From Pseudomonadota bacterium (lineage in GTDB: Bacteria; Myxococcota_A; UBA796; GCA-2862545), in NCBI GenBank assembly GCA_023954855.1, contig JAGSGY010000002.1:62001-126000 (forward strand): a stretch of 64,000 nucleotides of DNA. The letters are read 5' to 3'. Position 1 is the stretch's first letter; the number at the start of each line of letters is the position of its first letter. The position numbers were made by a program, and so were the translations under genes. Under the pieces are notes generated by a model. The model had not been told where the DNA came from and searched no databases. It saw nothing but the letters and a program-made list of their open reading frames with translations. This document shows positions 1-64,000 of this stretch, piece by piece.

Positions 1-1
1 G

Positions 2-268
2 GCAGTCGTGCAGCTTGCACATGCTCTGACTGCGGGTCTGGGCTCCGGTAGGACCCTCTCGATTGGGGCAGAGCCTTCCGGGGACACGATCCGCGTGCAC
101 TTCAGCCCGGATGTACCGGTGGACGAGGGCGCACGCCGAGATGACTTTCTCGCGGCAGGCGTATCGCTCTGGGTCGCGCGTAAACTGGTCGATCGCCTTC
201 AGGGAACACTCCAAGGTCCGACCGAGAGCTCTGTCTCCTGGGTGCTCTCTTTGCCGGTGGCACCATGA
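2..268 (+). CDS. Histidine kinase, C-terminal end (partial)
   Basis: This is the 3' end of a gene whose start lies before the window; the frame is open to the left edge. The visible 88 residues look like the last part of a histidine-kinase ATPase (HATPase_c) domain. A segment reading AAGVSLWVARKLVDRLQGTL sits where the G2 box and following helix of kinases (GLGLxIARxLVExHGG) are expected, and it is followed by the usual closing beta strand. The G2 glycines are poorly kept (AGVSL), so ATP binding may be altered. The stop overlaps the start of the next gene by 4 bases (ATGA), which implies translational coupling with the FecR-like gene. The assignment is moderate because only the tail is seen. 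Confidence 0.5.
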   Translation, partial: AVVQLAHALTAGLGSGRTLSIGAEPSGDTIRVHFSPDVPVDEGARRDDFLAAGVSLWVARKLVDRLQGTLQGPTESSVSWVLSLPVAP

Positions 269-1113
269 GGCGGAGCGTACTGGCCTTGCTCGGGGTGCTC
301 GTCGTCATCGCGACAATGGCCGTCGTGGGCTCGGGGCTTCCGAGTCGCGGGGGCGATGAGCTGGTGCTCGCCGAGGTCTTCGGCGCGGTCGAACTCGACC
401 GTGATGGCAGCACGCATGATGCAGAGATCGGACGGGTGCTCACCGGCCACGAACGTGTCCGCACCGGTGCGGGTGGGCGAGCCGTCCTCTCGCTGGGAGC
501 CGATACTCGCATCCGCGTCGGCGCCTCCACGGAGCTCGAGATTGTGGCGGTGGGTGCTGACGGCGTAGACTTGGAGCTCGAAGGCGGCGCAGTCCAGGCC
601 ACCGTGCGTCCGACGTCGCGTGCGGTGCGCGTCGGGGCGTTGGGCCGGCAGGTGCAAGCGACCGATGCCGACTTCGCGGTCGCGGTGGAAGACGATGTTC
701 TGTGGATTGAGAGTCGGCGTGGCGCTTTGATGGCTCAGGGGGTTCCGGGCGTGAACACACTGAGCGAGGGTGCCCGCGTTGTCGTCGAGGGCGACGCGAC
801 GCCAGAGGTTCTACCCATTCCCGAGGACCTCCTTTTGGCGGTCGACTGGCCAGAGGAGCGAAGAACCCGTGCAGAGGTGGCCGAGGTTCGGGGGATGACC
901 TCTCCGCGTGCTCGGGTGCGGGTACTCGGGGCAGGGGATGCCGTCGAGACTCAGGCCGACGCCGACGGCGCCTTCTTGGCGCGCCTGCCCCTCGATGAGG
1001 GCGAGAACGCGGTTCAGGTGCAGGCCGTCGACCTGTTCGGCGACGAGGTCGAGGTCGAGGTTGTGCTGGTCAGAGATACGCGCGGGCCGGTCTTTCGGGG
1101 CGGTGTGCAGTGA
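265..1113 (+). CDS. FecR-domain protein with C-terminal Ig-like domain
   Basis: A 282-residue protein with one N-terminal membrane segment or signal peptide (about residues 4-24). It continues into a FecR-like domain (about 30-145): a beta-rich stretch in which a property is coded by G(R/A)AVLSL, RIRVGASTELEI and LEGGAV segments. Residues about 205-275 form an Ig-like or glucodextranase-B-like domain (SPRARVRVLG, DADGAFLARLPL, EGENAVQVQAVD). FecR domains are periplasmic and usually carry signals or bind surface structures; the precise partner here is unknown. Its start overlaps the preceding kinase tail and its stop overlaps the following Ig-domain gene, each by ATGA, so the genes are made together. 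Not a sigma-factor regulator in the classical fecIR sense, since no ECF sigma gene is adjacent. Confidence 0.65.
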   Translation: MRRSVLALLGVLVVIATMAVVGSGLPSRGGDELVLAEVFGAVELDRDGSTHDAEIGRVLTGHERVRTGAGGRAVLSLGADTRIRVGASTELEIVAVGADGVDLELEGGAVQATVRPTSRAVRVGALGRQVQATDADFAVAVEDDVLWIESRRGALMAQGVPGVNTLSEGARVVVEGDATPEVLPIPEDLLLAVDWPEERRTRAEVAEVRGMTSPRARVRVLGAGDAVETQADADGAFLARLPLDEGENAVQVQAVDLFGDEVEVEVVLVRDTRGPVFRGGVQ

Positions 1114-3539
1114 TGTGGCTGTGGGCCGCTGTGGCCTTCGGAGCCGACGTGCTCGTCGTTCCCATGGACGTCGACATTCGTCCTGGAGTGCAGACGACCT
1201 TGTTGGTCTCGGCCTGGGACGAGAACGGAGCGGTCGAGCCGCCGAGAATGACTGTCGCCGGAGGCGTGCTGGCTCCCGCGGACGTCGCGGTGCCCGACGG
1301 GGTGACCGCCTGGAGCTGGCTTCCGCCCAAGCGTCCGGGACCTGTCGAGCTACGTGTGGGCACCGACCTGACCACTCTGAACGTACGGCTTCCGCAGGCG
1401 GTGCCGTGGACCCTGCCGGTGCAGGTCGACGGTGTGGTCGGGCGCAGCACAACCCTGCGTATCGAGGGAGACGACCTTCCCCAGCCCGACGAACTCGGCA
1501 TTGAGCTGGCAGAAGGGCGAGTCATTGGGGTCGAGGCGAAGAAGGGTGGCCTAGAGGTCGTCTTGGAGCCCGGGCCGGCCGAGTACGCTCGGTTTGTCCC
1601 CATCGGGGTCAGGGACCTGCGTACCGACGAGGCGCCAGCATTCACACGCGTTCGGCTCAGGGCGCGAGCCGCGGTTGCACTCGACACCGAGCCGGGAACG
1701 CGGGCGACCTTCGATGTCGGAGGACGGATCTACGGTCCGGTCGTCGCAGGTGACGATGGCGTGGTGCGTGCGACCGTCGACCAGTACCCCGGCGAGACCA
1801 CGGTCAAGGCACTTCTCGAAGATGATCTCGGCAATGAGACGGTCGGTTCCTTGCCCCTGCGCACTCGTGCGGAGTCGCGGCTACTCGCGGTGGTGGCCGG
1901 GAGTCTGGCCCCCGGAGTGCCAGCACCGCTGTTCTACCTGCACGGCATTCGCTCGGATGGACGCGCTTGGGACGGCGGGGCCCCATTCTGCCGGACGCCG
2001 GGAGCCAAAGAGATCTCCCTGGCGACGGTGTCACCCGGTGTGTGGGCGACAACGGTTCCCGTCGAGAATCAGCGGGAGAGCTTGGAGAGTCGGTTCGTTT
2101 GCTCTCTTCCGGACGGCGTCGAAGCGTCGGTTCGCGTCCCGGCCAACATCGACGTGCCATCGCGCCTGCGGCTGAACGTCTGGCCTGCCGATATGTCGAG
2201 CGACCGCCCGGTAGCCGAGATTGCCGCAGCACTAGAGAATGCGCGCGGTGAGCGGCTTCCCGGAAGCCACATCGACTTGTCCGCCGACCTTGGGCAGATC
2301 CGGACCCAGCCTGCTGGTGGCTTTGTGGTCGAGGGCGAGTACAACGGCGAGGCTGCGGTCGAGAAGGGCTCTGACGTGGTGCTGGCCCGCTGGGACCCAC
2401 CTGGCGGACTCGGGCGGGTCCGGGACCTGCAGATCGGTTGGGGAACGATCGAGAGCGGCGCGCTCGAAGTCTTTGTGCGCGCCATCGACGACGCTGGGCT
2501 GCCGCGCGTGGGTGCAGACGTCGAGATTGCGCAGGGCGATGAGACACTCAAGCTGCGCACCAATGGCGAGGGTTGGGCGAGTACCTTTGTCCCGTGGACT
2601 GCGGACGAGGGGCCGCGGGTCCTGTCGGCGCGCTCCGGCGGGGTTCAGCGCAACGTCATTCGCGTGCCCGATGCAGCGGCGTGGCGAGGGCCGGGGACTG
2701 CTCTCCTCGCCGCCGAGATGAAGGTTCACATCTCGCCTGGCCGCATTGCGACGATCCGAACGTCGGTGGAGCCACCTGTGCTCTACACGGGGCCCCGCTC
2801 GGTTGCGACGGTCTTCTTTGAGGTGCTCGATCGGTCCGGGCAGCCGGTGTCTGATGTGGAGCTGCAGGTCGAGGCTTCCGAGGGCGCGCTTGGCGAGGTG
2901 GTTCGCGGGCAGGACGGGCGGTACCGGGTGGAATTCCGCCCAGACGGAGGCGAGAGGAGTCGCGAAGTTCAGATCACCGCGAGAGCAGAGGGCGCTGCGG
3001 CTAGCGCCACGCTGTTGCTCGAACCTCGGCCCGTCGATCGGGCCGTGTCGCTCTCTGGAGGACTGCACAGCAACTTTCGACGCGTCAACTCGCCGTTGTT
3101 GGCGCTCGATGTCGATAGCCGCTTGCCCTTCTTCAATCGCAGCATGCTGCTCCGCGTGGGGGTCGGCTTCTACGGCCATACCGAGAACGTCGAGACCGAC
3201 ATCGATGATCCCGTCCGCGTGAGCCTGACGGTCTTGCCGGTCACCCTGGCTTTGGTTGCCCGCCGGGAAGCCGGTGGACGGGGTGTCTGGCTGGGCCTCG
3301 GCGGGGTTGTCGCAAGCTACGCGATCAGCGCGAGCTACGGCGCCGAGCGGTTCGGGACCGGGATTGGCGTGCTCACTCCAGGGCCGACACTCCTTGTGGG
3401 AGCGGGCCAGCGCTTCTCCGGAGGCGAGCTGATGGCAGAGGCTCGTTTTACGGCACTGGTCGGGCCGGCTGGAGACATCTCGGTGAGCAAGCAGGTCGGT
3501 GGACTCGGCATTCTGGTCGGCTACCGGGTAATCTATTGA
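1110..3539 (+). CDS. Invasin-like Ig-domain protein with C-terminal outer-membrane barrel
   Basis: An 809-residue exported protein with a short N-terminal signal (about residues 1-12). The first 640 residues are a chain of beta-sandwich, invasin/Big-type domains; phrases such as VFFEVLDRSGQPVSDVELQV and VFVRAIDDAGLPRVGADVEI are typical of Big_1-like or carboxypeptidase-regulatory folds. From about residue 645 the sequence changes to alternating strands with aromatic girdles (LLRVGVGFYGH, WLGLGGVVASYAISASYG), ending in an aromatic residue (GYRVIY), as in outer-membrane beta barrels. The likely layout is a barrel anchor with Ig modules on one side of the membrane. It starts inside the FecR-like gene (4-base overlap) and is followed after one base by the large Ig lipoprotein. 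No closer family was recognised. Confidence 0.55.
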   Translation: MMWLWAAVAFGADVLVVPMDVDIRPGVQTTLLVSAWDENGAVEPPRMTVAGGVLAPADVAVPDGVTAWSWLPPKRPGPVELRVGTDLTTLNVRLPQAVPWTLPVQVDGVVGRSTTLRIEGDDLPQPDELGIELAEGRVIGVEAKKGGLEVVLEPGPAEYARFVPIGVRDLRTDEAPAFTRVRLRARAAVALDTEPGTRATFDVGGRIYGPVVAGDDGVVRATVDQYPGETTVKALLEDDLGNETVGSLPLRTRAESRLLAVVAGSLAPGVPAPLFYLHGIRSDGRAWDGGAPFCRTPGAKEISLATVSPGVWATTVPVENQRESLESRFVCSLPDGVEASVRVPANIDVPSRLRLNVWPADMSSDRPVAEIAAALENARGERLPGSHIDLSADLGQIRTQPAGGFVVEGEYNGEAAVEKGSDVVLARWDPPGGLGRVRDLQIGWGTIESGALEVFVRAIDDAGLPRVGADVEIAQGDETLKLRTNGEGWASTFVPWTADEGPRVLSARSGGVQRNVIRVPDAAAWRGPGTALLAAEMKVHISPGRIATIRTSVEPPVLYTGPRSVATVFFEVLDRSGQPVSDVELQVEASEGALGEVVRGQDGRYRVEFRPDGGERSREVQITARAEGAAASATLLLEPRPVDRAVSLSGGLHSNFRRVNSPLLALDVDSRLPFFNRSMLLRVGVGFYGHTENVETDIDDPVRVSLTVLPVTLALVARREAGGRGVWLGLGGVVASYAISASYGAERFGTGIGVLTPGPTLLVGAGQRFSGGELMAEARFTALVGPAGDISVSKQVGGLGILVGYRVIY

Positions 3540-3540
3540 G

Positions 3541-6500
3541 GTGGGAGTCCTGATTTTCCGCTTTTCGCCAATCTTCTTTCTAATCTCTGGCTGCGCATTG
3601 TCGCTGCCAGATCCGGAGGTGTCTGGCGTCGAACCGGCGGTGGGCTTTGTTGGCGAGGACACCGTTATTCAGATTTCGGGGGCCAACTTCTACCCGCTGG
3701 TCGACATCGATGCGACGGGGGCGGCCACCGATGTCGACGGTGAGTTCACGGTTGCCCTGGTCGACCCGGTGGGGGACGACGGGGCTCCGCTGCGCTTCCC
3801 GCTCCCTGGTGCATTGCTTCTCGACTACGAACACCTGAGTGCGGTGGTTCCGGCCGGCCTTCCGGCGCTGACCTACGACGTGGTTGTCTCGGGTCCCTCC
3901 GGGGCGTCGGGCGGCCTGACCAATGGCTACACGGTCTCGCAGACTCAGGCGGATCACCTGTCCGTGGCGTCGGCCCAGATTGTCTACGAGGTTCGTGAAG
4001 AGGCGCAGATCGCCATCACGCTCGAGACCCGTGCGGGTGCCCGGGTGCTCGCGGATCAAGAGATTGTCGTCTACGTGGAGGCGGTCGACGGCGAGGTCGA
4101 GCCCATCTTTTCACCGGGCTCACTCGAGGACCAGACGCCCCTCGGCCCGACCGCCATTCAAGGCCGGCTAGGCGTGGACGGTTCGGCGACGATCGGTCTG
4201 ACCACCGCCTCTCCCGAACAAGTCACGGTCACCGCTACACCAACGGACACAGAGTCTGTGGTGGCGGATGGGCAGGTGGTGTTGCTCTACGAGCCGGGAT
4301 CGGATCTGTCGGCGCGCATCGAGCTTCCCAGCGAGAACTTCCGCGCGACGGCTGGAACGCCCTTTCCGGTGACTGTGGTGTTGGTGGACCAGTTCGGCAA
4401 CGATGCACCGGACGGCGCCGCCAGCCTGGTGCTGTCGAGCTCTTGCTCGAGCTGGGTCGAAGTGGTCGATGTCATCGGTCGGGCCACCGTGTCGGCCGAG
4501 CTGTTTACGGCGACGGTGCCGGGTTCGAGCTGCGAAGAAGAGCGCATCTCAGTGGTGGGTGGCCTCTCAGGTAGCTCCGAGCCCCTTCAGGTTCTGCCTG
4601 GGCCCGCGTCTCGATTCGATGTCGTGGCCACGCCGTCTACGGTGACGGCAGGAGAGTCGAGCCTTCAGGTCGTCGCGACGCCGACGGATGCCTGGGGCAA
4701 TGATGCGGCTTGGAGCGGTTCGCCGGTGTTGACCGACAGTGTGGGGGGTCTTGCGGGCTTCGACTGTGTCGTGGACGGCCTGGTGGTGTGCACCGCGCAG
4801 CCGCTGATCGCTGGTGCTGACATCGAGCTCACTGTGGACGGCGGTGACGGCGTAGTGGGGGTCTCCGATCCCTACACGGTGCTTCCAGGCGCTCCGGTGT
4901 CGCTGAGCGTGAAAGTCATCGACGATCCTGTGGTCGCCGACACTCCCGCGGCCGTGCAGGTCCGGGTCCACGACGTCTTCAGCAACGAACTCGACGGTGG
5001 CGGCTTTGCACCTGATGCCTTTGCGATCTCGGCGAATGGCAGCCGGATCAGCTGTACGCCCCTTGTGTCTCCAGACTTGGCGGCAATCTACGGGTGTCCA
5101 CTCCGCACCGCTGACAGCGCTGTGGTGCTGTCCGTCGAGTTGGTTGGCTTTGGGCTGTCGGGCGTTGCCCAGTCCGTCGCGGTGATCAACGGCGCTCTGA
5201 CAGACGTGGCCCTGTCTCCGCAGCAGGGCGTGATCCCCGCGGGCCAGGATCTCGCTGTCGACCTGATGGGGCACGATGCCTGGGGAAATCCGTTCATCGT
5301 AGGGACGGACCGGACCGTGGATGTCGCGGACAATCTCGGTGGGTTTTCGCCGACGTCCGTGGTGCTCGATGGCGCGGGTGCCGCCCAAGTCGTGGTTCAG
5401 CCGAGCGTGGCCGGCGCGATGCAAATCGAGGCGAGTCAAGGCGGGGTCGTGTTGGGCTCGTCCACGGTCGTGACCGTGACGCCTGCGGCGCCCACTTCGC
5501 TCTCCATCGTGCTGGTAGACCCGTGGGCTTGGGTTGGGACGCCCGTGGATGTGGCGGTGCGAGCGCTCGACGCCTTCGGCAACGTCGCGGATGAGTCCGG
5601 CGTCGTCACGGTGTCTTCAGCGTCCGGTAGCGCCGCGTCAACGCCGATCTCACTCGTGGATGGACTCGGGGCGGGGACGCTCACCTGGTCCTCGCCACAC
5701 TTTGACGAGCAAGTCGACGCCGCAGGGCTCGGGCTCGCGGGAACGGTCCAGGGCTACCTTGTCGTCGAGGACTGCGGAGGTTCGGGACCCAGCGCCGCGC
5801 TGGAGTTCGCCACCGGCCATGATGGAGTGTGCGCGGTTGACCAGTCCGGCGTTGCGGAGCTCAGTCTCGCGTCCTCTGCAGCGGGGAGTCGACCCCTCTC
5901 GACGTTTGCGGTGCGATCCGAACGGGGGGCCGTCATTGGCGGGACCTCGTTGGTGTCGATCGACCTCTTCGACTGGGGCGCCCACGCCCTGGTGGGGCTG
6001 GCCGCGGCGGACGATGGCTGTGCAAGCGAGGCCGCCGTTACCGCCTGGTTGGGTCCAGATGACGGGTCCCCGGTCGGTGCGCTGATGCTCTCGGCGAACC
6101 TCGCAACGGTCGAGGCCGGTGTCGAGCAGACCACCGTACAGCTCTCTGGCGCGTTGACCTGCGGAGGTCTTGCTGCCGACGGCGCTGCGGTGCGCGTTCG
6201 CGCGGACCGCGGTGCGATCCTGGGGGCTTCGGCCCTGGGAACCGGCCTTCACACGACCATTGACGCGGCTGGGGAGGGCACGTTCATCGCAGACCTGTCG
6301 ACGGCGGTCGAGGGGCCAGAGCTCCTTGTCTCCGCGGATGTGGCCAGCGGGGCGGCACGCGGTTCGACGGTCGTTGGCGTGTCCGGAGACCTCCAGAGTC
6401 CCGTGGTCTGGGACATGAGCCCGAGGGGATTGACCGCCGGTTCAGTCGACACACTTCATCTCACGCTCTCGGAGCCCATCGACGAGGCCACGGTGTTGAC

Positions 6501-7077
6501 CGCCCACTTTGACCTGGTCGGACCGAGCAGCGCGCGCGTACAGTTTGCCCGTCTACTGGCTGATGGTCGTACCATCGAGCTGTCGCTTCAGTCGGCGGTC
6601 GATGCTGGAGCCGGACTGTGGACGCTCACGCTCGATCCAGCGGTCGCCGATCTCGCGGGCAATGGACTCGATGGCTTGGCACAGGGGTCCGTCAGCGCGT
6701 TCGTCGGGGTGTTTGGCCCGTCAACCGTGGAGGCGCCGGCGGTGTCCTCTTGTGGACCGAGCACGGTGGCGTTCAGGCCCGATGGGGACGACGGCCTAGC
6801 CGAAGAGGCGGACCAAGTCGTCTTCAGCGTGCAGGCGGCCGCAGAGCCGACCCTGTGGCGTCTGTCGGTGTTCGACGCAACCGCGCGCCTGGTTCGCCGT
6901 TCGTCGTTCACGCCTACCGGGGCCGTCGAGGACCTCGTCTGGGATGGGCGCGATCAGAGCGGGGCCGTGGTTGAAGATGGCGCTTGGACCATCGAAATCG
7001 ATGCTGAAGATGCGGATGGAAATGTGGGTGCGTCGTGCAGCCAATCGGTGAGCGTGGCAAATCGGGAGGATGGATGA
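3541..7077 (+). CDS. Large Ig-repeat surface lipoprotein
   Basis: A 1178-residue lipoprotein with a GTG start one base after the previous stop. The signal peptide ends in a clear lipobox, LISGC with Cys18 as the lipidated residue. Residues about 25-130 resemble an IPT/TIG domain (VSGVEPAVGFVGEDTVIQISGANF). Several Big_1-like repeats follow, each with a V(L/V)DQFGN or DAxGN signature (for example around residues 280, 385, 480, 580 and 680). Residues about 955-1060 resemble a SbsA-type Ig domain (LTLSEPIDEATV, DLAGNGLDG), and the end (about 1095-1170) resembles a FlgD-type Ig domain (LVWDGRDQSGAVVEDG, WTIEIDAED). This is a long, extended adhesin-like or structural surface protein. The gene is coupled to the downstream soluble kinase by an ATGA overlap. 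Confidence 0.65.
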   Translation: MGVLIFRFSPIFFLISGCALSLPDPEVSGVEPAVGFVGEDTVIQISGANFYPLVDIDATGAATDVDGEFTVALVDPVGDDGAPLRFPLPGALLLDYEHLSAVVPAGLPALTYDVVVSGPSGASGGLTNGYTVSQTQADHLSVASAQIVYEVREEAQIAITLETRAGARVLADQEIVVYVEAVDGEVEPIFSPGSLEDQTPLGPTAIQGRLGVDGSATIGLTTASPEQVTVTATPTDTESVVADGQVVLLYEPGSDLSARIELPSENFRATAGTPFPVTVVLVDQFGNDAPDGAASLVLSSSCSSWVEVVDVIGRATVSAELFTATVPGSSCEEERISVVGGLSGSSEPLQVLPGPASRFDVVATPSTVTAGESSLQVVATPTDAWGNDAAWSGSPVLTDSVGGLAGFDCVVDGLVVCTAQPLIAGADIELTVDGGDGVVGVSDPYTVLPGAPVSLSVKVIDDPVVADTPAAVQVRVHDVFSNELDGGGFAPDAFAISANGSRISCTPLVSPDLAAIYGCPLRTADSAVVLSVELVGFGLSGVAQSVAVINGALTDVALSPQQGVIPAGQDLAVDLMGHDAWGNPFIVGTDRTVDVADNLGGFSPTSVVLDGAGAAQVVVQPSVAGAMQIEASQGGVVLGSSTVVTVTPAAPTSLSIVLVDPWAWVGTPVDVAVRALDAFGNVADESGVVTVSSASGSAASTPISLVDGLGAGTLTWSSPHFDEQVDAAGLGLAGTVQGYLVVEDCGGSGPSAALEFATGHDGVCAVDQSGVAELSLASSAAGSRPLSTFAVRSERGAVIGGTSLVSIDLFDWGAHALVGLAAADDGCASEAAVTAWLGPDDGSPVGALMLSANLATVEAGVEQTTVQLSGALTCGGLAADGAAVRVRADRGAILGASALGTGLHTTIDAAGEGTFIADLSTAVEGPELLVSADVASGAARGSTVVGVSGDLQSPVVWDMSPRGLTAGSVDTLHLTLSEPIDEATVLTAHFDLVGPSSARVQFARLLADGRTIELSLQSAVDAGAGLWTLTLDPAVADLAGNGLDGLAQGSVSAFVGVFGPSTVEAPAVSSCGPSTVAFRPDGDDGLAEEADQVVFSVQAAAEPTLWRLSVFDATARLVRRSSFTPTGAVEDLVWDGRDQSGAVVEDGAWTIEIDAEDADGNVGASCSQSVSVANREDG

Positions 7078-7781
7078 AGGATGCATTGAGTCAGGAAGAA
7101 GCCGCGATGCTCGAGGAAACGGCGCGTCTGGCGGAGCTGGGTCTGCTGACCGCCTCACTTCTCCACGAGCTCCGCCAGCCTCTGTTTGCCGTCAAGGCGC
7201 TCGCCCAGCTCCTCGACCGCGATGGTCAGGACCCGCGGACTGCGATGATGCTCGAACACCTGAGCCACATCGAAGACCTCGTGTCGCAGTACGGTGGATT
7301 CGGGCGGCCTGTGGCCGAGGCGTGCTTTGACCTCAACGCACCCGTGGGTGAGGCCGCCACGATGATGCTGCACCGCGCCGAGTTGATGGGGGCAGAGCTG
7401 AAGTCGGACCTCTTCGACGGTGAGCTTCGCGTGAACGGCCGATCCAGCGCCGCGCTTCAGGTCGCAGTGAACCTCATCCAGAATGCCCTCGACGCGGTCG
7501 AAGAAGGGGATGCGGGCCGGATCGTTCGCGTTCGGACCTCGGTCCTAGGTCAGAGCGCGGTGGTCGAGGTGTCGGATAGCGGGCCTGGGCTCGCCGTCGA
7601 AGTGCGCCAGCGTCTCGGACAGCCCTTCGTGACGACGAAGCCGCCGGGGCGCGGCACCGGTCTTGGGCTCTACATCGCTCAGAAGCTCGTGCGCGAGCAC
7701 GGCGGGGAGCTGACGTTCCCCACACCGCTGGACGGTGGAACGCTCGTTCGCGTCTGCCTACCCCTCGCTCTCGCCAGCTGA
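7074..7781 (+). CDS. Soluble sensor-less histidine kinase
   Basis: A 235-residue histidine kinase with no membrane segment and no recognisable sensor domain. The H box is LLHELRQP with His31 as the expected phosphorylated residue. The N box is NLIQN (Asn133, Asn137), the G1 box begins at Asp168 (DSGPGL) and the G2 box covers residues 192-199 (GRGTGLGL). The ATG at 7074 is chosen over an upstream in-frame GTG because it is preceded by GGGAGGA and forms an ATGA overlap with the lipoprotein stop. No response regulator is present in the window, so the partner is unknown. Its 3' end overlaps the convergent TPR gene by 24 bases. The lack of a sensor suggests that the signal comes from a partner protein or from cytoplasmic binding. 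Confidence 0.8.
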   Translation: MKDALSQEEAAMLEETARLAELGLLTASLLHELRQPLFAVKALAQLLDRDGQDPRTAMMLEHLSHIEDLVSQYGGFGRPVAEACFDLNAPVGEAATMMLHRAELMGAELKSDLFDGELRVNGRSSAALQVAVNLIQNALDAVEEGDAGRIVRVRTSVLGQSAVVEVSDSGPGLAVEVRQRLGQPFVTTKPPGRGTGLGLYIAQKLVREHGGELTFPTPLDGGTLVRVCLPLALAS

Positions 7782-8261
7782 GCCCTTTCCTGGAACGCCC
7801 AGGAAAAAGGCGTGAAAGCTGGCGTACTCATCACTCGGATCGAGCTTCGCGGCTTCGGCGAACAGCGACTGGCTCTCGGCGAGCATGGCCTTGTAGCGGT
7901 CAGCGTCACCGAACACGATGTCGTCGTCCTCGATACGCCGGCGCAGCACTTCAGCGAGTAGGGCGTGGCTGAGCCCGAGCACGATGTTCTCGGGGATCTC
8001 ATCGGTCCACTGACCGCCGGACTTGAGCTGGACGAGGGCCTCGCGCGCGTGCTCCTCGGCCTCTGCGACGCGATCCGTATCGAGGAGGATCCTTGCAAGT
8101 TCCATGCGGGGCTCCGGGATGCGGGGGTCGACGCGGAGGATCGTCCGAAACAGGTCTTCGGCTGCGTCGAGACGGCCAGCGTCTTTGGCCTCAATCGCGG
8201 CCATAAACTGGGGCTCGAGCTCCGCGAGAAGCTCCTGCTGACGGTCGTCGGGCGTGGTCAT
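7758..8261 (-). CDS. TPR-type protein
   Basis: A 167-residue, acidic, soluble helical protein. Residues about 15-50 and 52-75 form tetratricopeptide-like helix pairs (AIEAKDAGRLDAAEDLFRTI, MELARILLDTDRVAEAEEHAREAL). A further helix pair near 130-150 (LFAEAAKLDPSDEYASFHAF) completes the TPR character. No enzymatic motif is visible, so it is probably a protein-protein adaptor. It is the last gene of a three-gene minus-strand unit: its ATG shares one base with the stop of the fxsA gene upstream of it. Confidence 0.6.
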   Translation of the reverse strand: MTTPDDRQQELLAELEPQFMAAIEAKDAGRLDAAEDLFRTILRVDPRIPEPRMELARILLDTDRVAEAEEHAREALVQLKSGGQWTDEIPENIVLGLSHALLAEVLRRRIEDDDIVFGDADRYKAMLAESQSLFAEAAKLDPSDEYASFHAFFLGVPGKGSAGESEG

Positions 8262-8725
8262 TACTTCACCGGGTGGTCGAAGGGCAGCTGTGAGGCGGCC
8301 TCGTCGTGAGGACGCGCTTTCCAGTGGTCTGGCTGTGGCGAGCCACCGGGGTCGAGGGTGCGGACTGTAATGCGGCGCTTAGCCCAGGCCAGCACGACTG
8401 GCGCAATGGCCCGCCGAGTCACCGGGAAGATCAGCGAAAAGCCGGCGACATCGGTGAGCACACCCGGGGTGATCAATAGCAGTCCGCCTGCCAAGATGAG
8501 ACCGCCTTCCATCAGCCGATTCGCCGGTGGCATGCCGGTCTCGAGTTCCTGGATCAGCTGGGCGACGACGCTGAGGCCTTCGCGCTTAGCCAGCCAGCTT
8601 CCGACCATGCCGGTCGCGAGGATGATCAGCACGGTTGTTCCGGGACCGACGACCGATCCGATCTGAAACAGCAGGTACAGCTCGAGGGCGGGAACCAGCG
8701 TGAAGAGGAGGAAGAGCCTCAGCAT
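8261..8725 (-). CDS. fxsA: FxsA family membrane protein
   Basis: A 154-residue inner-membrane protein of the FxsA family. Family features are an N-terminal hydrophobic start (MLRLFLLFTLVPALELYLLF), a GTTVLIILATGMVGSWLAKREG segment from about residue 28, and the hydrophobic MEGGLILAGGLLLITPGVLTD region from about residue 72. Three or four membrane helices are expected, followed by a polar cytoplasmic tail from about residue 115. In Escherichia coli, FxsA over-production relieves phage T7 exclusion by the F plasmid; its normal role is poorly defined. The gene start overlaps the end of mazG by 7 bases, so the two are likely co-translated. Confidence 0.88.
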   Translation of the reverse strand: MLRLFLLFTLVPALELYLLFQIGSVVGPGTTVLIILATGMVGSWLAKREGLSVVAQLIQELETGMPPANRLMEGGLILAGGLLLITPGVLTDVAGFSLIFPVTRRAIAPVVLAWAKRRITVRTLDPGGSPQPDHWKARPHDEAASQLPFDHPVK

Positions 8726-9492
8726 GGCTTCACCGCCCGCCAGATGCGCTCGAGCTCGTCGGGGTCTGTGTCGTGCACGGTGGTGCCTCGCTCGGCGAGT
8801 ACGGCCTCGAGGCGTCGAAAGCGTGCTTCAAAACGCGTGGTTCCGATACGCAGACTCTCTTCGGCTCCCACCGACACGAATCGACCGAGGTTCACGAGTG
8901 AGAACAGCACATCGCCGAGCTCTTCGGTGATCGCCTCGTCGTCTTGGCTATCGAGGGCTCGGTCGAGCTCTCCGACCTCTTCGTGCACCTTTGCGCGCAC
9001 ACCTTCGAGATCGGGCCAATCGAACCCAACGCCCGCGGCCTTCTCGCTGACGCGGTGCGCGCGGAGCAGCGAGGGGAGGGCTTGGGGAACGCCATCCAGC
9101 GCGGAGCTGTCTTTGGTCCGCTCGCGCGCTTTGCGCGCTTCCCAGGCCGAGATGCCGCCCTCGTCCTCGCCAGCCACGTAGTTGGGGTCGAAGACGTGGG
9201 GGTGTCGGGACACCATCTTCTCGCTCACCCGTGCGGCCACGTCTTCAATGGTGAACGCGCCGCGCTCGGCAGCCATCTGCGCCAGCATCACGATGTGAAA
9301 CAGCGAATCGCCAAGCTCTTTTTCGAGTTCCTTGTCGTCCCCGGAGTCGATGGCGTCGAGGACCTCATAGGTCTCCTCGAGCACGTACGGACGCATGGAC
9401 TGAGGCGTCTGCTCCTGATCCCACGGACACCCGCCCTCGCCCCTAAGGCGAGCGACGATCGCAACCAGCTCGTCGAAGCGTTTCACGGCCAC
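8719..9492 (-). CDS. mazG: Nucleoside triphosphate pyrophosphohydrolase MazG
   Basis: A 257-residue enzyme close in length to E. coli MazG (263). MazG hydrolyses nucleoside triphosphates to monophosphates and pyrophosphate, and can clear aberrant or excess nucleotides in the cytoplasm. The conserved N-terminal RLRGEGGCPWDQEQT segment is present near residue 15. Both metal-binding helix pairs of the duplicated fold can be read: YVLEETYEVLDAI with LEKELGDSLFHIVML in the first half, and VHEEVGELDRAL with ITEELGDVLFSLVNL in the second. It is the first gene of the mazG-fxsA-TPR unit and is transcribed away from the kinase gene at 9567, with about 74 bases between them. Confidence 0.93.
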   Translation of the reverse strand: MAVKRFDELVAIVARLRGEGGCPWDQEQTPQSMRPYVLEETYEVLDAIDSGDDKELEKELGDSLFHIVMLAQMAAERGAFTIEDVAARVSEKMVSRHPHVFDPNYVAGEDEGGISAWEARKARERTKDSSALDGVPQALPSLLRAHRVSEKAAGVGFDWPDLEGVRAKVHEEVGELDRALDSQDDEAITEELGDVLFSLVNLGRFVSVGAEESLRIGTTRFEARFRRLEAVLAERGTTVHDTDPDELERIWRAVKPC

Positions 9493-9566
9493 AGCCCTTT
9501 TTCCCTCGGGATTCTCGGCGAGTCGCCCGCGGGGGTTAGGATGGCCCTCCCGGAGCGAGAGGACGG

Positions 9567-11036
9567 TTGGCGAGGCAAGCCCCGCAGCAATTTGGCGAGT
9601 ATCACCTGCTCGAGAAGATCGCGACCGGCGGTATGGCCGAGGTCTGGCGCGCCCGTGCGTACGGAATGGCCGGTTTCGAGAAGATCCTCGTCATCAAGCG
9701 CGTACTCGAGAGCCTGGCTCGCGATGACGAGTTCATTCGTCTGTTCATCGACGAAGCCCGCATCGCCGTACAGCTCCTGCACGTAAACATCGTTCAGGTG
9801 TTCGACCTCGGTCAGGTCGAAGGCTCCTACTACATGGCGATGGAGTACGTGCACGGGCTCGACGTCTCGCGTCTGGTCGCCCGCGGCAAGAATGCCGGCC
9901 AGTTCCCGCTGCCCATCGCGCTGTTTGTAGTCGGGGAGGTGCTGAAGGCACTTCAGTTCGCTCATGAGCGCACCGACGAAGAAGGCACGCCGTTACGGAT
10001 CGTGCACTGCGACATGAGTCCGCAGAACATCCTGGTCTCGTACGCTGGCGAAGTGAAGATCACGGACTTTGGCATCTCGAGGGCTGCGTTCCAGGCAGGC
10101 GGGAACGAAGTGATTCGGGGCAAGTACGCCTACATGAGTCCCGAACAGGTCGACGGCAAGGAGCTCGACGGTCGCAGCGACATCTTTTCGACCGGAATCG
10201 TCCTCTACGAGCTGCTGACCGGCCGTCGTCTCTTCAAGTCAAAGACCAAGGACGAGACGCTCGCTCGCGTTCGCCGGGCCGAGGTGCCGTCCCCGCGCGC
10301 CTACCGTCCCGAGATCAGCGAAGACCTCGAGGCCATCCTGCTCAAGAGCCTCGCGCGGCGGCGTGGCGACCGGTTCCAGAGCGCTGGAGAGATGCTCGAA
10401 GCCATTGGCAGCCTGATGGTCCGCGAGGGGCATCGTGCAACGAACAACGACCTCGCGATCTACGTCAAGGACGTCATTGAGTCTGCGGGTCGTGCGCGTG
10501 CAGACAAGCGCCTCACCGACGCCGATGCGGTTCCCTCAGCGGTGGCCGTTCTCTCTGCCGAGGCCAATCCGCCTCCGCGCTCGCTCGCCGCACCCCGGGC
10601 TTCCCTGGCCGTGCTCACCCAAGAGTGGGCGGGCATTGTGACCGAGGCCGGCGGCGAGATCTGGGAGCAGGAAGACGGCTCGATGCTGGTCGTATGGATC
10701 GCGGAACGCGGAATGGCCGAGCCTCTGCAGCAGGCGATCGGAGCCGCACGGGCGCTGGCCAAGTCCGCACAGCGAAGTGGCTATCGAGCGAGTGCAGGCG
10801 TCGCCCCTGGCGTGGCGCGTCTCGTTCGCGACACCGGTCGTCCTCCGTCGGGATGGGACCTGTCGGGGCCCTTCTACCTGGCCCGTTGGCTGATGAACCT
10901 CTCGGCGCATCGCGGGCGCATCCTCCTCACCGAGGTCGGGTCTCGCCATGTCCAGGACGTGAAGACCGACCTGCTTGGGCGCATCTCGATCCAGGGCAAC
11001 CGCTTCATCAACCTGCACGAGATCAGCGGTCGCTGA
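9567..11036 (+). CDS. Ser/Thr protein kinase with degenerate cyclase-like C-terminal domain
   Basis: A 489-residue cytoplasmic Hanks-type kinase with no membrane segment. The glycine loop is IATGGMAEVW (residues 18-27), the ATP lysine is Lys44 (ILVIK) and the DFG motif is Asp167-Gly169. The catalytic loop reads HCDMSPQN (147-154) instead of HRDLKPQN: the catalytic Asp149 is kept, but the Arg of the RD motif is Cys, as in non-RD kinases. Residues about 345-485 resemble a class III adenylyl/guanylyl cyclase fold (GGEIWEQEDGSMLVVW, GPFYLARWLMNLSAHRGRIL) but lack clear metal-binding aspartates, so it is probably a ligand-binding or regulatory domain. The start is TTG at 9567, with GAGAGGAC just upstream; no ATG fits the kinase N-terminus. 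Confidence 0.85.
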   Translation: MARQAPQQFGEYHLLEKIATGGMAEVWRARAYGMAGFEKILVIKRVLESLARDDEFIRLFIDEARIAVQLLHVNIVQVFDLGQVEGSYYMAMEYVHGLDVSRLVARGKNAGQFPLPIALFVVGEVLKALQFAHERTDEEGTPLRIVHCDMSPQNILVSYAGEVKITDFGISRAAFQAGGNEVIRGKYAYMSPEQVDGKELDGRSDIFSTGIVLYELLTGRRLFKSKTKDETLARVRRAEVPSPRAYRPEISEDLEAILLKSLARRRGDRFQSAGEMLEAIGSLMVREGHRATNNDLAIYVKDVIESAGRARADKRLTDADAVPSAVAVLSAEANPPPRSLAAPRASLAVLTQEWAGIVTEAGGEIWEQEDGSMLVVWIAERGMAEPLQQAIGAARALAKSAQRSGYRASAGVAPGVARLVRDTGRPPSGWDLSGPFYLARWLMNLSAHRGRILLTEVGSRHVQDVKTDLLGRISIQGNRFINLHEISGR

Positions 11037-11037
11037 G

Positions 11038-11679
11038 ATGTGGTTGGTTCGCCCGTACCCGGTCGATGCGCTCACTGCGGCGAAGCAGGCCATTCACAGC
11101 GCGGCGGAGGGTGAGCTCGACGGCCTTCAAGCGCTCTACCGTCAAGCGCGAGCGGCGCTCGATGCCGTGGACCCCGATGAACTGGGCTTTCACGACCAAG
11201 ATCATGCCAAGGCGCCTTTCTCGGACAAGGCCGCGGCACGCGCTGCCGATCGGGTGGCCGCAGACTGGGAGGGTATCGTTGCCGTAGGGGCACGCATCGA
11301 AGATGTGTTCCGGTTTCGAGGCTTCGCATGGACGGCCGCCGCAGAGCGGTATGAACTCGGCGGGTCCTTCGCGGACTTCGTCGAGGGCGAGGGCTTTCGC
11401 GGGGTGAGCGACGAGGACGCGGCGCTGTTCGTGGCGCTTCCTGCGCTCGTCGGCTTGGGTCCTGAACTGGCCGAGGAAGTGGGCGGAGCCTGTCCCTTCG
11501 AGGGGCTGCGGGTCGCCGAGATCTTGGGCCTGCCCGGCGACGTCGATGGCGTGGACCCCCTCGATGGCATCGCGGTGGGGGCCGAAGCCTTGCGGGCCGT
11601 GTTTCCCGCGCTGACGGGCGGGTGGAAGTCCGTTGCGAGCCGAGCGACACAGCTGGGTCTGCTCATCCGGAAGGCGTGA
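11038..11679 (+). CDS. Hypothetical soluble protein
   Basis: A 213-residue protein that starts with MWLVRPYPVDALTAA two bases after the kinase stop, which favours this ATG over an upstream in-frame start lying inside the kinase gene. It is helical and acidic with no signal peptide, membrane segment or catalytic motif that I recognise. The segment RIEDVFRFRGFAWTAAAERYELG near residue 85 and the Gly/Val/Asp-rich region near 160-180 are its most distinctive parts. It is sandwiched between the kinase and a DUF2058-like gene (2-base gap), so it is probably co-transcribed with both and may be a kinase substrate or partner; this is inference from position only. Confidence 0.6.
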   Translation: MWLVRPYPVDALTAAKQAIHSAAEGELDGLQALYRQARAALDAVDPDELGFHDQDHAKAPFSDKAAARAADRVAADWEGIVAVGARIEDVFRFRGFAWTAAAERYELGGSFADFVEGEGFRGVSDEDAALFVALPALVGLGPELAEEVGGACPFEGLRVAEILGLPGDVDGVDPLDGIAVGAEALRAVFPALTGGWKSVASRATQLGLLIRKA

Positions 11680-11681
11680 CG

Positions 11682-12257
11682 ATGTCGCTGCGCGATCAGC
11701 TGCTCGCCAAGGGTCTGGCCACGAAGAAGGACGCACGTCGCACCGCGAATCAGGCGCGCCTCGAGAAGAAGAAGCGAAAGGGCGACCAGAAGAAGCGCCG
11801 AGAGCAGGCCCGCGTCGAAGCCGAGCGCGCAGCTGCGCTGGAGGCTCAGCGTGTGGCGGATCGGCGTGAAGCGGAGTTGCGCACGCGTGAGGCACTGGAG
11901 ACACTCGAAGCCGCGCACCGGATCCACATGCTGGTCGAAGACAATCGCGTAGGCCGGCGCGGTCGGGTGCCGTTTCATCATCGCGGCCTGGACGGTCTCT
12001 CCGTGCCACGGCTCTGGGTGGACGAAGCCACGGCACGGCGTCTGATGGGCGGGCATCTGGCCATTGCCGGTTACGTCAAACACGACGGAACGGCGCGCTA
12101 TGCGACGGTCTCGGCTCAAGGTGCTGCGATGCTTGAGGAGCAGGCTCCCAAAGCCGTTCTCTTCTGGAACAAAGCGGCAGTGGACTCGAGTGACCCGACG
12201 CTGGCTGCGGGGATGGGTGTGTCCGAGCCAAGCCTCGACGCGCGGCGGCTCCGCTAG
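11682..12257 (+). CDS. DUF2058 (YaiL-like) protein
   Basis: A 191-residue protein that matches the DUF2058/YaiL pattern: an N-terminal MSLRDQLLAKGLATKKDAR segment, a highly charged Lys/Arg/Glu coiled-coil region (about residues 18-70), and a compact C-terminal domain with YVKHDGTARYATVSAQGAAML near residue 125. YaiL-type proteins are described as nucleic-acid-associated, but their role is not settled. The ATG at 11682 follows the previous stop by two bases. The end overlaps the convergent propeller gene: the palindrome CTAG at 12254-12257 supplies the TAG stop of both genes. Confidence 0.75.
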   Translation: MSLRDQLLAKGLATKKDARRTANQARLEKKKRKGDQKKRREQARVEAERAAALEAQRVADRREAELRTREALETLEAAHRIHMLVEDNRVGRRGRVPFHHRGLDGLSVPRLWVDEATARRLMGGHLAIAGYVKHDGTARYATVSAQGAAMLEEQAPKAVLFWNKAAVDSSDPTLAAGMGVSEPSLDARRLR

Positions 12258-13294
12258 TCGAGCGCGACCACGTAGAGCTTCTTGAACTCCCTACGAGCAT
12301 CGCCCTCGCGTCCTTGCGCGACGTAGGCCAGCTGCACGCGGCCGTCGCGAATGCCGAGGTCGAGGTCGCCGTGCCCGACGGTGGGAAGGTCGAGCATGCG
12401 CGCGGTCTCGGGAGCAGTCACCGGAGCCACGGCAATGGGGTCGAAGGCCTCGTCGATGTCTTGGACGAACACGAGCTCATCGGCGGGAGTCCAGCTGGGT
12501 CCGCTGCTGTCGGGTACCACCTTCTCTGCGATGCGGAAGGGCTTGGAACCGGGCTCGACCGCCATCAGGTCAAAACCAGAGTCCTCTCGCGACTGGTAGT
12601 AGGCAATCCAGCGCCCGGTGGGCGAGAACTGCGGCCGTGTCTGCGAGCCTCGTGCGTCGGTGACCTGAAGTGGTTCGTCGCCGAGTGCGGGGGACCAGAA
12701 CACGTGGTCGCCGGTCTCTCCGTGGGCCACCCACGCGAGGCCCATGCCTTGGGGGTGCCAGGTGGCGTACACTTCAGAGGTGACCGTTGTCTTGGAGAGA
12801 CGCCTTGCCGGGGCGGTGAGGTCCGCGACCGAGAGCAGGTAGAGGTCGCCTTCGCCGGATCGGGCCGAGGTGAACAGCAGGCTCGTCCCGTCGGGCGAGA
12901 AGCTCGCGCCGCCATCCGCGCCAGGTGCAGCTGAAATCGCGGTTCCACCCTCGAGGTACAGGTCGTAATCCCGCGTCGAGCCGGTGGATGCGAAGACGTA
13001 GCGGCTGCCGTCGGGGGCCCAGGCCAGCTCGTGGGTCGCAGCTGTCGGGGCCTGCGTCGCGAATCCTGCACTCAGACTCGTGGACGAGGCCGCGCGTGGG
13101 GTGACCGGAGTGAACTGCTTGGACACTGGGTCGCCGACCCACAGCTCCACCTGGCCGCGGTCTTGGAGGTTGGCCTCATAGGCGAGCCTCGTGCCTGAAG
13201 GGGACCAGCAAGGGCGCTGAACGTGGCCGCCATCGCGTTCAGCGACTTGAACGGGCTCGGCGGAGAGGGCGGTGAGGGCTAGCAGGACGAGAAT
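12254..13294 (-). CDS. TolB-like beta-propeller protein, exported
   Basis: A protein of about 346 residues with a hydrophobic signal peptide (VILVLLALTALSA) followed by WD40-like (PD40) propeller repeats of the TolB type. Repeat signatures include RPCWSPSGTRLAYEA, HELAWAPDGSRYVFAS, GASFSPDGTSLLFTSAR, TWHPQGMGLAWVA and RPQFSPTGRWIAYYQS. It is likely periplasmic and may bind a partner on the envelope. The start is unclear: no ATG, GTG or TTG lies just before the signal peptide in this frame. ATT at 13294-13292 is a possible rare start just after the stop of the upstream gene; longer versions would place an Arg-rich, non-signal tail inside that gene. It is the last gene of the long minus-strand run. 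Confidence 0.75.
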   Translation of the reverse strand: MLVLLALTALSAEPVQVAERDGGHVQRPCWSPSGTRLAYEANLQDRGQVELWVGDPVSKQFTPVTPRAASSTSLSAGFATQAPTAATHELAWAPDGSRYVFASTGSTRDYDLYLEGGTAISAAPGADGGASFSPDGTSLLFTSARSGEGDLYLLSVADLTAPARRLSKTTVTSEVYATWHPQGMGLAWVAHGETGDHVFWSPALGDEPLQVTDARGSQTRPQFSPTGRWIAYYQSREDSGFDLMAVEPGSKPFRIAEKVVPDSSGPSWTPADELVFVQDIDEAFDPIAVAPVTAPETARMLDLPTVGHGDLDLGIRDGRVQLAYVAQGREGDARREFKKLYVVALD

Positions 13295-13296
13295 GA

Positions 13297-14469
13297 CTAC
13301 AGCCCGTGGGAGAGGGTGAGCGAGATGGCCAGACCCGCTCCGATGGAGGAACGAGCGTCCGACGAAAGGGTGTATGCGACTTGGCTGCCTGTCACCAGCT
13401 TCGCGGTGCCTTGGGCGGGGAGCTGGCCGAGAGCGAGTTCTCCCGATGCCCGGACCCCTGGGGACCACCGGTTGTTCCGCATCGCGTCTCCAAACTCGAA
13501 GCCGAGCTCGACGAATGGGGAGTGTACCCAAGCGTTTGTGTACACCCAGAGGTCTGCGGAGTCGCTGTCGGCGCATTGCCAAGACGGTGAGTCGCAGGCG
13601 ATCTCGACGCCGGGCACCACCGACAGGCGGTAGCCGACGGCTGGCGTCCAGACCCCTGCGGTCGTCACCACGGGCATGCCGATTCGGAGCCCGGCCCCGA
13701 TGGCTCCGACGCCATAGACCGGCGCTACATCCCGCCGGGCGTGGGGCTGTGGTGCCCAGCGGATCGATGCCCCAAGGGCGATGGGTCCGGCCAATCGTCG
13801 AACGCCAACCTCCAGCTGGGGGCCTGCGGGACCGTGTGCGTCCGACAGGCCGAGCCAGCTCTGCACCCCAATGGCTCCGTCCATGCGGAACAGCTGGCTT
13901 GCGGTCCTTCCGGCGATGAGCTGGTCGGCGGCAAGCGTGACCGGGTGCACTTCGTGCGGCGCGATCCGCACGGTCTTGCCGTTGACGGTGTACTCGCCCA
14001 CGGGAAGCTCTAGGTCGACGGGCAGCCGTGTGGCGTTCGCTGCCGACTCGGTCACCAGACGCTCGAAGTAGGCGGCAACGGCGGGATCGACGAGTGCCTG
14101 CTCCCGGGAGAGCCGCAGGCTGCTCTGCAATCCTCCGGGATTCGAGTCGACGCGGAGGGTGCCGAAGTGATCTCGCAGAAACGAGGCCAGGGCGGCGGCG
14201 CTATGGAGTTGCTCTTCACTTCGGGCGTAGCTGTGCGCCTTCTCGGCGGCCGTCTCGGCTCCGGCCAGGTCTCCGAGCTCGAGGCGAACTTGGGCGAGCA
14301 GCCACCAGACCTCTGGATCGATGCGTCCGTCGTCGGTCTTGATCGCGCTCTCGAGCTCATCGAGAGCGTCCTCTGCCCAGCCGCGCTTCACGAAGAAGCG
14401 CGCTTGGTCGAGATGACTCCGAAAGTCAGGGGACTGCGCGAAGGCGGCGGCCAGGAACAGCGTAATCAT
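13297..14469 (-). CDS. TPR and outer-membrane-type protein
   Basis: A 390-residue exported protein. The N-terminus is a short signal (MITLFLAAAFAQ). Residues about 16-100 form TPR-like helices (ARFFVKRGWAEDALDELESA, AQVRLELGDLAGAETAAEKA). A small beta domain follows near residues 145-180 (LPVGEYTVNGKTVRIAPHEV), like the PEGA-type domains used to bind cell-envelope structures. The last 200 residues alternate hydrophobic strands (LEVGVRRLAGPIALGASIRW, VGYRLSVVPGVEIAC, GAGLAISLTLSHGL), consistent with an outer-membrane barrel. It overlaps the upstream ABC ATPase gene by 4 bases, so it is expected to be made together with the peptide importer and may be its outer-membrane companion; that is inference. 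Confidence 0.6.
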   Translation of the reverse strand: MITLFLAAAFAQSPDFRSHLDQARFFVKRGWAEDALDELESAIKTDDGRIDPEVWWLLAQVRLELGDLAGAETAAEKAHSYARSEEQLHSAAALASFLRDHFGTLRVDSNPGGLQSSLRLSREQALVDPAVAAYFERLVTESAANATRLPVDLELPVGEYTVNGKTVRIAPHEVHPVTLAADQLIAGRTASQLFRMDGAIGVQSWLGLSDAHGPAGPQLEVGVRRLAGPIALGASIRWAPQPHARRDVAPVYGVGAIGAGLRIGMPVVTTAGVWTPAVGYRLSVVPGVEIACDSPSWQCADSDSADLWVYTNAWVHSPFVELGFEFGDAMRNNRWSPGVRASGELALGQLPAQGTAKLVTGSQVAYTLSSDARSSIGAGLAISLTLSHGL

Positions 14470-15233
14470 GGGGCCTCCAGCCCGGCGTCGCGCACCAGCT
14501 TTCGGGTGGCTGCGTGGCGCTCAGGTGCCGTGAGCAGCTGGGCGTCACAGGATTCGACCACGGTGCCGCCATCCACGACCGCGACGCGGCTGCAGGCCCA
14601 GGCCACCAGCGGCAGGTCGTGAGAAACGAGGACGACCGCACAGTCGGGGCCGAGGCGATCGAGCAGTAGCTCCACGATCTCGGCCTTGAGCGAGGCGTCA
14701 AGGCCTGCGGTGGGCTCGTCGGCGACCACGAGGGACGGCTTTGCGAGCAACAGCCGGGCGATGCCAGCGCGACGCCGTTCTCCGCCGGAGAGTTGACCGG
14801 CGAGGGCGCCGCCACGTCCAGAGAGACCGACGGCGTCCAGCACCTCGTCGACGGCCTTGGAGCTCGACTCACCCGGGCGGTGCAAGCGCGCTGATTCATG
14901 CAGGAGTCGTGCGATGGGCATGGTCGGGTGCAGCATGGCCCGCGGGCTCTGGAACAAGATCTGGATGCGATGCCGGGCGGCAGTCCATTGACGGGGTGAC
15001 CAGTGCGTAGCCTCCTCGCCGAGGATGTGGACGGACCCTGAGTCCGGCTTGAGTAGCCCCATGCCGGCGCGGATCAGCGTCGTCTTTCCGGCTCCCGAGC
15101 TTCCTATCAGTCCAACCCGCTCACCAGGCGCCACATCGAGCGACGCCCCATTCAAGATGGGGTGCTCTTCTACGCGCCATGGCGGGCCGCTTCGGTAGCT
15201 CACGTGCAGGGCATCCAGCTTCCAGGCGCTCAT
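14466..15233 (-). CDS. Peptide-type ABC transporter ATPase (OppF/DppF-like)
   Basis: A 255-residue ABC ATPase that energises import through the two permeases upstream of it in the operon. The Walker A motif is GSSGAGKT (residues 44-51). The Q loop lies in the IQILFQSPRAMLHPTM segment, which is typical of the Opp/Dpp branch. The signature is QLSGGERRR and Walker B with the D loop is LVVADEPTAGLD; the switch histidine is in LVSHDLPLV. The length is shorter than typical DppF (about 320-330) because the C-terminal oligopeptide extension is missing. It overlaps the other ATPase gene by 4 bases upstream and the outer-membrane-type gene by 4 bases downstream. Confidence 0.88.
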   Translation of the reverse strand: MSAWKLDALHVSYRSGPPWRVEEHPILNGASLDVAPGERVGLIGSSGAGKTTLIRAGMGLLKPDSGSVHILGEEATHWSPRQWTAARHRIQILFQSPRAMLHPTMPIARLLHESARLHRPGESSSKAVDEVLDAVGLSGRGGALAGQLSGGERRRAGIARLLLAKPSLVVADEPTAGLDASLKAEIVELLLDRLGPDCAVVLVSHDLPLVAWACSRVAVVDGGTVVESCDAQLLTAPERHAATRKLVRDAGLEAP

Positions 15234-16024
15234 CCGAGCCGTCCTGCTGCGATGCGGCGTGTCGCCTCGATCAGGCGCCGTGCGGCTGAACTCTCGACCT
15301 CGCCTCCGGCGAGCTGATCCGGGGTGGTGGACTCGACAATCTGGCCCTCAGACATCACCAGTACGCGGTTGGCAATACCCGTGATGGCGCGCAAGTCGTG
15401 GGTGATCCACAAGACACCGACGCCTTCGTCCGCCACCCGACGCAGCTCATCGAGAAGGGGGCGTCGAATGGCCGGGTCCAGGCCAGTCGTCGGCTCGTCG
15501 GCAAGCAGGAAGTGACTGCCGCGCGCGAGGGCCTGGGCGATGGTGACGCGCTGTGCCATGCCTCCGGACAGCTCGTGGGGGTAGCGGTTTGCTACTGAGG
15601 GCTGAAGCCCCGCGAGGTTGAGCCAGTGGGTGGGGCCTTGGTCTCGTCCGGCGCGTCGGGCGGTCAGGGCCACCTGCCTTCCGACGGTGCGCAGGGGGTC
15701 GAGCGCACTCATCGCATCCTGTGGCAGGTACCCAATCACCGCGCCGCGCACCTTCGCGAAGGCCTTGCGTCGCGCGCGGGAGTCTCCGGTCATTTCCGGG
15801 CTGTGAATGGTGCCATCAATCATCACCTCAAGGGTTCCCCGGGTCACACCAGGCGCGATCTCGACCAAGCCGAGCATCGCTCGCGCGGTCAGGCTCTTTC
15901 CCGAGCCAGAAGGGCCGACCAACGCGCAGATCTCCCCGCGTGCGAGCTGCAGGTCTACGCCGGTCACCAGGGTCTGTGAGCCCGCTTCGATCTTTAGCGC
16001 GGAGAGCTGGAGGGAATCAGCCAT
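15230..16024 (-). CDS. Peptide-type ABC transporter ATPase (OppD/DppD-like)
   Basis: A 264-residue ABC ATPase, partner of the preceding subunit. Walker A is GPSGSGKS (residues 37-44), the Q loop lies in GYLPQDAMSALDPLRTVG, the signature is LSGGMAQR and Walker B is FLLADEPTTGLDP; the switch histidine is in WITHDLRAI. The ATG at 16024 is preferred over an in-frame TTG at 16039 because GGAGAGG lies six bases before it. The gene begins inside the end of the permease gene (8-base overlap). As with its partner, the C-terminal extension found in many DppD proteins is short. Confidence 0.9.
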   Translation of the reverse strand: MADSLQLSALKIEAGSQTLVTGVDLQLARGEICALVGPSGSGKSLTARAMLGLVEIAPGVTRGTLEVMIDGTIHSPEMTGDSRARRKAFAKVRGAVIGYLPQDAMSALDPLRTVGRQVALTARRAGRDQGPTHWLNLAGLQPSVANRYPHELSGGMAQRVTIAQALARGSHFLLADEPTTGLDPAIRRPLLDELRRVADEGVGVLWITHDLRAITGIANRVLVMSEGQIVESTTPDQLAGGEVESSAARRLIEATRRIAAGRLG

Positions 16025-16814
16025 GCTCGACCTCTCCAAGAGCCTCGGCCGCCCATCCGGTCGCGGCCAGGGTCAGCCACAGGGCGAGCCCCGGAGCCAG
16101 GAGGGCGGGGTCGAACACCGAGCGGCGACCCCACTCAAAGACGAGCATGTTTCCCCACGAGGGCGTCGGCTCCTGTACGCCGAAGCCACCGATGTAGGAG
16201 AGGGTGGTCTCGAGCACGAGGTAGAAGCCGAAGAGCGCGAGCAGGTGGCGCCCAATCAGACGTCCGCACGCCGCCCAGACGAGGTGAACCCAGAGGATGC
16301 GGGCACCGCTGAGGCCATGCGCTTGGCTGGCGAGAACGTACTCCTCCCCCCGGAGGCGCTCGATCCGCTCAAAGACAGCCTCGCCGAGCATCGGCACGTA
16401 GGACACGCCCGCCACGAGGGCCAGCGTGACCGACGAGTCCCCGTAGATGGACAGCACGAGGAGCACGAGCACGAAGCGGGGAATGGCGGCGAGCGAGGTG
16501 AATCCAAATCGGGTTGCCGAGCCGACGACTCCACCGCGGTAGGCCGTGACGGCCGCGAGCGGAACAGCGAGCACCAGGGCCACGGCACATGCGAGCAGGC
16601 CAGGGCCGGCAAAAGCGCCAGCCGCGAGCTGGAGTCTCGCGAACACATCTCGACCGAGGTGGTCTGTGCCGAGCCAGTGTGCGGGCGATGGGCCTTGTCC
16701 GGCGATGTCCGGAGAGACTTCGAGCGCGGCTTGCCAAGCACCGAGTGGTGACGTGAGGCCCACCGCGACGACAGCGACGAGAACAGCGATTCCAACGCGG
16801 GCGGTGTAGGTCAT
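16017..16814 (-). CDS. Peptide-type ABC transporter permease (DppC-like)
   Basis: A 265-residue inner-membrane permease with about five or six membrane helices. The family hallmark HWLGTDHLGRDVFARL is present near residue 48, and the EAA loop that contacts the ATPase lies at EYVLASQAHGLSGARILWVHLVW near residue 150. The C-terminal region (VLETTLSYIGGFGVQEPTPSWGNML) is also typical of DppC/OppC. Together with the DppB-like subunit it forms the transmembrane channel of the importer. The gene overlaps the DppB-like gene by 4 bases and the ATPase gene by 8. Confidence 0.9.
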   Translation of the reverse strand: MTYTARVGIAVLVAVVAVGLTSPLGAWQAALEVSPDIAGQGPSPAHWLGTDHLGRDVFARLQLAAGAFAGPGLLACAVALVLAVPLAAVTAYRGGVVGSATRFGFTSLAAIPRFVLVLLVLSIYGDSSVTLALVAGVSYVPMLGEAVFERIERLRGEEYVLASQAHGLSGARILWVHLVWAACGRLIGRHLLALFGFYLVLETTLSYIGGFGVQEPTPSWGNMLVFEWGRRSVFDPALLAPGLALWLTLAATGWAAEALGEVEHG

Positions 16815-17791
16815 CGCGACCCTCCGCGCAGCCGTGGATCAAGGCCGATCCGAACGGCGTCCGCGGCCAGGCGTGCGAGGCAGACGGTCGCCGCGGAGAA
16901 CAGGGTGATGCCGAGAGCTACGGGCACATCGCGGAGGAGGGCGGCCTGCCACAGGATCGCGCCCGCGCCGTTGATCAGCAGGACCTTCTCGAGAATGACG
17001 AGTCCGCCGAGCAGAAATCCCGTCCGCGCAGCCGCGAGACTGGCGACCGGAATCAGCAGGTGTCGTGCGATGAGCAGCGTCGTCGGCTCACCACGTGAGC
17101 GCGCGGCATCCACGAAGCCGGACCGCCGGATGGTGAGCAGAGCTTGCTCGACCTCCTGGTGAATCTCGGCGAGCGAGCCCGAGCCGACGGCGAGCAGCAC
17201 GATGGCCAGGGTCGAGCGTACGAGAGAGGCTTCGGCAGGCAGGGCGAACCAGGCCGGCCTGGCGATGTTTCCCGCCTCGATCAGCGAGAAGGTGAGCTCG
17301 TTGATGCCGTGTACGCCGATGTGTGCGAGGAGGAAGACCGGTGCCACCGAGAGCACGCGAACGAGACGACGCGACTGGCGGCGCTGCCCTCGAGTCCAGA
17401 CCGCGAGGGCAGTGCCCCACGCGAGGGAGAGAACGACGGCACCCGACAGCAGTCCTAGCGAGGTGAGGGCGGGCTGTAGCAGTACATCGATGACCGGCAT
17501 GCCTGGGCGATACGCTAGTGAAATCCCTAGGTTTCCGGTGGAGGCCTGGGCCAGGTAGCTGAGCACGCGCACGGCGATGGGTTGGTCGAGTCCCCATTCC
17601 ACCGACAGCTGTTCGCGCAGCTCCTCGCCGTTTGGGAGCAGGTCGATGGGGTCGCCGGGGGCCGCCCAGAGCAACAGCTGCACCGCCGTGGCCACGGCGA
17701 CCAAACTGAGCGCGAGCAATGCGGCGCGTCCAGCGAGGACGACTGCGATGCTGCGTAGTGCGGGCCCAGACCTTGCTATCGGAGCTCCCAC
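16811..17791 (-). CDS. Peptide-type ABC transporter permease (DppB-like)
   Basis: A permease of about 326 residues with roughly six membrane helices, the DppB/OppB partner of the DppC-like subunit. Family features are APGDPIDLLPNGEELREQL near residue 50, the EAA loop at FVDAARSRGEPTTLLIARHLL, LLINGAGAILWQAALLRD near the last helices and the C-terminal LDPRLRGG. The start is not certain: GTG at 17791 is used here, giving a 16-base overlap with the end of the substrate-binding-protein gene; another GTG lies 12 bases further upstream. Longer readings run through the binding-protein gene and are Arg-rich and unlike the family, so they are rejected. Confidence 0.88.
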   Translation of the reverse strand: MGAPIARSGPALRSIAVVLAGRAALLALSLVAVATAVQLLLWAAPGDPIDLLPNGEELREQLSVEWGLDQPIAVRVLSYLAQASTGNLGISLAYRPGMPVIDVLLQPALTSLGLLSGAVVLSLAWGTALAVWTRGQRRQSRRLVRVLSVAPVFLLAHIGVHGINELTFSLIEAGNIARPAWFALPAEASLVRSTLAIVLLAVGSGSLAEIHQEVEQALLTIRRSGFVDAARSRGEPTTLLIARHLLIPVASLAAARTGFLLGGLVILEKVLLINGAGAILWQAALLRDVPVALGITLFSAATVCLARLAADAVRIGLDPRLRGGSR

Positions 17792-19281
17792 TCCCTCGAC
17801 CACGTGAAGTAGTAGAAGGGGTGGATGACGACGTTGTCGACCCGCCGGGAAACGGCGGAGTAGCTGTCGAGCGTCCAGAGGAAAATCATCGGTGCGTCGG
17901 CGGCGATGGCCGCGTGTGCATCGCGAAGCAGTGATTTCTTTCGCTGTGGGTCCGACGTGTCCCGCGCCTCTTCGAGGAGCGTGTCGACATCGGCGTTCCG
18001 GTAGCTTCCGAAGTTCAGCTTTCCACCGGAGTGGAACTGCTCGGTGATGTCTTCGCTGCGGTCGAAGGACCACTGCGAGAGCACGGCGTCGAAGTCACGG
18101 TCGTTCCAGACCTTCGACTTCCACTCCGCGGCACCGACGAAGGTCGGCTCGACCTTTACGCCTTGGCTCTCGAGCTGGGACTGGAGCGCAATGACCACGT
18201 CCTGGGAGGTCTCGAGGCTCTCTTGGGCGGTCAGCCGCAACGTGAGGGGCTCTCCGCCCTTGGTCCAGTACTCGCCGCTTCGCGAGTATCCGGCGGCTTC
18301 GAGCAGCTGGCTCGACTTGCTCTCGTTCAGCGTGCGGCGCTCGACTTTGTGGTTGTAGTAGGGCGAGGAAGTCACGAATGGGCCCGTGACGACCTCTCCG
18401 GTGCCGATCGGCGCGAGCAGGGACTCGACGTCGACCATCGCCGTCAACGCCTCACGGACTCGCGCATCGTCAAAGGGCGGCCGTGCCTGTTGGAAGCCGA
18501 CGTACCACCACGAGTTGGTCTGGTAGGGGTAGAGCTCGATCTTGCGGTCGGCCTGAAGCGTCGCCAGGTCTCGCGGCATGACCCGTACGAGAGCCTCGAG
18601 GGACTCGTAGAGAAGCAGCTTTGACTGGTAGTTCTTGTCGGCCACTTCGCGCATCGTGATCGCGCCGAGGCGGGTGGCGTCGTGGTAGTTGTCGTACTGA
18701 AGCAGCGAGATGCTGTTGTCGTCGTTGAAGTGGTCGACGGTGTACGGACCGGTGCCGATGGGCTTCGTGCGGAAGGTGTCGGTGCGCTTGACCGCGGTTC
18801 CTGCGAACACGTGCTCCGGCAGAAGCTTAAAGTGCAGCTTGTCTTCGGGGGCGTATTCTTCGCGCTCGAAGGTGAACTGCACCGTGTGGTCGTCGATGGC
18901 AGTGACCTGCTTGATGAACGCCACGCGTCCTCGGTCGGTGGATGCGGTCTTTTCGTTCTTGAGGGCGCGTACGGTGAAGAGCACGTCCGCAGAGTCGAAA
19001 GTCTCGCCGTCGTGCCAGGTGACGCCCGGCTTGAGGTGGACGATGGCGCTCATTCGATCTTCAGCGAGCTCGAGCGAGGTGGCCAGGCGTCCGATGCTCG
19101 AGAGCTGGGCATCGTCGGTGTAGAGCCCCTCGAAGACGAGCTCGGCGAGGCGGGCTTCGCTCATCGTCGTGGTGAACAGCGGATTCACGATCGGCGGGGC
19201 CCGGTCTTCCGCGTAGCGCAGGGGAGCTGCGACCGCGGTTGCGGCGAGTAGCGAGGCAATGGTGAGTGCGCGCAGGGTCAT
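17776..19281 (-). CDS. Extracellular solute-binding protein, family 5
   Basis: A 501-residue periplasmic binding protein (SBP_bac_5 family, the DppA/OppA type) that captures a peptide-like or related ligand and delivers it to the permeases. The signal peptide covers residues 1-19 (MTLRALTIASLLAATAVAA). The typical early pattern PIVNPLFTTTMSEARLAELVFEGL follows, then HLKPGVTWHDGETFDSADVLFTVRAL near residue 85 and PIGTGPYTVDHF near 160. There is no lipobox, so it should be free in the periplasm. The ATG at 19281 matches the signal peptide; an upstream in-frame start would add a non-signal tail. It lies four bases after the lipoprotein gene. The ligand cannot be predicted from sequence. Confidence 0.9.
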   Translation of the reverse strand: MTLRALTIASLLAATAVAAPLRYAEDRAPPIVNPLFTTTMSEARLAELVFEGLYTDDAQLSSIGRLATSLELAEDRMSAIVHLKPGVTWHDGETFDSADVLFTVRALKNEKTASTDRGRVAFIKQVTAIDDHTVQFTFEREEYAPEDKLHFKLLPEHVFAGTAVKRTDTFRTKPIGTGPYTVDHFNDDNSISLLQYDNYHDATRLGAITMREVADKNYQSKLLLYESLEALVRVMPRDLATLQADRKIELYPYQTNSWWYVGFQQARPPFDDARVREALTAMVDVESLLAPIGTGEVVTGPFVTSSPYYNHKVERRTLNESKSSQLLEAAGYSRSGEYWTKGGEPLTLRLTAQESLETSQDVVIALQSQLESQGVKVEPTFVGAAEWKSKVWNDRDFDAVLSQWSFDRSEDITEQFHSGGKLNFGSYRNADVDTLLEEARDTSDPQRKKSLLRDAHAAIAADAPMIFLWTLDSYSAVSRRVDNVVIHPFYYFTWSREWELR

Positions 19282-19285
19282 GGCG

Positions 19286-20500
19286 TCAGTTTTCCTTGCT
19301 GTCGCCCGTCCGCGTGAGAGCGCGGAGGACCGAGAGATCGCCGAGGCGCTCTCGAAGGCCGAGGACTTCTGGGTGAGCCTCGGAGAGTGGATGAAGGGCG
19401 TCGAGGGCCTCACGGTCTCGACCGGACTCAAAGCGCGCAGCGGCGAGCAAGGCAAATAGCCTGGCAGAGTTGGCGGGGCCGACGTTTCGGTCGGCGACAT
19501 CGCGCGCGTGATCCAGAAATACGAGGGCTTCCGCGGGATGGCCGTCCTCGAGTGCGAGGGTTCCGCGGGCGAGTAGCCACTCTTGGCGAAACCGCCGGAT
19601 CAGGCCGAGGTCTCGCTCGAGCGTCATGCCGGCTTCCGGGGCCTCGGCGTCGAGCCGTTGTCGCCACGCATCGAGGGCGTCGTCGAGAGTACGCGCCTCA
19701 CCACGAGCTGCGCGGGTGTCTCCCGGCACCCGGTCGGGAAGGCCGAGTGCGCGTGTGGCGGGTGACTGCGCCGCGAAGGACCCCGGCGATGCGCCTCGTT
19801 CCATCGCCTTGCGCAGGTCGATGCGGTCGAGCCAAGCCGCAAAGAGCGTCGACTCGAGACCTCCGTCCGCCCAGGCACCGGCCTCGCTCCATTGGGTGGC
19901 GTCGAGGTCGCGGAGGGCTCTCGCATCCCAGATCTGGGCGAGCGTGGTGTGCAGGCAAGGGTCGAACCAAGCCACTGGAACGGGGCCCTCGCCCGTCTGC
20001 ACCGGCTCTTGGGCCCGAGCGAGAAGCTCGGTTGGGTCTCCGCTCTCACGGGCGGCCAGGTGTAGGGCTCTGCGCGGACCCAGGGCTTCGGTTCCTGCGC
20101 CAAGCTGCGCACAGTCTCTGGCGAGCTCGATGGGGATGCTCTGCGGCTCGTCCGGATTGCGCTCGCGACGCTCGCTCAGGTAGGCGAACTCTGCGCTTTC
20201 ATGGATCCGAGCCAGATTTTCGTGCAGGCGCGCCATCTCCCATGCCGCTCGGGCACGGGCTCTGCGCACGGTCGGATCCGGCCCTTCGAAAGCCGCCCAT
20301 GCGTCCTCGGCATCGTTGCGGTGGAGCGCGATCCACCCCTCGCGTGGCGTCTGCTCGAGAAGCTGCTCAAAGCGAGTGGGTTCCTCGATCATGGCCTGAA
20401 GCCAGGTGTCGGGAAGGGTGGGCCCGGCCGGTGGAGCTGGATCGCCGCAGCCGGTGAGCAACGCGCTCACCGCCACAGTGCAGTGCAGTGCGGCGCGCAC
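19286..20500 (-). CDS. Helical repeat lipoprotein
   Basis: A 404-residue lipoprotein with signal peptide and lipobox LLTGC (Cys18 as the lipidated residue). The remainder is helix-rich and Ala/Arg/Glu/Leu-rich. TPR-like helix pairs are suggested at about residues 60-110 (WIALHRNDAEDAWAAFEG, AWEMARLHENLARIH) and again near 330-390 (GTLALEDGHPAEALVFLDHA, ARFESGRDREALDALHPL). No enzyme motif is visible. It directly follows the carboxypeptidase-regulatory-domain gene with no gap and precedes the peptide-binding protein by four bases, so it probably serves as an envelope scaffold within that system. Confidence 0.65.
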   Translation of the reverse strand: MRAALHCTVAVSALLTGCGDPAPPAGPTLPDTWLQAMIEEPTRFEQLLEQTPREGWIALHRNDAEDAWAAFEGPDPTVRRARARAAWEMARLHENLARIHESAEFAYLSERRERNPDEPQSIPIELARDCAQLGAGTEALGPRRALHLAARESGDPTELLARAQEPVQTGEGPVPVAWFDPCLHTTLAQIWDARALRDLDATQWSEAGAWADGGLESTLFAAWLDRIDLRKAMERGASPGSFAAQSPATRALGLPDRVPGDTRAARGEARTLDDALDAWRQRLDAEAPEAGMTLERDLGLIRRFRQEWLLARGTLALEDGHPAEALVFLDHARDVADRNVGPANSARLFALLAAARFESGRDREALDALHPLSEAHPEVLGLRERLGDLSVLRALTRTGDSKEN

Positions 20501-20926
20501 CTACTGCCCTTCGTACGAGACGCCGGTCGAGTCCGCGCGGTCCTCGAACTGGTTGGGGTCGAGTGGGGTGCCGTCCTCGCGGAGCTCGATGCTCTCCTCG
20601 ACCATGGTGACGGTCTCGAGCAAGAGTGGACCCTTGCGGTAGTCAATCGTCAGGCTGGCCGTGTGAAAGCCCGGCTTGAACACCTCGAGGGTGTAGACGG
20701 TCTTCTTCGACATACGGGTCCGCTGACCATCGTCGCGGCGCAGGTAGTCGATGAGGAAGCGCCCCTCACGGTCGGTGACGAGTTCGACGTTGCCGGGGGC
20801 AAGGCTGACAATGGCGCGATCGATGGGCTGGCCGTTTCGGTCGAGCACTGAGCCTTCGATGTAGTGCCTGCCGGCCATCGCGGGTGTGGACGCCAGCAGG
20901 AGCGCAAGGGTCAAGAGGCCACGCAT
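20501..20926 (-). CDS. Exported carboxypeptidase-regulatory-like domain protein
   Basis: A 141-residue exported protein with a signal peptide (residues 1-19, ending AMAG). Nearly all of the mature part is one carboxypeptidase-regulatory-like beta domain: IEGSVLDRNGQPIDRAIVSL, then TDREGRFLIDYL and YTLEVFKPGFHTASLTI. Such domains are binding modules found on envelope proteins. The acidic tail (LREDGTPLDPNQFEDRADS) is unusual but too short to interpret. It follows the pseudokinase gene after two bases and abuts the lipoprotein gene, which suggests a shared role at the envelope. Confidence 0.7.
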   Translation of the reverse strand: MRGLLTLALLLASTPAMAGRHYIEGSVLDRNGQPIDRAIVSLAPGNVELVTDREGRFLIDYLRRDDGQRTRMSKKTVYTLEVFKPGFHTASLTIDYRKGPLLLETVTMVEESIELREDGTPLDPNQFEDRADSTGVSYEGQ

Positions 20927-20928
20927 GT

Positions 20929-23460
20929 CTACTCCAGTCTCGCGCGCGCATCGGTAAGCTTCGCGAGTTCTTCATCGGCATAGGCCACGAGGTCCTTTCG
21001 GGACTGGGTCTCGACGTGGCGGCGGTAGCGCCCCCATGCATCGATCGCGTCGAGCAGGTGGGACATCTCGTCGGGCTCTCCGTAGAACAGACCCTGATGG
21101 GCGCGGGCTTGCGCCTCGTAGATCATCGTCTTCTTGGAGAAGATCAGCTCGCTCGGCAGGCGTGCCCAGTAGCGCTCGGCACGAACTGACTCTTTGAGGG
21201 CGTGCGCGTAGTCCTTGGAACTCAGCGCCATGTCGGCGTCTTCGATCAAGTAGACCGGATTGTAGGTGTTCTCTGGGAGTGCGAGGATGGCCTCGAGCTG
21301 CGCCTTTCGCTCACTCTGGTCGTCTCGGACACGCGCATCGTCGTAGAGCAGGGTGCGTGCCCGGGTGTAGCCCGCATCCTCGAGCGGGACGCTGAGCAGT
21401 GCGCTCCGTTGTGGCGCTTCGAGTGCGCCTCGGCGGGCGAGCTGTGAGGCGGTCTCCCATGCGTCGTCCGTGTCCAGTGCAAAGTTGGCGACCTCGGCGA
21501 CCTCCGCAATCTCGGCGACGGCGTCGTCGTACACAGGCTCTGGCGCCGCGTACGGGTTGTCGGCGTACTCGGACGGGGTGGGCGACGGGCGCGGTGCAAT
21601 CGCCACGGGCACCGGATCCGGCGCAGGACGCACCACGGGAGCAGGCCTTGGCGCAGGTGCAGGTCGCGCCTCGGGACGCGGCGTAGGCCTTGCTGCGGGC
21701 TCCGGGGCCGGTCGTGCCACAGACGGGCTCGGGGTCGGCGCTGCCGCGGCCCTTGGGCTGGGCCTCGCCGCAGGTTTCGCCGCGGGCTTCGCCGCGGGCT
21801 TCGCCGCGGGCTCTGGGTCATCGTCCCGGCGAAGTGGCGGAGGCTCGTCAATGACGGGCTCGGGTGCCGCCTCGACGAGATCGGCGACGGAGGCTTGTGG
21901 GGTGGTCGAGTCGCCGACGCCAAACCAGAGTGCGGCCAGCCCACCACCACCGCAGAGGAGCACGACCACTGCCGCTGCTGCGAAAGCGCCGAGCACCGCT
22001 CCGGAGCCGGTCCCGGGGTCGGTCAGCTCCTGGTCTGCATCGAAATCGAGCGGCGCGATTCGAGGCCGCTGGGGAATCGGAGTCGGCTCGCGCTTCGGGA
22101 GGGGCGCGGGTGTCTTCTTGGCGGCAGGTGCGGGCGCCCTCTTGGCCACGGGCGGGGGCTTCTGTGCGGGCGCAGGCGCGGCATGGAGTTCTGCCTTCAG
22201 CTCAGGTTCGGGCATGTTGCCCTGGCTCTTCGGCTCCGCTGGGGGTCCTGGGGGGGGCGGCGGAACCACGGGGCGCTCTTCCCAGCTGGTCGACTCGACG
22301 GGCTCGCGCTCGACGCGTTCCCACTGCGTTCCGGTGGGCGAGGATTCCGGGTCGACCTCGAGCGTGTTTCCGCTCGAGCGGCGCTCCCAGTCGGTCTCGG
22401 CGGTGGAGTCACCCGTGGCGGGCAGGGGAGGAGCGCTGAGGAGGTCGCCGCGCACCTCGGTCTCTTCTTCATCGCCGTCTTGGCCAAAGCCCTCGTAGGG
22501 GATGTCGGCGGTGGAGAGCCTCGGAAGGGGTGCGTCTTCGGGCGCATCGTCCGAGAACAGCGGGGCGAGATCGCGCATGGCATCTTCTTCGATGTCGCCG
22601 AAATTGTAGCCGACCATCAACCCACGCAGGTCCTCACGGACCACGAATGCGCGCTGGTACCGATGGCGCGGGTTTAGCGACAGGGCGCGGTACAGCACCT
22701 TGTCGAGCCCGGGCAGGAGCTGCTTCACCCGCAGAAGGGCGGTGGTGACCTCGGCCCGACGGATCTGGTGAATCACCTGCAACTTGGAGTCGGCGGCGAA
22801 CAGACGCTCACCGACCAGGAGCTCGTAGAGCAGCGCGCCAAGAGAGAACACGTCACTTGCTGGCGAGAGCTCGGCGTCGGTCTCGGTCTGCTCGGGCGAG
22901 AGCCCGTAGATCTCGAAGTCCTCAGAGCCAGCTCCGAGTGCGGTTGGGTTCGCGATGAGGCCGTACCCGCCGAGGCGAACGCGGCCGCGCTCGTCGACCC
23001 GAATCGCCTCGGGGCGCAGGTGCAGGTGCAGGACGGCGGCGGCACCGCTGCTCTTTCCGGGGCGGCCGTGCAACGCTTCGAGTCCGTTGCAGATCTGCGC
23101 CGCGATGTGTAGGAACACGTTCGGGGAGAGACCGGCTCCACCTGCGGCGATGCGGTCTCGCACGCGGCCCAGGTCGACCTCGGTGCGGAAGTCTTCGACA
23201 ATAAAGCGCTCATCGCCCGCATCGACGACGTCGAGAACCGGTACGAGGGCCGGGTGCGACATGCCGTCCAGATCGCCGAGGCGAGCCGAGACCTCAGCGC
23301 CCTTGGCGGTGTCTCGAATCAGGCTCGACGGGATTCGCCTCGCCACAATCTGCTTGCCGGCGGGCTCGTCGAGGATTCCAGCGAACAGGTCGCCGGCGGT
23401 GTCGAGCCTGCGCATAAGGGTGAGGGGGCCTATTTTGCGCGGTAGTTGCATTGGCCGCAT
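20929..23460 (-). CDS. Membrane-anchored pseudokinase with Pro/Ala-rich periplasmic region
   Basis: An 843-residue protein with an N-terminal Hanks-kinase fold lacking its catalytic residues. The catalytic loop reads HLHLRPEA (residues 145-152), so the HRD Asp is replaced by His147; the DFG motif reads GYG (165-167); the ATP lysine position is Arg41; and the glycine loop is not conserved (LDTAGDLFAGILDE). C-lobe features remain (YGLSPEQTETDAELSPASDVFSLGALLYELLVGERLF), so the fold is intact. A Pro/Ala/Lys-rich linker (about 390-480) leads to one membrane helix (about 487-512), then a second Pro/Ala/Arg-rich region with KPAAKPAAK repeats and a helical C-terminal part. It sits between the TrmN6-like gene and envelope-protein genes. 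A signalling or scaffold role is likely. Confidence 0.8.
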   Translation of the reverse strand: MRPMQLPRKIGPLTLMRRLDTAGDLFAGILDEPAGKQIVARRIPSSLIRDTAKGAEVSARLGDLDGMSHPALVPVLDVVDAGDERFIVEDFRTEVDLGRVRDRIAAGGAGLSPNVFLHIAAQICNGLEALHGRPGKSSGAAAVLHLHLRPEAIRVDERGRVRLGGYGLIANPTALGAGSEDFEIYGLSPEQTETDAELSPASDVFSLGALLYELLVGERLFAADSKLQVIHQIRRAEVTTALLRVKQLLPGLDKVLYRALSLNPRHRYQRAFVVREDLRGLMVGYNFGDIEEDAMRDLAPLFSDDAPEDAPLPRLSTADIPYEGFGQDGDEEETEVRGDLLSAPPLPATGDSTAETDWERRSSGNTLEVDPESSPTGTQWERVEREPVESTSWEERPVVPPPPPGPPAEPKSQGNMPEPELKAELHAAPAPAQKPPPVAKRAPAPAAKKTPAPLPKREPTPIPQRPRIAPLDFDADQELTDPGTGSGAVLGAFAAAAVVVLLCGGGGLAALWFGVGDSTTPQASVADLVEAAPEPVIDEPPPLRRDDDPEPAAKPAAKPAAKPAARPSPRAAAAPTPSPSVARPAPEPAARPTPRPEARPAPAPRPAPVVRPAPDPVPVAIAPRPSPTPSEYADNPYAAPEPVYDDAVAEIAEVAEVANFALDTDDAWETASQLARRGALEAPQRSALLSVPLEDAGYTRARTLLYDDARVRDDQSERKAQLEAILALPENTYNPVYLIEDADMALSSKDYAHALKESVRAERYWARLPSELIFSKKTMIYEAQARAHQGLFYGEPDEMSHLLDAIDAWGRYRRHVETQSRKDLVAYADEELAKLTDARARLE

Positions 23461-23504
23461 GGTAACCCGGGAGCCTGCCCCTGGGCGCGAGCTTCACCCT
23501 CCGC

Positions 23505-24155
23505 TCACGCGCTCGCGAGGCGGTACAGCCGCTCCACGTAGTCACCACGGTCCGGATGGGTCGTCGTTTCGCAGGTCTTTGGCACTGGCGATAGCTCCAC
23601 GATGCTGCGCTGCGAGCCAATCCTGTGGATGCGCCACGGGTGAAGAGGACTGCCGAGCTCCGCTTCCCGTGCCCGCGGAACCACAAACACGGCCCGACCC
23701 GTGGGCTTGAGCAATCGTGACGCCGCTTCGACGAAGTCACCAAGGGTCGCGGTGGACTCAGTGCGCGCCGCGGCCTTCCAAGGGTTCGGTGAGACCGGGC
23801 CGCTGTGGCCCATGAAGTAGGGCGGGTTGCAGACCACGAGGTCGACCGGCGGTGCGTGAAGGTCGAGCACGTCCCCCACACGAAAGTCCACCGTGCTCTC
23901 ACTCTCGGCCAGGGACCGGCGCCAAGCCTCCGCCCATCGCGCATTCGCGTCTACACCCACGACATCCATGCCTGTACGCGCCAGAAGAAAGGCCACGATG
24001 CCCGAGCCCGTGCCGAGGTCGATCGCGGTCTTCGCCGTCGGACCGTCTAGCGCCACCCCCGCGAGCCAGAAGGCATCTGCGGCGTAGCGAAAGCCCTGCT
24101 TCGGCTGGGTGATCACCAGGCCGGAGGCAGGGGTGTCACGCGTCCACTCAGTCAA
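23505..24155 (-). CDS. TrmN6-like tRNA/RNA N6-adenine methyltransferase
   Basis: A 216-residue Rossmann-fold methyltransferase. SAM-binding motif I is AIDLGTGSGIVAFLLA near residue 45, and the NPPY catalytic motif (VVCNPPYF) near residue 115 marks it as an N6-adenine or N4-cytosine amino methyltransferase. The N-terminal QPKQGFRYAADAFWLA segment and the length (E. coli YfiC is about 245) match the YfiC/TrmN6 branch, which modifies A37 of tRNA1-Val. Substrate identity is inferred from family resemblance only; TrmN6, PrmC and RsmC share the motif. The gene overlaps the end of purD by 8 bases and so belongs to the purine cluster. Confidence 0.7.
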   Translation of the reverse strand: MTEWTRDTPASGLVITQPKQGFRYAADAFWLAGVALDGPTAKTAIDLGTGSGIVAFLLARTGMDVVGVDANARWAEAWRRSLAESESTVDFRVGDVLDLHAPPVDLVVCNPPYFMGHSGPVSPNPWKAAARTESTATLGDFVEAASRLLKPTGRAVFVVPRAREAELGSPLHPWRIHRIGSQRSIVELSPVPKTCETTTHPDRGDYVERLYRLASA

Positions 24156-25407
24156 TGGCCTGGGCCGCGATATCCGTGCGCACTTGAGCGCCTTCGAAAC
24201 GCCAGCCGTCTACGGCCGCGTAGGCCTGAGCGCGGGCATCACGGATGCTCCTTCCTCGGGCGGTGACGCCAAGGACCCGCCCCCCGTTGGTGCGCAACTG
24301 GCCTGCCGAGTCGCGCGTCGTTCCGGCATGGAAGACGGTGACTTGCTCATGAGTATCGGCTTCGGGAATCGCGACGCCCTTCGTGCTGGTCTCGGGGTAG
24401 CCCGCAGAAGCGAGCACAACGCAGCAGGCGTGCTCGTCGGCAAAGGAGGGGCGTCCGTCGGGCAACTCGCCAGACGCGGCGCCGTACAGCCAGGGCAAGA
24501 TGTCTTCGTCCCACAACATCATCAGCGGCTGGCACTCTGGGTCGCCGAAGCGCACGTTGAACTCGAGGACGCGAGGCCCATCGGGAGTCATCATCAGACC
24601 CGCAAACAGCACGCCGCGAAACGGAGTGCCGCGCCGAGCCATCTCGGCGACGACCGGCCGGTGTACGGCATCCAGGACTGCCTCGACCTCGTCGCGGTCC
24701 AGTAGGGGGCACGGCACATAAGCGCCCATGCCGCCCGTGTTCGGGCCCTGGTCCCCATCAAAGATGCGCTTGTGGTCTTGTGCAGAAGGCAGGCTCACGA
24801 CCCGCTCGCCGTCCGACAGGCCGAACACGCTGACTTCGGGTCCGGTCATCAGGTCTTCGAGGACGAGGAACCGGGCGGCGTCACCGAAGCGACCCGACCA
24901 TGCTTCGTCCAAGGCGGAGAGGGCTTCTTCGCCGGTCACACAGACGAACACGCCCTTTCCAGCGGCGAGGCCGTCGACTTTCACGGCGACGTTGCCGCGG
25001 GCGCAGCGCTCTTTGGCGGCCACGACCGAGGCAGGGTCCGTCTGGTCGACGCGAATGAAGGCTGCCGTCGGCACGGACGCGGCGTCCATGATCTCTTTGG
25101 CAAAGGCCTTGGACGTCTCGAGCAGCGCAGAGGCAGCGATGGGGCCGAAGCACGGGATGCCCGCTGCGATCAACGCGTCTGCCAGGCCATCTGCGAGGGG
25201 CGCCTCGGGACCGACGACGACGAGATCTGCCTCGACCTGCTTGGCCTGTGCGACGAGAGCGGTGGCATCGCCGTTTCTCAGTCGCTCAGCTGCGGGAAAC
25301 CCTGGGTTGTCGTGGGTCGTGAACAGCGTGGTGAGCGTCGGGCTCTGTGCCATGCGCCAGGCGAGCGCGTGCTCGCGCCCACCGCCACCGACGAGAATGA
25401 CCTTCAT
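24148..25407 (-). CDS. purD: Phosphoribosylamine--glycine ligase
   Basis: A 419-residue ATP-grasp enzyme that joins glycine to phosphoribosylamine to make glycinamide ribonucleotide, the second step of purine synthesis. The start [17 protein letters not shown] carries the family N-terminal GGGREH motif. Further features are [17 protein letters not shown] near residue 64, [15 protein letters not shown] near 145 for nucleotide binding, [20 protein letters not shown] near 215 and [14 protein letters not shown] near 285. The length fits the family (about 420-430). It lies seven bases after purH, and its 3' end overlaps the methyltransferase gene. I used the ATG at 25407; an upstream in-frame start lies inside purH and would add a non-family tail. 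Confidence 0.97.
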
Positions 25408-25414
25408 CTGGACC

Positions 25415-26962
25415 TCAGTGCCTGAAGTGGCGGCGACCGGTGAGCACCATCGTGATGCCAGCAGCCTCGGCGGCAGCGGCAACTTCTTCGTCGCGGATCG
25501 ACCCGCCAGGCTGGATGACCGCGGTCACGCCGGCGTCGATCGCGGCCTGAATACCGTCCGCGAAGGGGAAGAAGGCGTCCGACGCGAGCACCGACCCCGG
25601 CACGGGCAGAGTGGCCTTGCGAATGGCCAGATGCACGCTGTCCACGCGGCTCATCTGCCCTGCTCCGACGCCGTTCAGGCGGCAGCCGTCGTCCAGGGCC
25701 TTGGCGAGCACGATGGCGTTCGACTTCACCGCCCGACAGGCGTGCCAAGCGAAGCGAAGCGCCCTGGCTTCGTCCTCGGTGGGCTGGCGCTTGGTGGCGA
25801 CGTTCCACTCGAAGTCGCAGTTTACGTCCCAGTCCTGGAGAAGCCAGCCGCCTTGCACCCGGCGCGCGTCCATGCCCGGCGGGACCGAGTCGATCCAGTC
25901 GCTCGGCAGGTCGAGCACGCGGAGCTTCTTGCGCGTCGAGAGACGTTCGCGGGAGACCTCGTCGAAGCCGGGAGCTGCGAGCACCTCGAAGAAGGTCTTC
26001 GACATCTTGATCGCCCGGACGGTCTCGGGCGTCACGGGCCGGTTGAACACCACGATTCCGCCGTAGGCGCTTACGGGGTCGCCAGCCAGCGCGCGTTCGA
26101 AGGCGGTCGGAAGGTCCGGAGCGCTCGCCATTCCAGCCGGGTTCATGTGCTTGATGATCGCGCAGGCCGGCTCTTTGTACTCGAACACCGCGCGGAGGGC
26201 ACCGTCGAGGTCCGCGAGGTTGTTGAAGGACATCTCCTTGCCCTGCAGCTGCACGGCGCGGGCAAGGCTGCGGCCACGTGGCTCTGGGTCGGCGTAGAAC
26301 GCGGCCTGCTGGTGCGGATTCTCGCCGTAGCGGAGGTCCTGCATCTTCTTCAGTCCCAGGCTGCCCTCGGGAAGCAGCGCCGGCATCTCGGCGTTTCGCG
26401 CAAGCCAGTCGCTGATGACGGCGTCGTAGCGGGCCGTGTGGCGGAAGGCCTTCACGGCGAGCTCGGTGCGCAAGGCCTGGGTGGTGCCGCCGGCGGCGAT
26501 GGCCTCGGCCACGCGCCCGTAGTCTGCGGGGTCGCTAACAATGGTGACGTACTTGTGGTTCTTGGCCGAGGCGCGGACCATGGTCGGCCCGCCGATGTCG
26601 ATGTTCTCGACTGCGTCGGCAAGTTCGGCACCGCCTTCGATGGTCTTCTCGAAGGGGTAGAGGTTGCAGGCGACGACATCGATCCACTCGATGTTCTCGC
26701 TGTCCGCCTCGGCGGCGTGCACGTCGCGGTCACCGAGGATGCCTCCGTGAATTCGCGGGTGCAGGGTCTTCACCCGTCCGTTGAAGATCTCGGGGGCGCC
26801 GGTGTGCGCGCTGACCTTGGTGACGGGAAGTCCAGCCTCGGAGAGGACCTTGGAGGTGCCTCCGGTGGAGAGCAGAGTGTAGCCGGCATCGACGAGGGCC
26901 TTGCCGAAGTCGGCGAGTCCAGTCTTGTCCGAGGTGGAGAGCAGGGCGTAGCGGGTGGTCAC
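25415..26962 (-). CDS. purH: Bifunctional AICAR formyltransferase/IMP cyclohydrolase
   Basis: A 515-residue enzyme for the last two steps of IMP synthesis. The N-terminal IMP cyclohydrolase domain (about residues 1-190) starts [18 protein letters not shown] and contains [12 protein letters not shown] and [16 protein letters not shown]. The C-terminal AICAR formyltransferase domain (about 200-515) includes [22 protein letters not shown], the SNAIVLAK segment and [11 protein letters not shown], and ends [10 protein letters not shown] as in the family. The start is GTG and overlaps the stop of the upstream lipoprotein gene (GTGA). Confidence 0.98.
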
Positions 26963-27438
26963 GGGGCCTCCGAGGGTGCGTCCTCCTCGTCCGGTGCGGC
27001 GAGGACGCGGAAATATGCGACCGTCACCCTCCGCGCATCCTGCACCCAGCCTTCCAGCAGCACGATGTCACCGATGTAGGCCTCTAGATCCCGCGCTGCG
27101 CGCGCATCGACGTAATAAAAGACGCCACTGTTACGATCTTGAATCCCTAGTTCGGCACCGTAGGCGATGAGCGGGCCGACCCACGTGGGAAGCCCGTGTA
27201 GGCCGTCGTGAACGCGCCAATCCTTCACGTGAATGGTCCGGAAGATCCGAAAACCCTCCACCTCTGTGGTGTGCCCATCAAGGTACCCAAGTGGCTTTGC
27301 CTGCGCCGGGAGCTTGAGCGGGTAGCCTCGCCCATCGAGCGTGCGCAGCTCAGCGAACTCTCCGGTGCCGTACACGAAGCCGGTATGGCGGACAGCGCAG
27401 CCGCTCAGTAGCAGTAGGGGAAGAAGCAGTCGGTACAT
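26959..27438 (-). CDS. Lipoprotein, unknown function
   Basis: A 159-residue lipoprotein with signal peptide and lipobox LLSGC (Cys14). The mature part is mostly beta strand: GTGEFAELRTLDGRGYPLKL, then a segment with WVGPLIAYGAELGIQDR and a final VLLEGWVQDARRVTVAYFRV. The last part resembles the OB-like core of short binding proteins (YIGDIVLLEGWV), but I do not recognise a family. The ATG at 27438 fits the signal peptide, while an upstream in-frame start would add a non-signal extension. It is the first gene of the minus-strand run and overlaps purH by GTGA; it diverges from the gene at 27503. Confidence 0.65.
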   Translation of the reverse strand: MYRLLLPLLLLSGCAVRHTGFVYGTGEFAELRTLDGRGYPLKLPAQAKPLGYLDGHTTEVEGFRIFRTIHVKDWRVHDGLHGLPTWVGPLIAYGAELGIQDRNSGVFYYVDARAARDLEAYIGDIVLLEGWVQDARRVTVAYFRVLAAPDEEDAPSEAP

Positions 27439-27502
27439 GCGCACAGCTATCTCGCACGCGAAGCCAATGGGAAAGGCGTTGCAATCCGGGATAGGGGGGC
27501 GC

Positions 27503-28018
27503 ATGCAGGTTCAGCTCAAGATCCGTACGCTTCGACCCCGCGAAGCAGCAGACGATGACTCCGTGGGCACTCAGCTCGTGGCGGCCGTTCAGAGTGCCGT
27601 TCGCAAGGGGGGGGCGCCGACCGTCGCCCTGACCGTGCGGGATGAGCGCATTGACCTGTTCCGGACGGTCGAGATCGACAATGCCTACATGCCTGTCGAT
27701 GTGTTCCTCGCGGGTCTCTCGCGGTCCGAGGCGCCAGGCGGAGGGTTGCACTGTGTGGGCGTCATGGGCACCTTCACTCGCCGAGACCGGCCCGGCGTGC
27801 GCCAGGTGATGGTGTTTCTCGAGTGGGAGGACTGCCGCTGGTGGCTGTGGCGAGGTCTGTTGGACGCCGAGGGCGCACTCCTCGAGGACACCGAGAGTGT
27901 GCTTCGCGCGGTGGACGGCGACACGAAGCCGATGCGTATCGGGGGCTGGTGGAGCCTTGGTCGCAGGCGAGGAATGCAAGGACGCCTCGACGCACACAGT
28001 CGTCAGACGGTGCACTGA
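27503..28018 (+). CDS. Hypothetical protein
   Basis: A 171-residue soluble protein with no signal peptide, membrane segment or recognised motif. The middle of the protein is beta-rich with several Trp residues (VFLEWEDCRWWLWRGLL, around residue 115) and a GGWWSLGRRRGM segment near the end. The ATG at 27503 is preceded by a G-rich stretch (GGATAGGGGGGC) that can serve as the ribosome binding site; an upstream in-frame start lies inside the divergent lipoprotein gene and is rejected. It precedes the MopE-type gene by about 50 bases. Confidence 0.55.
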   Translation: MQVQLKIRTLRPREAADDDSVGTQLVAAVQSAVRKGGAPTVALTVRDERIDLFRTVEIDNAYMPVDVFLAGLSRSEAPGGGLHCVGVMGTFTRRDRPGVRQVMVFLEWEDCRWWLWRGLLDAEGALLEDTESVLRAVDGDTKPMRIGGWWSLGRRRGMQGRLDAHSRQTVH

Positions 28019-28069
28019 CCGCACGACGGGCCGTCGACGCGTGTATGCTCCCGGGGTTGGGGGACTTCC

Positions 28070-30220
28070 ATGGCTCGCGCAGCGCTACCTGCGGTACTCA
28101 TCTCGCTCGGACTCTTCGCTTGTGCAGCCCCTGAGCTGACGGTCGATGCCTACTCGGATCCGGTCACCGTCGATCTCGGCTCTCTGCCTGTCGACTCGGG
28201 TGTGTTTACCTTCGAGATCGTGATCGCGAACACGGGTACAGGCGACGGTGAGATCACCGGCCTCGAGCTCGCCGGTGACGATCTCACATTCGTCTCCCTG
28301 GAGCCCGCGGTCTCGTTGCCCGTCGCGGTCCCAGCCAGCGAGGTGGTGCGGGTTCCCGTGACGCTCACGGACCTCGGCTCCTTGCCCGATGGCTGGTTCG
28401 AACAAGCACTGTCGCTCGAAGTCGCGATGGAAAGCACCTGGAACTCCAGTGGTGGCTGCTCCGGTGGGGCAGCGGCCGACGATGACCAGCTCTCGATCCC
28501 GATTACCTTCGCGGTGCCCGACGGGTGCGACGCAGACGACGATGGCTTTCGCAGCCTGCTCTGCGGCGGTGACGACTGCGATGACACCTTGGCCACCGTC
28601 TACCCGGGTGCCGACGAAGTCTGCGACTACGAAGACAACGACTGTGACGGCACCGTGGACGGGGCCGACGCGATCGACGGCTTCGAGTGGTACCTCGACG
28701 CGGATGGCGACGGCGTCGGCGCAGGTCAGGTCACGCTCTCGTGTGTGCCGCCCGGCGTGGACTATGTCAACGAGGGTGGCGACTGTGCCGCTGGCGACCC
28801 AGCGATCTTCCCTGGAGCCGATGAGGTCTGCAACGACGTCGACGACGACTGCGATGACCTGATCGACGACGACGACGGTGATGTCGACACGTCGACCGGA
28901 AGCACGTTCTACGCGGACCGTGACGGCGATCTGTACGGGGATGATGCCGACACCCGGCAAGCCTGTGCGGCACCCCTTGGGTACGTGCCTGTTGGAGGCG
29001 ACTGCGACACCGTTCGCACCTTCGTGAACCCGGGCGCTGATGAGGTCTGCGATGGAAACCTCGACGAGGACTGCGACGGAACCGTCGATGAGGCCGCTGG
29101 TATCGGCGCCGTCGAGTTTTACGCGGACCGTGACGGCGACACGTACGGAAACGCGAACTCCACCGCGATGGGCTGCACCGCACCCCTCGGATACGTCGCG
29201 GACGCCACCGACTGCGACGATGGTCGCACTTTCGTCCATCCCAATGCCGAGGAGCTCTGCAACAACATCGATGACGACTGCGATGGCGCTGTCGATGACG
29301 GGGCGGGAGAGTACTACTTCGCCGACCGCGATGCCGATGGCTTCGGCGATGACAACGACGCAAAGTGGTCTTGCTCGGCCATTCCTGGCCACGTCTTGGT
29401 CGGTGGAGACTGTGACGACACGAGCTACCTGTTTGCTCCGGACGTGGACGACCCGTGCGATGACCCGCGCGACCTGAACTGCGACGGCGAACCCGAGGAC
29501 GGCTGCTCGAACTGTCTCGAACTGCTTGAGCTCGGCAACACTTCCGATGGCGCCTACACCATCGACGTCGATGTGGATGGCGATGGTACGGCCGACACGA
29601 CGGCTGACACGTGGTGTGACATGACCACCGATGGCGGAGGCTGGTCGCTCGCTCAGCGGACGGTGTGGGAGTGGTCGGAGTCCTCCCAGCTTTACACCGG
29701 GTTCTCGTCGTGGGCATCGGCGCCCACCGGCAGCCCCGCACCCGGCGGTGCATACCGACTACCCGGGGCAGTTTGGCCAGCGATCGCGAACCAGGGTGAC
29801 ATGCTCGCTGTGCACCGAGTGCGAACAGAAACCGGAGGCGCCTGTGCGCCGCTATTCTATTCGGGGACGGGCGGGACACTGCAGGTTGACGCCACCTCGC
29901 AGGAAGCCACGCTGACAGGTTTGACCTCTAGTGTGGGTCTGGTCAACGGTGAATTCTTGTCGACGAGCGACAGCGGGCCCGCACAAGGCTGCACAGCGAA
30001 TGACGCGGTGCCGTGGTTCTACAGCGGGTGTTGCCTCACCTGCCCCTCGTTCAAGGGCAATTTCTGGACTGACGAGGCCCATCCGATGGTGAGCTACGTC
30101 GAGACGGATGCAGACCTCTTCGGGAATGTGGCGTCGGATGTCTGTAGCGACGCCATTCAACGTGCCGAGATTGGGACCGTGTACCTCGGGGTCGACACGA
30201 TGGAACTCTACTTCCGCTAG
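28070..30220 (+). CDS. MopE-type repeat lipoprotein with fibrinogen-like C-terminal domain
   Basis: A 716-residue surface lipoprotein with lipobox-like end LGLFAC (Cys18). Residues about 25-150 resemble a choice-of-anchor/HYDIN-type Ig domain (TFEIVIANTGTGDGEITGLEL). Residues about 158-480 are five or six MopE-type repeats, each with D(D/C)xxDGF or DRDGDxYG and CDDxxxxVYPGADEVC plus a DNDCDG or DDCDD turn; this pattern is known for Ca2+/Cu2+ binding in MopE proteins. The end (about 482-716) contains TWCDMTTDGGGWSLAQRTV, like fibrinogen-related or COLFI-type domains, with paired cysteines (SGCCLTCPSF). The Asp richness suggests metal or calcium dependence. A paralog with the same layout lies at 52377-54110. 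Confidence 0.75.
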   Translation: MARAALPAVLISLGLFACAAPELTVDAYSDPVTVDLGSLPVDSGVFTFEIVIANTGTGDGEITGLELAGDDLTFVSLEPAVSLPVAVPASEVVRVPVTLTDLGSLPDGWFEQALSLEVAMESTWNSSGGCSGGAAADDDQLSIPITFAVPDGCDADDDGFRSLLCGGDDCDDTLATVYPGADEVCDYEDNDCDGTVDGADAIDGFEWYLDADGDGVGAGQVTLSCVPPGVDYVNEGGDCAAGDPAIFPGADEVCNDVDDDCDDLIDDDDGDVDTSTGSTFYADRDGDLYGDDADTRQACAAPLGYVPVGGDCDTVRTFVNPGADEVCDGNLDEDCDGTVDEAAGIGAVEFYADRDGDTYGNANSTAMGCTAPLGYVADATDCDDGRTFVHPNAEELCNNIDDDCDGAVDDGAGEYYFADRDADGFGDDNDAKWSCSAIPGHVLVGGDCDDTSYLFAPDVDDPCDDPRDLNCDGEPEDGCSNCLELLELGNTSDGAYTIDVDVDGDGTADTTADTWCDMTTDGGGWSLAQRTVWEWSESSQLYTGFSSWASAPTGSPAPGGAYRLPGAVWPAIANQGDMLAVHRVRTETGGACAPLFYSGTGGTLQVDATSQEATLTGLTSSVGLVNGEFLSTSDSGPAQGCTANDAVPWFYSGCCLTCPSFKGNFWTDEAHPMVSYVETDADLFGNVASDVCSDAIQRAEIGTVYLGVDTMELYFR

Positions 30221-30301
30221 GCCTCCATGTAGAGAACCCACCCTCGCGGTGGACCCTCGCGCCCTCTGCGGATAGGAGCCCGTTCCCCCGCGGAGGAACG
30301 C

Positions 30302-33300
30302 ATGTTCGAGCGCCTGAAGCCCCCGGTTGCCCTAGAAGAGGATGTCCTCAACTTCTGGGAGACCGAGCGAATTTTTGAGCGTAGCGTCGAACAAGCGAAA
30401 GACCGCCCTCCGTTCGTGTTCTTCGAGGGACCGCCGACTGCGAACGGCACGCCCCACAACGGGCACGTGCTTACGCGGGTGATCAAGGATGTGTACCCAC
30501 GCTATCGCACCATGCGCGGCTACCGCGTGGACCGGCGCGCGGGCTGGGACACGCACGGGCTCCCTGTCGAGGTCGAGGTCGAGAAGTCACTGGACATGCA
30601 CGGCAAAGAGGCCATTGAGGCGTATGGTCTCGAGAACTTCAGCCGCCAGTGCGTCGACTCGGTGTTCAAGTACATCGGTGAGTGGGAACGCCTGACCAAG
30701 CAGATCGGCTTCTGGGTCGATCTCGATGATGCCTACGTGACCTTCCATCGCTCCTACGTGGAGTCTGTGTGGTGGGCGCTCGCGCGCTTGTTCAACCAGG
30801 GCCTGCTCTACAAGGGCCACAAGGTGGTCTGGTGGTGGCCGCAGGGCGGCACGACGCTCTCCGCTGGCGAAGTCGGCATGGGCTACAAGATGGTCGACGA
30901 CCCCGCCGTCACCGTCCGTTTCCGCGATGTCGATGACCCGACGGTGTCCTACCTGGCTTGGACGACTACGCCGTGGACGCTCCCGTCCAATGTGGCGCTC
31001 GCGGTAGGCGAGAAGATCGAGTACGCCTACTGCGAAGATCCGGCCGGCGGCACCGTGGTGCTCGCGGCGGCTCTGGCCGAGTCGTACGACCTCGAGGTGT
31101 TGCGCACCGTCACTGGCGCCGAGCTCGTCGGAAAGCGCTACCAGCCCCTGTACGCCTTCGAGGGTGAGCCGGCTGCAGAGGGCCTCCGCTACGAAGTGGT
31201 CACTGCCCAGCACGTCACGACCTCCGCAGGTACGGGCATCGTGCACACCGCGCCCGCCTTCGGTGAAGACGACATGCTCGTCGCCAAGAAGCACGGGCTC
31301 GCCATCCTCCAGTGGATCGATCCCGCCGGCCGCTTCACCGACAACGCCGGGCCGCTCGCCGGCAAGTTCTGCAAGGACGCGGACCCCGATGTCATCCGCG
31401 ACCTCAAGGAGCGCGGTCTGCTCTTCAAGCGCGAGACCGTCCGACACGACTACCCCTTCTGCTGGCGTGCCGACTCCGACCCGCTCATCCAGTACGCGCG
31501 GCCTGCGTGGTTCATCCGCACGACCTCGCGCATCGATGAAGCCTTGGCCAACAACCAGGGCGTCAGCTGGCTGCCCGAGCACATCCAAGAAGGCCGCTTT
31601 GGCGACTTCCTTCGGAACAACGTCGACTGGGCGCTGTCCCGCGAGCGCTTCTGGGGAACGCCGCTTCCGATCTGGGAGTGTCCCACGTGTGAGGCGCGCT
31701 GGGCGGCAGAGAGCACGGCAGCCGTCCAGGCGCGCAACCCGAGCGCGTTTACCGACGACGTCGATCGCGACCTGCAGGTCCACAAGCCGTGGATTGACAA
31801 GGTCACGGTGCCCTGCGACTGCGGGGCGACCATGCATCGCGTCACCGAGGTCATCGACTGCTGGTTCGACTCCGGCTGCATGCCGTTCGCGCAGTGGGGC
31901 TTCCCCCACCAAAACCGCGAAGAGTTCGCGGCGAACTACCCTGCGGACTTCATCTCCGAGGCCGTCGACCAGACCCGAGGCTGGTTCTACAGCCTGATGA
32001 TGATCTCGACCCTTCTCTTCGATGATGAGACCTGCCGCGAGTACGGCATGGACCCGGTGGGGCTGCCGCGCCCCTACAAGAACTGCGTCGTGCTTGGCCA
32101 TGTCTGTGACATGGAGGGCCGCAAAGAGTCGAAGTCCAAGGGCAACTACACCTCACCCGACCTGGTGTTGCGTGGCTTCACGCACCTGATGGCGCTGCCT
32201 GACCCGTCGCTCAAGCCGGGACAGGTGGGCATGAAGAAGGACCAGGCCAACAGCCTCGATCTCGCGAAGCACGAGCTCGTGCGCATGGCTCGCGAGGGTG
32301 GCGAGGAAGAGGTTCGCTGCCGCGTGGTGGCGGCCAAGGTTGGGCCGAAGGACACGGTCCATCTGCATCCCGATGACCTGGCGACCCTGGGCATTCCCGC
32401 AGACGGCGGTCGGGCTCGGTTCACGATGCCCATCGATCCGCCAGGTGCGGATGCCTTCCGCTGGCTGTTCTGCGCGTCGACCCCGCCGTGGTCGAACACC
32501 CGCCTGTCGCTCCGCGCCATCCGAGATGGCCAGCGCGAGTTCCTGATGCGCCTGCGCAACGTGGTGCAGTTCTTCTCGATCTACGCGAACATCGCCGCAG
32601 AGCAGGGGACCTTCGACCCGAAGGGCTCGGCACCGCGCCCGATCGAAGCCCGCTCGGACCTCGACCGCTGGATCGGCGGTCGTGTGGCCCACACCATCCT
32701 CAGCGTCCAGACCCACATGGACGACTACCGTCTGTACGAGGCGGCCCGTGAGGTCTCGGCACTCGTGGATGCGCTCTCGAACTGGTACGTGCGTCGTTCG
32801 CGATCGCGCTTCTGGGGAGAAGGAGAAGACCTTCAGGATGCCCTTTGGACGCTCTATGAGTCCCTCCGTGCCATCACTCGACTGATTGCGCCATTCGTTC
32901 CGTTCACCGCCGAGGCAATGTGGGGCGTGCTCGAGCGCGCAGTGCACGGTGATGCGGTGGAGCCTTCGGTGCACCTCGCCGCTTGGCCTGAGGTTCCGTC
33001 TGCTGTGGACGCGGCTCTGGACGAGGACATGGAGCTCGTCCGCGAGCTGGCCTCCCTGGGTCTTGCTGCACGCTCGGCGTCGGGCATCAAGGTGCGTCAG
33101 CCGCTCGCCGCGGTCACGCTCGTGCTTGCCGACCCCAGTCGCCGTGCGGCGGTGGAGCGCTTGGAGTCGCTACTTACGGATGAACTCAACGTTCGCGAGA
33201 TCCGTTTCGCCGCAGAAGCCCAGGAATTCGTGTCCTTCGCGGTGAAGCCCGACTTCAAGAAGCTCGGCCCCAAGCTCGGGAAGGGCGTCAAGGATGTCGC

Positions 33301-33760
33301 AAAGCAGCTCGCGTCACGCGATGGCGCCGAGGTCAAGCGTGCGCTCGACTCTGGCGGCCTCGAGGTCGAGGTTGGCGGAGAGGTGGTGAAGATCACTGCC
33401 GATGAGTGTGACGTTCGGGTCGCCGCGAAGCCCGACTACGAGGCGGCGAGTTCAGCACGGGCGGTGTTGGTGCTCTCAACGACTCTTGACGACGGTCTTC
33501 GGGCCGAGGGATTGGTCCGCGAATTGGTCAACCGAGTGCAGGGTCTGCGTAAAGAACTCGACCTTGGCTACACTCGTCGCATTGCGCTCGACATTGATGG
33601 CGATTCTGAGATCCGCGCTGCTCTCGAGGCATATGGCGACACTCTCGCTCGCGAGACGCTCGCACGTGAGTGGACCATTGGTCCGGCTCGACAGGGTTCT
33701 GAGGGCCGTGAATGGGAGGTCGAAGGACGCCTTGTTCGGGCCGGTGTTTTGGCGCTCTGA
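30302..33760 (+). CDS. ileS: Isoleucyl-tRNA synthetase with large insertion
   Basis: An 1152-residue class I synthetase that charges tRNA-Ile. The HIGH-type motif is HNGH (residues 52-55), the editing domain lies about 190-400 (TSAGTGIVHTAPAFGEDD), and a zinc-knuckle type CPTCEARW with a later CDCG is present near 460-510. The KMSKS-type motif reads KESKSKGN (608-615). Instead of continuing directly to the helix with GADAFRW, the protein has an insertion of about 75-90 residues (about 620-708) with DTVHLHPDDLATLGIPADGG; the fold resumes at DPPGADAFRWLFCASTPPW. A C-terminal anticodon and tail region follows (TRLIAPFVPFTAEAMWG near 860). GGAGGA precedes the ATG. The enzyme is longer than E. coli IleRS (938), as expected for the eukaryotic-like type. 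Confidence 0.96.
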   Translation: MFERLKPPVALEEDVLNFWETERIFERSVEQAKDRPPFVFFEGPPTANGTPHNGHVLTRVIKDVYPRYRTMRGYRVDRRAGWDTHGLPVEVEVEKSLDMHGKEAIEAYGLENFSRQCVDSVFKYIGEWERLTKQIGFWVDLDDAYVTFHRSYVESVWWALARLFNQGLLYKGHKVVWWWPQGGTTLSAGEVGMGYKMVDDPAVTVRFRDVDDPTVSYLAWTTTPWTLPSNVALAVGEKIEYAYCEDPAGGTVVLAAALAESYDLEVLRTVTGAELVGKRYQPLYAFEGEPAAEGLRYEVVTAQHVTTSAGTGIVHTAPAFGEDDMLVAKKHGLAILQWIDPAGRFTDNAGPLAGKFCKDADPDVIRDLKERGLLFKRETVRHDYPFCWRADSDPLIQYARPAWFIRTTSRIDEALANNQGVSWLPEHIQEGRFGDFLRNNVDWALSRERFWGTPLPIWECPTCEARWAAESTAAVQARNPSAFTDDVDRDLQVHKPWIDKVTVPCDCGATMHRVTEVIDCWFDSGCMPFAQWGFPHQNREEFAANYPADFISEAVDQTRGWFYSLMMISTLLFDDETCREYGMDPVGLPRPYKNCVVLGHVCDMEGRKESKSKGNYTSPDLVLRGFTHLMALPDPSLKPGQVGMKKDQANSLDLAKHELVRMAREGGEEEVRCRVVAAKVGPKDTVHLHPDDLATLGIPADGGRARFTMPIDPPGADAFRWLFCASTPPWSNTRLSLRAIRDGQREFLMRLRNVVQFFSIYANIAAEQGTFDPKGSAPRPIEARSDLDRWIGGRVAHTILSVQTHMDDYRLYEAAREVSALVDALSNWYVRRSRSRFWGEGEDLQDALWTLYESLRAITRLIAPFVPFTAEAMWGVLERAVHGDAVEPSVHLAAWPEVPSAVDAALDEDMELVRELASLGLAARSASGIKVRQPLAAVTLVLADPSRRAAVERLESLLTDELNVREIRFAAEAQEFVSFAVKPDFKKLGPKLGKGVKDVAKQLASRDGAEVKRALDSGGLEVEVGGEVVKITADECDVRVAAKPDYEAASSARAVLVLSTTLDDGLRAEGLVRELVNRVQGLRKELDLGYTRRIALDIDGDSEIRAALEAYGDTLARETLAREWTIGPARQGSEGREWEVEGRLVRAGVLAL

Positions 33761-33906
33761 GGCCCCCATACGCCCTACCTGCTTTCCCCATAGTCTCGAC
33801 TTGGCGTAGAATGGACGCGGTTCGGGCCATCCAGTTCTGGAGGCTCGGCGAGACCTCGTCTGGGTGCGCCGCACTTGGCCGGGGACACGGAATGTAGGGG
33901 AAAAGT

Positions 33907-36537
33907 ATGCGTCTCGTCGGTCGTGTCGGAGTGTTCGCCCTAGCGGTGCTACTTCCTTCGCTCGCGTTCGCGGACCCGAAAGACGACGCACGTCGTCACT
34001 TCGTGGCCGGTCTAGAGTCGGCGAAAGCCGAGCAGTTCGAAGTGGCTCTGCAGCACTTCCTGGCCGCGCAGGATGCCTTTCCGCATCCCGCGACGCTCTA
34101 CAACATCGCGAGGACCTATACGGACCTCGGCGACTACCAGAACGCGCTCACCTATTACCGGCTATTCCGGGACCTCGACCCCACGCGGGCCGATGAGGTC
34201 GACCCGGTCATCGAAGCCATCCAGCTTCGCTTGACCCAGCGGACGGCTCCGACCACGGTCACGGTCGGCACCCCACAGGTGTCGAGCGGCGGTGGCGGCG
34301 GCGGTGGCGGCGTGGTCATCGTCAGTGGGGCGACACCTGAAGAGATGGCACGCATCACGGCACTGAGTGCCGAACTCCAAGCCCTCAGTGGCACGATCAC
34401 CGAGCGGATCGAGAACCCGCCGGAGCCGACGGCGGTCGAGGCCATTCCGGTTGGCGACCCGGATGAGCTTCCGCCCGAGACTGAGGTCATCCCCACTGCG
34501 GGTGGTGACCTTCCCGATATTCCCGGCGGCGGCTACGCCGTCGAGGCGTATGAGCGCCAGGTCGTCACGGCCTCTCGCTACGGCCAGGACCCGCTCGATT
34601 CACCGTCCACGCTCACCGTGGTCACTGGCGAAGACCTTCGCATCATGGGGGCGACGAGCCTCCGCGAAGTGTTCCGCCGCGTGCCGGGCTTTGCCGTCGC
34701 AGAGTTCACGGCCGGAAACGCGCCGTCGTCTATCCGCGGCTTCAACGATGAACTGCCGAACAAGGTGCTCATCCTCATTGATGGTCGCTCGACCTACGAA
34801 GACTTCATCGGAACGACCTTCCAGGAGAGCTTCCCGGTGGGCTTCGACGAAATCGAGCGCATCGAGATCATCCGCGGACCGGGCTCTGCCGTGTACGGTG
34901 CCAACGCCGTGACCGGCGTGGTCAACATCATCACCCGCACGCCGGGTGAGGGCGGCAGCTCCGTCAGTGTCTCGGCGGGCAACGCCGCGACGCTCCGTCC
35001 AGAGCAGTTCGGCGGCTACATCAACGGGTCCGCAGTGGCGAGTGGTCGCGCGGCCGACACGGCCTACCGGTTCTCCGCTGGCTACAAGTCCTACGGTCGC
35101 TGGGAAAAGGACTTTGACGCCGGTCAGTTCCCGTCTCAAGAGCTCTATCAGCAGGACCAGGAGACCGGCCTCGCAGCGCTTCGCGCCAACGGTCGCCTCG
35201 ACCGGACCTTCCTCGCAGGTGACGGCTTCGCCTCAGTGTCGGCCGGGTTCTCCGATACCGACATGGAGTTCCAGAACCAGGGCGTCCTCGGTACCTATGG
35301 TGCCCACTTCCGGAACCACTACCTTCGCGGTGACATCTCCTACGGCGCTGCGCACCTTCGCGTGTTCTGGAACAGCTCCAATGCCGATGACATGAAGCGG
35401 TGGACCGACCTGGGTGATCACGCCTTCCCCGTAAACTTCGATATCAACGCCGACACGGTGGATGCAGAGCTCGAGGGCAACTTCGAGATCGACACGGGCC
35501 CGTTCGTCCAGCGTATCAACGGTGGCCTCAGCTACCGTCTCAAGATGCTTCGCGACTTCGCCTTCGTCGGAATGGACGATGACGGAGAGATCCGGACGAT
35601 TTCCGAGAATCACTACGGTGCGTTCTTGCAGGACGAAATCACCTTCGACCGACTCAAGTTGGTGCTGTCGACGCGGTACGACCTCGACCCCAACATCAAC
35701 CCTGCGAAGACCTTCTCGCCTCGCGGCTCGCTCATCATGCGCATTGCTGACCAGACCTCGATTCGAGCCAATGTCGGTAGCGCCTTCCGCGCGCCCAACA
35801 TGATCGAGAACTACAACGACTTTGTGCTCCCCACCGGCGATGACGGCGTCTTCTTGCAGTTCGACTCGTCGCGCTTTGACGTCGAGCCCGAGCGCATCGT
35901 CACCGCGGAACTCGGGTTGCACGATCAGTCCACTCTGTACCACTCGGCTGATGTGGCGGTGTACTACAACAGGCTGGTGGACCGTATCGACATTGCCGAT
36001 GTCGAACCGACCCTCGAGTTCTATGACGACGCCGCTGGTGGGTACCGCGCCGGTCATTCCGGCTTCGAGAACCTCGACATCACCGATGTGGGCTTTGGCC
36101 TCGAGGCTGAGGCCGAGTTCTACCCAGTGGACGGCTTGGACGTCTACACGAACGCGACGCTAGCCTTCCAGTATCTGGTGAGCGCCGAGGGCGACTGGGA
36201 GCGCAGCAGCGAGGTGTCCACATTCAAGGGCAACCTGGGGGCGAGCTACCGAACCAAGTACCGCACTGACGTGGCGATGGACTTGAACTACATCGGCAAG
36301 CAGGAGTGGGCCGTCTCCAAGATTGGAGGCGATGGCATCTTCAGGGACGAATACTCGATTGTGCCCGCTCGTCTGTTCCTGAACGGGCGCGTCGGCGTTC
36401 GACCCTTCCAAGATGAGAAGCTCGAGTTCTCCCTCACCGGGTACAACTTGATTGGCTTCGCCAAGCCCGCCATCGAACACCCCAAGGGACAGAGGGTCGG
36501 TGGACGACTCTTTGGCTCTGCTACTTACCGTTTCTGA
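33907..36537 (+). CDS. TonB-dependent receptor with N-terminal TPR domain
   Basis: An 876-residue outer-membrane receptor. The signal peptide ends at about residue 22 (LPSLAFA). Residues about 28-110 form TPR helices (HFVAGLESAKAEQFEVALQHF, TLYNIARTYTDLGDYQNALTYY). A run of eight glycines lies near 132-139, then a short coiled helix (ITALSAELQALSGTITERIE) and a Pro-rich linker. The plug domain begins near 215 (YERQVVTASRYGQDPLDSPS) with GATSLREVFRRVPGF, SIRGFNDELPNKVLILIDGR and RIEIIRGPGSAVYGANAVTGVVNIIT. The 22-stranded barrel fills the rest and ends FGSATYRF. Energy-coupled uptake is expected, and the substrate is unknown. AGGGGA precedes the ATG. A TPR front end on a receptor is unusual; such domains may hold a peptidoglycan or partner protein. 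Confidence 0.9.
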   Translation: MRLVGRVGVFALAVLLPSLAFADPKDDARRHFVAGLESAKAEQFEVALQHFLAAQDAFPHPATLYNIARTYTDLGDYQNALTYYRLFRDLDPTRADEVDPVIEAIQLRLTQRTAPTTVTVGTPQVSSGGGGGGGGVVIVSGATPEEMARITALSAELQALSGTITERIENPPEPTAVEAIPVGDPDELPPETEVIPTAGGDLPDIPGGGYAVEAYERQVVTASRYGQDPLDSPSTLTVVTGEDLRIMGATSLREVFRRVPGFAVAEFTAGNAPSSIRGFNDELPNKVLILIDGRSTYEDFIGTTFQESFPVGFDEIERIEIIRGPGSAVYGANAVTGVVNIITRTPGEGGSSVSVSAGNAATLRPEQFGGYINGSAVASGRAADTAYRFSAGYKSYGRWEKDFDAGQFPSQELYQQDQETGLAALRANGRLDRTFLAGDGFASVSAGFSDTDMEFQNQGVLGTYGAHFRNHYLRGDISYGAAHLRVFWNSSNADDMKRWTDLGDHAFPVNFDINADTVDAELEGNFEIDTGPFVQRINGGLSYRLKMLRDFAFVGMDDDGEIRTISENHYGAFLQDEITFDRLKLVLSTRYDLDPNINPAKTFSPRGSLIMRIADQTSIRANVGSAFRAPNMIENYNDFVLPTGDDGVFLQFDSSRFDVEPERIVTAELGLHDQSTLYHSADVAVYYNRLVDRIDIADVEPTLEFYDDAAGGYRAGHSGFENLDITDVGFGLEAEAEFYPVDGLDVYTNATLAFQYLVSAEGDWERSSEVSTFKGNLGASYRTKYRTDVAMDLNYIGKQEWAVSKIGGDGIFRDEYSIVPARLFLNGRVGVRPFQDEKLEFSLTGYNLIGFAKPAIEHPKGQRVGGRLFGSATYRF

Positions 36538-36546
36538 GGTCTGACG

Positions 36547-37836
36547 ATGCGCAACCATCTCAAGTCTTTCGCCTTCGTCGGTCTCGGCTGCATCTCCGTC
36601 ACCATGCTCGCCATGGTCGGCTGTGACTACGAAGCTCCCCGCTCCGAAGAGTTCGGCGAGGAGATTCCCGAGAATGTGCTCAGCGGAGAGGTCGTCCTGG
36701 CCATTTCGATTGAGCAGGAACTCGGGCCGGTCATTCTCCTGGTCGCCGACGCCAACAATCCGTCCCCCCCAGAGGGGACCGGTTCGCCGATCACGCTGAC
36801 GACCATCTCGCCTGACGAGTTTAGTGTCGGGACGAACGGCTTGCTCTCGGCACCGTTCACAGTCACGGGCATTCCCGATGGCGAGTGGCTGATCACCGGC
36901 TTCATGGACATCGACCGCGACTTTACGCCACTGTTTGGCCCGTTCGGCGGCGCCACCTGCGAAGACGTGCTCGGCGCTCACATCAGCGACCTGACCACCC
37001 AGGAAATCGTGCCGATCACGGTGGGCGGTGGCGACCGGGTCGACAACCTTGCGGTGACGCTCGGCATTCAGCTCTCGACCGAGCGCCCGGCGTTTACTTT
37101 GGAGCCTTCGGTCACCGCCGACGCTTCGTTCGACAATGGCACGGCGGTTCAGCTCGGACTGGTCGACCCCCTCGGACTTCCACAGACCTTCCGGGTCGAG
37201 TCGACGGCGGTTCACGCCAACGCGCTCGGCTTGCCGTACGAGCTCAACGGCCCGTTCGACTGGACGGACCCGGCGCCATGCGAGACGGGCATGCTCGTCA
37301 CGGTCTACGACAAGGACCTCGACGGTGTCGCGGATGATCATCCGGACTTCCCAGGAGTCGGGCTCTCCGACATCTGGCCGCGTGTGTTCCTCACCTACCT
37401 GGGAACGTCGCAGAACGCAGACGGGTCCTGGAATGGGGCCCCTGCCGAGGGTGAGTCCTGGGCAGGCGTGGCAGCGTACAGCCCGCTCGCCAACCACGAC
37501 CTGACCGCGATTGCCGCCATCGATGGCGCCGACAACGACCGCGACGGCGCAGTCGACGAGGCCGGCGAGCAGCTGCTCAACACGCCAGTGATTCTCGCCG
37601 GCATTGACCTCGCCTGGCTCCCCGCAGCGCTCCACTTCACGCCTGACGGCGAGTCCGAGATGGTGGTGGATGAGTCTGAGATCCCGGCAGGCCACTGGGA
37701 TGTGACGGTCATTCTCGAGACGGGACAGACCTGGACGGTGCCGAACGCAATGGCTGTGTCGACCTCCACGGATCCGGGCTTCGAGCCCGCGCGCCAGGCC
37801 GAGACGCTCTACCTACAGGCGGCGGCCGCCGAATAG
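36547..37836 (+). CDS. TonB-receptor-associated lipoprotein
   Basis: A 429-residue lipoprotein with lipobox MVGC (Cys26). Only 9 bases separate it from the TonB-receptor gene, and a strong terminator follows, so the pair forms a complete transcription-unit end. The mature part is beta-rich (Ig-like phrases such as SGEVVLAISIEQELGPVILL and VTGIPDGEWLITGFMDIDRD). Two Asp-rich turns, VYDKDLDGVADDHPD near residue 255 and DGADNDRDGAVDEAGEQ near 325, have the DxDxDG look of calcium loops. It may act as a surface ligand-binding partner of the receptor. The binding idea is from context; no substrate is named. Confidence 0.7.
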   Translation: MRNHLKSFAFVGLGCISVTMLAMVGCDYEAPRSEEFGEEIPENVLSGEVVLAISIEQELGPVILLVADANNPSPPEGTGSPITLTTISPDEFSVGTNGLLSAPFTVTGIPDGEWLITGFMDIDRDFTPLFGPFGGATCEDVLGAHISDLTTQEIVPITVGGGDRVDNLAVTLGIQLSTERPAFTLEPSVTADASFDNGTAVQLGLVDPLGLPQTFRVESTAVHANALGLPYELNGPFDWTDPAPCETGMLVTVYDKDLDGVADDHPDFPGVGLSDIWPRVFLTYLGTSQNADGSWNGAPAEGESWAGVAAYSPLANHDLTAIAAIDGADNDRDGAVDEAGEQLLNTPVILAGIDLAWLPAALHFTPDGESEMVVDESEIPAGHWDVTVILETGQTWTVPNAMAVSTSTDPGFEPARQAETLYLQAAAAE

Positions 37837-37857
37837 GGACCGTTTGCGCAGAGACAG

Positions 37858-37888
37858 AAAGACCCGGGACAGCGTCCCGGGTCTTTTT
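37858..37888 (+). terminator. Intrinsic terminator, probably bidirectional
   Basis: A perfect 10-bp stem, GACCCGGGAC pairing with GTCCCGGGTC around the loop AGC (37861-37883), is flanked by AAA on the left and TTTTT on the right. It lies 21 bases after the TonB-partner lipoprotein stop and 12 bases before the end of the convergent minus-strand gene, so it should end transcription from both sides. Confidence 0.9.
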
Positions 37889-37899
37889 GTTTCTGAACC

Positions 37900-38961
37900 C
37901 TACTGTGGGGGGTTGAGCACGTCCGGCCACAGCTCTTCGGCGCGACGGCGGCCCAGGCGAACCTGCGTGCAGAACCAGGTCCAGCGACCGATGTGGTCTT
38001 CTGGGGCCTCGGCATCGCAGACGGCGAGCACCTGGTGCTGGGCTTCGCGTACGTACTTTCCGCCCAGGAAGCGGAACATCTGGGTGAGCTGACGCAGCGC
38101 ATCGCCTTCACGCTCGACGCCGAGCGCAGCCTTGAGGCCGACGGCTACGGAGTCCTCGGCGGCTCCGAGCGGCGGCAGAATGCTGTGGGAAGGCAGCTGC
38201 ACGAGATGGCTGGCGACCTCGGCCACGGACTGGAACAGCGCGATGTCACGACCGTCATCCTCGCGGGCGAGCCGTCGGGCTTGCTGCAGCCACTCTTCCG
38301 CGGCATCGCGGATCGCGGGGGACAAACAGTCGAGGATCCAGTCGAGGCCGTCGCCATCGAGGAGCTTGCGGAAGTCCTCATGCGACAGCTCTGGCGAGAG
38401 GGGGTCCTCCATGGCCATGTGCCCGATGTAGCGGGTCACGGGTTGGCCTCGGGTACCCGACAGGGCGCGGCCGGCGCGAAGGGCGAGAGCTACGCGGGTG
38501 AGGGGAGCGACCTCGGCCCGGAACAGCACGTCGAGCACGGCGGGGTCCGAGGACACGCCAAGCACCTCGAGGGCGCTGCGCAGACGCTTTGCGAGGTGAC
38601 GGGCGGGTACGCGTGGGTCGCGGGACAGGCGCACGTAGGCCTGGGTCGCCGGGTGGCCGCCCTTACCAGAGCGGTCGACCTCGAACCAGCCATCGACCCC
38701 GTGGGGAGTGGCGCTGACCAACAGGGGTTGCCCTGGGGGGCCTGGCACGATGACGGTTCCGCCAACGCCTTCTTCACGGCCTACGCCGCAGCCAGCGAGT
38801 GGCGGAGCGTAGAGGAGTGCCGGCCCGTCGACCGCCACCCAATCGCTCTCATCCGAGAGGATGTTGACGTTGAGCACGAGGCCGAGCTGTCTGGCTCGGG
38901 TGAGCAATAGGATGCCTGCTGTGGTCGCTCCGGGAGCGCTGCCGGTGAGCACAATATCCAT
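37900..38961 (-). CDS. Unrecognised protein co-transcribed with the KptA-Nudix gene
   Basis: A 353-residue protein that I do not recognise. There is no signal peptide and no clear membrane helix; the N-terminus is hydrophobic but interrupted (MDIVLTGSAPGATTAGILLL). The rest is mixed alpha/beta with a long charged helix (AIRDAAEEWLQQARRLARED) near residue 215 and conserved-looking WTWFCTQVRLGRRRAEELWP near the end. The segment GHPATQAYVRLSRDPRVPARHLAKRL near residue 100 suggests substrate or nucleic-acid contacts, but no motif identifies an enzyme. It lies five bases after the KptA-Nudix gene and ends at the bidirectional terminator, so it belongs to the same transcript and probably to the same pathway. 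Confidence 0.6.
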   Translation of the reverse strand: MDIVLTGSAPGATTAGILLLTRARQLGLVLNVNILSDESDWVAVDGPALLYAPPLAGCGVGREEGVGGTVIVPGPPGQPLLVSATPHGVDGWFEVDRSGKGGHPATQAYVRLSRDPRVPARHLAKRLRSALEVLGVSSDPAVLDVLFRAEVAPLTRVALALRAGRALSGTRGQPVTRYIGHMAMEDPLSPELSHEDFRKLLDGDGLDWILDCLSPAIRDAAEEWLQQARRLAREDDGRDIALFQSVAEVASHLVQLPSHSILPPLGAAEDSVAVGLKAALGVEREGDALRQLTQMFRFLGGKYVREAQHQVLAVCDAEAPEDHIGRWTWFCTQVRLGRRRAEELWPDVLNPPQ

Positions 38962-38966
38962 GGGAA

Positions 38967-39986
38967 CTAGCCTTCCTTGGGCTTGAAGAGTGCGGGGAGC
39001 GCTCGTTGGCGCAGAAGCTCGCGGGTGCGCTGCATCAGCGGAATGAGGCTCGTGTGGCGGACCACCCTACACGCCTCGTCTGGGCTGAACCAGCGCACGT
39101 CTCCGATTCCCTCTCGCGTGGAGGGATTGAACGCGTCCATCGGGCCTTCGGGGCGGACCAGGTAGAGGTAGACCCGCTTGAGCCGGGGCAGTCCACCCGG
39201 TGCCAAGAAGCCGTAGCGGACCTCGCCGAGAGTAGCGATCACCGTGAACGGCACGTCGATGCCCATCTCCTCGCAGATCTCGCGGCAGCCGGCCTGCTCG
39301 GGCGTCTCGCCGGGCTCGAGCTTGCCCTTCGCAACTTCCCAGGTGGTGCGATTGCGGCGCTTCACGCGAATCAAGCAGAGCTCGGGCCGGCCATCGGGCC
39401 GCAGGCGGATGGGAATGCCACCGGCGGAGAGCTGCTCCGCGTAGTTTGGCTGAAGGTTGAGCATGTGTGCGAGCGGCATGTGGTCTGCGAGGAACAGCCC
39501 GCTTCGACGGCTCTTGGTGAAGTAGACGTTGTCGCGACGCGCTCGTGAGGCGTCGATGACCAGTAGGCGAGGCTCGCCGCGAAAACGGTGGGCTGTGCGC
39601 CAAGCCCCCGACTCATCGCCTGAGAAGACGAGCGGCCGGGTTCCGCCCTCGAGCACGCCGGCTGCGAGGATCTCGTCGACGCGTTCTTGGGTCGTCGCGT
39701 GAAACAGAATGTCGGGGTGCAGTGGCAGGCGGCGCCCACGACTGCGATGTGCGCGCACCTTGCTGCCGCGCATCTCGAACCCGCGATCTTCCGATGCGAT
39801 GTTGGCGATGACGTCGGGTGCGATTTCACGATGTACGAGCCGCGACACCGCGTCCACCAGCTCGATCAACGACACCCAGCCGTCTCGATCTGGACGGAGG
39901 TTGCCGCGTTCGGGGCGGTGGCGCAGCAGAAACGCCATCGTCTTCGAGAGGCGGATCGGATCCACCTCAGCGCGGTTGTGTGACAT
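38967..39986 (-). CDS. RNA 2'-phosphotransferase (KptA/Tpt1-like) fused to Nudix hydrolase
   Basis: A 339-residue, apparently cytoplasmic fusion protein. Residues about 10-190 match the Tpt1/KptA fold, which removes the 2'-phosphate of spliced RNA using NAD+ and releases cyclic ADP-ribose phosphate. Features are LSKTMAFLLRHRPE (residues 13-26, with R22-H23), DRDGWVSLIELVDAV, KVRAHRSRG, DILFHATTQERVDEIL (92-107), PRLLVIDASRARRDNVYFT and SGLFLADHMPLAHML. The usual GHS after the IRA motif and the HVHLS segment are altered, so activity is uncertain. Residues about 196-320 are a Nudix hydrolase with a complete box at 221-243 (G221, E227, R235, E236, E239, E240, G242). Such enzymes split ADP-ribose or nucleotide products. 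The start at 39986 is 54 bases inside a longer frame; no good ribosome site supports either. Confidence 0.8.
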   Translation of the reverse strand: MSHNRAEVDPIRLSKTMAFLLRHRPERGNLRPDRDGWVSLIELVDAVSRLVHREIAPDVIANIASEDRGFEMRGSKVRAHRSRGRRLPLHPDILFHATTQERVDEILAAGVLEGGTRPLVFSGDESGAWRTAHRFRGEPRLLVIDASRARRDNVYFTKSRRSGLFLADHMPLAHMLNLQPNYAEQLSAGGIPIRLRPDGRPELCLIRVKRRNRTTWEVAKGKLEPGETPEQAGCREICEEMGIDVPFTVIATLGEVRYGFLAPGGLPRLKRVYLYLVRPEGPMDAFNPSTREGIGDVRWFSPDEACRVVRHTSLIPLMQRTRELLRQRALPALFKPKEG

Positions 39987-40107
39987 TGGGAAAGAGGGAG
40001 CTGGCGCGTGCCTGGGCGGCTCCGGCCTGGAGCGGCGCATGGCAATGAGCGCACGAAGGGGTGTTGCCCCTATTCTACCTCAACGCCGATACGGAGAGCG
40101 GCATGGC

Positions 40108-40947
40108 CTACGGAGTGGCTTTCTTCACGTTGTGGGGCCGCGCGTCGATGACCTTTCCAAACCGGTCATAGATGGTCGCCCGGTCGGACTTGTTGTTCCA
40201 GATCGGTGTGTCGCTTCCAAGGAAGATCGCGAGCTGCTCCATCGGGTTGCCCTGGTGCTCGCCCTTGCCGCTGTGCACCTTGACCGTGTGACCGGCGGGA
40301 ACAGTGAGGGCCGGGAAGGTCCAGGTCTGGCCGGTCGACTTGCCGATTTTGTAGCCATCGACGTTGATCGGCTCATTGCTGACATTGGCCACGCGAAGGT
40401 ACTCGCCGTTCACATTCTCGCGGTCATCGCCGGGGGCGTTCGCGTGGAAAGACGTGATGTGCAGCGCGCCTTGGTAGCGCTCCGTGCTCCAGATGCCGCG
40501 GTTGGCCGCCTTGGCCTTGGATTGCGCCTCGAGGAACGGAGTGAGGTCGGTGTCGTCCGGAGGAATGATGAACAGGTGGGCCAAGCCCAGCTCGAGCAAG
40601 TGGATCGAGAGGTTTCCGCCATCGGGGCGCTGTAGTCCCGAGACGATGCGGCCGTAGCCGTCACGCGGGTTCTCGCTGCCCAGCAGCAATGTGATCTCGT
40701 GACCTGCCAAGAAGGCCTCTGCGGCTTCGCGACCTTCGATGCCGTACGCCTCCGCCGGCTTGAGCTCGGGAGTGTTCACCCACCGAAGCCGAATTTTGTC
40801 GCCGGTGGTGAGGGTGACCGTGTCCCCGTCATACACGCTCGCAACGGTCGAGCTCGCAGGCGGAAGTGGCCATCCACCTTCGGGCGGACCGCCCCCGGCG
40901 AGGGCTAGGGGAGCGGCGATAAGAAGCCCGAGGAGCAAGGAACGCAT
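40108..40947 (-). CDS. Secreted thermonuclease with lamin-tail domain
   Basis: A 279-residue exported nuclease. The signal peptide is about residues 1-18 (MRSLLLGLLIAAPLALAG). Residues about 35-145 are a staphylococcal nuclease-type (SNc) domain: VYDGDTVTL, KIRLRWVNTPELK and YGRIVSGLQRPDG carry the metal aspartates and the two active-site arginines of the family. Residues about 165-275 form an Ig-like lamin-tail domain (LHITSFHANAPGDDRENVNG, GQTWTFPALTVPAGHTVKVHSG, DRATIYDRFGKVID) of the kind attached to surface or extracellular nucleases. The enzyme is expected to degrade DNA or RNA outside the cytoplasm. The ATG at 40947 follows GGAGAG; a longer in-frame start would overlap the upstream protease gene. 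Confidence 0.9.
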   Translation of the reverse strand: MRSLLLGLLIAAPLALAGGGPPEGGWPLPPASSTVASVYDGDTVTLTTGDKIRLRWVNTPELKPAEAYGIEGREAAEAFLAGHEITLLLGSENPRDGYGRIVSGLQRPDGGNLSIHLLELGLAHLFIIPPDDTDLTPFLEAQSKAKAANRGIWSTERYQGALHITSFHANAPGDDRENVNGEYLRVANVSNEPINVDGYKIGKSTGQTWTFPALTVPAGHTVKVHSGKGEHQGNPMEQLAIFLGSDTPIWNNKSDRATIYDRFGKVIDARPHNVKKATP

Positions 40948-41024
40948 GCATCTCTCCGTAGTGCGCGGCGTGAGAGTTCTAACACCTGCGCACCCAGACT
41001 TCGTCCCCCTGAGAAACGGGCCGT

Positions 41025-43073
41025 CTACTCGGCCGCTTCGGTGGCCATGTCCTTGATGCGATCCGCTTGCCACAGCATGTAGATGTCGTCCGGCGAGAGG
41101 CGCGCCGCAGACAGGGCTGCTCCGTGCGCGAGCTCGAGCTCCCCGCGGGAGAGGTGGACCATCGCCTTGGTGTCGAGGAAGTCGGGTCGGTCGCCCGTTT
41201 CAGCGAGTGCGCCCTCGATCAGGGCGAGGGACTGCTCCTTCTCGACGCCGGCGAGGGCGTAGTACCAGGCGGTGCAGTTGTCTTGAGTCGGGGAGGTCAC
41301 CATCTGGGCGCAGTCGCGCGCGATGCCACGCTCCATCACTTCGACTGCCGTGCCTTCGTCCCCCATGGCAGCGTGGGAGGCGACGACGAAGTCCAGCGGG
41401 CGATCCCCCGGATGCAACCGCGCGATGGCCTGGTCGAGGTCGGCCTTGAAGGTCTGCCGGCTCGGGTCGTCCTCGGGGAGCTGGCTGTAGAACCACAGGT
41501 ACATGCCGCTCTGTGGGTAGAGGTCGAGGAGGCGGCGCAGGTGTGCCATGGCGCCAAAGGAATCGCCGCGGGCGAGCGCCACCCGGGCGCGTCGGACCAG
41601 GTGGGCATCGGGGTTGCCGGCCAGGCGGGCAGACTCGAGCAGCTGGAGGTTCGCCGCCTCGTACTCTCCGAGAGCGTAGTGAACATCCGACACCGCCCGG
41701 TATGGGGCCCATTCCTCAGCCCGGTCGTCGACCGCCTCGAGTGCGAGCTCCATGGCCTCGTCGGCGCGGTCGTCGAGCAGGAGCCCATTGACCGAGGCCT
41801 CCAGCTCACCATTGTCGACCAGGTCGCCGGCGCTCAGCGGTTCAAGGACAGACCAGGCCGCTGCGAGGTCCCCGCGAAAGCGATGCACAGCGGCGAGCAT
41901 CACGGTCGCTTCTGCATAGGCTTCCTCATCGGCGTCTGCCCAAGCTCGCAGGCGCTCGAGTTCAGCAACGGACTCGTCCAGCTTGTCGAGGGCGGCGAGC
42001 AGTCGGGCTCTGTGCAGGCTTCGGGAGGGGTCGACTTCGCCAAAGCGCTCGATGTCCTGGGCAAGGAACAGTTCATGGCCATCCACGAGGCGACCCTTGC
42101 CCTTGCTCTTGGTGAGGGCGAAGCGGCCACCTTGGTAGTCGAACCAGACGACGTGACGAGACATCAGCTCGTGCCCGACGAGTCCGCGCATGCCGGTCGG
42201 GCCGGTCGCGCGTGAATTCTCCTCGTAGTTGAGCCAGCGAGCTTCGAGTTCGAGGTCGAGCCGGCTGCCCCCCAGTCGCATGGACTTCACGGGGATGCGG
42301 CGCGTCGACTTGAGAAACTCCGAGGCGGGAAGTTTGTCCGGCGCGCCAAGGCCGAGAACGGGTTCGACGCCCTCGGTGTAGTCCTGTTCGAAGGGCTGAC
42401 CCGTGCGGCCGGAGAGAAGAAGTCCGCCGGCACCCGTGTCGATTTGGATGATGATCTGATCGGTGTGCGCGGGCTCGGCGCCCGTCGTGATCTCGAGCGG
42501 GGCGAAGACGTGGCCTCCATCGAAGAACATCGGGTCGGACTTTCGCGGGACCTTCGCAGTGCCCGGGCGATGCAGGGTCAGTCGGTCCTTGGGGTAGTCG
42601 ATCTCGAGAGCGAATCGGCCCCAGACGTTGTTGCCGAGGATGCCGTCGAGGGGAAGCGCACCCGCGTATTCGGGGAGTCCGCGCACGCCGACAGCGACCT
42701 CCACATCTGAGATGCTGGCGTCGCCAATGTTCATGGTCGGGATGACCGCTCGGTCGAGAGGCGCACGGCCGCCGAGTCCCTCGATGTAGGAATAGCCGCG
42801 CTCGATCGGAAGGCCGAGACGTTCGGCCGTCTCCTCGGAGAGCGCGCTGATCGCCGCTCCGGTGTCGAGAAGGAACAGTCCCTTCTCTCCATCGGGAAGC
42901 TCTGCTTGCACGTAGATCCGGTTGCCACCGGGCATGGTGCGCACCAGGTCGACTGAGACGGCGTCGGGGCCGACGTAGGTCGGAACGTCCGCGAGACTCT
43001 GGAGCGGGCCGGGCCGGGCGCAGGCGCTGGTTCCGAGCAGTGCAGTGGCGAGCAGTAGAGAGGCAATGCGCAT
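41025..43073 (-). CDS. Double aspartyl protease (retropepsin-like) with TPR tail, lipoprotein
   Basis: A 682-residue lipoprotein with lipobox TSAC (Cys18). Two retropepsin-like aspartyl-protease modules follow: the first with FLLDTGAAIS (catalytic Asp70) and LDGILGNNVWGRFALEIDY, and the second with IQIDTGAGGL (Asp212) and GMRGLVGHELMSRHVVWFDY. Two DTG-containing halves match the pepsin-like arrangement of bacterial gag-asp proteases. From about residue 350 the rest is TPR-like (LLAALDKLDESVAELERLR, VHYALGEYEAANLQLLESA, ALARGDSFGAMAHLRRLLDL). The likely site is the periplasm or outer membrane, with the TPR part guiding substrates. No RBS is evident before the ATG. Confidence 0.8.
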   Translation of the reverse strand: MRIASLLLATALLGTSACARPGPLQSLADVPTYVGPDAVSVDLVRTMPGGNRIYVQAELPDGEKGLFLLDTGAAISALSEETAERLGLPIERGYSYIEGLGGRAPLDRAVIPTMNIGDASISDVEVAVGVRGLPEYAGALPLDGILGNNVWGRFALEIDYPKDRLTLHRPGTAKVPRKSDPMFFDGGHVFAPLEITTGAEPAHTDQIIIQIDTGAGGLLLSGRTGQPFEQDYTEGVEPVLGLGAPDKLPASEFLKSTRRIPVKSMRLGGSRLDLELEARWLNYEENSRATGPTGMRGLVGHELMSRHVVWFDYQGGRFALTKSKGKGRLVDGHELFLAQDIERFGEVDPSRSLHRARLLAALDKLDESVAELERLRAWADADEEAYAEATVMLAAVHRFRGDLAAAWSVLEPLSAGDLVDNGELEASVNGLLLDDRADEAMELALEAVDDRAEEWAPYRAVSDVHYALGEYEAANLQLLESARLAGNPDAHLVRRARVALARGDSFGAMAHLRRLLDLYPQSGMYLWFYSQLPEDDPSRQTFKADLDQAIARLHPGDRPLDFVVASHAAMGDEGTAVEVMERGIARDCAQMVTSPTQDNCTAWYYALAGVEKEQSLALIEGALAETGDRPDFLDTKAMVHLSRGELELAHGAALSAARLSPDDIYMLWQADRIKDMATEAAE

Positions 43074-43158
43074 GGGGCAAGCCTAGCCCGCGGTCCGACG
43101 ATTGTGCACGGCTGCGACGATTGCAGACAGGTCGGCTCTGCTCCGTTATGGCCGGGCC

Positions 43159-43929
43159 ATGGCACAACGCGACCCTCTCATCGAAGCCTTGGCCCGCGGC
43201 TTCTCCCAGTGGGAGGATCGAGCGCGGCTCGCCAAGGCGGCTGGCCTTTCCGACCCCCAGCTCGCCGGCGACCCCTACGACGTTTGGGATGGACTGGTCG
43301 AGCAGGCCGTGGCCGAGGGGCGTACGGCGGCTCTCGCGCAGGCGTTGACCGATGAGGGCCGACCCCGACTTGCATCTGCGGTGAAGGAGGGCGGGCTTCC
43401 CGACTCCAAGCCTCGCGCGGCGGTGCTGATGGCCGCTCTGATGGGCGCATCGCTGTTTATGTTCCTCTTCTATGTCGTGCTGGACCCGGCGCAGCGGGAT
43501 GTCGACGCCCGCATGGGGTCCTCTCGCGCGGTCATGGATGCCGCGACGCAACCCCGCGAGCTTCCCGAGCCTGAAGAGAAGGCTCCAGTCGAGGCTGAAG
43601 ACGCTGTCGACGCGATCGAGGATGCGGACGAACCGGCTGACCCGAACGAGGCACCCGATGCCGACACACTGACCGGCTGGGGCGACTGCAAGGCCGCGCC
43701 GGGCACGCGCATTGGCTACGCATGGGCCGGAAAGCAGGTGCCGTCGAGCCCGTGGCGTCCCGAGGGGCGGGTCAACGTTCGCGCCGACTATCCAAATGAA
43801 GCGAACAGCTGGAACACGACAAGTGCGACGGTCTGCATCTTGCCTTCCGACGTCGAGGTGCCCCTTGCCGAGGGCGTCATCGAGGTGGATGGCGGTGCCG
43901 TGTACATTCCCGTGGTCGCGCCGCGGTAA
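43159..43929 (+). CDS. Membrane protein with effector-associated-type N-terminal domain
   Basis: A 256-residue membrane protein. The first 75 residues (RDPLIEALARGFSQWEDRAR, VWDGLVEQAVAEGRTAALAQAL) look like an effector-associated (EAD1-like) helical domain, a death-fold-like adaptor found in bacterial conflict and signalling systems. One membrane helix covers about 89-110 (AAVLMAALMGASLFMFLFYVVL). An acidic linker follows, then a beta-rich domain (about 175-256) with Cys, Trp and Gly residues (TRIGYAWAGKQVPSSPWRPE, TVCILPSDVEVPLAEGVIEV) of an SH3-like type. The EAD resemblance is my reading of helix pattern, not a certain match. ATG 43159 is chosen because the longer reading adds a tail unlike a protein. 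It diverges from the protease gene and is followed by coaX after 21 bases. Confidence 0.55.
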   Translation: MAQRDPLIEALARGFSQWEDRARLAKAAGLSDPQLAGDPYDVWDGLVEQAVAEGRTAALAQALTDEGRPRLASAVKEGGLPDSKPRAAVLMAALMGASLFMFLFYVVLDPAQRDVDARMGSSRAVMDAATQPRELPEPEEKAPVEAEDAVDAIEDADEPADPNEAPDADTLTGWGDCKAAPGTRIGYAWAGKQVPSSPWRPEGRVNVRADYPNEANSWNTTSATVCILPSDVEVPLAEGVIEVDGGAVYIPVVAPR

Positions 43930-43950
43930 CCTCCGGCTCTGGAGCGAATC

Positions 43951-44712
43951 GTGATCCTCGTCGCCGATGTCGGCAACACCAACACCGTGTTCGGGCTGCT
44001 CAACGGCCGCCAGGTCATTCAGACCTGGCGCGTAAGCACCCAGGAGCGCACCACCGATGAGTGCGGGGTACTCCTGCTTCAGCTGCTCGGACACCAGGGG
44101 TATGAGTCCTCGTCGATTGATGGGGCGATGATCTCGTCGGTCGTCCCGAGTGTGCTCTACAGCCTCGAGAAGGCGTTTGGCCGCTACTTCGACGTGAAGC
44201 CCCTGGTGGTCGGGCGGCGGCTGAAGACCGGGATCAAGCTTCGCACCGACAATCCGCGTGAGGTGGGGGCAGACCGCATCGTCAACAGCGTTGCGGCGGT
44301 CGAGACCTACGGTGGGCCGGTGATCATCGTCGACTTCGGCACTGCGACCACGGTGGATTGCGTGAACGCGAAGGGCGAGTACATCGGGGGCGCGATTGCT
44401 CCGGGATTCAAGATCTCGGAAGAGGCCCTGTTCGAGCGGACGGCCAAGCTCCCACGCGTCGCCCTGCAGAAGCCCGAGCACGTCATCGGCACCAACACGG
44501 TAGCCGCAATGCAGTCCGGCCTGTTCTGGGGCTACGTGGGCCTGGTCGACAGTCTCGTGTCTCGGTGCCGTGCTGAGCTCGGCGGGGAGCCGAAGGCGGT
44601 GGCGACGGGCGGCATGGCGCACCTAATCGGTGGGGCATCGGACGAGATCGATGACATCGAGCCTGAGCTGACGATGCTCGGCCTGGCCCTTCTCTACGAG
44701 CGAAATGCATGA
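43951..44712 (+). CDS. coaX: Type III pantothenate kinase
   Basis: A 253-residue kinase that phosphorylates pantothenate in the first step of coenzyme A synthesis. The acetate-kinase-type phosphate loop is MILVADVGNTNTVFGLL at the N-terminus, and the second conserved motif is GADRIVNSVAAVETYGGPVIIVDFGTATTVD near residue 107, with GGAIAPGF after it. The length is the family norm (about 255). The start is GTG. Type III enzymes are insensitive to CoA feedback and need a monovalent cation, from family knowledge. Its stop overlaps the next gene by ATGA. Confidence 0.97.
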   Translation: MILVADVGNTNTVFGLLNGRQVIQTWRVSTQERTTDECGVLLLQLLGHQGYESSSIDGAMISSVVPSVLYSLEKAFGRYFDVKPLVVGRRLKTGIKLRTDNPREVGADRIVNSVAAVETYGGPVIIVDFGTATTVDCVNAKGEYIGGAIAPGFKISEEALFERTAKLPRVALQKPEHVIGTNTVAAMQSGLFWGYVGLVDSLVSRCRAELGGEPKAVATGGMAHLIGGASDEIDDIEPELTMLGLALLYERNA

Positions 44713-45461
44713 GGCGTTCGGCGCTTCTTCCACTGGCTGGCTTGTGGCTCGCGCTGTCGCTCGCATGCGGCGGTGGGCCGAACCTCGAGCGTGACGGCGG
44801 AGTCGCCTATCGCTTTGCCCCGGTCGGCTTCGAAGCAGAGCGAGGCGTCGACTTGCTGGACGACCGACTTCAGGCTGCGGGCCTGGTGGCAGAGGTCTCT
44901 CCCCAACACGGGGAGATCGTGGTCGAGATCGCCGGCGTAGTAGAGCCCGAGCTCATCACAGGGCCGCTGTTTGCCCAGGGGGTGCTGACCCTTCATGCGC
45001 TGGGCGCCTCGCACACGGCCGCCTTTGCCGCCAAGGTGGGCGAGATCGAGCGCACCGGAGGCGACCTTGGCCTCCGGAAGGGCGAGTCCCTTCTGCGCGA
45101 CGACGATGGCCATGCGTACATCGTCATGGCGGCCGCGCTCGACAACAGCCACATCGCGAGTGCGCGGGCTGACGTGGACATTCAGGGCGGACCCATGGTT
45201 CAAGTCTGGCTGACCAGCGACGGCGGCGAGACCTTCTACGCACTGACCGAGCGCAACGTCGGCCGGCAGATCGTCGTGGCTCTCGATGGCCAGGTTCTGA
45301 TGGCGCCGGTGGTTCGGGAACCGATTCCCGGAGGCATGGTGGCCATCACGTTGGGAGGGCAGGGGGGCTCCGGCGAGACCCTGGCGGCGGCCCTGAGCGG
45401 CGGCGCACTACCCGGATCTCTCGAGCTGACCAGCACCGTTCTTCTCTCGCCCCTTCCGTAG
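44709..45461 (+). CDS. Stand-alone SecD P1-like lipoprotein
   Basis: A 250-residue lipoprotein with lipobox SLAC (Cys20). The mature part resembles the first periplasmic (P1) domain of SecD without its membrane helices. The P1 base is recognisable as LLDDRLQAAGLVAEVSPQHG and IVVEIAGVVEPELITGPLF; the P1 head is VQVWLTSDGGETFYALTERN, VGRQIVVALDGQVLMAPVVR and EPIPGGMVAITLGG, followed by GETLAAALSGGALPGSLELT. These order and spacing features agree with SecD (NISLDSxGG...FTxxNIGKPMA, then LLLRAGALIAPI). A full secD/secF pair is not in the window. It may bind substrate in the periplasm or be an evolved binding protein. The coaX overlap (ATGA) indicates coupled translation. Confidence 0.75.
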   Translation: MRRSALLPLAGLWLALSLACGGGPNLERDGGVAYRFAPVGFEAERGVDLLDDRLQAAGLVAEVSPQHGEIVVEIAGVVEPELITGPLFAQGVLTLHALGASHTAAFAAKVGEIERTGGDLGLRKGESLLRDDDGHAYIVMAAALDNSHIASARADVDIQGGPMVQVWLTSDGGETFYALTERNVGRQIVVALDGQVLMAPVVREPIPGGMVAITLGGQGGSGETLAAALSGGALPGSLELTSTVLLSPLP

Positions 45462-45467
45462 GTACCT

Positions 45468-46544
45468 ATGACTCAGCTTCCCATTCGCGTGCCCCCTGAG
45501 ACCCGTTGGACCTGTGGAGGCTGCGGCGCTTGTTGCCGGGGCTACAGCTTTGGGCCCGTCTCGGAGCGCATCATCCGTGGCCTGGAAGAGGCAGACATCG
45601 GAGCGCACTGGCCGCTCGCTGCGGAGCAGCCCTGGTACCAGCGTCAGGACGGCCCAACGGGCGAGGCCTTCTATCTGGCTAAGGTCGATGACCACTGCAT
45701 CTTCCTGCGCGACGACAACCTGTGCGCGGTGCATGCGGCGCTAGGGCCGGAGGCCAAACCGGCGTTTTGCCGCGAGTTCCCGTTCCACCTCGTCGAGGAC
45801 CAGCGCGGGCTGACGGCGGTCATTCGCGCAGACTGCAAGTCGTGGGAAGACAGCTACGCAGACGGTCCCGACATCACCGCGGCGGCGGCGGAGGTCGCTG
45901 CTATGGCGCGCGTCGTGCCGCTTCGCCAGTTCAAGGGGGACCATGTGCCCGTGGCCCCCGGCGTCACGGCGGCGATGGCTCAGTGGCTGGACTGGGAGGA
46001 TGCGATCGCGCCCGGACTCGTCGAAGTACGCGAACCCGGGGCTCAAGTCGCGTTCATTCGAGAGGCGCTCGCGTCTCGCGGACTTTCGCTCGCGGCCATC
46101 GATGGAGGGCGGCAACTGCCCGCCTTTGGCGCGCTTCTTCAGGCACTCCGAATGGTGATGCAGCGCGTCCTTGCCCAGGACGCACCCGACGAGCAGAGGG
46201 CTGGGGCCGTCGAGCGTGTAGAGGCGATTGAGCGCGTGCTCGCCAAGGCGGGCGACCCCCTCCCGGAGCTCACCGAGGATGCCAAGGCCTTTCTTGCCGC
46301 GGCGCTCCGGTCTGTGTGGACCGGTCGGCTCTGGACCTCCGGCGGGGACGTGGCCGGCGGGCTCGGAAGGTGGCTCTTTCTCGTGACGTGTGCGCGAATC
46401 GAGGCCGGGCCTGGGCCCGTCAGCGCCGCCGACTTCGCAAAGCACTACCATCCCTGGCGTCGTTTTGCGGTGAATCGCACGGTAACGTGGACACTCGAGA
46501 AGGCCCGTCCGGCGCTAGTAGACCTGTTCCTCAGCGCCCGCTGA
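45468..46544 (+). CDS. YkgJ-type cysteine cluster protein
   Basis: A 358-residue protein with a YkgJ/FliB-type Cys cluster at its N-terminus. The cysteines are in TCGGCGACCRGYSF (near residues 16-30), then DDHCIFLRDDNLCAVHAAL near 75 and FCREFPFHL near 100, plus a later ADCKSW. This pattern is thought to bind a zinc ion or an iron-sulfur cluster. The remaining 230 residues are helical and have no clear motif (AFAVNRTVTWTLEKARP type segments at the end). It lies six bases after the SecD-like gene. Family members include flagellin lysine methylases, but no flagellar genes are near, so a specific reaction is not assigned. Confidence 0.8.
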   Translation: MTQLPIRVPPETRWTCGGCGACCRGYSFGPVSERIIRGLEEADIGAHWPLAAEQPWYQRQDGPTGEAFYLAKVDDHCIFLRDDNLCAVHAALGPEAKPAFCREFPFHLVEDQRGLTAVIRADCKSWEDSYADGPDITAAAAEVAAMARVVPLRQFKGDHVPVAPGVTAAMAQWLDWEDAIAPGLVEVREPGAQVAFIREALASRGLSLAAIDGGRQLPAFGALLQALRMVMQRVLAQDAPDEQRAGAVERVEAIERVLAKAGDPLPELTEDAKAFLAAALRSVWTGRLWTSGGDVAGGLGRWLFLVTCARIEAGPGPVSAADFAKHYHPWRRFAVNRTVTWTLEKARPALVDLFLSAR

Positions 46545-46737
46545 GCACTCAACGCATCCCCCGGTGTCCAGCGTGGGTTGTGCCGCCATTCCGCGGCTTG
46601 CCGCGGGGCCTCAGACCGCATAGTTCTACGGTCCTCAGACGGTCTCAGATCGCCAGAGGATGGGGTGGACCGACGGCGAGAGGCCGCGGCCCCCTCGACT
46701 CACACTTCCGAGGGTCACGAACCCTGGAGGCCCCTCG
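46545..46737 (+). promoter_or_regulatory. Leader region of glyQ with inverted repeats
   Basis: This 193-base gap holds a CCGCGG-CTTG-CCGCGG hairpin at 46591-46606 without a following T run. A GACCG at 46614-46618 can pair with CGGTC at 46629-46633 or, instead, with CGGTC at 46640-46644, giving two mutually exclusive hairpins. TGGAGG lies eight bases before the glyQ ATG. A promoter is likely here, but no clear -35/-10 pair was found. Whether the alternate hairpins regulate glyQS is inference. Confidence 0.35.
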
Positions 46738-47604
46738 ATGAGCGGCAAGGTGATCACGTTCCAGGAACTCATCCTGACGCTGGAACGCTACTGGGCGGAT
46801 CAGGGCTGTGTGCTCTTGCAGCCGCACGACATGAACATGGGCGCGGGCACCTTTCACCCCGCGACGTTCCTGCGCAGTCTCGGCCCGAAGCCGTGGAGCT
46901 GTGCGTATGTGCAACCGTGCCGCCGTCCCGGTGATGCGCGCTACGGCGAGAACCCGAACCGACTCGGCCACTACTACCAGTACCAAGTCATTCTCAAGCC
47001 GTCGCCGCCGAACAGCCAGGAGCTGTACCTCGGCAGCCTCGAGGCCATCGGGCTCAAGCTCCGCGATCACGACATCCGCTTTGTCGAAGATGACTGGGAG
47101 AGCCCGACCTTGGGCGCCTGGGGCCTCGGCTGGGAAGTCTGGATGGACGGCATGGAGGTCACGCAGTTCACGTACTTCCAGCAGGTGGGGGGCATCGCTT
47201 GCAACCCCACGCCCGTCGAGCTCACCTACGGCCTCGAGCGCTTGGCCATGTACCTGCAGGGCGTCGACAATGTCTACGACCTCGAGTGGGTCGAGGGTGT
47301 GAAGTACGGCGACGTGTTCCTGCGCAACGAGATCGAGCAGTCCAAATACAACTTCAAGCACGCCGACACCGAGGTGCTGTTCGACCAGTTCAACAGCACC
47401 TTCGCGGAGTGCCGTCGCCTGTGCGAGCTCGGACTCGCGCTACCGGCCTACGACCAGTGCATCGCCACATCGCATGCCTTCAACCTGCTCGACGCCCGTG
47501 GAGCGATCTCTGTCGCCGAACGTCAGCAGTACATCCGCCGCATTCGCGAGCTCGCCTGCATGTGCGCAGAGACTTGGGTCGCGCACTTCGAGGAGGAAGC
47601 ATGA
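46738..47604 (+). CDS. glyQ: Glycyl-tRNA synthetase, alpha chain
   Basis: A 288-residue catalytic subunit of the bacterial alpha2/beta2 glycyl-tRNA synthetase, which charges tRNA-Gly in the cytoplasm. Family landmarks are [20 protein letters not shown], the [20 protein letters not shown] segment, [19 protein letters not shown] near residue 77, and [20 protein letters not shown] near 135. The C-terminus ([20 protein letters not shown]) is also conserved. The length matches E. coli GlyQ (about 303). The ATG at 46738 has TGGAGG upstream; an earlier in-frame start is rejected. Its stop overlaps the glyS start by ATGA. Confidence 0.97.
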
Positions 47605-49715
47605 GTGAGCTGTTCATCGAGCTGCTCTGCGAAGAGCTACCGCCGTCCTTCGTCCGTCCCGCGCTCAAGGCGCTAGCCGATGGCGTGGTGGGCCTCCTTG
47701 AGGGCGTGCCGCACGGCGAGATCAAGACGTGGGCGACCCCCCGTCGTCTCGCTGTCGCCATCCAAGATGTCGCGCCTGGCCGCGAAGCCGTAGAGAAGCT
47801 CGTGACCGGACCTCCGGCGGACCGGGCCAAGGTCAATGGCGAGTGGACGAAGGGGGCCATCGGGTTTGCCCGCGGAAAGGGCGTCGACGTCTCGGATCTC
47901 GAGATTGTCGACTCCAAGCGCGGTCCAGTTGTGGCTGCGCGCGTGCGCGAGGGCGGCGAGCAAAGCCGTGACCTCATTGCCGCCGGAATGGAAGAGGTCG
48001 TGCTCGGCCTTCCGTTCCGCAAGTCGATGGAATGGGGCTCCGGCGGAACCCGCTGGGGCCGGCCGCTTCATCGCGTGTCCGTGCTCTTCGACGGCACAGT
48101 GGTCGACGGCAGCGTCGCCGGCATCGCTATCGGGGCGTCGACGGTCGCGCACCGCCTTGCCGCGGACTCCGACTTCGCGTTCACCGATGCCACGAGCTGG
48201 GAAGAGGGCCTGCGGGCTCGCCAGGTCGAGCCGGACCTCGACGCGCGTGCGGCGATTATTCGCAGCATTCTCGACGAGATCCAGGAAGAGCTCGGTTGTG
48301 ATCGCATCGTCGATGACGCCCTCTTCGAAGAGGTGCTGCACCTGGTCGAATGGCCGGTGAAGGTCATCGGAACCATCGATGAAGACCTGCTCGAGCTGCC
48401 TCCGCGCTTGCTCGTCGAGGCTATGCGCAAGCACCAGCGCTACTTCCCCGTGTTCAAGGAAGGCGTGCTGACCAGTCGCTTCGTCGTCATCGCGAACAAC
48501 CCCTGGGCCGACCTTGCCCTGGTGGCCGATGGCAACGCTCGGGTGCTTCGTCCGCGCTTCTACGACGCGCGCTTCTTCTTCAACGAGGACCGCCAGACCT
48601 CGCTCGACGAGCATGGCGCCGCACTCGTGAAGATGCGCTGGATTCGCGGCCTCGGCACGATGGCCGACAAGTCTGAGCGCATCGAGCGCCTGGCCGAGAG
48701 GCTGGCGCCGTCCTTTGGCGCGGACCCCGCCCATGCCGCGCGCGCTGGCAAGCTGGCGAAGGCCGACTTGTGGACGCAGATGGTCGGCGAGTTTGCCTCG
48801 CTTCAGGGCCACATCGGTCGCCTCTACGCCGCAGCCCAGCTCGAGCCCGAGGCCGTGTCGGTCGCGATCGAAGAGCACTACCTGCCGCGCTTCTCGGATG
48901 ATGACACCGCGTCGACTCCCGTGGGTGTCACCGTGGCCATCGCCGACCGCCTCGACACCTTGGTGGGCTGCTTCGGCATCGGACTTCGCCCCAAGGGCGG
49001 CGACCCGCAGGGGCTGCGTCGCGCAGCGCTTGGCGTGGTGCGCACGCTGGTCAACGGCGGTCACAACCTCGACCTCGGCGCGCTGTTTCACACCGCACTC
49101 GACGTCTTCCACCAGGATGCCTCGGGTTCTGCCGGCTTCGATGCCTGGACGACCCTGCACGGCGACGGCAGCACGACGGCACGCGACTCCGACGCGCTGG
49201 TCGCCGAGCTGGTGCAGTTCACGTTGACGCGCTTTGCCTCAGCCGAGGTGGCTGGCGGTGCGTCCGCCGACCTTGTCGAATCGGTCTTGGCTGTGTCGGG
49301 ATCGCATCCCCTCGACCTGCACCGCAAGGTCGCCGCGATCAAGGCTGTGTCCGGAACGGCGGACTTCCTGCCGATCATGCACACCTTCAAGCGCGTGCTG
49401 AACATCACTCGTGATGTCGAGGCGCCGGAGCCCAATCCGGTCGCGTTCACCGAGGCTGCAGAAGGGGACTTGTTCACGGCCCTCCAGAAGGTGAAGTCGT
49501 CCTCGGCTCTCGCCAGTGTGGCTAGTGCCGATCCTGACTACGACGCGGTCATCACCGAAGTGCTGTCGCTGCATCGACCGGTCCATGACTTCTTCGAGGC
49601 CGTGATGGTCGCTCATGAGGACCCCGCCGTGCGCGCGGTCCGCATGGGTCTGCTCCTCGAGGTCGGCCGCGTGTTCAAGCAGGTCGCCGACTTCTCTCGC
49701 ATCTCTACTCGCTAA
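47601..49715 (+). CDS. glyS: Glycyl-tRNA synthetase, beta chain
   Basis: A 704-residue subunit, near the E. coli length of 689, that recognises tRNA and contributes the anticodon-binding part. The N-terminus [20 protein letters not shown] and the ATPRRLAV segment are diagnostic, as are [20 protein letters not shown] near residue 455 and the conserved [13 protein letters not shown]-type stretch (here [15 protein letters not shown]) near 238. The true start is the ATG at 47601 (GGAGGA just upstream), inside the end of glyQ; a longer frame that runs through glyQ is a shadow reading. Co-translation with glyQ is expected. Confidence 0.97.
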
Positions 49716-49727
49716 ACGAGGCTCGAC

Positions 49728-52367
<2,640 letters not shown>

Positions 52368-52376
52368 AGCGGTCGC

Positions 52377-54110
52377 CTAGCGGTAGAACAAGTACATCGT
52401 CCGGGTGCGCTGGTTGTGCGCGGCCGGGTTCCAGCTCGCGTCGATGTCGTCAAAGATGTCGACACCGGGGCCGTCCCCAGCGTTGTCGAAGCCGGCAGCG
52501 AAGCCCGTCGCACCCCAGCCGCCGTCGTCATCCAAGTTGAACGAGCGGATGGTGCGCGGGTTCAGCGTGCTGCCGTTGGAGACGTCTTGGTACCAGAAGT
52601 TGCGGCAACCGCCGTCGCTTCCGTTCCAGAGGTCACATGGGGTCTGCAGGGCTCCCTCTGAGGCCCGGCTCGGGTTCCAGAGATCGCCGTAGTCATCGAG
52701 CTGGTAGCGGGCCAGAGTGCGGTCGACGAAGGCTCCGAAGGCCTGTTGGCTCGTGCTGTTGTTTGCGTCGAAGGTCCAGGTCGCCCAGCCGTCGGGGGCC
52801 CGAACGTGCAGCTCCACGGGGTCGGGAACCGGAATGCGTGCGAAGCAGGTCTCGGTGGTCGGGTCACAGCTGTGCAGTTCGTCGCCGAGCGCATCGTCGT
52901 TTCGCGTGAAGCGGTCACCGACACTGATGCCGGGCATGCCCTCGTGCCACCAGAAGTTGGTCCAGCCGCCGCCGTCCGTCTCCATGTCGCAGCGCGCCTT
53001 GAACGGAGGATTACCGCCTGCGAGGTCAGGGTCGATGTCGTACATGCCGTTCGGCAGCCCGGGGTCGGCGGCGTAGATCTCGGCGCAGTCGCGGCAGACC
53101 GCTCCCTCGATCAGTTCGAGGTCGCAGTTGTGATCGATCGCGTCGCAGAGTTCGGTCGCGTCCGGGTTGATGGTGGCGTCCTCGTCCTCGCAGTCGTCGC
53201 CGAGCTCGAAGCCGTCGGCGTCTTGGTCGAAGTCGTTGTCTTCCGCGCAGTCCTGATCAACGCCGTCGTACCAGGTCTCGGTGGCGCCGGGGTAGATCTC
53301 GTCTGCGTCGGGTCCGTTGGTCACGGCGAAGGGGTCGTCCTGGCAGTCCCCGTCACAGGTGGTGAAGCTGTCACCATCGGCGTCGTCGAGCTCGAGGTCT
53401 TCGTTGTCGTCGTCGCAGTCGCCCTCGCAAGAGGACCAGCCGTCCTGGTCAGCGTCTTCGGGCGTGATGGTCGCGTCTCCGTCGTTGCAGTCGATCGCGT
53501 CCGAGGGGTCCTCGAGCCAGACGTCGGTGCCATTGCCGATGTCGGGGTCGGTGCAGGACTGGTTGGTGACGGTGCCTGTGAACCCATCCTCATCGAAGTC
53601 GCCGTACCAGAGAGGGGCGTCTTCGTCGATGACGCCGTCACAGTCGTTGTCGTAGCCATCACAGGGGTCGAGCGTCAGGGCTGGTCTGCAGTCGGCTCCA
53701 CAAGCATTGGGGTCGTCGTCACAGTCATCGGGCTGGGGGGAACCATCCCCGTCATTGTCGATTATCGGATCGGTATCCGTGTCCGCGTCGGTATCTGCAT
53801 CGGCGTCGGTGTCTACATCGGCGTCGGTATCTGCATCAGCGTCGGTGTCCGCATCGGCATCGGTGTCCGCATCAGCGTCGGTGTCCGCATCGGCATCGGT
53901 GTCCGCGTCGGCATCGGTGTCTGCGTCGGCATCGGTGTCTGCATCGGCATCGGTGTCTGCGTCGGCATCGGTGTCTGCGTCGGCATCGGTGTCTGTGTCG
54001 GTGTCGGTCTCGACGATGTCGGAGTCCTCCGCGAACGCCGCGGTGTCCTCGATGTAGTCGCGACAGCCGGCGGTGAGGGCGAGCAGTGCGAGCAGGGCGG
54101 CGGTGCGCAT
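52377..54110 (-). CDS. MopE-type repeat lipoprotein with Asp/Ala/Thr repeat and fibrinogen-like end
   Basis: A 577-residue lipoprotein with lipobox LTAGC (Cys16). Residues about 33-115 are a highly acidic low-complexity repeat of the six-residue unit DADADT, flanked by DTDTDT units. MopE-type repeats follow (about 118-340): [54 protein letters not shown] and [20 protein letters not shown]. The C-terminal part (about 350-577) contains [20 protein letters not shown], a fibrinogen-related-type core, and ends [10 protein letters not shown]. Same overall layout as the gene at 28070 but different repeat content. The acidic spacer should be extended and metal-binding. Its start at 54110 has no strong RBS; two alternative upstream ATGs are 21 and 39 bases away. 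Confidence 0.75.
53770..54014 (-). repeat. In-frame 18-base repeat encoding DADADT units
   Basis: About thirteen copies of an 18-base unit that codes DADADT, with simpler DTDTDT ends. Unit copies differ by synonymous changes at codon third positions. The + strand reading shows GCATCGGTGTC-type units. It is a coding repeat in a lipoprotein and not a CRISPR array, as there are no spacers of constant length. Confidence 0.9.
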
Positions 54111-54173
54111 AGGGGGACTCTCCACACGCATCCTAGATCGCTTTTGCATCGGCTGCAGCGGCGAGTTTGGGGT

Positions 54174-55325
54174 CTAGACGCCCAATCCCTTGGCGATGAT
54201 CTCTCGCATGATCTCGTTGGTGCCACCGCCAATCGGGAGAAGGCGGGCGTCACGAGCCAGTCGCTCGACCGGGCTTTCGCGCATATACCCCATGCCACCG
54301 AAGATTTGGACGGCTTCCCAGCACACGTCGCGCGCGACCGCGGCCGCATGGTTCTTGGCCTGTGCGACCTCGATCATCGCGGGCTTCCCGGCTTGCATGC
54401 GCGCTGCCGAAGCGTAGGTCAAGGCTTTGGAGCTGTTGATCTGAGTGGCCATGTCGGCGAGCTTGTGCCGAATCGCTTGGAAGCGGGAGATGGTGCGGCC
54501 GAAGGCCTCGCGTTGCTTTGCGTAGGCCAGGGCCTCGTCGAACGCGCACTCTGCGAGAGCGTGACCATTGACGGCCAGCATCAAGCGCTCGGCTTCGAAG
54601 TTCTGCATGAGCGCTAGAAATCCGCTGCCCTCTGGACCGATGCGGTTGGCGACGGGAACCCTGACTTCGTCGAACGCGAGCTCCGCGGTGTCGGAGGCCC
54701 ACCAGCCCGTCTTCTTGAGCGCCCGAGACACCGAGAAGCCGGGCATGTCGCGCTCGACCACGAAGAAGGTGAGCCCTTGATGTGGGTCATCCGAGGTGCG
54801 GGCGAGGACTGTGAGGAGATCTGCACGCACTCCGGAGGTGATGAATGTCTTGGCGCCGCTGATCAGGTAGTCGTCCCCGTCCCGTACGGCGCGGGTGCGT
54901 ACGCCGGCCACGTCACTTCCCGTGCCGGGCTCGGTGATCGCCAGAGCCGCGATCTGTTCGCCGGCGAGAACCGGCGGCATGAATCTCTGACGCTGCGCAT
55001 CGGTGCCGAGGTTAAGGATCGGCGGCAGTGCAATGCCAAGACTGCCCAGACCCACGACCGTTCCCGTGGACCCACCACGCTGGAGTTCTTCGCCCGCGAC
55101 GATGCCGTGAAAGACGTCTCCACCGCCTCCGCCATAGGCTTCCGGCCAATTGGGGGCGAGCACCCCGGCCTTCGCGGCCAGGGCGTACAGCTCCCTCGGA
55201 AATGCTCCAGCCTCCTCCCACTCGGTCGCATGCGGCGCGATCTGCTCCCGCGCAAATCGCCTACAGACGTCTCGAAAGGCATCATGGCTGTCGTCGAAGT
55301 AGCCGTCGAAGAGAGCGGTCTTCAT
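54174..55325 (-). CDS. Acyl-CoA dehydrogenase (LCAD-like)
   Basis: A 383-residue flavoprotein that introduces the 2,3 double bond of acyl-CoA in beta-oxidation and passes electrons to ETF. The signature regions are ALAITEPGTGSDVAGVRTRA (near residue 125) and SGAKTFITSGVRADLLTVLA for FAD and substrate. Near the C-terminus the sequence is LPIGGGTNEIMREIIAK; a Gly replaces the catalytic Glu of medium/short-chain enzymes. This is typical of LCAD and isovaleryl types, where the base Glu comes from the earlier helix (here GHALAECAFDEALAYAKQRE). The 3' end lies after the MopE-type gene start region. The start overlaps the kinase-FGE gene by 4 bases. A fadE-like role is expected, but the chain length is not shown. 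Confidence 0.93.
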   Translation of the reverse strand: MKTALFDGYFDDSHDAFRDVCRRFAREQIAPHATEWEEAGAFPRELYALAAKAGVLAPNWPEAYGGGGGDVFHGIVAGEELQRGGSTGTVVGLGSLGIALPPILNLGTDAQRQRFMPPVLAGEQIAALAITEPGTGSDVAGVRTRAVRDGDDYLISGAKTFITSGVRADLLTVLARTSDDPHQGLTFFVVERDMPGFSVSRALKKTGWWASDTAELAFDEVRVPVANRIGPEGSGFLALMQNFEAERLMLAVNGHALAECAFDEALAYAKQREAFGRTISRFQAIRHKLADMATQINSSKALTYASAARMQAGKPAMIEVAQAKNHAAAVARDVCWEAVQIFGGMGYMRESPVERLARDARLLPIGGGTNEIMREIIAKGLGV

Positions 55326-57949
55326 GGGGTCTTCTTGTCGATGAAAGAGCGCCGTCGGCTCGCGGCACGAGGAACGGTGGTGGACCGGACGAGCCGGAAG
55401 CCAACATGAAGCAGGGCGCGGTCTGGCACGTCGAAGGCGCGTGAAGCGCAGCGGGCTTCGGGAGACGCGCCGTCGAAGTGGCCGCCCCGAATGACCCGTG
55501 GGGCGTTAGCGCCATCGCCACGGTAGACGTCCGAGCACCAGTCGGCGGTGTTGCCGGCCATTCCGCGTACTCCGTAGGGGCTCACGTCGAAAGGGAATGC
55601 GTCGATGGACACGGGGTGGGGGCGTTGGTCGAATGCGTCGCGGACGGCGGCGAAGCCCGAGTCGAAGTGGTCGCCCCAAGGATGGAACCGACCATCCACG
55701 CCGCGGGAAGCCTTCTCCCATTCATCTTCGCTGGGTAGGCGCCAGTCGGCGCCGGTTTCTCGGGCAAGCCAAGCGGCGTAGGCGTTCGCAGAGACCCACG
55801 ACACGCCACTTACCGGCTGGCTTCGCCACTCCTCGGGTGGGCTGGTCTCGTACAGCGGCACGCCGCCGGGCCCATGCGGGATGTGCGCAGCGTGGCTAGG
55901 GTCCGCGTGCAGAAAGGCTGCGTATTCTGCGTGGGTCACCGGGTCCCGCTGCATCACGAAGGCGCCGAGCCACACTCGCTCACGTGGGCGTGGTCGCACC
56001 GCCTTGGCGTCGCCGCCGCGAATGAACCATCCGGGCGCGATGAGGCACTCGTCCTCGCCGAGTTCCCCTAGCCGTGGAAGACGGAAGAGTACCGGCCCCT
56101 CACCGCCGGGAGCGGTCATGTCCTCGTGCGCCTGCCTGCCGATGCGAACCGGCATGAAGACCTCTACGCACTCCTCGGCCTGAATGCGAAGGCGGTAGCT
56201 GCCGTGCGAAATCTCGGTGCGCGAGAGGGGGGTGCGTCCAATGCTGCAGACCGGCGTCGTCGACAGACGCCTGTGGAGTGGGTGGTATTGCTCGAGCCAA
56301 ACTCGAGCCGAGGGCGGGTCGGTGGCGAGCGACAGCTGGCCGTCGCCGGCGAGATAGCGTGCGTGCTTCCCGGTGTCGTGTGCACGCAGAAGCACTTCCC
56401 AGCGGGCAGCGGCTTGTGCATCTCGGTCTGACTCGGCAGTCCTGTGCTCGTCCCGGTAGATCTCTGCGAGCAGGCGGTGGGCTTCGACGAGGTCTGAGTC
56501 GTGGCCGAGGGCTCCGAGGAGGAGTTGTCGAACCTCGGTGTCCTGAAGCGCCGCCTCGCGGTCGAGCTTCGCCGCTTGGTCCTCGAGCGCCCAGGCGGGC
56601 TCCTTCAGCTGCGGATCAGCTTGTGCTGGCAGACGGTCGAGCAGGCGACGAGCAGCAACCCGGAGTTCGGCGGCGGCGCGACGGGCTCGGTCGACCTCGG
56701 GAAGCAGGTCTCGTGCCGACCGGGTGATGCGCTTGGCCTCGGAGCGCTTCTGTGCGCCCTCGAGCCAAGCGCCGACGGCGGTGCTGATCTCGCCGGCGTG
56801 TGCGAAGCGGTCTGTTGGATCGCGCTCCATCGCTTTGGACACGATGCCAGCGAGGGCCTCGGGAATGCGTGGACGGACGTCTGGGTCGGCGCCACCTCGG
56901 TCATCGCGATGCAGCGTCATGGTGACCGTCTGCGTCTTCTGGATCTCGCCGGGAGGGGCAGGAGGCCCAGCCAAGACGTCGCGAAGCACCTGCTGGGCGT
57001 CGCGTCCGTCAAAGGGGGGGCGACCCGCCAGGATCTCGTACAGCGTGGAGCCGAGTGCGTAGACGTCACTGCGAGGGTCGAGGGTTCCAAACTCGCCTCG
57101 GGCTTGCTCAGGGGGCATGTAGGCGGGTGTTCCGGCCACGGTGCCGTGCTGGGTGGCCAGAGCGCTTCGCCCGCTTCGATTCGTGACGACAGGCTCTTCT
57201 TGGGTGCTGGGCAGAGCCGGCAGCGACTGCCCCCAGATCTTCGCTAGGCCCCAGTCGAGCACGAGGACTTCACCAAAGGAGCCCACCATGATGTTCTCGG
57301 GCTTCAGGTCGCGATGGACCACGCCGCGCGCATGGGCGTACGCGACGGCGTCGCAGCTCTGGCGAAACAGATCCATGAGTCGGCGCAGCGTCAGACCCTC
57401 CTCGGTGCGTCCCCAGCGTCCACCGCCGGACGCGGCATGCAGCTCGCGAAGCAGGGCGCGCATCGTTCGGCCGGTGACCACCTGCATGGTGAAGTAGAGC
57501 CGACCATCGGGCAGACGACCGAGCTCGTGGACGGGAACGATGCCAGGGTGGGTCAGCTGTGCGGTGGCTTGGGCTTCTTCGACAAATCGAGCCAGCACCC
57601 GTCGCTTCGTCAGCAGGCGGGTGCGGATGATCTTCATCGCCATGATCCGGTTCAGATCCCGGTCGCGGACCTTGCGCACTTCACCCATCGCTCCCGTGCC
57701 GAGCATGCCAAGGTCTTCGTATCGGGTCCAGGCATCGCGCTTGGGCCCGGTCGCGCCGTCCACGCTCGCCGCCGACGTGTCGTCGAGGAATCGACTGGTG
57801 CCTCGCTTGCTGAGGATGGCTGACAGCGCCGCGAAGTCACCTTCGCTGATGCCGTATTTATCAGCCAGCGCTTTCGCCGATGGATCCAACAGCCCCCCAA
57901 CCGCGCGAGGATACCGCTTTTCGGACTGGTGGATCGGTCTCCCAAACAA
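55322..57949 (-). CDS. Ser/Thr protein kinase fused to PEGA-like and FGE-sulfatase domain
   Basis: A protein of up to 875 residues. Kinase domain about 75-390: LGMLGTGAMGEVRKVRDRDL (glycine loop), AMKII (ATP lysine), VVHRDLKPENIM (HRD at 212-214), VLDWGLAK (DFG form DWG) and YMPPEQARGEFG. Residues about 395-460 are helical with Arg-rich segments; a PEGA-like turn (SIGRTPLSRTEISHGSYRLR) lies near 585. The C-terminus (about 625-865) is a formylglycine-generating-enzyme (SUMF1) fold: RLPSEDEWEKASRGVDG, AGNTADWCSDVYRG, VIRGGHFDGASPEARCASRA and LHVGFRLVRS. The catalytic cysteine pair is not certain, so oxidase activity is unproven. The frame opens with TTG at 57949 in the T run of an upstream terminator; TTG 57889, after GGGGGG, may be the true start. 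Overlaps the acyl-CoA dehydrogenase gene by 4 bases. Confidence 0.9.
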   Translation of the reverse strand: MFGRPIHQSEKRYPRAVGGLLDPSAKALADKYGISEGDFAALSAILSKRGTSRFLDDTSAASVDGATGPKRDAWTRYEDLGMLGTGAMGEVRKVRDRDLNRIMAMKIIRTRLLTKRRVLARFVEEAQATAQLTHPGIVPVHELGRLPDGRLYFTMQVVTGRTMRALLRELHAASGGGRWGRTEEGLTLRRLMDLFRQSCDAVAYAHARGVVHRDLKPENIMVGSFGEVLVLDWGLAKIWGQSLPALPSTQEEPVVTNRSGRSALATQHGTVAGTPAYMPPEQARGEFGTLDPRSDVYALGSTLYEILAGRPPFDGRDAQQVLRDVLAGPPAPPGEIQKTQTVTMTLHRDDRGGADPDVRPRIPEALAGIVSKAMERDPTDRFAHAGEISTAVGAWLEGAQKRSEAKRITRSARDLLPEVDRARRAAAELRVAARRLLDRLPAQADPQLKEPAWALEDQAAKLDREAALQDTEVRQLLLGALGHDSDLVEAHRLLAEIYRDEHRTAESDRDAQAAARWEVLLRAHDTGKHARYLAGDGQLSLATDPPSARVWLEQYHPLHRRLSTTPVCSIGRTPLSRTEISHGSYRLRIQAEECVEVFMPVRIGRQAHEDMTAPGGEGPVLFRLPRLGELGEDECLIAPGWFIRGGDAKAVRPRPRERVWLGAFVMQRDPVTHAEYAAFLHADPSHAAHIPHGPGGVPLYETSPPEEWRSQPVSGVSWVSANAYAAWLARETGADWRLPSEDEWEKASRGVDGRFHPWGDHFDSGFAAVRDAFDQRPHPVSIDAFPFDVSPYGVRGMAGNTADWCSDVYRGDGANAPRVIRGGHFDGASPEARCASRAFDVPDRALLHVGFRLVRSTTVPRAASRRRSFIDKKTP

Positions 57950-57985
57950 AGCGACCCCCGATTCCTGGCTGGGAACCGGGGGTCG
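57944..57985 (-). terminator. Intrinsic terminator after the thiolase gene
   Basis: On the minus strand CGACCCCCG (57985-57977) and its complement CGGGGGTCG (57960-57952) form a 9-bp stem, extended by GGTTCC/GGAA pairing inside. It is followed by CTTTGTTTG, a T-rich run. It lies 18 bases after the thiolase stop and should end that transcript. Confidence 0.7.
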
Positions 57986-58003
57986 AAGCCTGTTGGCTCA
58001 GTG

Positions 58004-59170
58004 CTAGGCGTCGGGGTTCTCAAACACCGCTGCCGCGCCCATGCCGCCACCGATACACATCGACACGACGCCGTAGCGCTTTCCGGTCCGCTTGAGCTCG
58101 TGGAGCAGCGTCGCGGTGAGGCGCGCGCCGGTACAACCGAGCGGGTGTCCGAGAGCGATCGCGCCGCCGTTCGGGTTGACCTTGTCCATCGGGATGCCGA
58201 GCTCGCGGATGCAGTACAGCGCCTGTGCGGCGAAGGCCTCGTTGAGCTCGAAGAGGTCGATGTCTTCGATCGTGAGGCCCGTGGCTTCGAGCACCTTCGG
58301 AATGGCGTATCGGGGGCCGACGCCCATGATCTCCGGCGGAACACCGACGACCTGGAAACCACGAAGGATTCCGAGGATCGGCAGGCCCTTGGCTTCGGCG
58401 ACTTCACGCGCCATCACCACGGCCGCCGCGGCACCGTCAGAGACCTGGCTCGACGTTGCAGCAGTGACCGTTCCCCCGGCCTTGAAGACCGTGCGAAGCT
58501 TGGCGAGACCCTCGAGCGTCGAGCCGCCGCGCGGTCCTTCGTCGGTCTTGAAGTCGACGTCTTGCCAGGCCTTGCCGTCCCAGACGCGAGCCGGGTACGC
58601 GACGATCTCGTCGTCGAACTTGCCGTCCTTGATCGCGTTGAGCGCACGGCTGTGCGACTCGAGGGCGAAGGCGTCCTGGTCAGCCCGCGTCACGTCGTAG
58701 CGCGTGGCTACGTGCTCGGCGGTCACACCCATGGGGGTGTAGGCCTCGGGGTTCTCTTCCATCAACGTCGGGTTGGGCGACGGCTTCTGGCCACCCATCG
58801 CGATCATCGACATCGACTCGACGCCGCCCGCGAGGACGACGTCCTGCCAGCCTGCGGCGATCGAGGCCGCCCCCTGTGCGATGGCCTGCAGACCAGACGC
58901 GCAGAATCGGTTGATGGTGACCGCCGGAACGGTATCGGGGATGCCGGCGCGGATACCCGCGATCCGGCCGAGGTTCATGCCTTGCTCAGCCTCGGGCATG
59001 GCCGTTCCGACGACGATGTCGTCGATGTCGGCCGGGTCGATGCCTGCGCGCTCGACGGTTGCCTTGAGGATGTGGGCGAGGAGATCGTCAGGGCGGGTGT
59101 CCTTGAGGGACCCCTTCTTGCCCTTGCCAATCGCCGAGCGTGCGGACGAAACGATGACCACTTCACGCAT
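58004..59170 (-). CDS. fadA: Acetyl-CoA C-acyltransferase (thiolase)
   Basis: A 388-residue degradative thiolase that cleaves 3-ketoacyl-CoA to acetyl-CoA and a shortened acyl-CoA. The nucleophilic Cys lies in INRFCASGLQAIAQGA near residue 90. The GHP motif, with the catalytic His, is AIALGHPLGCTGAR near residue 340, and the second active Cys is in SMCIGGGMGAAAVFE near 375. Length (about 390) and the ELVVIVSSARSAIGKG-type N-terminus (REVVIVSSARSAIGKG here) fit. The ATG at 59170 has AGGTGA upstream; an earlier GTG start is less likely. It lies 44 bases after the fusion enzyme gene. Confidence 0.95.
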   Translation of the reverse strand: MREVVIVSSARSAIGKGKKGSLKDTRPDDLLAHILKATVERAGIDPADIDDIVVGTAMPEAEQGMNLGRIAGIRAGIPDTVPAVTINRFCASGLQAIAQGAASIAAGWQDVVLAGGVESMSMIAMGGQKPSPNPTLMEENPEAYTPMGVTAEHVATRYDVTRADQDAFALESHSRALNAIKDGKFDDEIVAYPARVWDGKAWQDVDFKTDEGPRGGSTLEGLAKLRTVFKAGGTVTAATSSQVSDGAAAAVVMAREVAEAKGLPILGILRGFQVVGVPPEIMGVGPRYAIPKVLEATGLTIEDIDLFELNEAFAAQALYCIRELGIPMDKVNPNGGAIALGHPLGCTGARLTATLLHELKRTGKRYGVVSMCIGGGMGAAAVFENPDA

Positions 59171-59214
59171 TTTGTTCACCTGAAATTGGGTTGGTGGCGC
59201 CTGTGCGCCGGCGA

Positions 59215-61599
59215 TTAGTTGCGAAGGGGCTTGCCCTTCTGGAGCATGTGCTGGATGCGAGCTTGAGTCTTGGCCTCACCGCAGAGCGAGAGGAAGGCCT
59301 CGCGCTCGAGGTCGAGGATGTCCTGCTCGGTGCGACGGGTTCCCGCGGGAATGTCGCCGCCGCACAGTACGTGACCGAGCTTCTTGCCGATCAGTGCGTC
59401 ATGCTCGGAGGCGAAGGCGCCCTCGGTCATGCCGTACAGAGCGAGCTCGACGGCTGCCACACCGGACTTGCCGGGCAGCTTGAAGGTCCGCTCACGCGGC
59501 GCCACGTAGCCCGAGTCGGCGAGGCCGCGGGCGGTCCGCTTGGCCTCGAAGAGGTGCGCATCGATGTCGAGCACGACCTTGTCGGTGGGACGGAGGTAGC
59601 CCCACTGGCGTGCCTCTTCGGCGGAGGAGGTGACCTGTGCCATGCCGACCTTGCCGAAGATGCCCGAGATGTAGGGGATCGGGTCGTAGTCGACGCCGGC
59701 GGGGATGTTGCCGAGGTAGCGGCCGAGCAGCTCCTTGCAACCACCACCGGCGGGGATGAGTCCGACACCCACCTCGACGAGGCCCATGTAGGTCTCGCCG
59801 TAGGCGACGGTGGCTGCGGACTGCATGGCGACTTCGGCGCCGCCGCCGAGGGTCATCGCGTGCGGTGCGGTGACGACGGGCTTGGCGCTGTACTGCATGC
59901 GGCGGAGCAGCTGCTGCAGGTTGTTGATCTCGCCATCGATCTGGTCCCAGTTGCTCTGCATCGAGGCCATCAGGATCATCAGAACGTTCGCGCCGGCGCA
60001 GAAGGCCTTGGGGTCCTGGTTGCCGACGACCATGGCGTCGAACTCTCCAGCGTCGAGCTTGTCGAGGCCGAGGTTCGCCATGTCGTTGATCAGGTTGTCG
60101 AGCGCGTTCATCTTCGAGTGGAACTCGAGGAGCAACACGCCGTCGCCCATGTCGTGCAGTGAGGCGCTGGCGTTGCGGGTGATCTCGGAGTTGTTCGCCT
60201 TGGCATTCTTGATGCTGAAGTGGCGGTCCGAGGTCGGAACGGGAGCGGAGCCACCGTCGCGCTGCCAGAAGGTCATGACGCCGTCTTCGCGGACGTAGAA
60301 CGACTCACGACCGGCTTCGAGCATCGCCTCGACCCATGCGGGAACGGCGCGGCCTTCAGCCTTCATGCGGTCGACGGACGTGCGCACGCCGAGGGCATCC
60401 CAGGTCTCGAACGGACCGAGGTCCCAGCCGAAGCCCCAGCGCATGCCGCGGTCGATGTTCACGATGTCGTCGGCGATCTCGGGAATGCGGTTCGCCGAGT
60501 AGATCAGCGAGTCTGCGGTGACGTCCCACGCCATCTTGGCGGCGATGTCGTCGCCAGAGCAGACGGCCTTCACCTTGGCAGCTGCACCTTCGGCCTTGCG
60601 TGCGGCGCCCAAGGAGGGGAAGCGCGGCTTGTCGGCGGCGCGGTACTCGAGCGTCTCGAGGTCGAGGACCAGGATGGCCTTCTTGCCGTCAATCTTGGCC
60701 TTCTTGTAGAAGCCAGCACCGCTCTTGGCGCCGACGCGTCCTTCTTCGACGAGCTTGGAGATGAAGCTAGGCACCTCGAAGGCGTCGACGCGCTCATCAT
60801 CGGGGGCGCCAGTGACGACGTTGCCGAAGACGTGCACGAGGGTGTCGATGCCGACGAGGTCCGCGGTGCGGAACACGGCGGACTTCGGACGGCCCATCGC
60901 GGGGCCGAAGATGGCGTCGACCGTCTCGACAGTCAGGCCGTGCTCGACCATGCGCTGGAAGGTGGCACCCATGCCGAAGGTGCCGATGCGGTTGGCGATG
61001 AAGTTCGCCGTGTCCTTGCCGTAGACGATGCCCTTACCGAGCTTGCGCTCTCCGAAGTCGGCGAGACGCGCGACAACGGCGGGATCGGTGTCGGGCCCGG
61101 TGACGAGCTCGAGAAGGCGCATGTAGCGAACGGGGTTGAAGAAGTGCGTGATGAGGAAGCGCTTCTTCATGTCCTCGGACATTTCGGCGGCCATGTCGGC
61201 CAGCGGGATGCCGGAGGTGTTCGAGCTGATGATGGCGTCAGGGGCGGCGTTCTTCTCGACCCAGTCGAAGACATGGTTCTTGATGTCGAGTCGCTCGACG
61301 ACCACCTCGACGATCCAGTCGCAGGTCTTGAGCAGGTCTGCGTGGTCGTCGTAGTTGCAAGGCTTGATGCGCCTGGCGTCCGAGGCGCGCATGAACGCGT
61401 TCGGCTTGATCTTCTTTGCGGTCGCGATGCCCTTGAGCGCGAAGGCGTTGCGCGCCTTGGGGTCGCTGGATTCGCGCGCGTCGCCGGGCACGATGTCGTA
61501 GAGGAGGCTGTCAATGCCTGCGTTCGCGAGGTGGGCGGCGATTCCGCTGCCCATGACACCCGCGCCGAGAACGGCGACGCGCCGGATCTGCTTGGCCAT
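59215..61599 (-). CDS. 3-hydroxyacyl-CoA dehydrogenase/enoyl-CoA hydratase (FadN type)
   Basis: A 794-residue fused beta-oxidation enzyme. The N-terminal 3-hydroxyacyl-CoA dehydrogenase domain (about 1-430) has the NAD motif RVAVLGAGVMGSGIAAHLAN and DWIVEVVVERLDIKNHVFDW, ISSNTSGIPL and GHFFNPVRYMRLLE-type (here THFFNPVRYMRLLELV) segments. The C-terminal enoyl-CoA hydratase/crotonase domain (about 490-710) carries AFCAGANVLMI and PVVTAPHAMTLGGGAEVAM, with the crotonase oxyanion loop. This order is opposite to E. coli FadB (crotonase first) and is the same as Bacillus FadN (YusL), of about 790 residues. The ATG at 61599 follows GGAGTGA. Together with the thiolase and acyl-CoA dehydrogenase it forms a fadNAE-type set. 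Confidence 0.92.
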   Translation of the reverse strand: MAKQIRRVAVLGAGVMGSGIAAHLANAGIDSLLYDIVPGDARESSDPKARNAFALKGIATAKKIKPNAFMRASDARRIKPCNYDDHADLLKTCDWIVEVVVERLDIKNHVFDWVEKNAAPDAIISSNTSGIPLADMAAEMSEDMKKRFLITHFFNPVRYMRLLELVTGPDTDPAVVARLADFGERKLGKGIVYGKDTANFIANRIGTFGMGATFQRMVEHGLTVETVDAIFGPAMGRPKSAVFRTADLVGIDTLVHVFGNVVTGAPDDERVDAFEVPSFISKLVEEGRVGAKSGAGFYKKAKIDGKKAILVLDLETLEYRAADKPRFPSLGAARKAEGAAAKVKAVCSGDDIAAKMAWDVTADSLIYSANRIPEIADDIVNIDRGMRWGFGWDLGPFETWDALGVRTSVDRMKAEGRAVPAWVEAMLEAGRESFYVREDGVMTFWQRDGGSAPVPTSDRHFSIKNAKANNSEITRNASASLHDMGDGVLLLEFHSKMNALDNLINDMANLGLDKLDAGEFDAMVVGNQDPKAFCAGANVLMILMASMQSNWDQIDGEINNLQQLLRRMQYSAKPVVTAPHAMTLGGGAEVAMQSAATVAYGETYMGLVEVGVGLIPAGGGCKELLGRYLGNIPAGVDYDPIPYISGIFGKVGMAQVTSSAEEARQWGYLRPTDKVVLDIDAHLFEAKRTARGLADSGYVAPRERTFKLPGKSGVAAVELALYGMTEGAFASEHDALIGKKLGHVLCGGDIPAGTRRTEQDILDLEREAFLSLCGEAKTQARIQHMLQKGKPLRN

Positions 61600-61803
61600 A
61601 GTCACTCCGAGTGAACGTCCGGTCCGGGTGAGTCCTTGGCGTCGCAGCTTGGCTACGGCGTCAATCGCCCACCTCGGCACACGGGTCCCGAAGGGTTGAA
61701 AAGGGAGGAAACCTACCCGACGTCGTGCTTCGCGTCACTGAGCGACGCTTCATTTTTTGTGAAAGCGACGTGGAGACAGGCTGCCTGAAGCTTCGTCCCG
61801 CAA
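61600..61803. other. Intergenic gap with palindrome
   Basis: This 204-base gap separates the fadN-like gene from the AgmX-domain lipoprotein gene. It holds GCGTC-ACTGAGC-GACGC (61732-61748) followed on the + strand by TTCATTTTTTG. It may be a terminator on the + strand, but no + strand gene lies before it. On the minus strand, the AT-rich run TTCACAAAAAATGAA may be part of a promoter for the fad genes. No gene was found. Confidence 0.4.
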
Positions 61804-63123
61804 TCAGTTCGGCGCGAAAGCCAGGGGATACCGGAGGGTCAGCGTCTGCTGGTTGGGCGGAGCCGGGTAGCTGATGTCTCGGAAAACACCGAGGATGCAC
61901 TCGTGAAGATCCGGATCGTCAAAGGACGAGGTGGGGACTTCGAAGCGCGTTGGCAGCCCATCGCCGTCCAACTCGAGCTCGACCACGAGGTTTCCCTGCT
62001 CGCCGTTCTTGCTGCTGTCGCCGTAGCACTTGCCGATTCGCGGCATGTGAATCTGGAGGATGCGGTCGAGTGGACCGACGCTGTAGGCCACTGGGCGGCG
62101 CGCCCGCTCTGCGTGGTTGCGAGCACCGACGGCGCGGGCACGCATGAAGTCGACCGTGTTCCGGTCCTGTGCCCCAATGCCACAGCGTGGCTCGGCGTAC
62201 CGTTCGTCCTCCGCGACGATGCCCCCAAGGAACACGCGGTCCGCGCCGAGGGTGTCGAGCTCCATCAGCGCGCGTTCGAGGACGGGGAGGGGCAGGCTCG
62301 GACTCGCGACGAGCGCCGCATCGAAGTGCTCACCCTCGTGGAGCCAACCCTTGAGCCCAGCGACCATCTTGCCTTCCCAGGCCTCGGCAGCGTCTCCAAT
62401 GTCGGTCGGCTCAACAATGCAACCTTCGCCACCCAGGACGACGGACGGGGCTTCAAGCACGTGCTCCCGACAGGCTTCATGCTGCTCGCCCGGGCTGTAG
62501 AGGTCTGCACAGTCCGCAGGCTCGTTGGGGTCCCAAGCACCCTCGGGACGCGTGGTGGGGTCGGTCAGGTCGCCGACGAGCTGCGGGCGGAAGTCGATCC
62601 GGGCTTCGGGCCAGACGCGGTGTTCATCCTGACGGATGCGAAGCACGAGGGTGGGCTTGAGGTCGACCATCCAGCCGAGTTCGCCGCTCACCGTCCGCGG
62701 AATGGACAGGGGGTGCGCCTCAGTGTCGGTGGCCCAGGTGACCTCGGTGATCCCCGACATGCCGAGGGTCGTCACCACCGCGCCGAGCCAGCCGTAGCCA
62801 CCTGACTCGATCGGTAGCTTCACGATCGCGTGGTGCGGGACCTCGTGCATGAGGGCGCGCGCTACGGCGTCGTAGACGGGCGTGATCCGTCGCCCCTCGA
62901 GTTCATCCGGGGAAGGCGGCCAGGATGACGCAGCGTCTTCGTTGACGAACAGCATGCCGCGCTCGACGTGTAGCACTACCGGGGCGGACTTTAGGGTCGG
63001 TGCGACGGCGACTTGCTCACGTTCCTGGTGCACCACCACGCCGCTTACGACCCGGTCTGCGGACTTCTTCTTGGCGCCGCATGCGGCGAGTAGAACCAGG
63101 ATCAGAGCGAGTCGGCCAGTCAT
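61804..63123 (-). CDS. Lipoprotein with AgmX/PglI-type C-terminal domain
   Basis: A 439-residue lipoprotein with lipobox LLAAC (Cys15). The mature N-terminal part has mixed strands and helices, without a known family. The middle part has several Cys residues (PADCADLYSPGEQHEACREH, GGEGCIVEP) that could form disulfide bonds in the periplasm. The end (about 355-439) resembles the AgmX/PglI C-terminal domain: HMPRIGKCYGDSSKNGEQGN, then LVVELELDGDGLPTRFEVPT and DLHECILGVFRDISYPAPPN. That pattern of a Cys after a helix, a strand, and a second Cys is common in Myxococcota gliding and adventurous-motility proteins. The role is not known. The start codon is preceded by a hairpin that holds the RBS (see 63124-63151). 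Confidence 0.75.
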   Translation of the reverse strand: MTGRLALILVLLAACGAKKKSADRVVSGVVVHQEREQVAVAPTLKSAPVVLHVERGMLFVNEDAASSWPPSPDELEGRRITPVYDAVARALMHEVPHHAIVKLPIESGGYGWLGAVVTTLGMSGITEVTWATDTEAHPLSIPRTVSGELGWMVDLKPTLVLRIRQDEHRVWPEARIDFRPQLVGDLTDPTTRPEGAWDPNEPADCADLYSPGEQHEACREHVLEAPSVVLGGEGCIVEPTDIGDAAEAWEGKMVAGLKGWLHEGEHFDAALVASPSLPLPVLERALMELDTLGADRVFLGGIVAEDERYAEPRCGIGAQDRNTVDFMRARAVGARNHAERARRPVAYSVGPLDRILQIHMPRIGKCYGDSSKNGEQGNLVVELELDGDGLPTRFEVPTSSFDDPDLHECILGVFRDISYPAPPNQQTLTLRYPLAFAPN

Positions 63124-63151
63124 TCGATACCTCGAAGGGCGCGAGGGTATC
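63124..63151 (-). promoter_or_regulatory. Hairpin covering the ribosome binding site
   Basis: On the minus strand the leader of the AgmX-domain lipoprotein reads GATACCCTCG (63151-63142), loop CGCCCTT, then CGAGGTATC (63134-63126), then GA and ATG. This is a 9-bp stem with one bulged C. The RBS-like GAGG (63133-63130) is inside the stem six bases before the ATG, so the hairpin could block initiation. Whether it acts in the cell is inference. Confidence 0.5.
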
Positions 63152-63291
63152 AGACGCTGCCTCTGTTCAGACCCCTCGACTCAAACCCCGAGCTCCCGTC
63201 GACGCTTCCGCGCGCGCTCGTCAGCCTGTGGTGGGGCTTGTTGGAGTTCGGCACTGAGTGTGCATTTCTCGCCCCGCCGACCCGGAACCTC

Positions 63292-64000
63292 TCAACGGAT
63301 CGGCACACGCTTCCAGGCGCTCGCGAGTGTGAGACCGGTGAGGATGTGCCAGATGCCCCACCATGCGCAGATCACCGCCATTCCACCGAGGCCCTCGAAG
63401 AAGTTGAAGACCAGGATCAGCCCGAGCCCCGTGTTCTGAATGCCGACCTCGATTGAGAGGGCCCGTCTCTCGCCTTCGGTCAGCCCACCCAGCCGCGCGA
63501 CGCCGTAGCCAAGCATGTAGGCCAGGGTGTTCAATGCGAGCACGGGGAAGAAGACGGTCTGCACGTGCGCGAGGAAGTGGTCGAAGTTGGCTTGAAAGGC
63601 CGCGGCGACGAACACGCCAAAGAAGATCAGGGATCCATACTTGAAGATGGGGCGCAGTCGTTCGGCGACTCTTGGCAGCTTGGCCGCAATGGTCATTCCG
63701 AGGGTGATCGGCACAAACAGCAGCGTGCCCACGATGACGAGCATGGCGACCGGATCGACCTCGACGCTCTGAAACAGCGCGTGCGTACCGGGGTGCAGAG
63801 AGGCCCAAAACGCGAGGCTGATGGGCGTTGTGACGACGGCTCCCGCGGTGGTCACTGCGGTCATCGAGACGCTCACGCTGGTCTCGCCACCCGAGAGGTG
63901 GGTGAAGTAGTTCGAGAGGTTTCCGCCGGGGACGGATGCCACGAGCAGCATGCCCAGCGCAATCGAGGGCGTGGGGTCGAACAGGTAGACGAGCGCGAGT
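63292..64000 (-). CDS. Bile acid:sodium symporter family protein (partial)
   Basis: The 3' part of a membrane transporter gene; the frame is open past the right edge, and the visible 235 residues are the C-terminal end. Several membrane helices can be seen, with the conserved GMLLVASVPGGNLSNYFTHL segment (near 63951) of the SBF/BASS family and a terminal GIQNTGLGLILVFNFFEG stretch. Na+-coupled uptake of an organic anion is expected; the substrate is not known. It ends about 168 bases before the AgmX-domain gene and is transcribed in the same direction, with that gene downstream. Confidence 0.88.
   Translation of the reverse strand, partial: LALVYLFDPTPSIALGMLLVASVPGGNLSNYFTHLSGGETSVSVSMTAVTTAGAVVTTPISLAFWASLHPGTHALFQSVEVDPVAMLVIVGTLLFVPITLGMTIAAKLPRVAERLRPIFKYGSLIFFGVFVAAAFQANFDHFLAHVQTVFFPVLALNTLAYMLGYGVARLGGLTEGERRALSIEVGIQNTGLGLILVFNFFEGLGGMAVICAWWGIWHILTGLTLASAWKRVPIR

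Follow-up and report, generated by a model that had tools for sequence, protein, structure and literature searches.

What role could a protein kinase have in a peptide-import operon once its active site has been lost? The question is raised by a gene in the window, the 64,000-nt stretch of contig JAGSGY010000002.1 analyzed here (Table 1), whose product was originally predicted to be a catalytically dead, membrane-anchored scaffold or peptidoglycan-spanning signal protein. Its conservation with peptide-import genes suggests a membrane-spanning scaffold or switch, not an enzyme.

The 843-aa protein passed the gathering cut-off of Pfam Pkinase (PF00069; 55.9 bits, cut-off 31.7) over residues 62-268, and only Pkinase and PK_Tyr_Ser-Thr were matched at E up to 1. 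Its best solved relatives were PknB chains of M. tuberculosis (E 3e-16, residues 45-279 aligned). The Hanks (Pkinase) fold was further indicated by Glu190, Asp203 and Arg267, which were present in 49 of 49 orthologs. AlphaFold gave a poor model for the kinase part (pLDDT 35, built from two sequences), so the pseudokinase fold and its candidate docking face rest on sequence. PADLOC matches were put down to generic kinase similarity and not to defence, and a promoter and terminator scan gave nothing above shuffles.

When the codons were read, the catalytic Lys at position 41 was found to be Arg, the αC Glu to be Arg60, the HRD Asp to be His147, the catalytic Asn to be Ala152 and the DFG Asp to be Gly165. 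In an alignment with 14 kinases having K/E/D/N/D, a comparison that the original prediction had called for, all five replaced residues fell at catalytic columns. That prediction had recognized the fold and named the replacements at 41, 147 and 165, all of which were confirmed; the αC Glu and catalytic Asn losses and a helical C-domain (residues 664-843) are additional to it. The protein thus had none of the residues of an active Hanks kinase (β3 Lys, αC Glu, HRD Asp, Asn, DFG Asp). According to the accessible part of PMC12599244, loss of one or more of β3 Lys, HRD Asp and DFG Asp marks a pseudokinase, and all three were gone.

The losses were shared by the whole family. A search with residues 1-310 in 71 genomes of the class (E ≤ 1e-40) gave a single ortholog in each of 49 genomes; all 49 belong to the window's order, for which 63 genomes were searched, and orthologs were present in 27 of the 38 nearest relatives. 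One ortholog (L031) was from the named genome Myxococcota MAG.533; L079 lies on the same contig, and the two were given one count. None of the five catalytic residues was found in 47 of the 49 aligned orthologs, and one in the other 2 (Lys in L051, DFG Asp in L053). Position 41 was most frequently Arg (43), followed by His (4), Lys (1) and Glu (1); the single Glu is unreliable because N-lobe bases of that sequence (L058, kept in the residue tallies and left out of the tree) are masked. Position 60 was Arg in 49 of 49, position 147 was Gly, Ala, Ser or His in 49 of 49 and never Asp, position 152 was never Asn, and position 165 was Asp once. The HRD His, APE Glu, αF Asp and αI Arg, which are structural, were present in all 49. 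The DFG Phe position was Tyr, Phe or Leu, and the regulatory spine was kept. The Ala of VAIK, which touches adenine in active kinases, was replaced by Val, Leu or Ile in 45 of 49. The block RYQRAFVLREDLRGLM at the end of the domain, a lineage-specific part of the C-lobe, was near-invariant and different from the active kinases (28 of 49 orthologs). Median identity to the window was 53% for the pseudokinase domain, on a level with the transporter subunits OppB, OppC, OppD and OppF (48-53%). The C-domain (46%) and the TPR lipoprotein (36%) were lower, and PurD and PurH higher (62-66%); each median was taken over 7 to 12 loci.

Judged by its residues, the domain is dead yet constrained, and the loss of catalytic residues is fixed in the family across the order. 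The losses and the layout described below are beyond chance on the aligned sequences because they are common to the whole family. We infer that the domain is incapable of phosphate transfer, and it is probably unable to bind Mg-ATP. The claim of catalytic death is strongly supported by the orthologs, and the losses proved, as had to be asked of them, to be common to the orthologs. Orthologs with canonical residues were sought and none was found within the order; the operon kinases of sister orders do carry these residues, and therefore date the loss and do not refute it.

Residues 487-505 were hydrophobic (mean Kyte-Doolittle 2.25), with a linker of 20% Pro on one side and a second Pro-rich arm on the other. 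The same layout (pseudokinase, Pro/Ala linker, TM segment, second arm, C-domain) was observed in all 16 full-length proteins, the window's and 15 others, in which linkers were 176-453 aa long, the second arm was mostly Pro-rich and the 180-aa C-domain was conserved. Two of the 16 had a second overlapping or nearby stretch above the hydropathy threshold. The two Pro/Ala-rich arms around a membrane helix, predicted for one protein, are thus shared. Arg and Lys were more frequent in the 20 residues preceding the TM segment than in those following it (24 vs 9; 16 proteins), which fits a topology with the kinase inside and the C-domain outside. In other lineages the C-domain belongs to proteins that have an N-terminal TM segment or a lipoprotein-like signal, which would likewise place it outside and supports the membrane anchoring originally proposed. 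The C-domain of the window protein matched no Pfam family, others gave scattered weak TPR matches, and an AlphaFold model of the C-domain alone was all-helical at low confidence (pLDDT 56).

Table 1 Features of the pseudokinase gene and its neighbors (window coordinates)
Feature	Position	Strand	Basis or remark
Pseudokinase-TM-C-domain gene	20929..23460	-	ORF with ATG start, 843 aa; Pfam match; 49 orthologs
Pseudokinase domain, residues 11-284	22609..23430	-	Pfam, solved relatives, ortholog alignment
Arg41 codon	23338-23340	-	
Arg60 codon	23281-23283	-	
His147 codon	23020-23022	-	
Ala152 codon	23005-23007	-	
Gly165 codon	22966-22968	-	
Pro/Ala-rich linker, putatively cytosolic, residues ~305-486	22003..22548	-	
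T-x-W motifs of linker (n = 3)	22387-22395, 22321-22329, 22282-22290	-	
TM segment core, residues 487-505	21946..22002	-	Hydropathy
Pro/Ala-rich arm, putatively periplasmic, residues 506-663	21472..21945	-	Predicted topology
Helical (TPR-like) C-domain, conserved, residues 664-843	20932..21471	-	Alignment, Pfam scan, low-confidence all-helical model
CarboxypepD_reg-like protein	20501..20926	-	Operon partner; apparent signal peptide
TPR lipoprotein	19286..20500	-	Operon partner
OppA-type solute-binding protein (SBP_bac_5)	17776..19431	-	True start probably inside stretch
OppB-type permease	16811..17746	-	Start approximate
OppC-type permease	16017..16814	-	
OppD-type ATPase	15230..16039	-	
OppF-type ATPase	14466..15233	-	
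TPR protein	13297..14469	-	Conserved operon end
PD40 beta-propeller protein	12254..13582	-	Conserved operon end; start approximate
purD	24148-25482		Usually divergent in other genomes
purH	25415..26962	-	Usually divergent in other genomes
Small lipoprotein beside purH	26959-27504		Without Pfam family; usually divergent in other genomes

The pseudokinase heads a conserved operon and is followed on the same strand by the CarboxypepD-like protein, the TPR lipoprotein, OppA-B-C-D-F, the TPR protein and the PD40 protein. With one SBP_bac_5 protein, two BPD_transp_1 permeases and two ABC ATPases in one run, the transporter has the composition of an Opp/Dpp importer. Of the 13 order loci for which 3 kb or more of downstream sequence was available, 12 had the succession of pseudokinase, CarboxypepD, TPR lipoprotein and Opp genes, and OppA was found in all of these 12; some loci break off ahead of OppF or PD40. 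The exception was L072 (genus g20), in which the pseudokinase lies on a different contig from CarboxypepD and OppC. Despite this broken linkage, pseudokinase and transporter were both kept in 5 of 5 genomes of the genus. No CarboxypepD was seen at L062, which has only 1.5 kb downstream.

Upstream lie purD, purH and the small lipoprotein, which were divergent in most genomes of the order and co-directional in the window's genus; purH was not found beside L070, L072, L074 and L078. The gene run had been described as one for purines and peptide uptake, and of these two parts it is the one for peptide uptake that proved to be conserved on the same strand. A role in the purine pathway was demoted, since purH and purD are mostly on the opposite strand and were not found beside some orthologs. 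The small lipoprotein was a frequent divergent neighbor of the pseudokinase, with 30% identity to the L031 copy. Elsewhere in the window, positions 33907-36537 encode a TonB-dependent receptor with an N-terminal TPR part.

The operon genes were also lost together. The pseudokinase, CarboxypepD and OppC of the operon type were absent together from seven genomes that span four genera of the order (G002, G004, G007, G016, G025, G029 and G034); G007 had only an OppC paralog (31%). Six of the seven were listed without a C-domain match, and G034 was absent from that listing. When presence of the pseudokinase or C-domain was compared with that of CarboxypepD in 63 genomes, 46 had both, 6 the first only, 1 the second only and 10 neither (Fisher test, P = 6e-7, ignoring kinship). 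Several mismatches fell in fragmented assemblies, and some of the six genomes without a CarboxypepD match are perhaps explained by contig breaks. A scaffold role tied to the Opp-type peptide importer operon is plausible on this gene content.

When 282 genomes of the phylum were searched with the C-domain profile, 55 gave a match; 39 of these belong to the order, 8 to the remaining orders of the class (8 of 8 genomes) and 8 to lineages outside the class. The C-domain protein preceded TPR, Opp and PD40 genes in most of 20 fetched stretches, with OppA in 15 of 20. Outside the order, the kinase was either a separate gene (L121 and the f23 loci) or a kinase-C-domain fusion beside a second kinase (L122-L124), and the five catalytic residues were complete in 12 operon or neighboring kinases of C-domain loci. 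The C-domain also occurred without a fused kinase in f7, f23 and the second Opp operons of f9, and because of the latter the kinase part is not needed in every such operon. In these f9 operons (L126, L127, L130 and L140), which carry no kinase, the C-domain follows an N-terminal acidic stretch and a TM segment.

In a tree of 63 rows, the dead family formed one clade (100/100, stem 1.75) that joined the operon kinases of the class at 94/89, a value below the starred level from a bootstrap that had not settled. The f23 operon kinases fell in another clade and were rejected as orthologs. The dead kinase is specific to the order and probably descended from an active operon kinase, because sister orders pair the same C-domain and Opp operon with complete kinases. 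The likely course, as read from the alignments and the tree, is that an active operon kinase was fused with the C-domain and that catalysis was lost before the order diversified. A C-domain-fused kinase of a sister order (L125:7179-9896) kept Lys and the Asp at the DFG position and lost the HRD Asp. This degenerate kinase, observed in one genome, adjoins a catalytically complete kinase, and no Opp gene was matched in the fetched stretch.

Pkinase was matched at 145 places in the window's own genome, of which the 30 top-scoring loci and 40 lower-scoring stretches were taken for a census. The test (HxDxKxxN, no stops, >230 aa) was passed by 21 of the 30, and replaced catalytic residues were observed in seven other kinases of the 40 lower-scoring stretches (L165, L172, L178, L180, L182, L183 and L185). 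A dead kinase is thus not rare in itself in this genome; the notable part is family-wide conservation with one transporter. L185 (C60:15152-16814), with HGG and LGYG, scored 44.9 with the dead-family profile vs 39.8 with the active-kinase profile and is a possible distant paralog. Two further kinases of the window had all five catalytic residues. Positions 55322-57949 of the window encode a fusion of an FGE-sulfatase domain with a Hanks kinase whose catalytic residues are complete.

These data bear on what the dead domain may do. We consider the chances evenly balanced that it forms the cytosolic part of a bitopic protein and that this protein scaffolds or gates the Opp-type peptide ABC importer of the same operon; the tie to the Opp operon is shown by the sequences, and the partner and the mechanism are deduced from them. 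The domain would be held in one fixed conformation, which is likely because the regulatory spine is kept and the VAIK Ala is replaced by Val, Leu or Ile. The block at the domain end may be a docking face for a subunit of the importer or for a partner kinase, and the Pro-rich arm and C-domain may reach the periplasmic TPR lipoprotein, the CarboxypepD-like protein and OppA. Its probable ancestor is an active kinase of this operon, of a type that persists in sister orders. An order-wide history in which an active operon kinase and a periplasmic TPR-like partner were fused, the active site was lost and the product became a dedicated regulatory or structural importer subunit is possible, but we lean against it as a complete account.

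Eukaryotic pseudokinases pair with active kinases, and the dead domain could likewise be an adaptor or allosteric activator that brings an active Hanks kinase to the membrane complex. Candidates abound among the 145 Pkinase places, and the f9 operons, which pair two related kinases (kin1 and a kinase-C-domain protein), are a possible model of such a pair. We consider this unlikely, however, since no active kinase is a conserved neighbor in the order. The kinase at 9567-11036 (+) was rejected as a fixed partner, adjoining the operon only in the window's own genome and G013; it adjoined the operon in none of the eight other order genomes with the operon end fetched, two of which had only weak, more distant kinase matches. 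That an active kinase instead phosphorylates the T-x-W motifs of the linker, which a reader such as an FHA domain then binds, is quite unlikely. Thr was found two residues before 31 of 70 Trp in 28 linkers vs 4.9 expected (binomial P = 7e-18, with no correction for common descent or for repeats duplicated inside a protein), compared with 3 of 160 Trp in the C-terminal parts of 30 kinases from the window's genome, and recruitment of FhaA by the tail of the MviN pseudokinase is a precedent (PMC12599244, accessible part). At least one motif was present in 16 of the 28 linkers, three in the window's, but 12 had none, L031 among them, and none of the scanned operon proteins gave an FHA match.

It is very unlikely that the domain is a metal-independent nucleotide sensor, in which a positive pocket formed by Arg41 and Arg60 would bind ATP or a different nucleotide without catalysis and let the importer respond to purine status. 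Arg or His at position 41 (47 of 49), the invariant Arg60, the Arg-rich pockets proposed for ATP binding in DLHK pseudokinases (PMC12599244, accessible part) and the frequent divergent purH and purD would agree with a sensor. The bulky replacement of the VAIK Ala in 45 of 49 should, however, crowd the adenine site, purH went unmatched beside the four orthologs named above, and no purine gene was matched in sister-order loci. Most improbable of all is an evolutionary relic, a decayed kinase tolerated for the sake of a needed C-domain. The C-domain does occur in f7, in f23 and in the second operons of f9 with no kinase fused to it, but the dead domain is single-copy, has near-invariant non-catalytic blocks and is conserved above the C-domain.

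The functions of bacterial pseudokinases are largely unexplored, according to the accessible part of PMC12599244. This family has rare assets: strongly conserved operon partners, joint gene loss in several genera and sister lineages whose operon kinases are catalytically complete. Because of these, the roles of a dead kinase and an active relative can be tested on one transport system. If the scaffold reading is true, the change from kinase to scaffold would be readable in living lineages, because sister orders preserve the active-kinase stage.

The bacterial pseudokinase families named in the accessible part of PMC12599244 included none from Myxococcota, and among the literature matches listed, in a coverage that subscription journals are largely outside, no pseudokinase in an Opp operon was found. 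GLW, ActPs1/2, DYD, DLHK and CP1 resemble the window family in family-wide or frequent catalytic residue loss, some with a C-terminal TM segment, but in the same source their features are different. GLW has GLW for HRD and LLLL/W at β3, whereas the window family has mostly HL[GAS] and V[VA]R. Replacement of the β3 Lys by Arg is shared with ActPs2 (43 of 49). The other ActPs2 features (HRD Asp to Asn, DFG deletion, an activation-loop insert of ~250 aa) are not; instead, the window family has Gly, Ala, Ser or His at 147, a GYG-like triplet in place and a short loop. The β3 Arg and absent αC Glu of DYD are found here as well (Arg41 in 43 of 49, Arg60 in 49 of 49), but the motif replacing DFG is mostly GYG or SYG. 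DLHK keeps the HRD Asp and lacks a TM segment, in contrast to 0 of 49 and 16 of 16, respectively, in the window family. CP1 is fused to COG3899 without a TM segment, whereas the window protein has a TM segment and no other Pfam domain.

Closer likenesses were found among membrane-bound systems. EssB/YukC (PMC12599244, accessible part) is also a membrane protein with one cytosolic pseudokinase domain in which all three motifs are degraded, and is a scaffold of a transport machine. It differs in being part of the type VIIb secretion system of Firmicutes, whereas the window protein carries a Pro-rich arm and a helical C-domain and is encoded in an importer operon; no YukC match was found (Pfam, E up to 1), and the neighbors are Opp genes. 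The MviN pseudokinase (ActPs3) is similarly a dead domain on a membrane protein, with bulky residues in the nucleotide site and non-catalytic recruitment, but it belongs to MviN, a peptidoglycan-synthesis protein of actinobacteria, and its catalytic motif letters differ from those of the window family (Table 1 of PMC12599244, accessible part). In PknF-Rv1747 of M. tuberculosis, a Hanks kinase is encoded together with an ABC transporter and modulates its function (PMC3908365, accessible part); that kinase is active and its transporter a predicted exporter, in contrast to the dead kinase and the importer of the window. By analogy, the window system would work most like EssB/YukC and MviN, and the logic of its operon recalls PknF-Rv1747.
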